This document shows positions 1 to 33,224 of a stretch of DNA of 33,224 nucleotides, in pieces. The position numbers and the translations under genes were made by a program. The DNA comes from Fidelibacterota bacterium (GTDB taxonomy: Bacteria > Fidelibacterota > UBA8477 > JABMPR01), in NCBI GenBank assembly GCA_018650795.1, contig JABIFG010000209.1, positions 1 through 33,224 of the forward strand, written 5' to 3'. Positions within the stretch are counted from its first letter, which is position 1; every line of letters begins with the position of its first letter. The notes below the pieces were generated by a model. The model had not been told where the DNA came from. It worked only from the letters and a program-made list of their open reading frames with translations, and searched no databases.

Positions 1-582
1 GACAGTGTCTTGGTCATGGCAGTGCATGGCTACGACTCAAGAGGTTATGAATGGATCACCGGATTGAAGAATTTGGCCGATTATTATGGATCAATCTTCT
101 TTTTCAGATATGATTGGGAACTATGCCCAGACCAGATAGCCACAAACCTGGCTACTGAGCTTAAAAAGATTGAGAAGAGCGGGAAATACAAAAAATTGGT
201 CATTTTCGGTCACTCCTATGGAGGCATGGTGGTCACTTTTGCTGCCTCTGAGCTGGGGAAGCTAAAGACCGACATCCATGTGATTGCGGCTCCTCTGAGC
301 GGTTTTCCAAAGCTATTGGACGAATGCAACAATCTGAGTTATGATAGTGGAGATAAACTGATATATCCAGAATGGAATAAATCGGTTCGCCTGATTCAGC
401 ACAAAACTGTGCATGCCCAGGATGGGGCTTTCAGGGAATTGGCCAGCGATCCTCAAGCAGTGGACTTACCTTTTTTCCAATCCCATGAATTACCACCCAC
501 CATGGATGGGCATCGCCTCGGGCATAATTGGTCCGTCACCTGGGTTCTTGATAAATACGTTGGGAAGCCCCACAGACTTTAA
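1..582 (+). CDS. alpha/beta hydrolase, 5'-truncated by window start
   Basis: The reading frame is open from the first base of the window (D-S-V-L-V-M-A-V-H-G), so the true start lies upstream; the TTG at position 10 is only an internal leucine codon. The 193 visible residues show the alpha/beta-hydrolase signature: a first strand ending in AVHGYDSRG, where HG would form the oxyanion-hole loop, then VIFGHSYGGMVV, a GxSxG nucleophile elbow with serine as nucleophile. A histidine in the C-terminal DGHRLGHNWSV stretch is a candidate for the triad histidine; I could not place the acid with confidence. No signal peptide can be judged because the N-terminus is missing. The substrate is unknown: lipase, esterase or thioesterase are all possible. 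The stop is TAA at 580-582, with 118 nt before the next gene. Confidence 0.75.
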   Translation, partial: DSVLVMAVHGYDSRGYEWITGLKNLADYYGSIFFFRYDWELCPDQIATNLATELKKIEKSGKYKKLVIFGHSYGGMVVTFAASELGKLKTDIHVIAAPLSGFPKLLDECNNLSYDSGDKLIYPEWNKSVRLIQHKTVHAQDGAFRELASDPQAVDLPFFQSHELPPTMDGHRLGHNWSVTWVLDKYVGKPHRL

Positions 583-700
583 ACAAGTGCCTTTTCGTAC
601 ATGCAATCAATGCTTGCGGAAATTCTTCTGGAGCATATTTTTAAGCCTATAGTTATAAGTTATTGAATGCGTTTGGCTTTAAGCTGGTAGGAGGCTCGCC

Positions 701-1234
701 GTGAAAAGAAAAATATTAATCTCTCTCATACTCGTTCTTGGATTCACATTACCAGCACTCGCACAGACACCAGATGTTTATTGGGGCTTGGATTGGTCTT
801 TGACTGAAGCTCAAGTTGACTCTGTCGTGCAAGACGTGTTCAAAGATAAGAAGCTTGCCACAAAGACGAATTACACGGACAACCGGCAATTATCGGGCTA
901 TTCCTACAGGATTGCTGAAAAAGGAATTGCTAAAATCTATGTCTGGTTCAACATCAAAGGCAAGCAGAAGATATCTATCAACTCCATAGAAATCCTTTAC
1001 AGTTTTGACTACCCCTATGATGCCAAACGCTTTAAACAGGCTTATTTTGAGAAATACGGACATGCTTTTGAAGAGGATGCGGTCCCATATCAGACTGCAG
1101 AGGGAATTTCCGTTGTACTCAGAGCTGTGAAAGAACCCGCACCAGGTGTGTTGGGTCAGACTGTGTATCAGGTAAGTATGTTAAGTCCTAATCCATATGA
1201 AATGACCGAAGAAAATATGGACTTTCTTTTCTGA
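701..1234 (+). CDS. small secreted protein of unknown function
   Basis: A 177-residue protein starting at GTG 701, with a strong Shine-Dalgarno sequence AGGAGG at 689-694, six bases upstream. Residues 1-22 form a classical signal peptide (basic MKRK, hydrophobic core, cleavage after ALA before Q), so the protein is exported to the periplasm or surface. The mature part begins with a WGLDWSLTEAQV segment of the kind found at the N-terminus of small periplasmic proteins of unknown role, and it contains no cysteine. I do not recognise a family and see no catalytic motif. It is flanked by 118 nt upstream and 230 nt downstream, so it is probably monocistronic. Confidence 0.7.
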   Translation: MKRKILISLILVLGFTLPALAQTPDVYWGLDWSLTEAQVDSVVQDVFKDKKLATKTNYTDNRQLSGYSYRIAEKGIAKIYVWFNIKGKQKISINSIEILYSFDYPYDAKRFKQAYFEKYGHAFEEDAVPYQTAEGISVVLRAVKEPAPGVLGQTVYQVSMLSPNPYEMTEENMDFLF

Positions 1235-1243
1235 TTAGCTGTT

Positions 1244-1314
1244 TACCCATTTCCTGATTAAGATACAGACCAATATCTAGTAGCCCGGTGCCTTGATGGT
1301 ACCCATTTCCTGAT
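1244..1314. repeat. pair of 15-bp direct repeats in an intergenic region
   Basis: The 15-mer TACCCATTTCCTGAT occurs at 1244-1258 and again at 1300-1314, a 56-bp period, in the 230-nt gap between the small secreted protein and the ICMT-like gene. There is no coding potential or hairpin between the copies. It could be a remnant of a short duplication or paired binding sites; the sequence alone does not decide. Confidence 0.5.
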
Positions 1315-1464
1315 CTAATTTTGAATTGGCTTATTTGACCAGGCTAAATACTGTTCAGGGTCGGTGCCCCGAAATATACAATCTAAATACATTTGACATC
1401 GGCATATTTTTTGCCCCTCAGCACTTATGGGAAGATGAACTAGCTGAGGGAAGAAGAGTAAACG

Positions 1465-2085
1465 TTGATTGCACCATACAGTTACATTCTTGGATTGATC
1501 ATACTGCTGGTTTCTGGTATCACCGGAGGGATTCTTTTTTTTGCGCCAGGCTCTATCCGCCTGCAACGGCCTGACTGTGGTTGGGTTGGCTGGACCTTCA
1601 ATATTTTCAATCTTCTATTCTTCCTAGTATTGATCCCTTTCTGCGGGGCTATGATGCTTTTGAATATTCATACACCTATTTTTTTGTGTGTTTCACCGTC
1701 CTCTACACAGCTGCATATTGTATTGGAATCACTAGGTCTCATCCTTTTTCTGTTTGGGAGCTGCTTATTGCTTTGGAGTCGACTTTCCCTTCGACGCAGT
1801 TTCCGCCTGGCAGGCGTGAAACCCAGGCAGAATGATTATCTTACTCTGCATGGTCCTTACAAATTCATGCGGCATCCCATGTATTCATCAGCAATTTTGG
1901 TGTTGCTTGGGCTAACACTCATTCTATTGTCCATTGTTATGGCAATCATGTTTTTTATGATGCTCTGGTTGATCAGGAGACTCATCCCGAGGGAAGAGAT
2001 CCAACTGGATCAAGCTTATCCCATGGCCTATGCTGAATATTGTCGGCGGGTGCCTGGGACCATGTTTCCTCAAAAAAACCCCTAA
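1465..2085 (+). CDS. isoprenylcysteine carboxyl methyltransferase-family membrane protein
   Basis: A 206-residue polytopic membrane protein with about four to five hydrophobic helices (residues about 6-28, 45-68, 85-106, 142-170). The C-terminal half carries the ICMT/PEMT signature: GPYKFMRHPMY at 130-140 (the RHPxY box that binds S-adenosylmethionine) followed by IPREEIQL and a YxxYCRRV tail at 189-196. Bacterial members methylate small molecules or lipids rather than prenylated proteins; the substrate here is unknown. The TTG at 1465 is the first possible start, because an in-frame TAA lies at 1459-1461; it is preceded by a purine-rich GAGGGAAGAAGAG segment. The rare start codon suggests modest translation. 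It stands alone, with intergenic gaps on both sides. Confidence 0.75.
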   Translation: MIAPYSYILGLIILLVSGITGGILFFAPGSIRLQRPDCGWVGWTFNIFNLLFFLVLIPFCGAMMLLNIHTPIFLCVSPSSTQLHIVLESLGLILFLFGSCLLLWSRLSLRRSFRLAGVKPRQNDYLTLHGPYKFMRHPMYSSAILVLLGLTLILLSIVMAIMFFMMLWLIRRLIPREEIQLDQAYPMAYAEYCRRVPGTMFPQKNP

Positions 2086-2216
2086 TTTATCTGCTTTTCC
2101 CCGCTCATTCCTCGGTCACTGAGATTTTTGGAATTATTTCGTGCATTTATCAAGAATTCGTGTTTATTTGAGTTCAATTCAAAAACAATCACCTCAGCTT
2201 AATTCAAGGAGTTGGA

Positions 2217-3020
2217 ATGAAGATTTTTATTTCTGCAGATATTGAAGGAATCACGGGAATCGGACACTGGAACGAAACTGACAAAGCCCACCCCAATGAA
2301 TATTCCTGGTTTCAAAATCAAATGACGGCAGAAGTTGCGATTGCTGCAGAAGCTGCGATCGAAGCAGGTGCTACAGAGATTCTTATTAAAGATGCACATG
2401 ATTCTGGCAGGAATCTCATTCTTGATAAATTACCGGAACTTGTAAGTGTTGTGCGAGGATGGGCTGGTCATCCCTTATCTATGGTTCAAGAGGTGGATGA
2501 AAGCTTTGATGCTATCATGTTTATTGGCTATCATTCACGAGCCGGGCAGAACACCAATACTCTGGCCCATACCATGACCTCAGGTCGAATTGCCAGGATG
2601 ACTTTAAATGGTCAGGACATGTCCGAATTTTATTTCCACGCTCTGGCTGCCTCCTATTATGGTGTCCCGTCAATATTTGTATCAGGGGACGAAGGTTTGT
2701 GCAGGGAGGTCAGGGAACACAATGTATTTATACAAACAGTGGCAACAATTCGAGGTGAGGGTGATTCAGTGATTTCCCAGCACCCTGCTCAGTCCATCAG
2801 GATGATCCAGGCGGGGGTTGCCAAAGCCATAAAAAGTGATTTTCCAAAAGGGTTGATTGCCATCCCTGAAAAGCTTGAATTTTCGATAGAGTTTAAGAAG
2901 CATCAGGATGCCTATCGCGCCTCGTTTTACCCTGGAGCATATCTGATAAATCCAGTTACTGTAGGCTTTAAAACCGAGGACTACTTTGAAGTTCTGAGAT
3001 TTAACCTGTTTGCTTATTAG
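2217..3020 (+). CDS. M55 family D-aminopeptidase (DppA-like)
   Basis: A 267-residue cytoplasmic zinc peptidase of MEROPS family M55, the family of Bacillus subtilis DppA, which cleaves N-terminal D-amino acids from short peptides such as D-Ala-D-Ala. The expected landmarks are present: D8 and E10 in SADIEG, H61 in KDAHDSG, H106 in GYHSRAG, the probable catalytic histidine in LAHTM (about H118) and E137 in NGQDMSEFYF. Length matches the family. There is no signal peptide. The ATG at 2217 is preceded by AAGGAG at good spacing. The downstream gene starts 23 nt after the stop without an obvious Shine-Dalgarno, so co-transcription is possible. A VanX-type D,D-dipeptidase lies near 31 kb, so two D-peptide hydrolases occur in this window. 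Confidence 0.85.
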   Translation: MKIFISADIEGITGIGHWNETDKAHPNEYSWFQNQMTAEVAIAAEAAIEAGATEILIKDAHDSGRNLILDKLPELVSVVRGWAGHPLSMVQEVDESFDAIMFIGYHSRAGQNTNTLAHTMTSGRIARMTLNGQDMSEFYFHALAASYYGVPSIFVSGDEGLCREVREHNVFIQTVATIRGEGDSVISQHPAQSIRMIQAGVAKAIKSDFPKGLIAIPEKLEFSIEFKKHQDAYRASFYPGAYLINPVTVGFKTEDYFEVLRFNLFAY

Positions 3021-3043
3021 GATTAAACCTACCCATTCTTTCA

Positions 3044-4924
3044 GTGTACTATAAATCCCCAGTCCTCCTATTATTACTTGTGCTAACCTCAGCATTGGCT
3101 GGGCAGGTAGCACCTGTTGACTCCTCGGCTACTCCGACTCATCCTCTAGAAATATATCTCGATGAAATCGATGAAATGGGGCGCACCTTAAGTGGCTGGA
3201 AAGGGGATAGCCTGGATGAAGGATCTTGGTTCTTTGGTTCCTATGCCATGCTGCTCCTCAGTAATAATGGCAGAGGTGATAACGTGCCATTCCCCGGATT
3301 GGAGTCTGCCATACCTGAACTCTGGAGTGACTTCAAGTATCTCACTCCGCGTTATCTGGTAGAACTAGCTGGTGGTGCCCTTTCCAATGGGAATCTTATG
3401 TCTATCAGGGAAGACCAGGTCTTTAACAAATTAAAGACTGAAGAAAGGTTTATTCTGGAGGTTGCCGGGTTTGGCTATTTGCGCATGCTTTATGGTACAA
3501 TTGGAGATTCCCTCTTTGCTCTGGTAGTCAAAGAAACTATCCAACTCTCTGTCGATCCTGCCTCAATCACGGATAAACTAATTGATAATACCTCAGCACA
3601 TTGTGGCATAGATCTGGGTCTTCAATTTGAAAAAGCTCTCACCAGTTCACGCTGGAGCGATGTCAATCTAAAACGGGTTAAAACCAGCCAAGATTCGCTT
3701 GAGATCAACATTGAGCATCTCGGTGTATGGCATTTTCCAGTAAATGTACTGGTGATTTCTAGCGCGGGTGATAGCACTTACTATAATTATACTATCAATC
3801 AAACTACGCCGCTGATGATACCCAGGTTTGACGTGGAGAAAGTTGTCCTGGATCCTCATCATCTATTAACAGAATATTACAGATATAACAACCAATGGCC
3901 GCGACTACGAGACAATATTCATTTGCAACCCTTTGGAGCTTTACCGGATTGGTCAAGCTATCGTATGACCATCAATCCCACTATGTGGTCCGACTGGGAT
4001 GAGACGAAACGGTTCGGTATTAAACTAACTTCAGGTTTTGGTGTGGACCTGTGGCCCGCTTACCCAAGTGATTATCGCCATCGCGTCAGTCTGGAGGTTA
4101 ACGGTCACGAACCCTATGATGCAGAAATGAGTTGGGGTGGTCGCATCAGCTATGCTCACCCTGTCAACTTGGACAAGCGTCTTTTTTCACATCTCGTGGC
4201 GCATACTTTTGATGATTGGTCCGGTATCAGTGCAGGTTTCACACGATACGTTGGGAAGCAAACTTTCCTGATCCAGGGTCCTCGTCTAACCTATCAACGG
4301 GTGGGTCTAACTGTTGAATATGATCATTATGCGGACAGCCTGGTCTGGAATAAAAATCAAAACATTAGCATTATCAAAGGTTCTTATTCAGGTTTATCCC
4401 TGACCAGCCAGGGTGATAGGATCTATATCAGAGTCAAGGGAGCTACGGGTAAAGGTCCTCAGGGTAATTTCTCAATTTTTAAAGCACAAACTGACCTCTC
4501 AGGAGTGTTTTGGGACTGGCTCGTGGGAGGCGTCCAATTTGAGGCTGGCTTTCAGAGTGAATCAGCACCAGATCCCTATCAATTCACCCACAACTATGCT
4601 TGGCAGGATAGATTGGCAGCAATACCAAATTTTCGTGGACAAACCAAATTGAATGAAAATACAAATGAATATCTTGGTTTGAGCGTATCAGGTGGATATT
4701 GGTTGTCGGGATTTCAGCTCAAGGTCTTTACCAGCAGCATGATTGTTGATATGGATGAGGTGGGTTGGGATGGAGTTAAACCTCACTATGCCGCTGGTTT
4801 TGGATTTGAGCACAAATCATTTTTTACTGCTGGTCTCTACTTCCCGCTATGGCAATCCCACCCCCTTGAGGGGGAGGAACCCTGGGGCTGGCGTTATCAA
4901 TGGCGTTTGACCTGGAATCTTTAA
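3044..4924 (+). CDS. surface protein: M1-peptidase-like C-terminal region without catalytic core, joined to outer-membrane barrel
   Basis: A 626-residue exported protein with a signal peptide (1-20, cleavage near LAGQ). Residues about 130-285 follow the layout of the C-terminal half of M1 (aminopeptidase N-like) peptidases: a helix pair around VAGFGYLRMLYGTIGDSLF, then GIDLGLQFEKAL (compare GxDLxWFFxQWL), an all-beta stretch, and EKVVLDPHHLLTEYYRYNN (compare VVLDPDxxLL). The zinc motif HExxH and the GxMEN exopeptidase motif are both absent, and the space before residue 130 is too short for a catalytic domain. Residues about 290-626 alternate aromatic and polar residues in short strands and end in WRYQWRLTWNL, typical of an outer-membrane barrel terminus. 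The GTG start is the first usable one (in-frame TAA at 3002-3004); no clear Shine-Dalgarno precedes it. The function is unknown; I infer a non-catalytic or scaffold role. Confidence 0.6.
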   Translation: MYYKSPVLLLLLVLTSALAGQVAPVDSSATPTHPLEIYLDEIDEMGRTLSGWKGDSLDEGSWFFGSYAMLLLSNNGRGDNVPFPGLESAIPELWSDFKYLTPRYLVELAGGALSNGNLMSIREDQVFNKLKTEERFILEVAGFGYLRMLYGTIGDSLFALVVKETIQLSVDPASITDKLIDNTSAHCGIDLGLQFEKALTSSRWSDVNLKRVKTSQDSLEINIEHLGVWHFPVNVLVISSAGDSTYYNYTINQTTPLMIPRFDVEKVVLDPHHLLTEYYRYNNQWPRLRDNIHLQPFGALPDWSSYRMTINPTMWSDWDETKRFGIKLTSGFGVDLWPAYPSDYRHRVSLEVNGHEPYDAEMSWGGRISYAHPVNLDKRLFSHLVAHTFDDWSGISAGFTRYVGKQTFLIQGPRLTYQRVGLTVEYDHYADSLVWNKNQNISIIKGSYSGLSLTSQGDRIYIRVKGATGKGPQGNFSIFKAQTDLSGVFWDWLVGGVQFEAGFQSESAPDPYQFTHNYAWQDRLAAIPNFRGQTKLNENTNEYLGLSVSGGYWLSGFQLKVFTSSMIVDMDEVGWDGVKPHYAAGFGFEHKSFFTAGLYFPLWQSHPLEGEEPWGWRYQWRLTWNL

Positions 4925-4929
4925 AAGAA

Positions 4930-4957
4930 GTCATAAGTCAAAGGTCGAAAGTCGAAA
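4930..4957. repeat. four tandem 7-bp repeats after a gene stop
   Basis: Immediately after the barrel gene's stop there are four consecutive heptamers, GTCATAA, GTCAAAG, GTCGAAA and GTCGAAA (consensus GTCRAAA). They are followed by AT-rich sequence containing CGCATTCGTGCTATTCGTGT, itself a degenerate ATTCGTG repeat. The arrangement resembles replication-slippage tracts in intergenic DNA. No gene or RNA is evident. Confidence 0.55.
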
Positions 4958-5051
4958 GGTGTCAGTATCTGCTTTTGTGTGGATTAGTCGCATTCGTGCT
5001 ATTCGTGTCCAACTGTTAAACTCGCCAATACTGCCAAGCTTGCGATCAACA

Positions 5052-5081
5052 TTGTGCTTTACGAAATTCATTTGGTATAAT
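5052..5081 (+). promoter_or_regulatory. sigma-70-type promoter with extended -10 for the PAP2 gene
   Basis: The -35-like TTGTGC at 5052-5057, an 18-bp spacer, and a perfect TATAAT at 5076-5081. The -10 box is preceded by TGG, giving the TGn extended -10 motif. Transcription should start near 5088, about 65 nt before the ATG at 5155. This is one of the best-matching promoters in the window. Confidence 0.6.
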
Positions 5082-5154
5082 GCTTCAAATTCATGGTTTG
5101 ACTGCAATCTAAAGGCTAAGTTATTTCCATATTCAAAATCGACAGGAGGATGCA

Positions 5155-6006
5155 ATGGAGTGGGTTTTATCCGTACGTGCTGAATGGCTAACGCCAATTA
5201 TGAAAATTTTCACTTTTCTCGGTGATGAAGAATTTTTCCTCCTGTTTCTGCCTCTGGCTTACTGGTTTTGGAGAAAACAGGTCATGGGTCGTGTCGGCAT
5301 GGTCTTGCTATTCACTTTTGTGCTGAACGCCGTAATTAAAGGTATTTTTCAGGTTCCCAGACCTGAGGTCATTGAGCATCTCGTGCATGCTGATGACTGG
5401 TCTTTTCCAAGTGGACATTCTCAGGGAGCTATGGTGTTGTGGGGTTGGTTGGCCTATGAACTCAAGGACAAACGCGCTTACATGATCGCCGCTGTTCTCA
5501 TCGCTGGAGTGGGCTTCTCGAGGGTCTATCTCGGTGTACATTACCCGACAGATGTTTTGGGTGGTTTCCTCATTGGCTTTTTAACCTTATACGCTTATTC
5601 CTGCTTGTTAAAACTTACACCTCCGGGCTGGCTTTATCTCGGTCCCACCCGTCAGAGCTTAATCATTTTTGTACTACTTATGGGGCTGTTTATGTTAGTT
5701 CCTGAACTGTCTGAGGTTGCCATCAAAGGTGGTGCAGCATTTATCGGTTTTTTAGCAGGCTATCTCCACGAGAAGAAATATCTATCCTGCAGTCTCAAAC
5801 CGGGTATGAATCTGGTCATTTCCAAACTTGTTCTCGGGATGGTGGGCATCATTGTGATCTGGATGGGTCTGAAACAGATCTTTATTTCCATCGGGTATAC
5901 AACAGATATGGCCATGTTTATTCGCTATACTCTCCTGGGTGGCTGGATAAGCTTTGGAGCACCCTATCTCTTCTGTCAATTCGGTTGGAATCTGGAGAAT
6001 AAATAA
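5155..6006 (+). CDS. PAP2-superfamily membrane phosphatase
   Basis: A 283-residue integral membrane phosphatase with the complete three-part PAP2 active site: K62-x6-R69-P70 (KGIFQVPRP), PSGH at 85-88, and SR-x5-H-x3-D at 122-133 (SRVYLGVHYPTD). Family members dephosphorylate lipid phosphates such as phosphatidate, phosphatidylglycerophosphate or undecaprenyl diphosphate; the substrate cannot be chosen from sequence. The core is followed by roughly four more hydrophobic segments (about 140-280), making the protein longer than minimal PgpB-type enzymes. The start ATG has an excellent Shine-Dalgarno sequence, AGGAGG, and a promoter lies upstream at 5052-5081. It is most likely a single-gene transcript. 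Confidence 0.85.
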   Translation: MEWVLSVRAEWLTPIMKIFTFLGDEEFFLLFLPLAYWFWRKQVMGRVGMVLLFTFVLNAVIKGIFQVPRPEVIEHLVHADDWSFPSGHSQGAMVLWGWLAYELKDKRAYMIAAVLIAGVGFSRVYLGVHYPTDVLGGFLIGFLTLYAYSCLLKLTPPGWLYLGPTRQSLIIFVLLMGLFMLVPELSEVAIKGGAAFIGFLAGYLHEKKYLSCSLKPGMNLVISKLVLGMVGIIVIWMGLKQIFISIGYTTDMAMFIRYTLLGGWISFGAPYLFCQFGWNLENK

Positions 6007-6188
6007 CTCCGAGACAAACAAACACATTCCGGTGAAATACATCACTTATTCGTAAGAAGTAAAAACTTGCCATGAACTGTCTTGGATGGACACCGGTAAC
6101 GGGTTATTATCATGGTCCAATGACTAAGTGCGCAACATTTCTTATAAACAAATCAATTTACAATCTGGGACTAAAAAGGACTTTTTCT

Positions 6189-8783
6189 ATGAAAGCTTTA
6201 AATGTGTTTATCAGCCTGAGTCTGATGACCTCACTGGCCTTTGGGCAACTCTTTATTAACGAGATCGATTATGATCAGCCTGGTACTGATGCTGGAGAGT
6301 TTATCGAAATTGCCGGACCAGCTGGCACATATACTAACGTTAGTATAGATCACTATAATGGAAATGGCGGGGCCCTGATCTGGAGTCTGGATCTGCCAGC
6401 CTTTACTCTAACTGATGAGGCTTCTGGTTATGGATTTTATGTCATAGGTGTTACCGCTGTTCCAAATGTTGATTTATCTATACCGGGGTCCATCCAGAAT
6501 GGTGCTCCAGATGGTGTTGAGCTTTTGGTAAATGGTAGCGTTGTTGATGCCATTGCCTATGAGGGTGAAATGAATGATAGTGAAGGCAATGCTATGGAAA
6601 GTGCCACCGGTGATTTTGCCGGTGTAGATTCCTCCATGGGCCGAATCGGTATTGATGGATCACCCTGGGAATATGGCCCTTTTTCTCCCGGGGCATTAAA
6701 TACAAATCAAACTTTTGACCCAACCGTAAACTATCCACCATCTGCCAATGCCGGTGCGGATCAATCTGTTGCCAGTGGTGCTACAGTAACACTTGATGGT
6801 TCAGCTAGCTCTGATGCCGATGGAACGATTGTTTCCTACCTCTGGGAACAGACTTCAGGATCTACGGTGACCTTGACCGATGCTACTACAGATGTGGCCA
6901 CTTTTGTAGTGCCAGAGGTGACAGAAACGACCTCCTGGGGATTTTCTCTGACAGTAACTGACGATGAGGCTGCTACAGACACTGACGACATTGTGATAAC
7001 AGTCAGTATTAGCGCAGCCATGACTATCCTGGAGGCTCGTGGACAGGCATTAGGGACCCTGATTACAATTACTGGTCTGGTAAACAGTGTAAACTTTTCT
7101 GGTGGTGGCTCTGAATATACGGTAGAAGACGCCACCGCAGGTATCGATATGTATTTAGGTGGTGTTCCTATTGATCTCGGATTGGGCGATGAGATTACTG
7201 TGACAGGAACGACTGCCGAATATAATGGAAAATATGAAATCCTACCAGCTACTGCTGGTGATATCGTAGTCAATAGCACGGGTAACACCCTTCCAGACCC
7301 ACAGGTGATCACTGCTGCTGAATTAGCAAGTAATGGCGAGAACTACGAAAGTGAACTTGTAATGATCCTTGCTGTCAGTAATGCAGGTACGGGTGATGCG
7401 TGGCCAGCATCAGGATCAGATGCAAATATTGATATTTCTGATGCTTCCGGAACCACCGTTATGCGTATCGACAAAGAAACTGAGATAGATGGCTCTACAG
7501 AACCTGTCTGGCCAGTGGATGTGATTGGTGTCGTTTCCGAGTATAGTGGCACTTATAATATTTATCCTCGGTTACTATCTGATTTTGCTTCAAACACGGT
7601 AACACCAACTTTTTCAAACGAGACCCATTCACCAGAATTTGCAACTTCAGTCAATGAAATCACCGTAACTATTGATATTGTAGCTGGTGATGAGACTCAG
7701 ACTATCAATTCAGCCGCACTTATGTATGGAACGGGTGGAACCCATTTGAATGAATCTGAAATGTGGCTGGATAATGGCAGTACCTGGATGGGGATTATAC
7801 CTGCCCAGGCAGCCAATTCTTTCCTTGAGTATGAAATAATTGCAACAGCCTTCACCACCTACGATACAGTTATTGACACCAGTGAATTTGACTCATGGAC
7901 CTACCTATTGGCCATTGCCTCATCCGAAGTCGCTACCATCGCCTCAATTCAGGCTAATCCGGTTGAGGAAGAAGTAGTTACCGTCGAAGGTGTCATTACA
8001 ATTGGTTCAGGTTTGCTTAGAGACGATTATACTGCAGCCTATATCCAGGATGAATCAGGACGGGGGATCAATCTTTTTCAGTATGACCAGGTTGAATTAA
8101 ACCGTGGAGATGAAATCACAGTTGTGGGTGTCATCGATATTTACAATGGTACGGTTGAGATCACAGATTTCTCATACCAGCTTATTTCAACTGGAAATAC
8201 ACTTCCTGCTCCTGTGGTGCTAACTCCTGGTGAAGCTAATGAACTTGAATTTGAAGGCACCTGGCTCAAAATCACGGGAACTGTCACAGATACCTGGTCA
8301 GCAGGTGGTGGTCAAAACGTTCTGATTGGTGATGGATCTGATACCTGTGTTGTTCGTATCTGGGAAACCACTGGTGTGGATGTTACACCACTTACCGTTG
8401 GCACAGAATGGTCATTCCTTGGTGTAGAAAGTCAGTATAATGGTGTTTTTCAACTATTAGTAGCTTATGATGCTGATATCATGAGTACCAGTGACATTGA
8501 TGTCATCGATACCAAACCTTCACAATTTGGCTTGAATCCAGCTTATCCGAATCCTTTCAATCCCAGCACAACTCTGAGTTGGAAGCTGGAATCCTCTTCA
8601 GAAGTGATGTTACGAGTCATGGATATTCGAGGTCGGGAAGTGGCTAGATTGGCTGAAGGAACAAGTGGACCTGGCCAGTTTTCCATGTCATGGGATGCCT
8701 CAGAGTTGAGTTCAGGTGTTTATTTCATTCAGTTGATTACACCAAATGAATCCGCTATTCAAAAGGTCATGCTGCTGAAATAG
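6189..8783 (+). CDS. secreted multidomain LTD-PKD-OB-module protein with type IX-like C-terminal sorting domain
   Basis: An 864-residue secreted protein. The start is ATG 6189, because a signal peptide begins there (MKALNVFISL through AFG, cleavage before Q20) behind an AAAAGGAC ribosome site; an open frame reaching back to 6072 lacks signal-peptide character. Domains in order: lamin-tail-like beta-sandwich (21-175, LFINEIDYD and GVELLVNGS); PKD domain (183-273, ANAGADQSV and LDGSASSDADG); two OB-fold-like modules (278-466); a beta-sandwich linker (473-575); two more OB-fold-like modules (578-765); C-terminal sorting domain (780-864, YPNPFNPSTTLSW and SSGVYFIQL) of the kind recognised by type IX secretion. 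Such OB modules and lamin-tail domains often accompany extracellular nucleases, but no nuclease motif is present here. A terminator follows directly. Confidence 0.8.
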   Translation: MKALNVFISLSLMTSLAFGQLFINEIDYDQPGTDAGEFIEIAGPAGTYTNVSIDHYNGNGGALIWSLDLPAFTLTDEASGYGFYVIGVTAVPNVDLSIPGSIQNGAPDGVELLVNGSVVDAIAYEGEMNDSEGNAMESATGDFAGVDSSMGRIGIDGSPWEYGPFSPGALNTNQTFDPTVNYPPSANAGADQSVASGATVTLDGSASSDADGTIVSYLWEQTSGSTVTLTDATTDVATFVVPEVTETTSWGFSLTVTDDEAATDTDDIVITVSISAAMTILEARGQALGTLITITGLVNSVNFSGGGSEYTVEDATAGIDMYLGGVPIDLGLGDEITVTGTTAEYNGKYEILPATAGDIVVNSTGNTLPDPQVITAAELASNGENYESELVMILAVSNAGTGDAWPASGSDANIDISDASGTTVMRIDKETEIDGSTEPVWPVDVIGVVSEYSGTYNIYPRLLSDFASNTVTPTFSNETHSPEFATSVNEITVTIDIVAGDETQTINSAALMYGTGGTHLNESEMWLDNGSTWMGIIPAQAANSFLEYEIIATAFTTYDTVIDTSEFDSWTYLLAIASSEVATIASIQANPVEEEVVTVEGVITIGSGLLRDDYTAAYIQDESGRGINLFQYDQVELNRGDEITVVGVIDIYNGTVEITDFSYQLISTGNTLPAPVVLTPGEANELEFEGTWLKITGTVTDTWSAGGGQNVLIGDGSDTCVVRIWETTGVDVTPLTVGTEWSFLGVESQYNGVFQLLVAYDADIMSTSDIDVIDTKPSQFGLNPAYPNPFNPSTTLSWKLESSSEVMLRVMDIRGREVARLAEGTSGPGQFSMSWDASELSSGVYFIQLITPNESAIQKVMLLK

Positions 8784-8799
8784 TTTTATTGAAATTCGC

Positions 8800-8826
8800 A
8801 AAAGGCGTCCTTATTGGGCGCCTTTT
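8800..8826 (+). terminator. Rho-independent terminator
   Basis: An 11-bp stem (AAAAGGCGTCC paired with GGGCGCCTTTT, one G-U pair) with the 5-nt loop TTATT. The 3' arm ends in a T-run. It begins 17 nt after the LTD/PKD gene stop, separating that gene from the six-gene run that starts at 8880. Confidence 0.9.
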
Positions 8827-8879
8827 GTATCTATAGTGTTGTTTAATGATTTTGTATACGATGAAACAGAAGTGAGAGA

Positions 8880-10862
8880 ATGAAGAGACAAATAATTCAA
8901 AGCGTATTTATCCTGCTCATGCCCTATCTGGCGATGGCATCAGATCATCTCCTGATCAATGAGGTTGTACTCCAACCCTCAGCAGGTGAATACATATTGA
9001 TCACCAATCCCACTGCCGCTGCCATCAATCTCAGTGATTACTACTTGACAGATGGTACAGATAAGGTGAATGGAAAATATTACTATAACTTGCCCAGTGG
9101 TACTGACTATTGGTCAAGTAGCTCGACTGATTTTATTGCCAGATTTCCTGATACAACTATTTCAGCTGGTGGCTCTTTGATCTTGAGTATGGCTCGAAAT
9201 AGTGACTATGAAACGACCTATGGCTCCAGCCCAAATCTTTCACTTAAAGATCATATGCTGGATGCAGTTGACGGTACATCTACGATAGGTGGCTCTCCCA
9301 ATGTCAAATTAGATAATACTGCCGAATCCCTGATACTTTTCCATTGGGATGGCACTTCAACTACTGTTGAAGATGTAGAATATCTGATTTGGGGAACAGA
9401 TAGTACCACAGCATCAGCTTATACATTGGATAAAAGTCTGGTGGCAGGCTACGCCGCTGACACACCAGTAGAGCATCAAAGTTTTATGACTACCCATCTC
9501 GATGGGTCTAAGCTGATCAGGAATGGTGAAGAGGGGACAGAAACCACTTCAAGTGGCAATGGGATCACCGGTCATGATGAGACCAGTGAAAACCTGGCTG
9601 AGACCTGGTCCGTGGTTGATCTGACCATTGTCAAGCCTGCGATAAGCAATATCAGCGCAACACCCTCAGATCCTGAGACCACAGAAGATGTAGTTATTTC
9701 TGCCGATGTCACTGATGATGCCGGCATAAGTTCAGTTACACTGACATATACCTTCCCAGCAGATACAGGCACACCTGTTGACCTTGCCATGGCATCCTCA
9801 GGTAATGACAGCTACAGCGCTACGATACCAGCCACCAATGCAGAGGGTACTCTCGCTTATTACATCACTGCTGAGAACACCTCAGGCCTATCAGAAACGA
9901 GTTCTATTGGAGGGGTTGCCATTGCAGATCCACCTCCACCGGTGACGATTCAAACCATCCGTGAAAATTTTAATAGTTACTCTGGAACCATAGTGAATTT
10001 AAATGTGGTTGTTGCCATCGGTTCGGGGATTACTCGAACGGACCGAACCGAAGCCTATGTCCAGGATGAATCTGGTTATGGTATTGTGCTATCGGCTACG
10101 GGACTAATGAATCCTGCCTTGGTTCAGGGTGACTCCATCAATCTCGTTGGTGAGGTGTCTGAGTATAATGGGACCAAACAAATCATCAATTTTTCAAGCA
10201 CCCAGCTTGCCACAGGTAGACCTGTGCCGGGTATTAGAACTATTACCAGTGCTGAACTTGCCTCTGACTCAAATCAGGGCAGTTTTGTAAGGGTCTGGGG
10301 TGCTGTCCAATCCAGAAGTGATGGTGTAGGCGGTGGATCCAATATAGGCCTGGAAGATGCCGATGGATTGCTTACCATAAGAATTTGGGACACCACACAT
10401 TTACTGGACGATTTAACTGCCGATAGCTTGCTTCAAGTGGGCAACCTGGTTCAAGTCGATGGTGTTGCTAGTGAATACAATGGTGATGGACAGCTTCTGG
10501 CTGCTTATGCCAGTGACATACAAGCATATAAGGAAGGGGAAGATAGTGATGGTGGCACCAGTCTTTCAGTTGCTCCATATCCCTTTGTACCTCAATTGGC
10601 TGAAAAAATACAATACACTTATAAATTTCCCTCGAATTCACGAGTGACGCTCAGGATTTTCGATATGTCCGGGCACATTGTAACCACACTTTTCGAAGAC
10701 TATCGCAGCCTCTCATTGGAGGTAACTAAAACCTGGAATGGTCGTAATGAAATCTATCAGGTTGTGGCTCCAGGAACTTATGTCATGCATTTGGAAACAG
10801 TCAACCGCTCCACCGGCGAGATTTTGACAGATATGGCTCCCGTAGTCATCGGGAGTAAATAA
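8880..10862 (+). CDS. secreted LTD / OB-module protein with FlgD-like C-terminal domain
   Basis: A 660-residue exported protein with signal peptide 1-20 (cleavage near AMA-S). Residues 22-250 form a lamin-tail-like domain (LLINEVVLQP, AGEYILITNP, closing with ETWSVVD). Residues 253-350 resemble an Ig/FN3-like sandwich (PAISNISATPSDP). Residues 355-550 hold two OB-fold-like modules with phrases shared with the previous gene: AYVQDESGYGI here against AYIQDESGRGI there, and SEYNGTKQI against DIYNGTVEI. Residues 565-660 are a FlgD-like Ig fold (RVTLRIFDMSGHIV, VVAPGTYVMHLE) that may act as a type IX-like sorting domain. It contains no catalytic motif. It is the first of six genes with gaps of 1, 9, 0, -4 and 16 nt. 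A surface-located binding protein is the most I can infer. Confidence 0.75.
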   Translation: MKRQIIQSVFILLMPYLAMASDHLLINEVVLQPSAGEYILITNPTAAAINLSDYYLTDGTDKVNGKYYYNLPSGTDYWSSSSTDFIARFPDTTISAGGSLILSMARNSDYETTYGSSPNLSLKDHMLDAVDGTSTIGGSPNVKLDNTAESLILFHWDGTSTTVEDVEYLIWGTDSTTASAYTLDKSLVAGYAADTPVEHQSFMTTHLDGSKLIRNGEEGTETTSSGNGITGHDETSENLAETWSVVDLTIVKPAISNISATPSDPETTEDVVISADVTDDAGISSVTLTYTFPADTGTPVDLAMASSGNDSYSATIPATNAEGTLAYYITAENTSGLSETSSIGGVAIADPPPPVTIQTIRENFNSYSGTIVNLNVVVAIGSGITRTDRTEAYVQDESGYGIVLSATGLMNPALVQGDSINLVGEVSEYNGTKQIINFSSTQLATGRPVPGIRTITSAELASDSNQGSFVRVWGAVQSRSDGVGGGSNIGLEDADGLLTIRIWDTTHLLDDLTADSLLQVGNLVQVDGVASEYNGDGQLLAAYASDIQAYKEGEDSDGGTSLSVAPYPFVPQLAEKIQYTYKFPSNSRVTLRIFDMSGHIVTTLFEDYRSLSLEVTKTWNGRNEIYQVVAPGTYVMHLETVNRSTGEILTDMAPVVIGSK

Positions 10863-10863
10863 T

Positions 10864-11775
10864 ATGAAGAATGTAAATATGCTTCGCGCCATCATGTTTA
10901 GTGTGTTGGTTGGTCTGTCATATGGACAGGTAACTACGGATACACCATATAAATCAGCCGCCATGGGTGCGCTCATGGGGAGTAATATCGCGTATTCTGT
11001 TGATGGAAGCAGTCTCCTGCTCAATCCTGCATCCATTGGGAATATTGAGAATGGAACGGTTCTGGCCAGTACGCAACGCATCTACAATCAGTCCTATTTA
11101 CCCCACAGTATCCTGGCGACTGTCCTTGACCTGCCCAGTGGCCTGGGGAAGCTTGGATTAAGCTTTGAATCCATGTCTGTCTCCTACCAGGATCGCACCC
11201 TCAGCGGTGAAACAGCTTTGGGCTTGTCTCATGCCTTTAACCTGCGTGAAGACCGGATATCAAGTTTGAATATGGGTTATACACTCAAATATCTATCCAT
11301 TGATTATGGCCAATCTGCTGGTGTAACTGGGGATGGTTCTGATGGTATGGATCTGGGAAGTGCCACGGCTTTTGCAGTCGATCTGGGCTTTCAAGCGACG
11401 CTTTCAAAAAGACACTGGCTTGGTGTGGTTGCACACAATATCAATCGTCCTATGATCGGTACAGGAAGTGCAGCATTTAACCTGCATCGTGACATTCAGG
11501 CTGGTTTTTCCTACGCACCAACCCAACAGGTTGTAACCAGCTTTATGCTGGTGAGTAGCCCAGGTTTTGATACTGAATTGCATGCGGGTCTGGAGTATGG
11601 TCTGAATACCTTTTTCACATTACGTGCCGGTATTCAATCACAACCCAACCGCTTTGGGACGGGCTTCAGTTTCAAGGCTAAAGGAATCGCTTTGGATTAT
11701 GCACTTCTAACCCATCCGGTCCTCCCTGCGACGCATCAACTATCGCTGGCTTATGACTTTGTAGATCCCTTCTAG
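10864..11775 (+). CDS. PorV/PorQ-family outer-membrane barrel protein
   Basis: A 303-residue protein with signal peptide 1-21 (cleavage before Q22). After the signal it has the family-typical segment MGALMGSNIAYSVDGSSLLL ending in NPASIGN, the NPA motif shared by PorV, PorQ and FadL-like barrels, followed by regularly alternating strands to the C-terminus (SLAYDFVDPF). In Bacteroidota, PorV and PorQ work with the type IX secretion system as shuttle or attachment proteins for cargo bearing C-terminal sorting domains. The neighbouring secreted LTD proteins carry such domains, which fits a cargo-partner role. It starts one base after the upstream stop, so translation is probably coupled. The exact subfamily cannot be fixed by eye. 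Confidence 0.65.
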   Translation: MKNVNMLRAIMFSVLVGLSYGQVTTDTPYKSAAMGALMGSNIAYSVDGSSLLLNPASIGNIENGTVLASTQRIYNQSYLPHSILATVLDLPSGLGKLGLSFESMSVSYQDRTLSGETALGLSHAFNLREDRISSLNMGYTLKYLSIDYGQSAGVTGDGSDGMDLGSATAFAVDLGFQATLSKRHWLGVVAHNINRPMIGTGSAAFNLHRDIQAGFSYAPTQQVVTSFMLVSSPGFDTELHAGLEYGLNTFFTLRAGIQSQPNRFGTGFSFKAKGIALDYALLTHPVLPATHQLSLAYDFVDPF

Positions 11776-11784
11776 AGCTTAGAA

Positions 11785-14298
11785 ATGATTAGACAAATAT
11801 CAATGATATTCAAAAGGGTAGGGCATATAGCCATCATCAGTGTATTTATGCTGACGCTGGCCTGGGCAAACCCTGTGGATGTCAATAATGCCTCGCTCTC
11901 AGAGTTACAAGATTTGCCCCTCACTGAAGACCAAATGCAGGCGGTTTATGAGTATGTGCAATACCATGGTCCGCTTGAGAGCATCTATGAACTGGTGAAT
12001 ATCTCCGAACTAGAGCACGTCGATATAGAAGCCTTAAAACCACAACTCGTGCTGAAACCAGATGAAAACGCTTCAACCAATACTCGTCTTCAAGATCAAT
12101 ACCGGAAAGTAGAGGATTGGACATCTACAGAAGGCGCTAGTGAAGGATTGATGGAACTCTGGCTGGAACGTCTGGCTGAACCCATCAATGTGAACACAGC
12201 CACCTATGATGACTTGGTATCCTTCCAGAATGTCAGTCAGATTGATGCAGTGGCAGTTCTAAAACTACGTACGGAAGTTGACTCAATTGGATCAGCCAGA
12301 TGGCTCAGAAACGCCATCGGACTCTCATATTATGGCTACCGTAATTTGCGTGAATTCGTGACCTATAGTGAACCAGAAGGTGGACAAATGCACGTCTGGT
12401 ATAACATGGTGATGAAATCCATTCCTACGACCAATTCTGAGGAAGAGGCTGTTGGAACAACACTACTACTCTTGAATCTGGCGGATTCGGAGCTCCTTGA
12501 TAATCCGGCTTCAAGACCAGATATTCTTCACAAACTGTCTTTTACTAATTCCCGCCACTGGAAAGCAGGTATATCCTACAATCGGCACCTGGGCGAATCC
12601 CATCGCTATTTTGACGGTGGTGATATTCCAGAAGTGAAGCTATCATTTACTGTTTCTGATTACAATTTGGGACCACTGCATCTGGATCGTCTTGTTCTGG
12701 GCAACTATTCTGCTACGATTGCTCAGGGACTGGTGATGCAGTCTACAGATTTCAGGTCACCTCGCTATTCCGGCTATGGTTGGAACAAGCGTGTTCATGG
12801 TATTTTTTCAGATCTCAGTAGAACTCAAGAGTATGCACTGAAGGGTGCTGGTATCCAGGGCTCCCTATTTAACAGGGTTAAGCTCATGGCCTTCGCATCA
12901 AAAAATGATCGGGATGCAATACTCAATACGGATGGTGAATCATTCACCTCGTTGATCACAATGTATCCAAGGGCTGACTGGGACTACTTTGTGCAAGACA
13001 CTCTGGATATGCTGAATGCTGTAGAGGAAGTGACCTATGGTGGAAATCTTCGTTATGAATTCACTCCAGGAACTTTTGTGGGTTTTTCCAGCTATGAAAG
13101 TCTATATGACAAGGAATTGCGACCAGATCCACTCCTTACACTGATACTTCCTGCAAACACAGGATTGTTTCTGAATTCCTCTGGAAATGGTGCTGATACA
13201 GAAGTCGCTGCCATGCATGCTTCATCAGCAGCATCTTCACTATGGGATGCGGCCAAATCTAATCGGCGTGTACAGGGACTTGAGTTCAGCACCGTTATAA
13301 GCAATCTGGCGTTACAACTTGAATGGGCTGTCCTGGATAAGGATAGTGAGATACTATCCATTAAAAATGATCCAAGAGCGCTGGTTGCAAATGCATATCT
13401 CCAATTCGACAATTTTAATTTCATGGTGCTATATCGTGACTATGACCTGGGATTTGACAATCCCTATCAGCGTAGCTTTTCAAATTATCAACGCTACAAG
13501 AGCAGTATTTTTGAAGACTACTACTATTTGAAAAACCCTGCATTTTCGTATCTATATGCAGGTGCATCACAGCCTCAAGCTGAGCAGGGTGTCTATGTCA
13601 GTAGTCGCTATCAAATGCATCGTGCCTGGGTTTTGACGACAAATTTCGATACCTGGAAACGGGTAGCTGATGGATCGAGATATTTCCGCACAGTTGCAAC
13701 ACTCGAATATCGACCCACCTTTAACTATCGCTTCCGAGTGCGGCAAAAATGGCAGGCCCGTGGTAGATTCAATATCTTTGCCCCAACTGGTTATGAAAAC
13801 CGGGAAACCATTTTTACAGCCAGGATGAGACTTTCTGGTTTTGATCAACTGCAGGTTACATACGCGAACTCTGGAACTCAGTTTGATCCACGCCGACGAT
13901 TGACCATCGATCTAGCGACCGGAGCAAATAATAGCTCTGCAGTTGGACAGGCATATAGTCCTGGAAATGCCCTGGGCTTCACTGTAACACACAATTTTAC
14001 CGAAAGCTTCAAACTCATCGGCCATATAGCCTACTATAAGGGCTTTTTCTGGAGTTTTGAAGACACCGATTTCCAGGTTTTTGATTCTCCCAATGGAGCG
14101 ATCCGCTGGTATCTGACCGCCTTTTCCCGTTTGGGAAATCACTGGGCAGTACGAGCCAAGCTCACCTGGGATGAGGGATCTGCTATTTCCAATTATGCCT
14201 TTGGTGCACCTTCAGCTTCCTCAAGATCACCTCAGACAGGCATAAATTATTTTACTGAATCTACTGATTTCCGAATTCAATTGGATTACGCTTTCTAG
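11785..14298 (+). CDS. outer-membrane barrel protein with two N-terminal ComEA-like helix-hairpin-helix motifs
   Basis: An 837-residue exported protein. A signal peptide (about 1-29, ending LAWA-N) is followed by two helix-hairpin-helix units: NPVDVNNASLSELQDLP (29-45) with its second helix to about 72, and EPINVNTATYDDLVSFQ (132-148) with its partner to about 195. The VNxA(S/T) opening is the ComEA signature; in ComEA this fold binds double-stranded DNA without sequence preference. Residues about 200-837 are rich in aromatic, alternating strands and end in TDFRIQLDYAF, as expected for a large outer-membrane barrel. It sits 9 nt after the PorV-like gene and abuts the FadL-like gene. DNA binding at the periplasmic or surface face of the outer membrane is an inference; structural use of HhH units is the alternative. 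ATG 11803 (M7) is another possible start. Confidence 0.7.
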   Translation: MIRQISMIFKRVGHIAIISVFMLTLAWANPVDVNNASLSELQDLPLTEDQMQAVYEYVQYHGPLESIYELVNISELEHVDIEALKPQLVLKPDENASTNTRLQDQYRKVEDWTSTEGASEGLMELWLERLAEPINVNTATYDDLVSFQNVSQIDAVAVLKLRTEVDSIGSARWLRNAIGLSYYGYRNLREFVTYSEPEGGQMHVWYNMVMKSIPTTNSEEEAVGTTLLLLNLADSELLDNPASRPDILHKLSFTNSRHWKAGISYNRHLGESHRYFDGGDIPEVKLSFTVSDYNLGPLHLDRLVLGNYSATIAQGLVMQSTDFRSPRYSGYGWNKRVHGIFSDLSRTQEYALKGAGIQGSLFNRVKLMAFASKNDRDAILNTDGESFTSLITMYPRADWDYFVQDTLDMLNAVEEVTYGGNLRYEFTPGTFVGFSSYESLYDKELRPDPLLTLILPANTGLFLNSSGNGADTEVAAMHASSAASSLWDAAKSNRRVQGLEFSTVISNLALQLEWAVLDKDSEILSIKNDPRALVANAYLQFDNFNFMVLYRDYDLGFDNPYQRSFSNYQRYKSSIFEDYYYLKNPAFSYLYAGASQPQAEQGVYVSSRYQMHRAWVLTTNFDTWKRVADGSRYFRTVATLEYRPTFNYRFRVRQKWQARGRFNIFAPTGYENRETIFTARMRLSGFDQLQVTYANSGTQFDPRRRLTIDLATGANNSSAVGQAYSPGNALGFTVTHNFTESFKLIGHIAYYKGFFWSFEDTDFQVFDSPNGAIRWYLTAFSRLGNHWAVRAKLTWDEGSAISNYAFGAPSASSRSPQTGINYFTESTDFRIQLDYAF

Positions 14299-15681
14299 GT
14301 GATGAATATGACAAATATACATAAAATGAATGATAAGAAGACCTCCATGGACACTATGAGACCTACCAGAATTTTCAGCATGCTTATGCTGTTATTATTA
14401 AGCTCTTCGCTTTTTGCTCAGAGCTATTTTAATCCACTCCTCATGAATCAATTGGGTTTGTCCCATAGTCGAGATGTAGCCTTATCAGGCGCAAATACCT
14501 CTGACTATAGTACAGCCATGAATACTTTCAGCAATCCTGCCAATCAGGCTGGGTTTGTTGGTCTCAATCTGAGTGGCTCATTTGGTGCTATTGCAACCAA
14601 TGAGAACCGCTCCTTTCCTGCTATTGATCAATTTGGAGATGTGGTTACCAATAACATCTATGTGGTTTCTAAGGGTCTGCAAAACACCTTTTCTGGAGGA
14701 GCAACCTGGGGTAAAGGGCAGCTGGCTATCTCTCTGGCTTCAGTGCCCTTTCTGACTCCAACTTTTACCTTTAAAGAAGAGATCAGAGGTAGCCTTTACT
14801 CACCAAATATCAACCGAGATCCTCTCATAGGCTATCACCATTTAAATCAGTCCGGTGTGATTCAAGCGACTGGAGCCAGCGTTGGAACTGCCTTTGGCTC
14901 CTGGTCAGTTGGTCTAGGAATGCGAATGCTCCATGGCATTGGCCTGGAAAATGAATATGGCATATCAGTCTTGGATAGTGCGGATGTTTCTGCCCTGGCA
15001 GCCGCCTCGAATCTACTAAAAACCGAGAACTGGGAGTTGGACAATACTCCACTCATCATCAATATGGGAGTAATCAAGGATTTTGGTTTGCACTGGAGAA
15101 TTAGCGCGAGCTATCAAACGGCATATTCAATCGAGTCCATACGTCAGGGTGCTAACCCCCTTTACGATCCCACACTGGACTTGCCGAGTTTGGAATGGTT
15201 GTCTGATTCTCTTGGTACAACGGTCAATATTCCTGCCCGGCTGGAGCTTGGTTTGAGGATGAAACCTTCTAACAGCTTGCCAACAGCCGTTTATTTGTCG
15301 TTGGCTTATCAGGACTGGACCCAATATGAGGTAAGCTATGACGATTCACTTTTGGAGGTTGACTCCCCATTTGATTATCCCATGCAGGAAGCCTTCACTT
15401 TAAGTGGCGGTATAGAACATTGGGTGAACGAAAATGTCCCTTTTAGAGCTGGTTTTAGCTGGGCTGAATCTCCTCTGGACAGTGAACTCTCTCAAGCAGT
15501 TCTCAGCGGTGGCTCCGGTTGGAAAAGTGGACCGCTGCAATTTGATGTGGCAGTACAACTTTCTTCTGTAGGGTATAGGTATTATGATATTTTTGTCCCT
15601 GTAGAAATGTCACCCAATACTTATGAAAATGTTCGGGAATCCAAAACCAACTATTCAATCTCTGTGAGTTATAGTCTGTGA
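14299..15681 (+). CDS. FadL/OmpP1-like outer-membrane transport protein
   Basis: A 460-residue exported barrel protein. The N-terminal region holds SRDVALSGANTSDYS and FSNPANQAGF, the NPA motif typical of FadL/OmpP1-type barrels, and the rest is a series of amphipathic strands ending in NYSISVSYSL. FadL-like proteins pass hydrophobic or small aromatic compounds across the outer membrane; no substrate can be named. The start is uncertain: GTG 14299 directly abuts the previous stop, ATG 14302 follows, and ATG 14347 or 14356 would give a more normal signal peptide (basic R near TRIFSMLMLLLL, cleavage at FAQ). I keep the longest form. Its stop overlaps the next gene's GTG start in a GTGA, implying coupled translation. 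Confidence 0.65.
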   Translation: MMNMTNIHKMNDKKTSMDTMRPTRIFSMLMLLLLSSSLFAQSYFNPLLMNQLGLSHSRDVALSGANTSDYSTAMNTFSNPANQAGFVGLNLSGSFGAIATNENRSFPAIDQFGDVVTNNIYVVSKGLQNTFSGGATWGKGQLAISLASVPFLTPTFTFKEEIRGSLYSPNINRDPLIGYHHLNQSGVIQATGASVGTAFGSWSVGLGMRMLHGIGLENEYGISVLDSADVSALAAASNLLKTENWELDNTPLIINMGVIKDFGLHWRISASYQTAYSIESIRQGANPLYDPTLDLPSLEWLSDSLGTTVNIPARLELGLRMKPSNSLPTAVYLSLAYQDWTQYEVSYDDSLLEVDSPFDYPMQEAFTLSGGIEHWVNENVPFRAGFSWAESPLDSELSQAVLSGGSGWKSGPLQFDVAVQLSSVGYRYYDIFVPVEMSPNTYENVRESKTNYSISVSYSL

Positions 15682-17639
15682 AAAAACTTCCCATACTGGG
15701 CTTCTTCTTTGTAGCAATAATTCTGGTGCTTGTAATGCCAGATTTTGTGGATGCCCAGACATCAACATACAATAAAAAATTCGATTCTCCAGAATATCTC
15801 AAGATTCACCTACTCTTCACCAACGATCTGCATGGGGGAATTGCACCTTCCAAAGCCTGGTTTATGAATCCCGAATTTCCGCCTGATCTCGGCGGTGGCG
15901 CTGCCATGTTCACCTATGTGAAGGAAATTCGTCAGGCAGCAGCAGCCGAAGGAGCTGAAGTACTCTTGCTTGATGGAGGCAATATTTTCCAGGGTACTCC
16001 CCTTGGGATGGCGGATTCAGGTCGCGTCATGGTTGACTGGATGAATGAGATGGAATATGATGCATCTGTTATAGGATTGCAGGAATTCATGTTTGGGATG
16101 GGAAACATTTCTAAGCTGAACGAAAGAGCCCATTTCCCTTTGCTTGGTGCGAATTTGAAGAGTGACCTCTATTCACCTCAGGAAAATCTTGTTAAAACAT
16201 TTCAGGGCGTCAAGCTAGGGATATTCGGATTATCTACCGCCAATACACCTAGAAAGCTCTTACCAGGGCAAACGGCAGGTGTAGAATTCGGCCAAGAAAT
16301 TATTACAGCCAGAGAGCAAATCAAGGTGCTCAAGGATCAAGGTGCTAATTGCATCATCGGTCTGTCTCACCTCGGCGTACCCTATCAGCGTGAAGATGAA
16401 TTTGCTGAATTTGTTGATACCTATGAAGATGAGAGCGATTTCAGTGACAGAGTAATTACTAATCTGGAATTAGCTTATCTGGTTGACGGTATTGATCTGA
16501 TTGTCTCAGGTGGAACCAATGCAGGCTACAACACTCCCTGGGAGGATCCCCAGACACATACTCTGATTGTCCAGGGTTATGGTGGCGCCAGCAATATTGG
16601 GCATATCGTACTTTATATACATCGTGAGACGGGAACACTGGCAGGCTATAAACAACCCTTCTCCAGAGGCGTATTATTTACTCTGAGTACCGATGATGTT
16701 CGTCCAGATCTTGACATGGCTAAACAACTATCCGAGCTTGAGAAAACCAGAAGCTTTGCAGGGAAACGCGATTTTAGCAAGGCTCAAAATAGCCCGGTAT
16801 CAGGTGAGTCTACCCAACTAAATAGATGGCAATATGAGGTACCTAGTTTCGATAGGGAGAACTACCTAGATGTAGCTACCTGGAATATGGAGTGGTTCCC
16901 AAAATCCAATGATAGTACAATTACGGCAGTGGCTGAAATTATGCAAAAAATTAACGCAGATGTTTACGCCGTTCAGGAGATCGGAAGTCTTGAGCAATTT
17001 GCAATCATGATGGAGCTTTTACCGGCTTATGATTTTCAAGTCACCCGACAGTCCAGCTTTTTTGATCAGGCTGTTATTTACAAGAAGAGTGTGCTGGCCT
17101 ATGTGGGTCGTGAAGAACCTTTTGCACATTCAGATTATAACTTTGCTGGTCGTCCTCCCTTGCGAGTAGATTTTGTCTGGACAGTTGATGGGCAAAGAAC
17201 GCCTGTTTCGATTATCGACCTGCACTTAAAATGTTGTGGAAATGGTCTTGAAAGGCGTAAAAAATCAGTCGCAGAACTACATGAATATTTGAGTCTGGGT
17301 ATGGAAATGGGTGAAGAAAACATCATTGTCCTGGGAGACTGGAATGATCAACTGGATGATGTCGGCGTTACCCAGAGTTTTACAGCTTTTCTCGATGATC
17401 CTGAAAATTTCAGATTTGCCACGGATCGTATTGCTGGAGATGTGGAACAGGCATCTTATCCAAGCTGGCCCAGCTTTCTTGATCACATTCTGATCGGGAA
17501 GGGCTTTTTTGATGAATTTGAAAATGGTAGCACTATTCAGACCTTGCCGGTGACTGAATGGCTGGGTAGTTGGGAAGAATATGAACTGATTATTTCTGAT
17601 CATCGCCCCGTATTAATGCAGCTCAATATGACCCAATAA
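15678..17639 (+). CDS. exported fusion: degenerate 5'-nucleotidase-like domain plus intact EEP nuclease/phosphatase domain
   Basis: A 653-residue protein with signal peptide 1-26. Residues 41-345 follow the UshA-type metallophosphatase fold: FTNDLHGG (D50, H52), LLLDGGNIFQGTPLG, VIGLQEFMFG, IIGLSHLG (H231), LIVSGGTNAG. Several metal ligands of the family are replaced: GD becomes GN at 102, GNHEFD becomes GLQEFM at 133-138, and GGHSHT becomes GGTNAG at 278-283. The usual 5'-nucleotidase C-terminal domain is missing and an EEP domain takes its place (about 396-650). That domain is complete: WNMEW (N403), QE (E434), DLHLK (D514, H516), GDWND (D554, N556), LDH (602-603), SDHRP (D641, H642). The EEP half should therefore be the active part, as nuclease or phosphodiesterase, and the N-terminal half a probable pseudoenzyme. 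Its GTG start overlaps the upstream stop. Confidence 0.8.
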   Translation: MKKLPILGFFFVAIILVLVMPDFVDAQTSTYNKKFDSPEYLKIHLLFTNDLHGGIAPSKAWFMNPEFPPDLGGGAAMFTYVKEIRQAAAAEGAEVLLLDGGNIFQGTPLGMADSGRVMVDWMNEMEYDASVIGLQEFMFGMGNISKLNERAHFPLLGANLKSDLYSPQENLVKTFQGVKLGIFGLSTANTPRKLLPGQTAGVEFGQEIITAREQIKVLKDQGANCIIGLSHLGVPYQREDEFAEFVDTYEDESDFSDRVITNLELAYLVDGIDLIVSGGTNAGYNTPWEDPQTHTLIVQGYGGASNIGHIVLYIHRETGTLAGYKQPFSRGVLFTLSTDDVRPDLDMAKQLSELEKTRSFAGKRDFSKAQNSPVSGESTQLNRWQYEVPSFDRENYLDVATWNMEWFPKSNDSTITAVAEIMQKINADVYAVQEIGSLEQFAIMMELLPAYDFQVTRQSSFFDQAVIYKKSVLAYVGREEPFAHSDYNFAGRPPLRVDFVWTVDGQRTPVSIIDLHLKCCGNGLERRKKSVAELHEYLSLGMEMGEENIIVLGDWNDQLDDVGVTQSFTAFLDDPENFRFATDRIAGDVEQASYPSWPSFLDHILIGKGFFDEFENGSTIQTLPVTEWLGSWEEYELIISDHRPVLMQLNMTQ

Positions 17640-17655
17640 GACAGTCTTAACTTTA

Positions 17656-18555
17656 GTGCCAGGATTCAGTTCCATCAAGCTCCCCATTTTTCTTCTGATA
17701 GCCCTAATGATAGGCTGTGCAGAACCTGTAGAATCAGACTTACCAACGGGACCACAGATTCCTTCAATTGATAGTGATGCAAACATCAGCATTGTCACCT
17801 GGAATATTGAAAATTTTCCTCAGCAAGGGGCTCGCACCACAGCTAGAGTTGAACTCATCATGGATTCTCTGGATGCTGATATTTACTGCTTGCAGGAGAT
17901 TCAAGATAAGGCTGCTTTGGAGAATATTGTTGATCAACTCGATCAATACTCTGTGATCATCTCTGATGAGACCTCCTTTATGCATCTGGCTATCGTTTAC
18001 AAGCAAGACTCATTCCTACCCATATTCACAGAAAATATATTCGCCAGCGATGATTACAATTTTGCCAGCCGCCCACCCCTTTTAGTCACCTTCCTCTATG
18101 AATATGGCGGTCATGAACAAACACTCAATATCATCGATGTCCATATGAAATGTTGCAATGATGGTGTGGAACGTCGCCATCAGGCCTCGAGTATGCTCAA
18201 TGAGTATCTAAGCAGTAAAATGGCCTGGGGAGATAGCAATTTTGTGATTCCAGGTGATTGGAACGATGATATCTATGACGCCGACAATTCAGGACAATAC
18301 AGCTTTGAAGCATTCCTAAATGATGGTGATAACTTCCGTTTTGCCACAGATAGCCTTGCAGCGACAGGGGCTGCCAGGGATGCATCCTATCCCAGTTATG
18401 GTAGTTTTATAGACAATATTTTAATCAGTCGGTCACTCTTTGATGAAGAGAAACACTCCACCGTTGCCACGATTCGCCTGGATGAGGTCTTTGGTGATTA
18501 CAGTTCAGTCATATCCGACCACCGACCTGTTGTTTGGTCGTTTAAGCCCCAGTAA
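17656..18555 (+). CDS. lipoprotein EEP-family nuclease/phosphodiesterase
   Basis: A 299-residue protein starting at GTG 17656. The N-terminus has a hydrophobic segment followed by MIGC, a plausible lipobox with lipidated C21, so it should be membrane-anchored. The rest is one EEP domain with every catalytic landmark: WNIENFP (N50), LQE (E81), IIDVHMK (D161, H163), GDWND (D201, N203), FIDNILI (D253) and ISDHRPV (D288, H289). It is clearly a paralogue of the EEP half of the preceding gene; both share KCCxxGxERR, NFRFATD and ASYPS segments. EEP enzymes hydrolyse DNA, RNA, sugar or lipid phosphodiesters or phosphoesters; the neighbourhood makes a nuclease the leading guess. It is the last gene of the plus-strand run, 16 nt after the previous stop. 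Confidence 0.8.
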   Translation: MPGFSSIKLPIFLLIALMIGCAEPVESDLPTGPQIPSIDSDANISIVTWNIENFPQQGARTTARVELIMDSLDADIYCLQEIQDKAALENIVDQLDQYSVIISDETSFMHLAIVYKQDSFLPIFTENIFASDDYNFASRPPLLVTFLYEYGGHEQTLNIIDVHMKCCNDGVERRHQASSMLNEYLSSKMAWGDSNFVIPGDWNDDIYDADNSGQYSFEAFLNDGDNFRFATDSLAATGAARDASYPSYGSFIDNILISRSLFDEEKHSTVATIRLDEVFGDYSSVISDHRPVVWSFKPQ

Positions 18556-18642
18556 AATTAAATAATTAGATCGTCTGCTAGCCTGCCCTACCGAAGTTCA
18601 AACGTAGGCTGGAGGTTCTCGGAGGCTAATTAACCTGCTATC

Positions 18643-18711
18643 CTTCGAGTCCGTCCTACGGACTCCCTCAGGAAGACAATCATCATTATTGTCTCACTGA
18701 GGTTCTCGAAG
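18643..18711. repeat. nested inverted-repeat (REP/MITE-like) element between convergent genes
   Basis: Three nested arm pairs close one structure: CTTCGAG (18643-18649) with CTCGAAG (18705-18711); CCTCAG (18666-18671) with CTGAGG (18697-18702); AGACAAT (18674-18680) with ATTGTCT (18688-18694). A side hairpin, GAGTCCG-TCCTA-CGGACTC (18647-18665), shares bases with the outer arm. GAGGTTCTCG occurs both here (18699-18708) and just upstream (18612-18621). It lies in the 247-nt gap between a plus-strand and a minus-strand gene end, which is typical for repetitive extragenic palindromes; it may also work as a bidirectional terminator, though no T-run follows. No coding potential was seen in the gap. 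Confidence 0.7.
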
Positions 18712-18802
18712 TGTGACGTATGCGGGCTAAAAAATCCCCCCCATATCGTGGGTTCTGCTTGGAAACAACTTTTTGGTAATCTACGTATAACACAATATGA
18801 CC

Positions 18803-21800
18803 CTAATCATCAAAATTGGGATGGATGGGAAATTCGATGATAAAATGGGCACCCCCGGTGTCTTTCAAATTGACTGATCCCATGAGCTGATGCTCAGACA
18901 AAATTTTGATTAGATATAAACCGAGAGAATGGATTGAATCCCAGACCACGGGTTTTTGTAGGCCAATCCCATTATCGATGACTTCGAGGCGTAGACAATC
19001 AGGCTCATATTCAGTAAATCGAATGATGATTTGTTTGTCTGGTTTGTCAAGGTCGGGGAAAGCATACTTCAAAGAATTGGTCACCATTTCGTTAATCATT
19101 AATCCACAAGGTACAGCTATATCCACGGGCAAATTGATTTCTGGAATCTGTGTTTTGATCTCAATGGGTACAGCATGCTGCCCAAAGGCTGCGTGAAGAG
19201 TGTCTGTCAGATCCTGGATATATGAGGATATGTCTACATTATCAAATTCAGGTGATCTATAGAGTGCATCATGAACCAGTGCCATTGAGTTGACTCTATT
19301 TTTTATATCATCAAGAGTTTGAAGTGTCTTATCATTTTCCGTCCCCGCTTTTTGCAAGCCCAGCAAACTGGCCACAAGTTGCAGGTTATTTTTTACGCGA
19401 TGATGCACTTCTTTAAGCAGCAAGTCCTTTTCGAGAATTGATTTCTCCAAAAGATTCCGCTGACGAGCAATTTCTGTTACATCCTCCAGAGACACCATGA
19501 CCTGATTCGTCATCCCGACAATATTTTTGAGAGGATAAAGGAGCATATGAACAACCCTGGTGTTCCCATTATCAGTAATGAATTTAACCTCGGGGATTTC
19601 GATGATGTTTCCCTCTACTGCCTTCCTGAAACTTTTGCCCAGGGATAACTGGTTTGCCTGTTTATCCTCCTCCACATGATAATCCCTAATAATATCCTCG
19701 GGACTATCAGCCCCCCAAAGTTTTACCCAGCCTGAATTAAGATGAGTAATATTACCTTCAGAGTTGTGAATGGCCATTGGAATGGGGGATTGAGAAATTA
19801 CTGCATGGAAATAATTGGCTCTTTCACTGGCTTTTACGTGGGCCTTGCGACGAGATTCTATTTGGGCATTGAGCTGGATGTTGTGCATTTCAAGCTCCTT
19901 ACCTCGATTTACCAGAAAATTTGTACGGAAACGATAACTTATGAAGCCAATCAGGATGACTAGTAAAACACTGCTGGAAATAAACCACCATGTTTCATAG
20001 AACTCTGGGTGCATTATAATTTTAAGAGAGGGTCCATTATTATTCCAGACCTGATCATTATTGCTGCCCTTGAGATGGAAATTGTATTTTCCAGGTGGCA
20101 GATTTGTAAAAGTAACACTACGTTGATGACCCAACTGTCGCCACTGTTTGTCAAAACCTTCCATGTAATAGGCGTAGCTGTTGCTACGCGGATGGTAATA
20201 ATCCAGACTGGCAAAGCTCAAGCTAAAGAACAGATCATCCGGGTACAATTCCAGTACTGGGGTGGTCGTGATCGACTTCTCTAAGATGACTCGATCTTTA
20301 ATTTGTTGTTGGATACCGACGGGAACATTCATGATCGATAAACCTGTGAATTTTACAGGCGGGATACTGCGGTTATCCTTAATTTGATCAGGGTGAAAGT
20401 ACGTGATACCTTTTACTCCGCCAAAATATATCCAACCATTGTCCAGCTGACAGCCAGCAGGATTGAACTCTTTGCTGAGAACTCCGTCTGAAATACCATA
20501 AGCTTTGATTATTCTCTTTTTGGGATGGTACTTGGCTAAACCGGAATTGGTACTCATCCAAAGAGCACCATGATCATCCTGAAAGATGGCGTAGATAGCA
20601 CTACTCGGTAATCCATCTTCTGTAGAAAAATTCTGAAAAGAACCATTGCGGGGGTCAAAACGACTTAACCCACCACCATATGTTCCCAGCCAGATATAGC
20701 CATCTCCATCCTCATAGAAACACATCACATCATTATTGGCTAAAGCCAGGGGGTCTCCTGGAGAGGCTTTAAATTGTTTCAGAGTCATCGTTTTGCGATC
20801 GAATCCGATCAAACCTTCATTCTCAGCTCCGATCCAGATGGTTCCACGCGAATCTTCAAACATGACATAGAATGATATATTACCGAGATTTATATCACCG
20901 ATGGAAGGGGTTCGAAAGACCTCAAATTCGAGTTTGGATGGGTTGAGGCGGAAGAGTCCTTCATCCCAACTCCCCAGCCAGATGGACCCTTCTTTGTCCT
21001 CAAACATGGTAAGCAAATACTGGCTTTGCAATCCTTTTGGGTCATCAAGGTCAGCTTTGATGTGGATAAATGTATCAGAATCACTTCTCAGCAAATCGAG
21101 ATTGGTGCTGGCAGAAATAACCCAGAGATTGTCATTTTGATCCACAATAATATCCTGAAGACCATCATCACTGAGACTTCCAGGATCATTCGGATTATGC
21201 TGATATTTTTTAAAGGCTTTAGTCTCCGGATTGAAATAGGTTAGACCTGATGTCCAGGTAGCTATCCAGAGGTTGCCCTTACTGTCATTGACGATTTTTA
21301 GTATGCGATTGTCATGCAATCCATCAGAGTCCAGAGGATCATAACTCAGGCTGTGAAATTTTTTACGATGGGGCATATATTTGCCGACACCACCACCTGC
21401 GGTTCCAACCCAGACAATATCACCATCATTGTAGAATGATCGAATTGCATCATCGTTCAAGGCAGTATCATCATATACTTTCTTACCAATAGTCTCCAGC
21501 AGGTTTCCCTCTAGATCTAAAATCAAGATACCTTGCGATTCAGTGCCAACCCACAGACGATCATTGCCAATCTGAACCATGCGACTCACACCGGTTTCCA
21601 GATAATCAGGATTGATCGTTGATTTATATCCGTGATGAGTAAAGCTGTCGGTTTCAGGATCATAGCTATCCAGGCCACCCCAATTCGTACCAACCCAGAT
21701 CCGATAATGTTCACCATCAAAAGTTTCGTAAACAGAATTAACATTATCGTCAAAAAGCGAGGATGGTTCATCTTTGTCATAACGATAGGTTCTAAGAGCG

Positions 21801-22426
21801 TAGGTTTTCAAATTCAAGACACTCAACCCATTCAGGGTTGATATCCAGAGTTGGTGTTCATGGTCCTCAAAAAGACCATAAACAACCTGATCTGCCAGTG
21901 TACCCTCATTTGAAATGAGGTTTTTTACAGGGACAGAGATTCCTGTATTGGGGTTTAATCGAAAAAGACCACCACCTGAGGTCCCAATCCACAGATAGCC
22001 CTCATGATCCTCTTGCAATCCCCAGATCGAACCATCACCCAGAGAGAGGCTATCCAGAGGGTCATGGGGATAGTGGATAAATGATTCTGTCTCATCAACA
22101 TACTTATTTAAACCCGAAACATAGGTGCCAATCCATAGATTTCCCTGACTATCCAGGAGACTTGAATAAATTGAATTTGAGTTGATGGTAGAGGAATCCA
22201 TGGGATTGTGGCGAAACTGTTTGAACGTGACCCCATCATAGCGGTTCAACCCATCTTCAGTACCAAACCACATAAAGCCATTCTTATCTTTGGTAATTGT
22301 CATGACGCTATTTTGAGAAAGTCCATGGTTGATATCGATGGTTTCAAATTGATAGGAATGGTGATATCCTAGAGCAAAACCAGTCAAGAAAATAGTAACA
22401 ATCGCTATACGTATTAAGATGTTCAT
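18803..22426 (-). CDS. two-component propeller sensor histidine kinase (HisKA_2 type)
   Basis: A 1207-residue membrane sensor kinase. The start is ATG at 22424-22426, chosen because a signal/anchor segment (MNILIRIAIV to ALG) begins there behind AGGAAAG; an open 34-codon extension has no such support. Residues about 25-690 are about fourteen two-component-regulator propeller repeats (GLSQNSV, FMWFGTEDGLNRYDG, LWIGT repeated). A Y_Y_Y beta-sandwich follows at 730-805 (YAYYMEGFD, LPPGKYNFHLKG), then one transmembrane helix (813-833), a PAS domain (868-985), a HisKA_2 dimerisation domain with EVHHRVKNNLQ (phospho-acceptor probably H1009) and a HATPase with NEMVTNSLKYAF (N1117) and DNGIGL (D1151). 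No receiver or DNA-binding domain is attached, unlike the hybrid systems common in Bacteroidota, so the response regulator must be elsewhere. The propeller ligand is unknown. Confidence 0.9.
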   Translation of the reverse strand: MNILIRIAIVTIFLTGFALGYHHSYQFETIDINHGLSQNSVMTITKDKNGFMWFGTEDGLNRYDGVTFKQFRHNPMDSSTINSNSIYSSLLDSQGNLWIGTYVSGLNKYVDETESFIHYPHDPLDSLSLGDGSIWGLQEDHEGYLWIGTSGGGLFRLNPNTGISVPVKNLISNEGTLADQVVYGLFEDHEHQLWISTLNGLSVLNLKTYALRTYRYDKDEPSSLFDDNVNSVYETFDGEHYRIWVGTNWGGLDSYDPETDSFTHHGYKSTINPDYLETGVSRMVQIGNDRLWVGTESQGILILDLEGNLLETIGKKVYDDTALNDDAIRSFYNDGDIVWVGTAGGGVGKYMPHRKKFHSLSYDPLDSDGLHDNRILKIVNDSKGNLWIATWTSGLTYFNPETKAFKKYQHNPNDPGSLSDDGLQDIIVDQNDNLWVISASTNLDLLRSDSDTFIHIKADLDDPKGLQSQYLLTMFEDKEGSIWLGSWDEGLFRLNPSKLEFEVFRTPSIGDINLGNISFYVMFEDSRGTIWIGAENEGLIGFDRKTMTLKQFKASPGDPLALANNDVMCFYEDGDGYIWLGTYGGGLSRFDPRNGSFQNFSTEDGLPSSAIYAIFQDDHGALWMSTNSGLAKYHPKKRIIKAYGISDGVLSKEFNPAGCQLDNGWIYFGGVKGITYFHPDQIKDNRSIPPVKFTGLSIMNVPVGIQQQIKDRVILEKSITTTPVLELYPDDLFFSLSFASLDYYHPRSNSYAYYMEGFDKQWRQLGHQRSVTFTNLPPGKYNFHLKGSNNDQVWNNNGPSLKIIMHPEFYETWWFISSSVLLVILIGFISYRFRTNFLVNRGKELEMHNIQLNAQIESRRKAHVKASERANYFHAVISQSPIPMAIHNSEGNITHLNSGWVKLWGADSPEDIIRDYHVEEDKQANQLSLGKSFRKAVEGNIIEIPEVKFITDNGNTRVVHMLLYPLKNIVGMTNQVMVSLEDVTEIARQRNLLEKSILEKDLLLKEVHHRVKNNLQLVASLLGLQKAGTENDKTLQTLDDIKNRVNSMALVHDALYRSPEFDNVDISSYIQDLTDTLHAAFGQHAVPIEIKTQIPEINLPVDIAVPCGLMINEMVTNSLKYAFPDLDKPDKQIIIRFTEYEPDCLRLEVIDNGIGLQKPVVWDSIHSLGLYLIKILSEHQLMGSVNLKDTGGAHFIIEFPIHPNFDD

Positions 22427-22515
22427 AAGTTCTTTCCTGAAGATTCCTTCTTTGGAAATGTTTAAAATAAATTCTAACAAAGGATCAAATGTCTGATAGT
22501 AATGAATAGTTAGGA

Positions 22516-22543
22516 AATATAGTGCCAATTTAAGGTGCTACAA
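22516..22543 (-). promoter_or_regulatory. possible sigma-70-type promoter for the propeller kinase
   Basis: On the minus strand, TTGTAG (22538-22543), a 16-bp spacer and TATATT (22516-22521). Transcription would start near 22509, leaving a leader of about 83 nt before the kinase ATG. It would separate the kinase from the upstream rnc transcript. The -35 box is only a moderate match. Confidence 0.4.
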
Positions 22544-22651
22544 GGGGGAGATATGGCAATTGGATTAATGACCACTGGAAATTACAGAGCAATTTAAGGG
22601 AAATACGATTTTAGCGGGTGAAAAGGTTGGGGAGTTGGAAAAAGTCTGATA

Positions 22652-23416
22652 TTAATGTTTTTCGGAAAAAAAGACGTCCCAGTTTTTAAGTGTGTCTTCA
22701 GAAGCGTGTTGACTGGCTTCCTTTTTATTGCGCCCTTCGCCAAAACCAACCACGGTGCCATCAATTGAAACTTGTATCATGTAAAACGGGTCATGGTCTG
22801 GACCCGTAGTTTTGGTTACCTCGAAAGTGGGGTTACCCATTTTAAGACGCTGACATTTTTCGGCGAGCTGTCCCTTGTAATTAAAGGACTGCAATTCAGC
22901 TGCATAATCGGCTTTTTCGGCGATAACGTGTTTTTTTACCCAGCGAGCCGCCGGCTCGTAACCGCCATCCATATAAATGGCTGCGATAAGAGATTCGATA
23001 ACATCTGCCATAATGGAATCATTATCGCGCTGTCCTCCCCGACGACTTGAGTCACTGAGGAGAATCCATTTCCCCAGATCAAGGCGATTTGCACATTCCG
23101 AGAGGTAATTGCCGTTTACCAAAATGGTTCGATACTTTGTAAGAGTTCCCTCATTCAGATGCAAGTGGGTTTTAAAGAGATAATCTGATACGACCAACTG
23201 TAGTACGGCATCTCCTAGAAACTCAAGACGCTCATAGGAGTAGCGAATATTGTTCTCGCTGGCAAATGAACTGTGGGTTAACGCTCGTTCTAGCAAATGT
23301 GGTTCGGAAAAAGCATAGCCTAAAGCTTTTTCTAATGTAGAGAGATTCTTGGCAAAGTGATCAGAGATCACTGGCTTCAAATCTTTCTTCCTGAAGAGTT
23401 TCCCCAAAATCCTCAT
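22652..23416 (-). CDS. rnc: ribonuclease III
   Basis: A 254-residue double-strand-specific endoribonuclease used in rRNA and mRNA processing. The catalytic domain has the family signature YERLEFLGDAVLQ (E62, E65, D69) and the second acidic pair ADVIES (D138, E141), all consistent with the Mg-binding residues of bacterial RNase III. A C-terminal double-stranded-RNA-binding domain follows (about 177-250; FNYKGQLAE, GFGEGRNKKEASQHASE). I start it at ATG 23414-23416 (MRILGKLF), which leaves a 10-nt gap from the fabF stop; an in-frame upstream extension would run into fabF without family similarity. An rnc placed directly after acpP-fabF is common in bacteria. It is probably the last gene of the fatty-acid operon. 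Confidence 0.95.
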   Translation of the reverse strand: MRILGKLFRKKDLKPVISDHFAKNLSTLEKALGYAFSEPHLLERALTHSSFASENNIRYSYERLEFLGDAVLQLVVSDYLFKTHLHLNEGTLTKYRTILVNGNYLSECANRLDLGKWILLSDSSRRGGQRDNDSIMADVIESLIAAIYMDGGYEPAARWVKKHVIAEKADYAAELQSFNYKGQLAEKCQRLKMGNPTFEVTKTTGPDHDPFYMIQVSIDGTVVGFGEGRNKKEASQHASEDTLKNWDVFFSEKH

Positions 23417-23426
23417 AAGCGTAAAA

Positions 23427-24668
23427 TCAGGCCTTATATTCCTTAACTGCCAGCACGGCATTGTGACCACCAAAACCAAAGGAATTGCTTATACCTGCTC
23501 TAACCTCCCGCTGAACAGATACACCAGGTGTATAGTTCAAATCACATTCATCACAAGGGTTCTCATGATGAATGGTAGGAGCAATTGTATTGGTCATGAC
23601 TGTTTTTACAAGCGCAGCCAGTTCAATTCCACCCGAAGCACCGAGCAAGTGACCCGTCATCGATTTTGTAGAGCTCACTGAAAGTTTATAGGCATGCTCA
23701 CCAAATACATTTTTAATGGCAATGGACTCGTTTTTATCATTGGCTGGTGTTGAAGTACCATGGGCATTGATGTAATCAATATCTGTAGGCTGTAGATCTG
23801 CATCGGTCAGTGCCATGTTCATTGCTCGATTTGCACCTTCACCACCTGCAGCAGGACTGGTGATATGATAGGCATCTGCTGTCATTCCAAAGCCAGAAAG
23901 TTCTGCTAGTATGTTGGCACCACGCGCCTCGGCATGTTCAAGACTCTCGAGAACAAAAACCCCAGCTCCCTCACCCATGACAAAGCCATCGCGAGCCTTA
24001 TCAAAAGGTCGACTGGCAGAATCTGGATCAGGATTGAAGGTGAGTGCCTTCATATTGGCGAATCCAGCAAAACCCATTTTTGTGAGAGCTGCATCTGCTC
24101 CACCACAAACCATTACATCGGCATCCCCATATCGAATAGCACGCATGCCAAGCCCAATAGCGTGAGCAGCAGTGGCACAAGCTGAGTTCACAGAGAAGTT
24201 AGGACCTTTGAGCCCCCAAATAATTGAAACATAGCCTGCAGCAATATCTGGAATCATCATGGGAATAAAGAAGGGACTGACACGTCGATGTCCGCGTTTA
24301 ATCAGCATGGCATGTTGTTCTTCAAAGGTATAAAGACCACCGACTCCACTTCCAATGATGACACCCATGCGAGAGGGGTCTTCATTTGATGTATCCAGAC
24401 CACTTTGCTCGATGGCTGTTTTAGCAGAGTGGACAGAGTACCTTGTAAAAGGATCCATGCGACGTGCTTCCTTAAAATCAACTACATCGTCAATATGAAG
24501 ATCATCCTTTACAGTGGCTGCTACCGTTGCATTGTAGCCTTCTTCAACTAACCAATCTTGGGTGGTTACGCCATTGGTGCCGGCGACCAGATTGTTCCAA
24601 AATTTATCAATTTCATTCCCCAGCGGTGAGACAACCCCCATCCCGGTGATAACAACACGCTTTTTCAT
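23427..24668 (-). CDS. fabF: beta-ketoacyl-ACP synthase II
   Basis: A 413-residue condensing enzyme that elongates acyl-ACP with malonyl-ACP in type II fatty-acid synthesis in the cytoplasm. The Cys-His-His triad is visible: C164 in VNSACATA, H303 in INAHGTST and H340 in SMTGHLLGASG. The length is the family norm. Having two histidines rather than His-Asn separates it from the FabH-type enzyme also present here. The ATG at 24666-24668 is preceded by AAGGGAG. A terminator-like hairpin lies in the 100-nt gap from acpP, so fabF expression may be lower than acpP. The next gene, rnc, starts 10 nt after its stop. Confidence 0.97.
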   Translation of the reverse strand: MKKRVVITGMGVVSPLGNEIDKFWNNLVAGTNGVTTQDWLVEEGYNATVAATVKDDLHIDDVVDFKEARRMDPFTRYSVHSAKTAIEQSGLDTSNEDPSRMGVIIGSGVGGLYTFEEQHAMLIKRGHRRVSPFFIPMMIPDIAAGYVSIIWGLKGPNFSVNSACATAAHAIGLGMRAIRYGDADVMVCGGADAALTKMGFAGFANMKALTFNPDPDSASRPFDKARDGFVMGEGAGVFVLESLEHAEARGANILAELSGFGMTADAYHITSPAAGGEGANRAMNMALTDADLQPTDIDYINAHGTSTPANDKNESIAIKNVFGEHAYKLSVSSTKSMTGHLLGASGGIELAALVKTVMTNTIAPTIHHENPCDECDLNYTPGVSVQREVRAGISNSFGFGGHNAVLAVKEYKA

Positions 24669-24680
24669 GCGACTCCCTTA

Positions 24681-24744
24681 TAAAAAAACTGGGTTCACCG
24701 TAAAGCCAGGATTCAACCCCAGACCCATCAGTGAACCCAGTTTT
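24681..24744 (-). terminator. terminator-like hairpin between acpP and fabF
   Basis: Read on the minus strand, a perfect 14-bp stem (arms AAAACTGGGTTCAC at 24685-24698 and GTGAACCCAGTTTT at 24731-24744, plus-strand coordinates) encloses a 32-nt loop and is followed by an uninterrupted T-run (24682-24688), then the fabF ribosome site. It is placed to end or attenuate transcription after acpP, leaving part of the transcripts to continue into fabF and rnc. The long loop weakens a simple terminator reading, so an RNA-processing hairpin is possible too. Confidence 0.7.
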
Positions 24745-24768
24745 ATTTCAGAATGTTTTGACTAAAGC

Positions 24769-25002
24769 TTATCCAAGCTTACTGTCAACGTACTGAACGG
24801 CCTTCCCAACAGTTGTGATGGTTTCAGCATCTTCATCGGGAATTTCAATATCGAAGACTTCTTCAAACTGCATAATGAGTTCAACAGTATCAAGTGAGTC
24901 GGCCCCAAGATCATCAATAAATGAAGCATCTTCGGTAATCTTTGCAGCATCAACACCTAATTTTTCGACAATAACATCACGTACTTTTTCAAAGGTTGAC
25001 AT
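24769..25002 (-). CDS. acpP: acyl carrier protein
   Basis: A 77-residue acidic carrier protein that holds growing acyl chains on a 4'-phosphopantetheine arm. The attachment site is S36 in [13 protein letters not shown], the classic DSL motif at the start of helix II. The length and acidic composition are typical of AcpP. It has one of the strongest ribosome-binding sites in the window (AGGAGGAAAG, about six bases before ATG), matching the need for abundant product. It lies 27 nt downstream of fabG and is followed by a terminator-like hairpin, which together would favour high ACP output relative to fabF. Confidence 0.98.
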
Positions 25003-25029
25003 ATTATTCTTTCCTCCTAACGTTCTATT

Positions 25030-25779
25030 CTATCCTTGCATGACCAGGCCGCCATCAACATTGAAGACCTGACCTGTGATATAACCAGCCTGTTCAGAAC
25101 CCAGAAAAGCTACCAGATTGGCAACATCCTGTGGTTCTCCAATACGACCCAGAGGGATCTGTGCAAACAGTTTTTCCTTCGCGTCATCTGTGATCGCGTC
25201 GGTCATATCGGTGGCAATATAACCAGGTGCAACAGCATTCACAGTGATTCCTCTTGAGCCTACTTCCTTTGACAGAGACTTCGTAAACCCAATAATACCA
25301 GCCTTTGAAGCAGCATAATTAGATTGTCCGGCATTGCCCATCTGTCCTACCACGGAAGTAATATTTATAATGCGACCCCCTCGCAATTTCAAAAAATTTC
25401 TTAGCAAAGCCTGAGACATATTGAACACACTTTTGAGATTGATATTCATGATATCATCCCATTGATTTTCTTTCATGCGCATGATGAGATTGTCTTGTGT
25501 GATTCCAGCATTGTTTACCAGGACATCCACCTGGCCAAAGGTTTCAAGGGCTGTGGCCGCCAGTGCTTTACAATTTTCCATTGATGAGACATCAGCAGCA
25601 ACACCAAGACAGGTATAGCCCTGTGCCTCAAATTCTTGCTGGACTCTCTGACAATCCTCAGCTTTGCGGCTGCTGACAACCACCTTTGCACCAAGTCCTG
25701 CCAGTGAAAGGGCTATCTGGTAGCCAATACCTCTGGTAGATCCTGTGACGATGACAACTTTTCCTTGATAATCAATCAT
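25030..25779 (-). CDS. fabG: 3-oxoacyl-ACP reductase
   Basis: A 249-residue short-chain dehydrogenase/reductase that reduces beta-ketoacyl-ACP with NADPH in fatty-acid elongation. The Rossmann motif TGSTRGIG (12-19), the NNAG motif (89-92) and the catalytic S142, Y155, K159 (YAASK) are all present, and the C-terminus YITGQVFNVDGGLVMQG is family-typical. The ATG overlaps the fabD stop by four bases (ATGA), indicating coupled translation, and GGAGG lies just upstream. Operon position between fabD and acpP supports the FabG assignment over other short-chain dehydrogenases. Confidence 0.97.
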   Translation of the reverse strand: MIDYQGKVVIVTGSTRGIGYQIALSLAGLGAKVVVSSRKAEDCQRVQQEFEAQGYTCLGVAADVSSMENCKALAATALETFGQVDVLVNNAGITQDNLIMRMKENQWDDIMNINLKSVFNMSQALLRNFLKLRGGRIINITSVVGQMGNAGQSNYAASKAGIIGFTKSLSKEVGSRGITVNAVAPGYIATDMTDAITDDAKEKLFAQIPLGRIGEPQDVANLVAFLGSEQAGYITGQVFNVDGGLVMQG

Positions 25780-26690
25780 GATATTGCCTCCAATTGTTCC
25801 TGGGTTCCTATTCCGCTGGTTACTGTATCCCGGTTAATGCGCTTGACCAATCCCTGGAGCACTTTTCCAGGACCGATTTCAACAATTTCATCAACTCCAT
25901 CCCTGACCATGTATTGAATTGTATCCTCCCAGAAAACGGGATTTTCAAGCTGGTCGATCAGATTGGACTTGATTTTTACTGGGTCAGATGTTGGGCTGGC
26001 ATCCACATTGGCGATGACAGGAACACGAGCTTTATTAAAATTTGTTTTCTTAATGATGGCTTCCAAGTTTGCTTTTGCCGGTGACATAAGCGGAGAGTGG
26101 AAAGCACCACTCACATTTAAGGCCAGAGCTTTACGAGCCCCTAAATTTTTAGCGATTTCCATAGCATAGTGTACAGCTGTGGTTTCACCTGAAATAACTA
26201 TCTGTCCAGGAGAATTAAAATTAGCCGCCTGTACGATACCTCGGGCAGTAGCATGTTTGCATACTTTGGCAATATCCTCACGTGACATATTCAAAATGGC
26301 GGCCATGGTCCCAGATTGACTTTCTCCAGCAGCTTGCATCCCTTCGGAACGTACCTTCACAATGGCGAGGGCATCTTCAAAACTGAGCACTCCAGCAGCA
26401 AAGAGGGCAGAGAACTCACCCAGGCTATGACCTGCTGTCATAGAAAAATTAAAGGATTTTGGAAGGAGCGAAAAAAGAGCAACTGATGCCACAAACAGGG
26501 CGGGTTGGGTTACCCTGGTTTCGGTCAAAGCTTCCAGAGGACCATTAAAACTGATATCGGCTACATCGAAGCCAAGCATCTCATTAGCCGTGGTGTACAT
26601 ATCTCTGATTAATTGATGCTTATCAAAAATATCTTGTCCCATTCCAACATACTGTGAAGCCTGTCCGGGAAATACGAGAGCACGTTTCAT
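25776..26690 (-). CDS. fabD: malonyl-CoA:ACP transacylase
   Basis: A 304-residue enzyme that moves malonyl groups from CoA to ACP. It opens with FPGQASQYVGMG, carries the nucleophile S89 in GHSLGE and the catalytic H198 in GAFHSPLM, as in other FabD proteins. Length is normal. The start is ATG 26688-26690 with AAAGGGT upstream, two bases after the fabH stop, and its own stop overlaps fabG. This places it in the standard fabH-fabD-fabG order. Confidence 0.97.
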   Translation of the reverse strand: MKRALVFPGQASQYVGMGQDIFDKHQLIRDMYTTANEMLGFDVADISFNGPLEALTETRVTQPALFVASVALFSLLPKSFNFSMTAGHSLGEFSALFAAGVLSFEDALAIVKVRSEGMQAAGESQSGTMAAILNMSREDIAKVCKHATARGIVQAANFNSPGQIVISGETTAVHYAMEIAKNLGARKALALNVSGAFHSPLMSPAKANLEAIIKKTNFNKARVPVIANVDASPTSDPVKIKSNLIDQLENPVFWEDTIQYMVRDGVDEIVEIGPGKVLQGLVKRINRDTVTSGIGTQEQLEAIS

Positions 26691-26692
26691 GA

Positions 26693-27691
26693 TTACCCTT
26701 TCTTACCGGGTCCGTATCGTAGCAAAATACTGCCCCAGGTATACCCAGCTCCAAATGCAGCCAATAGGACGAGGTCGCCATCTTTTAGTCGCTTATTACG
26801 TACTACTTCATCCAGGCCGATGGGAAGGGTGCCGGCAGTTGTATTGCCATATTTATCGATGTTGAGTAAAACCTGCTCATCGGTAAAGCCGGCCTTGCGG
26901 GCGGCAACATCGATGATTCGTTTATTTGCCTGATGGGGAATAAAAATTCCAACATCTTCAGCTTTGAAATTGTTTTTCTCCAGAATTTCGGTGCTGACTT
27001 GGGCCATATCATTGGAGGCACGTTTGAAAACGCTGCGTCCATCTTGCCAGATATAGTGTTCCCTGGCATCAACAGTGGCATGAGTGGCTGGTTTACGACT
27101 ACCCCCTGCCTTCATATGCAGTGCATCTGCACCACTACCGTCAATCCGGAGGATGTCATCAATTATTCCATAATTCTCGTCTTCAGTGGGTTCCAGGAGC
27201 ACTGCACCAGCCCCATCACCAAAGAGAATACAGGTATTTCGATCAGTATAATCCAGAATAGAACTCATGGTGTCCACTCCGACCACAATGACTTTTTTAG
27301 AGCCGGTCTGGATGAGTGAGGCACCAGATTTTAGTGCAAAAAGGAATCCAGAACAAGCGCCTGAAAGATCATAACCCCAGGCATTGTTGGCACCAATCTT
27401 TTCTTGAATGAGGGCGGCTGTGGATGGAAAGAGCATGTCGGGTGTGACAGTAGCTACAATGATGGCATCAATTTCGTCAGCTTTGGTTCCAGTTTCATCC
27501 AATAGCTGGTTAACCGCACTCACACTCATGTCAGAACTGGCTTCACCCTCCGCTGCTATGTGTCTTTCCCGGATACCTGTGCGGCTGACAATCCACTCGT
27601 CGTTTGTATCAACCATTTTCTCCAAATCAAAATTTGTAATTACTTTTTTTGGTACATAGGAGGCGACTCCAGTGATAGCAGCTCTGATCAT
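26693..27691 (-). CDS. fabH: beta-ketoacyl-ACP synthase III
   Basis: A 332-residue initiating condensing enzyme that joins acetyl-CoA (or a branched primer) to malonyl-ACP. The thiolase-fold triad is Cys-His-Asn: C113 in SGACSGF, H253 in PHQANKRI and N283 in GNTTAGT. Early landmarks DEWIVSRTGIRERHI and a C-terminal AAFGAGYTWGS are typical of FabH. The primer preference (acetyl or branched) cannot be read from sequence by eye. Gaps to plsX (18 nt) and fabD (1 nt) show it is within the operon. Confidence 0.97.
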   Translation of the reverse strand: MIRAAITGVASYVPKKVITNFDLEKMVDTNDEWIVSRTGIRERHIAAEGEASSDMSVSAVNQLLDETGTKADEIDAIIVATVTPDMLFPSTAALIQEKIGANNAWGYDLSGACSGFLFALKSGASLIQTGSKKVIVVGVDTMSSILDYTDRNTCILFGDGAGAVLLEPTEDENYGIIDDILRIDGSGADALHMKAGGSRKPATHATVDAREHYIWQDGRSVFKRASNDMAQVSTEILEKNNFKAEDVGIFIPHQANKRIIDVAARKAGFTDEQVLLNIDKYGNTTAGTLPIGLDEVVRNKRLKDGDLVLLAAFGAGYTWGSILLRYGPGKKG

Positions 27692-27709
27692 ATTTTAGTT
27701 CCCGATTGG

Positions 27710-28750
27710 TTAATGGTAGATGATTTGTTCGTCCATATCCGTGAAGGTAATACTGGATAGGGATTTTGTAATTTCCTGTTCAATGACATCGATCAAATTT
27801 GATTTTATGAGACTTTGGGCTTCAAAGAGAGCCGCTTTAATTGCTTTTTCGTTTGAAGATCCATGGGCTATGATAGAAATGCCCTTGATACCCAGTAAGG
27901 GAGAACCACCATAATTGTTTGGATCAAAAATATCCAGCAATTCAGTGAATACTGGTTTAATAAGGCGTGCGCCAATAAGTCGACTGGGACGATCCAGCCT
28001 ACTCTTTATCATAGTAAATAGAGTTTTAAATGTATTCTCGGCCAGCTTCAGGGAAACATTACCTGTAAATCCGTCGGTAACGATAACATCAAACTTGTTG
28101 TTGAAAACATCACGACCTTCAGCATAACCTTTAAAATTTATATGGGATGCTTCCAGGAGACGTTTGGCCTCTCTGACCAGGGGAGTACCCTTCTCAGACT
28201 CTTCGCCAATACTCATGAGCGCTACTCGGGGCTCTTTTGTTTTGGTTATATAGCGGTGAACGATGCTTCCCATAATACCAAATTGCAGTAAGTTCTTGGG
28301 CTTGGCTTCGGCCACTGCACCAACATCCAGCAAGAGTGTGGCACCTTCTTCATGTGGCATAAAAGCGCCCACTGCGGGGCGATCCACCCCAGGGATGCGA
28401 CCGAGAGAGAGCAGAGAATAAGTCATGGTTGCGCCAGTGTTCCCGGCAGAAATAAAAGCATTTGCTTTCTTTGTCTTGACCAGCTCAATACCGACACGCG
28501 TTGAGGAATCTTTTTTCTCTTTATATGATCGGGTAGGGGACTCATCCATACTCAGTACCTGAGAGGCATGTTGGATATGTAAGCGAGGACTTTTAAAAGA
28601 TCGTTTTTGAAGTTCATCACGAATCAGATCCTCCTTTCCCACAAGTATGACTTCACCAATACTTTTAGGGTCATTCAAGTATTGAATAGTACCTTCAATA
28701 TTGATAAAAGGGGCATTATCGCCCCCCATACTATCAACCACGATTTTCAT
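27710..28750 (-). CDS. plsX: phosphate acyltransferase PlsX
   Basis: A 346-residue enzyme making acyl-phosphate from acyl-ACP for phospholipid synthesis, with PlsY as the usual next step (plsY is not in this window). The N-terminus VVDSMGGDNAP, the SAGNTGA motif and DVGAVAEAKP are characteristic. I start it at ATG 28748-28750; a TTG four codons upstream would place the ribosome site AAAGAAG almost on top of the start. It follows rpmF by 8 nt, the usual rpmF-plsX-fabH order, tying membrane-lipid synthesis to ribosome production. Confidence 0.95.
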   Translation of the reverse strand: MKIVVDSMGGDNAPFINIEGTIQYLNDPKSIGEVILVGKEDLIRDELQKRSFKSPRLHIQHASQVLSMDESPTRSYKEKKDSSTRVGIELVKTKKANAFISAGNTGATMTYSLLSLGRIPGVDRPAVGAFMPHEEGATLLLDVGAVAEAKPKNLLQFGIMGSIVHRYITKTKEPRVALMSIGEESEKGTPLVREAKRLLEASHINFKGYAEGRDVFNNKFDVIVTDGFTGNVSLKLAENTFKTLFTMIKSRLDRPSRLIGARLIKPVFTELLDIFDPNNYGGSPLLGIKGISIIAHGSSNEKAIKAALFEAQSLIKSNLIDVIEQEITKSLSSITFTDMDEQIIYH

Positions 28751-28758
28751 GTTTGGAA

Positions 28759-28941
28759 TCAAACTTCTTTAGGAATGGTAACCTGTTTTCCCTTGTAGTA
28801 TCCGCAATGGGGACACACACGGTGTGGTAATTTTGGTTCGCTGCAGTTTGAGCAGGTGATAAGACCGGCAAGAGTCGCCTTCCAGTGTGTACGACGTTTA
28901 TCTCTTCTGGCCCGTGAGGTTTTTCTTTTTGGTACAGCCAC
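28759..28941 (-). CDS. rpmF: 50S ribosomal protein L32
   Basis: A 60-residue basic ribosomal protein beginning AVPKRKTSRARRDKRR, the standard L32 N-terminus. It keeps the full zinc-ribbon cysteine set (C30, C33, C43, C46), that is the zinc-binding C+ form. It starts with GTG (28939-28941) behind AGGAGA, an unusual start for a ribosomal protein. It lies between the DUF177 gene and plsX, with 13 nt and 8 nt gaps. Confidence 0.97.
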   Translation of the reverse strand: MAVPKRKTSRARRDKRRTHWKATLAGLITCSNCSEPKLPHRVCPHCGYYKGKQVTIPKEV

Positions 28942-28954
28942 GAGTTAAATTCTC

Positions 28955-29437
28955 CTATTCGTTGAACAAATCTTTTAGCTTAGCCCAGCGTTCATCCGGT
29001 TTTTCATCCTGCCTGATATTTTTTTGCAAGTCCTTACCTGCCTGGCAATCAGGACCACATCGATGTGAAATGGGGATGGTTAGCAACACGGCATCATGGA
29101 TCAGCGGGTAGAGATCAAATTCTGCCTGGTGAGCAGGAACATGGTAAATCTCATCACCCTCATAGGACTCCAGATATTTGGAATCAAAGGTCAGCATGAC
29201 TTCAATTTCACTCTTCAGGGTATCTTCAAACTCCTCCATGCCAGACTCGCAAATAAAAAGCCCTGTGCAAGAGATCATTCCGTGTAGATAAAAATTTTGA
29301 CCCTGTCGGTCGATGCTTATCTTTGATTCTAGCCGGAGTGGTTTCCACTCTATGCTTTCATCGTGTTGTAGCTGTGCTACGCTGTCAAAGACCTGCTCCG
29401 ATTTGCCTCTCGGCAATGTGTTCAGTACTATCTTCAT
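28955..29437 (-). CDS. yceD: DUF177 / YceD-family protein (large-subunit rRNA accumulation)
   Basis: A 160-residue protein of the DUF177 family, which in Escherichia coli and plants is linked to 23S rRNA accumulation and almost always precedes rpmF. Family features seen are a beta-rich N-terminal half with C-x-G-L-F-x-C-E-S-G-M-E-E-F (a relaxed form of the usual CxRCLExF), an acidic middle, DLYPLIHDAVLLTIP, and a C-terminal CGPDC pair. Start choice: ATG 29435-29437; a TTG two codons upstream is possible. No Shine-Dalgarno precedes either, and the promoter at 29452-29480 predicts a leader of only a few bases. Confidence 0.85.
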   Translation of the reverse strand: MKIVLNTLPRGKSEQVFDSVAQLQHDESIEWKPLRLESKISIDRQGQNFYLHGMISCTGLFICESGMEEFEDTLKSEIEVMLTFDSKYLESYEGDEIYHVPAHQAEFDLYPLIHDAVLLTIPISHRCGPDCQAGKDLQKNIRQDEKPDERWAKLKDLFNE

Positions 29438-29451
29438 TGTCAAAGCCGCGC

Positions 29452-29480
29452 AATATAGACGGGAGTTATTCGCATGTCAA
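29452..29480 (-). promoter_or_regulatory. strong sigma-70-type promoter for the yceD-rpmF-plsX-fab-rnc operon
   Basis: On the minus strand a perfect -35 TTGACA (29475-29480), an ideal 17-bp spacer and TATATT as -10 (29452-29457). Transcription should start near 29445, only about 8 nt before the yceD ATG, so the first gene would be leaderless or nearly so. It lies in the 68-nt gap after the peptidase gene stop and would make the fatty-acid block an independent transcription unit. Confidence 0.7.
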
Positions 29481-29511
29481 ACGTTTAACTTATTGAGAAA
29501 TCAGCAGCCTA

Positions 29512-30891
29512 TCAGGGCTGCATCAATGCTTCAATCTCTTGAATAGTTTTAGGAATAGACTGGCTTAAAACACGGTGTCCCTTCCGTGTTACCAACACAT
29601 CGTCCTCAATTCGGACACCAATATTCCACCAGCGTGGTTCCACATCCTCGGCTTCAATAATATATATACCGGGTTCCACTGTGAGGACCATGCCAGCTTT
29701 AAGTATATGCGGTTTGCCATTTCCGTCGACGCGACCACCCGCATCATGGACGTCCAGGCCCAGCCAGTGAGAAGTGCCATGCATAAAAAATTTACGATAA
29801 GATTTATCGCGGATCAGATCAGCCGGATCACCTGTCAATAATCCTAGCTCAACCAAACCTGAGGTGAGGATTTCAACAGCTGTTTCGTGAGGTGTACGCC
29901 ATGAAACACCTGGCTTCACACTCTTGATAGCCGCTGCCTGTGCATCCAATACCAATTGATAAATTGCTTTCTGTTCAGTGCTGAATTTTCCGGAAACAGG
30001 AACCGTGCGACTGATATCTGCCGAATAATAATCCCATTCTGCTCCAACATCCATTAATAAGAGACTTCCTGCCGTGAGTTCACCATGATTGTCTTCATAA
30101 TGAAGGTAAGTAGTGTTATTTCCGGCTCCAATAATGGAAGGAAACCCCAGACGGACGGATCCTCGTTTCGAGAATCCATATTCAATTTCAGCTTGAACTT
30201 CATACTCAAAATTGAGTGTAGGAATAATTGGTAAAACATCTCTCAGGGATTGGTTGGTTATATCAATCGCTTTTTGAAGGGATTCAATTTCAGCGTCCGA
30301 TTTGATAAGTCGATGAGATTTGAGTAATGAGGATGCCTCCTGAACCAGAATAGGACCCCAACTGGTGTCTTTAGTTTTTCTTTCAAACTCATTTTCGAAG
30401 GCTGTGTCATTGCCAAATGAGACCACCAATCTCTCGTATCCAGTCATTAATTTTTCTAACCGATCATAAAACTCGCTGTAATCATAAGCACTATCAATTC
30501 CAGGTAGTATTCTGGCATCGCCCACGCCAAGTTTGGGACCTGTCCATAATTCTTTTTTGAGATCGCGAGGTGCCACAAAAATAGAAACTTCGGCATTGCC
30601 TTCAGATTTTTTTTGAGGTGTGAAGACCAGAATGCCTTCGATCTGGGTCCAGCCCGTTAAGTAGAAAAAGTCAGAGTCTTGTCGATAGGGGTATTCAACA
30701 TGGTGATTACGCTCATAAAATGGGGCAGTATGGAATATAGCGCAGGCGTCCAGGTCTCGGAGTTCCTCTAAAAAAATAGCTCTGCGTCGGGCAAACTCAT
30801 CACTGGGTAAATTGCCAGGTTTTGACATGCTACTGGCTGTCGTAATGAAAGCCAGAATGAGGAGGAGAATCAGTTTCGTCTTGGATAACAT
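29512..30891 (-). CDS. exported Xaa-Pro aminopeptidase-like M24B metallopeptidase
   Basis: A 459-residue peptidase with an N-terminal AMP_N-type domain (about 27-170; RRAIFLEEL, YRQDSDFFYLTGW) and a pita-bread catalytic domain (190-459). All five dinuclear metal ligands are identifiable: D281 (LLMDVGAEW), D292 (SADISR), H375 (HGTSHWLGLDVHD), E406 (TVEPGIY) and E429 (GVRIEDD). The family removes N-terminal residues preceding proline. Unlike cytoplasmic PepP it begins with a hydrophobic signal-like segment (MLSKTKLILLLILAFITTAS), so the enzyme is probably periplasmic. The start at ATG 30889-30891 is supported by AAGGATCT eight bases upstream; a TTG further upstream is less likely. It follows the D,D-dipeptidase gene by 10 nt. 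Confidence 0.9.
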   Translation of the reverse strand: MLSKTKLILLLILAFITTASSMSKPGNLPSDEFARRRAIFLEELRDLDACAIFHTAPFYERNHHVEYPYRQDSDFFYLTGWTQIEGILVFTPQKKSEGNAEVSIFVAPRDLKKELWTGPKLGVGDARILPGIDSAYDYSEFYDRLEKLMTGYERLVVSFGNDTAFENEFERKTKDTSWGPILVQEASSLLKSHRLIKSDAEIESLQKAIDITNQSLRDVLPIIPTLNFEYEVQAEIEYGFSKRGSVRLGFPSIIGAGNNTTYLHYEDNHGELTAGSLLLMDVGAEWDYYSADISRTVPVSGKFSTEQKAIYQLVLDAQAAAIKSVKPGVSWRTPHETAVEILTSGLVELGLLTGDPADLIRDKSYRKFFMHGTSHWLGLDVHDAGGRVDGNGKPHILKAGMVLTVEPGIYIIEAEDVEPRWWNIGVRIEDDVLVTRKGHRVLSQSIPKTIQEIEALMQP

Positions 30892-30901
30892 GCAGAGATC
30901 C

Positions 30902-31585
30902 TTATTCAATAATTTTATACTGAGTACGAGCTACTTTGACTGGTACAGCGTTAAAATGCCACCATTCAATAGATATGGACAAAAAGCCAGCCCTGGTCAT
31001 CACATCTCGCAGAAGTTGACGATTGTCAATCTGTTGGCGGGTCAGTTTCTTTTCTTTTAAAAATCGATCTTCGTGGCGAGGTTGAGCCAGTTGCCCGAAA
31101 TAATCAAAGGCTGTTCCCATATCCAGTGGAACCCCATCTAGTGTAGCGATTGTGAGGTCAACTGCAGAGCCAAAATTATGGACAGAGCCCCTATTCGGAT
31201 TAGCCACATAATCTTCTGAAGGTGTATTAACGACCAGTGCCCACATTTTCCGTTGAACAGACCGCGGACGAGCGCCATCATAGACCAGCAACGATAATTC
31301 AGGATGTGACTTCTTGAGCAAATCCTGAGCTTCCTTCAGCATGGCTGCGGCCTTGGGCTGCAAATAGCAATTCTCCAGTTCATCATAGGTATCAGCAGCC
31401 AGAAAATTGTCCAGAGTCGAATACTTCAATTCAACCAGGATATCAGGGGCGAGGGAGTGAATGTTAACCAATCCCTGTTTTTGGAGCTGAGCTTCCAGGG
31501 ATAAACCCTCTCCAGTCTGACTTGCAAACAAGGGTAGGAGGCAAAAGTGCACAAGGAGTAATATGGAGGTAATTCGATTTTTCAT
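30902..31585 (-). CDS. D-alanyl-D-alanine dipeptidase (VanX/DdpX-like, M15D)
   Basis: A 227-residue exported zinc dipeptidase. The signal peptide is residues 1-22. Family motifs are complete: YDGARPRS (R106), SVHNFGSAVD (H136 and D143 as zinc ligands) and EWWHF (catalytic E207, ligand H210). VanX and DdpX hydrolyse free D-Ala-D-Ala; the exported chromosomal form here more likely recycles peptidoglycan peptides than gives vancomycin resistance, since no vanH or vanA neighbours exist and Gram-negative cells exclude the drug. The ATG at 31583-31585 overlaps the stop of the glycosylase gene (ATGA), so the two are translationally coupled. Confidence 0.9.
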   Translation of the reverse strand: MKNRITSILLLVHFCLLPLFASQTGEGLSLEAQLQKQGLVNIHSLAPDILVELKYSTLDNFLAADTYDELENCYLQPKAAAMLKEAQDLLKKSHPELSLLVYDGARPRSVQRKMWALVVNTPSEDYVANPNRGSVHNFGSAVDLTIATLDGVPLDMGTAFDYFGQLAQPRHEDRFLKEKKLTRQQIDNRQLLRDVMTRAGFLSISIEWWHFNAVPVKVARTQYKIIE

Positions 31586-32271
31586 GGCGACAAGATAGTG
31601 TAATCTCTCCCTATCTGAAAGTTTCGAACTCGAAGTGGGTTTTTTGTACAATAATCGGCAAAGCTCATGTCGATGAACCGATACGGTAAATGAGCATCTC
31701 TATCTTGTGGTATCCCCAGACGAGTAGTCTGGATAACCTGCTCGGGGGAGTAGGAATCATCCCACAGCTCAAAATGATGCGGTTTTAGTTGTTGAGCATC
31801 CCAATCAGGAACCTTGAGATTTAGCGACTTGCATAACAGGGTCTGTCCGGCACAGAGCTTGGCTATAGGGCGGGAAGTTCCATCTCGATTAGGATTATTT
31901 TTTTGCATTGATTTTAATGAATCCACCCCAGCAACTTGACAGGTAAAAGGGTAAGCAGATTTGATGAGGACAGCATTGCCTTCACCGCGACATGAAAAAT
32001 TCAGCGAATCACCACCTCTAGCATAATACATATATATAGTACCCGGGGACATGAAGAGGGCTTTTCGTTTTTGGGTAAATCCCAGCGAGGAATGGCTCGC
32101 TTTATCGTGACGATAATAAGCTTCTGCTTCAATGATTCTGGCCAGGAGCCACTGCTGTTTGTCACGGAAGGCGATTACTTTCCCCAGAAGAGCTTGAGCC
32201 ACATCGAGAGGTGCTCTGTCAAAAAAATCCAAAGTGATTGGAATCGGTGATATTTGTTTGAGGTATTCCAC
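31582..32271 (-). CDS. 3-methyladenine DNA glycosylase (AAG/Mpg family)
   Basis: A 229-residue base-excision repair enzyme that removes alkylated purines such as 3-methyladenine. Family features: DFFDRAPLDVAQALLGK at the N-terminus and ARIIEAEAY (E50 corresponds to the catalytic glutamate, Y52 to the intercalating/stacking tyrosine), then ASH (H60) and MSPGTIYMYYARGGDSLNFS. The last segment departs from the usual YVYxxYGxxxCxN form and looks like a distinct subfamily. It starts at GTG 32269-32271, the first possible start after an in-frame TAA, with GGAGC immediately upstream, an unusually tight spacing. It is the first gene of the minus-strand run glycosylase, D,D-dipeptidase, M24B peptidase. 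Confidence 0.85.
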   Translation of the reverse strand: MEYLKQISPIPITLDFFDRAPLDVAQALLGKVIAFRDKQQWLLARIIEAEAYYRHDKASHSSLGFTQKRKALFMSPGTIYMYYARGGDSLNFSCRGEGNAVLIKSAYPFTCQVAGVDSLKSMQKNNPNRDGTSRPIAKLCAGQTLLCKSLNLKVPDWDAQQLKPHHFELWDDSYSPEQVIQTTRLGIPQDRDAHLPYRFIDMSFADYCTKNPLRVRNFQIGRDYTILSP

Positions 32272-32360
32272 GCTCCAATATTACCATAATTCAAGATCTA
32301 CCAAATGATTCCACTCCAGGAATAATTGATAAATATTACCATTTTAGTCACTCTCAGATG

Positions 32361-32572
32361 CGAGAATAATTTCTCGAAACTCGGACGAATTCACATCGGA
32401 TAACTACATTACTTACAAAATAATCAACAAAATCAGCTGATGTGAATCAAGGATTTTGATTTAATAATATGCTTTTCTCACAAAAGTTCCAAGTAATCGA
32501 TGTAAATGAGAACCATTAGCAACAACACTGGTGTTTTGGCATACACTTTGTAAATACAGTATTTCAGAATAC
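32361..32572. promoter_or_regulatory. dyad-rich divergent regulatory region upstream of merR-like and glycosylase genes
   Basis: The 312-nt gap 32272-32583 has no gene. It holds several dyads: CGAGAA-TAAT-TTCTCG (32361-32376); ATTCACATC (32389-32397) with GATGTGAAT (32439-32447); AATCAA-5 nt-TTGATT (32445-32461); AACACTGGTGTT (32524-32535); and an alternating AATAC-A-GTATT-4 nt-AATAC series (32553-32572) just before the MerR-like start at 32584. The last two sit where a MerR-type regulator would bind its own promoter. Specific -35 and -10 boxes cannot be fixed; TTGGCA at 32536-32541 is a candidate -35. Confidence 0.35.
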
Positions 32573-32583
32573 GGAAAAATTAA

Positions 32584-33054
32584 TTGAATTTAAACCCAAA
32601 TACTGAAAACTCAGCTGACCCACTCCATGGTGAAAAGCTCTATACGCCCAGAGAAGTTGCTCATCGGTTAAATCTTTCCGTAGAAAGTCTTCGGTTGTAT
32701 GAGCGCGAGGGCTTGCTCGTCCCACATAAGCTAGATTCCGGTCACCGGCGTTACACAGATTCTGATATTGAATGGATTGTTTGTATTCAAAGACAGATCC
32801 ATGAGAACAAACTGAATTTTGCCGGTATTCGTTACATTCTCTCAATGTTGCCATGTCACGAGATGAAACCTTGTGGACTGGAAGACTATAAAACTTGTCC
32901 TGCAGGGGATCGAAGCTGTAGACCATGTTGGGACTTTGAGGATACACCTTGCCGCATCAAGGGAGAAAATTGCAGAGCTTGTGTGGTTTACCAACAGGTC
33001 CTGAATGTTGAAAACTTAAAAAAAATATTATCGGTGAAATTCAAATGCGATTAA
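32584..33054 (+). CDS. MerR-family transcription regulator with cysteine-rich C-terminal tail
   Basis: A 156-residue DNA-binding regulator. Residues 19-88 are a MerR winged helix: LYTPREVAHRLNLSVESLRL, YEREGLLVP, GHRRYTDSDIEWI, then a short helix with NFAGIRYILS. Instead of a long coiled coil and effector domain, the tail packs eight cysteines into residues 91-133 (91, 97, 105, 112, 115, 123, 130, 133), with CRPCW and CRAC pairs, plus C155. Such spacing suits an iron-sulfur cluster or zinc/metal site and suggests redox or metal sensing. TTG 32584 is the first possible start (an in-frame TAA lies directly before it), with GGAAAA upstream. Its last ten bases overlap the cytochrome-like gene, so the two are probably co-regulated. 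Confidence 0.85.
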   Translation: MNLNPNTENSADPLHGEKLYTPREVAHRLNLSVESLRLYEREGLLVPHKLDSGHRRYTDSDIEWIVCIQRQIHENKLNFAGIRYILSMLPCHEMKPCGLEDYKTCPAGDRSCRPCWDFEDTPCRIKGENCRACVVYQQVLNVENLKKILSVKFKCD

Positions 33055-33224
33055 TACAAAAACTATGGATTGCCACACTTCTCGTGTGGAGTTTCTCTTT
33101 TATGAGTTGTGATGCCATTAATCCCACCAGTGAGGGAGATTTGACAGATTATACCTGTGAGGGTTGCCACACCAATAGGGCTGCCTTGACAAGTATTATT
33201 GACGCACTGAATCTGGATCCTCCA
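33045..33224 (+). CDS. c-type cytochrome lipoprotein, 3'-truncated by window end
   Basis: An open frame starting at ATG 33045, ten bases inside the end of the MerR-like gene, and running to the window edge (60 codons). The N-terminus is a lipoprotein signal: basic MRLIQK, hydrophobic core, then FMSC as lipobox with C22 lipidated. Soon after comes YTCEGCHTN, a CxxCH covalent haem-attachment motif. The visible part is too short to count haems or name a class. Synteny with a cysteine-rich MerR-type regulator suggests expression controlled by redox or metal state. The overlap may provide coupled translation, since no separate Shine-Dalgarno is evident. Confidence 0.75.
   Translation, partial: MRLIQKLWIATLLVWSFSFMSCDAINPTSEGDLTDYTCEGCHTNRAALTSIIDALNLDPP

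Follow-up and report, generated by a model that had tools for sequence, protein, structure and literature searches.

ExeM is an extracellular DNase that combines an LTD domain with two OB regions and a nuclease domain of the EEP type, and in the available text of its description the OB region and the EEP domain are required; it is with this domain set that ExeM/NucH proteins act on extracellular DNA (PMC6085458). In Riemerella anatipestifer the genes essential for natural transformation include, as far as the accessible part of that report goes, RS04920, RS04915 and RS02645, which encode a DUF5689 protein, an adjoining predicted outer-membrane barrel and an HhH protein (PMC8459023). In type IX secretion, according to the excerpt available, FadL-family barrels go together with a secreted partner, as with sprF beside sprB, and a role in anchoring the T9SS cargo has been proposed for those of the PorP-like kind (PMC9143113). 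Further likenesses of the present locus are to UshA and ecto-5'-nucleotidase, in a nucleotidase domain pair, and to ComEA, in HHH_3 motifs. To our knowledge, nucleic-acid passage across the outer membrane in bacteria of the kind described here is a largely open matter. Deep-ocean waters, where DNA provides phosphorus, commonly harbour Neomarinimicrobiota, and a two-phylum gene unit with an HhH-barrel family is a concrete candidate for such passage. The gene set is a fixed run for predicted surface and outer-membrane proteins, an unusual channel-like one among them, in two little-studied groups, and no description of it was found in the literature searched, in line with the earlier note, which knew of no characterised system with this set; ExeM and the Riemerella transformation genes came nearest.

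Layout and conservation of the gene run

In the window, i.e. the whole stretch of 33,224 nucleotides that was analysed, six genes on the plus strand run from 8880 to 18555 (open reading frames 8880-10862, 10864-11775, 11785-14298, 14299-15681, 15678-17639 and 17656-18555) with intergenic gaps of 1, 9, 0, -4 and 16 nt, and these coordinates bear out the arrangement first described, including the second LTD/OB gene, LTD1, that lies upstream (open reading frame 6072-8783, with the export signal beginning at an internal Met at 6189). A terminator said to separate this gene from the run is plausible: a hairpin with a 9-bp stem and an 11-nt loop does lie between LTD1 and LTD2 (8799..8827, plus strand), and the qualification is due because it was spotted by eye, was not listed by a terminator scan with a loop limit of 8, and belongs to a region (5900-19000) without an excess of terminators (11 found against a shuffle mean of 10.3). 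A PAP2 phosphatase gene is found upstream of the cassette in the window's group. Scored by a simple script rather than a signal-peptide predictor, hydrophobic N-terminal stretches occur in 40/47 LTD1, 53/63 LTD2, 62/67 PorV-like, 66/71 HhH-barrel, 67/69 FadL-like, 60/61 NucEEP and 27/27 EEP2 proteins. No RNA element matched Rfam at gathering scores.

The order LTD1, LTD2, PorV-like barrel, HhH-barrel, FadL-like barrel, phosphoesterase recurs in Neomarinimicrobiota and Calditrichota, and the HhH-barrel was found in 70 of 199 sampled genomes of the former and 34 of 40 of the latter. The 71 loci compared comprise the window, 10 loci from a one-sequence scan of genome contigs, which returned these two phyla only, 40 Neomarinimicrobiota stretches hand-picked for family spread and contig size from the 70 barrel-positive genomes (39 genomes, G161 being used twice) and 20 Calditrichota loci hand-picked from the 34 positive genomes. 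Among them the PorV-like gene is the next or next-but-one open reading frame upstream of the HhH-barrel in all 67 informative loci, and the FadL-like gene lies downstream in 70 of 71. Across the 199 genomes, HhH-barrel and LTD2 occur together in 63, singly in 7 and 4 and not at all in 125 (phi 0.88), where the LTD2 profile also matches LTD1 so that, for a small number of its 67 genomes, the match may be a partial one. The set is accordingly conserved as a unit in two phyla, and an artefact of genes that are neighbours in this genome only is rejected by an order kept across 71 loci; the fixed order and the joint presence of HhH-barrel and LTD2 also speak for the surface complex proposed below. 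A role in anti-phage defence (no PADLOC match for the 7 proteins at E 0.001) and an origin from mobile elements or phages (no match of the HhH-barrel among plasmids, phages or viral contigs, and none in PHROG for either of two proteins scanned) were likewise rejected.

Predicted secreted proteins and barrels

LTD1 (6189..8783, plus strand) is by its domain models a secreted LTD/PKD/DUF5689 (OB-like) protein with a T9SS type-A tail. PKD (3.8e-18), DUF5689 (4.5e-7, over cut-off) and Por_Secre_tail (4.4e-12) match, the LTD domain reaches 21.1 bits (cut-off 34.3), and since the C-terminal sorting domain passes two cut-offs (46.6 bits against 27 and 42.9 bits against 23) the protein is a predicted type IX cargo. 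LTD2 (8880..10862, plus strand) is likewise described by domain models, as a secreted LTD/Ig-like/OB protein with a FlgD-like C-terminal module, which is under cut-off yet conserved; its LTD is over cut-off (1e-10), its OB fold is below (2.9e-5, 24.4 bits against 27), and so is its match to the T9SS tail model (E 0.0069, 16.3 bits against 23). The ExeM/NucH family model (NF033681, cut-off 300 bits) gives 27.7 bits for LTD1 (1.2e-6 over residues 352-432), 15.8 for LTD2 and 31.6 for EEP2. DUF5689 is over cut-off in LTD1 of the window, L078 and L137 and in the LTD1-like protein of L063, and not in L057. Among LTD1/LTD2 relatives the LTD and OB scores are frequently under cut-off, the LTD2 of L079 aligns poorly beyond the LTD, and in Calditrichota the assignment to LTD1 or LTD2 is uncertain where one large protein occurs.

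The PorV-like barrel (10864..11775, plus strand) is recognised by a PorV_fam match (9e-13), the family alignment and its conserved position, and the FadL-like barrel (14299..15681, plus strand) by a Toluene_X match (2.8e-6, 26.5 bits) that stays below the FadL/OMPP1 cut-off (PF03349, 29.7). Neither reaches the PorV/PorQ family cut-off (NF033709, 90 bits), with 48.5 bits for the PorV-like and 24.1 for the FadL-like protein. The earlier note had listed the two under separate names, and here it needs correction, as comparison of the family profiles shows them to be homologous (probability 98.5, E 3.1e-15). The FadL-like barrel may for this reason be a T9SS-type anchoring barrel and not a fatty-acid channel.

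Between them is encoded the HhH-barrel (11785..14298, plus strand), in which four N-terminal helix-hairpin-helix motifs (HHH_3 1.5e-11, in two stretches) precede a barrel whose outer-membrane fold is predicted from signs in the sequence; its C-terminal residue is F in 57/71 loci. PDB sequence searches gave matches confined to the HhH part (ComEA, and human EEPD1 at 2e-12 with a profile) and no solved relative of the barrel family beyond it. The hairpins of the four-HhH region (11869..12369, plus strand, residues about 29-195) are degenerate: the second glycine is found in 0, 2, 0 and 0 of 69 alignment rows at the four hairpins. This second glycine of GhG served as the criterion, because a GxG test proved too strict, the ComEA-like control of L100 also being without the first glycine; this separate protein of 156 aa keeps the second glycine in both motifs. 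The suggestion that the block binds DNA in the manner of ComEA is doubtful given the loss of that glycine in nearly all 69 rows, and we have rejected it as the default.

Phosphoesterases after the FadL-like gene

Domain models and residue counts divide NucEEP (15678..17639, plus strand) into a decayed UshA-type metallophosphatase domain (about 15783-16625) and an EEP nuclease-type domain (about 16875-17630, both plus strand). SoxB and UshA models match residues 31-236 (3.6e-21 and 7.7e-21) below their cut-offs, and EEP matches above its own (1.4e-11, 45 bits against 24.5). Of the residues that we take to have metal-binding or catalytic roles, 3/8 are kept in the metallophosphatase domain and 6/6 in the EEP domain, and 5_nucleotid_C is not listed, so that the window protein falls short of a UshA-type 5'-nucleotidase. 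A T9SS tail is absent from NucEEP, which may reside in the periplasm. EEP2 (17656..18555, plus strand) is a second EEP protein (4.8e-6, 26.9 bits against 24.5) and possibly a lipoprotein, with LMIGC near its N terminus and a lipobox-like pattern found by script in 11/27 relatives; both proteins thus score over the EEP superfamily cut-off (PF03372), the six residues having been counted in NucEEP only. In NCBIfam, EEP2 comes closest to the MnuA membrane nuclease (7.6e-8) and to ExeM/NucH (7.8e-8), scoring under the cut-off of each, and it has one weak PDB match.

The slot is filled differently in other loci. An alignment of 64 Nuc proteins holds 33 fusions of pseudo-UshA and EEP and 25 nucleotidase-type proteins, while five proteins with EEP only, and L076, which is truncated by its contig, belong to neither class; the script's classes for L076 (nucleotidase-type) and for the N-terminally short L140 ('EEP only') were changed by hand. 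The EEP residues are intact in 33/33 fusions. Among the nucleotidase-type relatives all 8/8 active-site residues are intact in 16/25, 5_nucleotid_C is present in the 5/5 scanned, and in 9/25, all from Calditrichota, the site has decayed in part or for the most part and no EEP replaces it. A HAD acid phosphatase takes the slot in 6 loci, and in L060 an Endonuclease I with a T9SS tail follows the cassette. The tree of barrels has a single change to the EEP fusion, at a support of only 69 and with 5/69 barrels without a Nuc state dropped and the state 'none' set by hand for L143-L149. The swap is instructive in that a dead nucleotidase domain has been retained beside a new nuclease-type domain. 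In one clade, L143-L149, 7/20 Calditrichota loci have no adjoining phosphoesterase gene; they keep the LTD/OB, PorV-like and HhH-barrel genes, with a separate FadL-like gene in 6/7, and the adjoining open reading frames that were scanned encode a histidine kinase, a DUF6090 protein, a GDSL lipase (beside the HhH-barrel in L146), housekeeping functions and weak nucleoside-deoxyribosyltransferase-like matches. On account of these loci the core cassette may carry something other than nucleic acid.

Proposed nucleic-acid scavenging and the systems it resembles

The reading that we favour, with a probability of a little over one half, is a scavenging complex at the cell surface, dependent on type IX export, in which nucleic acids are bound, cut and stripped of phosphate. 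It draws on the slot after the FadL-like gene, which is filled by several folds acting on nucleotides or nucleic acids, and on LTD, OB and EEP, which together form the domain set of ExeM. It also accords with the near-universal SprA and with the anchoring role proposed for PorP-like barrels. LTD1, and probably LTD2, would cross the outer membrane via the type IX system and be tethered outside the cell by PorV/FadL-family barrels of their own, DNA or RNA would bind to the OB folds of the LTD proteins, and the EEP enzymes would cut the chain or remove phosphate, a role that in relatives would fall to an intact UshA-type nucleotidase, an acid phosphatase or Endonuclease I. The HhH-barrel would form a hub or pore in the outer membrane by which products get to the periplasm, its HhH block being a plug or docking site instead of a ComEA-type DNA clamp, and nucleosides would then enter through ordinary transporters; a nucleoside transporter family is present in 177/199 genomes and does not discriminate. 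Against this reading it counts that the sequence does not by itself fix the substrate, that lipids too are cut by EEP domains, that seven Calditrichota loci have no adjoining phosphoesterase gene and nine nucleotidase-type proteins a decayed site with no EEP in its stead, that the HhH hairpins look unfit for standard DNA binding, and that LTD2 is under the T9SS tail cut-off and NucEEP has no such tail. The earlier interpretation is partly upheld: the recurrence of the set and the proposed surface binding and cutting of nucleic acid or phosphoesters have gained support, the latter from the slot enzymes and the ExeM domain set, and import and ComEA-type DNA binding have not. More tentatively, and with considerable doubt, the HhH-barrel might be the pore of an undescribed outer-membrane system by which members of the FCB group import fragments of DNA or RNA: T9SS-displayed OB proteins would load it, its four HhH motifs would gate it and interchangeable nucleases would trim the cargo; if so, transformation could draw on this route as well in hosts with ComEC.

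Scavenging of phosphate or carbon from other surface esters, such as phospholipids or nucleotide sugars, seems unlikely. Whether UshA-type, acid phosphatase or EEP, the fold is in each case that of a phosphoesterase, FadL-like barrels in other systems carry hydrophobic molecules, and both the upstream PAP2 phosphatase and the GDSL lipase of L146 would fit; the OB folds, the ExeM/NucH and MnuA matches of EEP2 and the Endonuclease I of L060 point however to nucleic acids, and homology links the FadL-like barrel to its PorV-like counterpart. It is improbable as well that the cassette is a specialised type IX attachment branch, in which the HhH-barrel and a pair of PorV/PorQ-like barrels would serve to expose the LTD proteins for adhesion or matrix formation and the phosphoesterases would be passengers. 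This would suit the T9SS tail of LTD1, the PorV/FadL-family pair, the seven loci lacking a phosphoesterase gene, the nearness of sprA, which in 6 genomes from three families is 10-16 kb away from the cassette, and SprA itself, which is nearly universal and therefore uninformative (matched in 194/199 genomes, 185 over its cut-off), but it leaves unexplained why one slot was refilled by unrelated nucleotide and nucleic-acid hydrolases.

Least probable, and weaker than scavenging, is a role in natural transformation, in which the cassette would take up DNA through the outer membrane much as the unusual machinery of Riemerella does, where ComEC, DprA, ComF and RecA follow. The DUF5689 matches and the HhH-barrel recall the Riemerella genes, and ComEC is present in the window's own genome and weakly associated with the barrel (54/70 barrel-positive genomes against 68/129 others, Fisher p 8e-4, uncorrected for relatedness). 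The phi of this association is however 0.24 as compared with 0.88 for LTD2, and ComEC was not found in 16/70 barrel-positive genomes, which sets the cassette apart from the Riemerella system and may in part reflect gaps in drafts, although four of the genomes, in two families, are at least 90% complete. The HhH glycines are furthermore lost, and another DNA route may exist since secretins occur in 38/40 relatives. In the accessible text on Riemerella, moreover, the HhH domain lies at residues 236-301 of its protein, unlike in the cassette, and the barrel has a carboxypeptidase-like domain, which the cassette barrel is without (PMC8459023).

The known systems differ from the cassette in several further respects. 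In Riemerella the HhH motifs and the barrel are on separate proteins, the HhH protein being encoded elsewhere in the genome to judge by its locus tag, and the same partial text reports no LTD, PorV-like or EEP partners (PMC8459023). With type IX cargo systems the cassette shares the T9SS tail on LTD1, yet it misses the PorV-family cut-off, and the excerpt available on those systems mentions neither an HhH-barrel nor phosphoesterases (PMC9143113). Relative to UshA, the window protein has its C-terminal domain replaced by EEP and its active site decayed; relative to ComEA, the cassette has a predicted barrel to which four motifs are joined, with the second hairpin glycine lost. Finally, ExeM/NucH, whose model cut-off the cassette proteins do not reach, is one polypeptide, whereas the cassette spreads the domains over T9SS-type and EEP proteins and adds three predicted outer-membrane barrels.

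Conservation of the cassette as a unit

The six genes and the intergenic gaps listed in the earlier note proved exact when the ORFs were checked, and a seventh gene, LTD1, lies upstream of the six with a hairpin in between. According to family scans of the window, LTD1 combines PKD and DUF5689 domains, a type IX secretion (T9SS) tail and a weak LTD match, LTD2 carries an LTD and a weak OB match, the PorV-like and FadL-like proteins are of barrel type, and an UshA-like domain is joined to an EEP domain in one protein. The HhH-barrel protein has HHH_3 in two stretches in these scans and four HhH motifs in alignment, and its long C-terminal region looks like a barrel. EEP2 is possibly a lipoprotein, a lipobox-like pattern occurring in 11 of 27 relatives. 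The window itself, contig C309, belongs to a draft genome of 4.42 Mb, and HhH-barrels 85-93% identical to its own are found on public contigs of Candidatus Neomarinimicrobiota.

The HhH-barrel cassette is a conserved unit. The barrel is present in 26 of 40 relatives, in 70 of 199 genomes sampled across the window's phylum and in 34 of 40 genomes of Calditrichota, to which G202 with its Calditrichaceae locus L029 belongs. Surroundings were inspected in 71 loci (the window, L021-L030, L057-L096 and L130-L149), not all from separate genomes since L059 and L060 are two cassettes of a single genome, G161. Wherever the contig reaches far enough (67/67), a PorV-like gene lies one or two ORFs upstream of the HhH-barrel; a FadL-like gene follows directly in 70/71, LTD2 occupies position -2 in 56/64 and a phosphoesterase position +2 in 52/68, with median gaps of -1 to 8 nt from LTD2 through the phosphoesterase. 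The LTD2 profile matches 67 of the same 199 genomes, and, kinship ignored, 63 have both genes, 7 the barrel only, 4 LTD2 only and 125 neither, some of the mismatches being fragments at contig ends. In the tree of barrels, one branch (SH-aLRT 100) sets all Calditrichota loci apart from the rest, as expected under long vertical inheritance.

The enzyme slot and its substrate

The 64 aligned phosphoesterases comprise 33 metallophosphatase/EEP fusions, 25 nucleotidase-type proteins, 5 EEP proteins alone and 1 fragment. None of the fusions keeps all eight metallophosphatase residues (range 0 to 4), and all 33 have the six EEP residues intact. The nucleotidase-type proteins contain 5_nucleotid_C in 5/5 scanned; all eight residues are intact in 16/25, from both phyla, and the nine with fewer, one of them at 6/8, are all from Calditrichota. 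Each of three states requires one change on the barrel tree: the EEP fusion (support 69), nucleotidase decay without fusion, and the missing enzyme gene of seven Calditrichota loci. The occurrence of the active form in both phyla is most simply explained if the ancestral nucleotidase was active and EEP took its place a single time, the dead domain being retained.

A HAD acid phosphatase follows FadL in six loci (direct Pfam matches for L078 and L082, BLAST clustering for the others), in four of which the fusion adjoins, and a secreted Endonuclease I of 1010 aa with a T9SS tail lies immediately downstream of one cassette (L060:12490-15519). The case for nucleic acids or nucleotides as substrate rests chiefly on different folds sharing a single substrate class. 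Against it stand L143-L149, where FadL or the barrel has next to it a histidine kinase (L147), DUF6090 (L148), a GDSL lipase (L146) or opposite-strand genes among which no nuclease match was found.

Barrels, type IX secretion and neighbouring genes

The PorV-like and FadL-like proteins are mutually homologous, and F is the last residue of the HhH-barrel in 57 of 71 loci, as is usual for outer-membrane proteins. In L146 the HhH-barrel ORF (8374-12045, minus strand) encodes 1224 aa and is followed by the GDSL lipase with no separate FadL-like gene, possibly representing a fusion with the FadL-like barrel. SprA, the T9SS translocon, is matched in 194/199 genomes, in 185 above cut-off, and the T9SS tail of LTD1 passes its cut-off in the window, L057 and L078 but falls short of it in L137. 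Picked by eye among the matches listed, at least six genomes of three families (G092:C137, G098:C36, G026:C41, G031:C4, G036:C1 and G055:C48) have sprA at a distance of 10-16 kb from the HhH-barrel, and G028 has it 33 kb away; the window's own genome has its best listed sprA match on a contig other than the window.

Facing the cassette, a minus-strand gene at 18803-22528 of the window encodes a sensor with Reg_prop, Y_Y_Y, PAS and HisKA_2 kinase domains that could regulate it; relatives occur on the same side in 10 further loci (L021-L028, L074 and L090). Upstream of LTD1 are a PAP2 phosphatase (5155-6006) and a 626-aa protein with zero Pfam matches (3044-4924), with relatives likewise placed in 8 and 7 further loci, respectively. 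In 14 loci a family of 265-aa proteins (L058:2573-3367 and relatives) is encoded downstream of the cassette and on its strand; the single member scanned has zero Pfam matches. A small 23S rRNA-intervening-sequence protein gene (L023:8557-8907; PF05635, 98 bits in L023, the locus scanned) is found between LTD2 and PorV-like in L023, L028, L029 and L074, in both phyla. The minus-strand sodium:solute symporter gene between FadL-like and phosphoesterase in L089 (4667-6760) encodes a possible uptake partner for nucleosides or phosphate.

Proposed function and relation to known systems

Bacterial LTDs are reportedly associated with hydrolases, as another paper cites Mans et al. 2004. On the favoured reading, the cassette products form a surface complex in which the OB folds would hold nucleic acid, EEP or the nucleotidase would cut it and the HhH-barrel would offer a passage for the cleavage products. 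The ComEA-like DNA binding that the earlier note assigned to the HhH block is poorly borne out, since among 69 aligned rows, the window's included, the second hairpin glycine occurs in 0, 2, 0 and 0 in the four motifs, the position being Ser, Thr or Asp in most rows. The first hairpin is furthermore one residue shorter than in the ComEA-like protein of the Calditrichota locus L100, which retains the second glycine in both motifs. Because these glycines are lost and D154 (69/69) and S181 in the GLSYYGY segment (68/69) are conserved instead, the HhH block probably has a structural or protein-binding role, although its profile is still similar to ComEA and human EEPD1.

The most interesting rival is that the cassette serves natural transformation, since transformation in Riemerella, as described in PMC8459023, requires a DUF5689 protein, an adjoining predicted barrel and an HhH protein. 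ComEC is indeed found in 54/70 barrel-positive genomes and is commoner there than in barrel-negative ones (54 with both, 16 barrel only, 68 ComEC only, 61 neither; kinship ignored), but there are lineages with the cassette and no detectable ComEC, secretins occur in 38/40 relatives and the HhH motifs are decayed, and we regard this function as rather unlikely.

No description of the gene set was found in searches of open-access papers, and among the papers listed DUF5689 was met only in PMC8459023. The parts of the cassette resemble known superfamilies, the barrel region excepted, and the gene combination and the HhH-barrel appear to be new.
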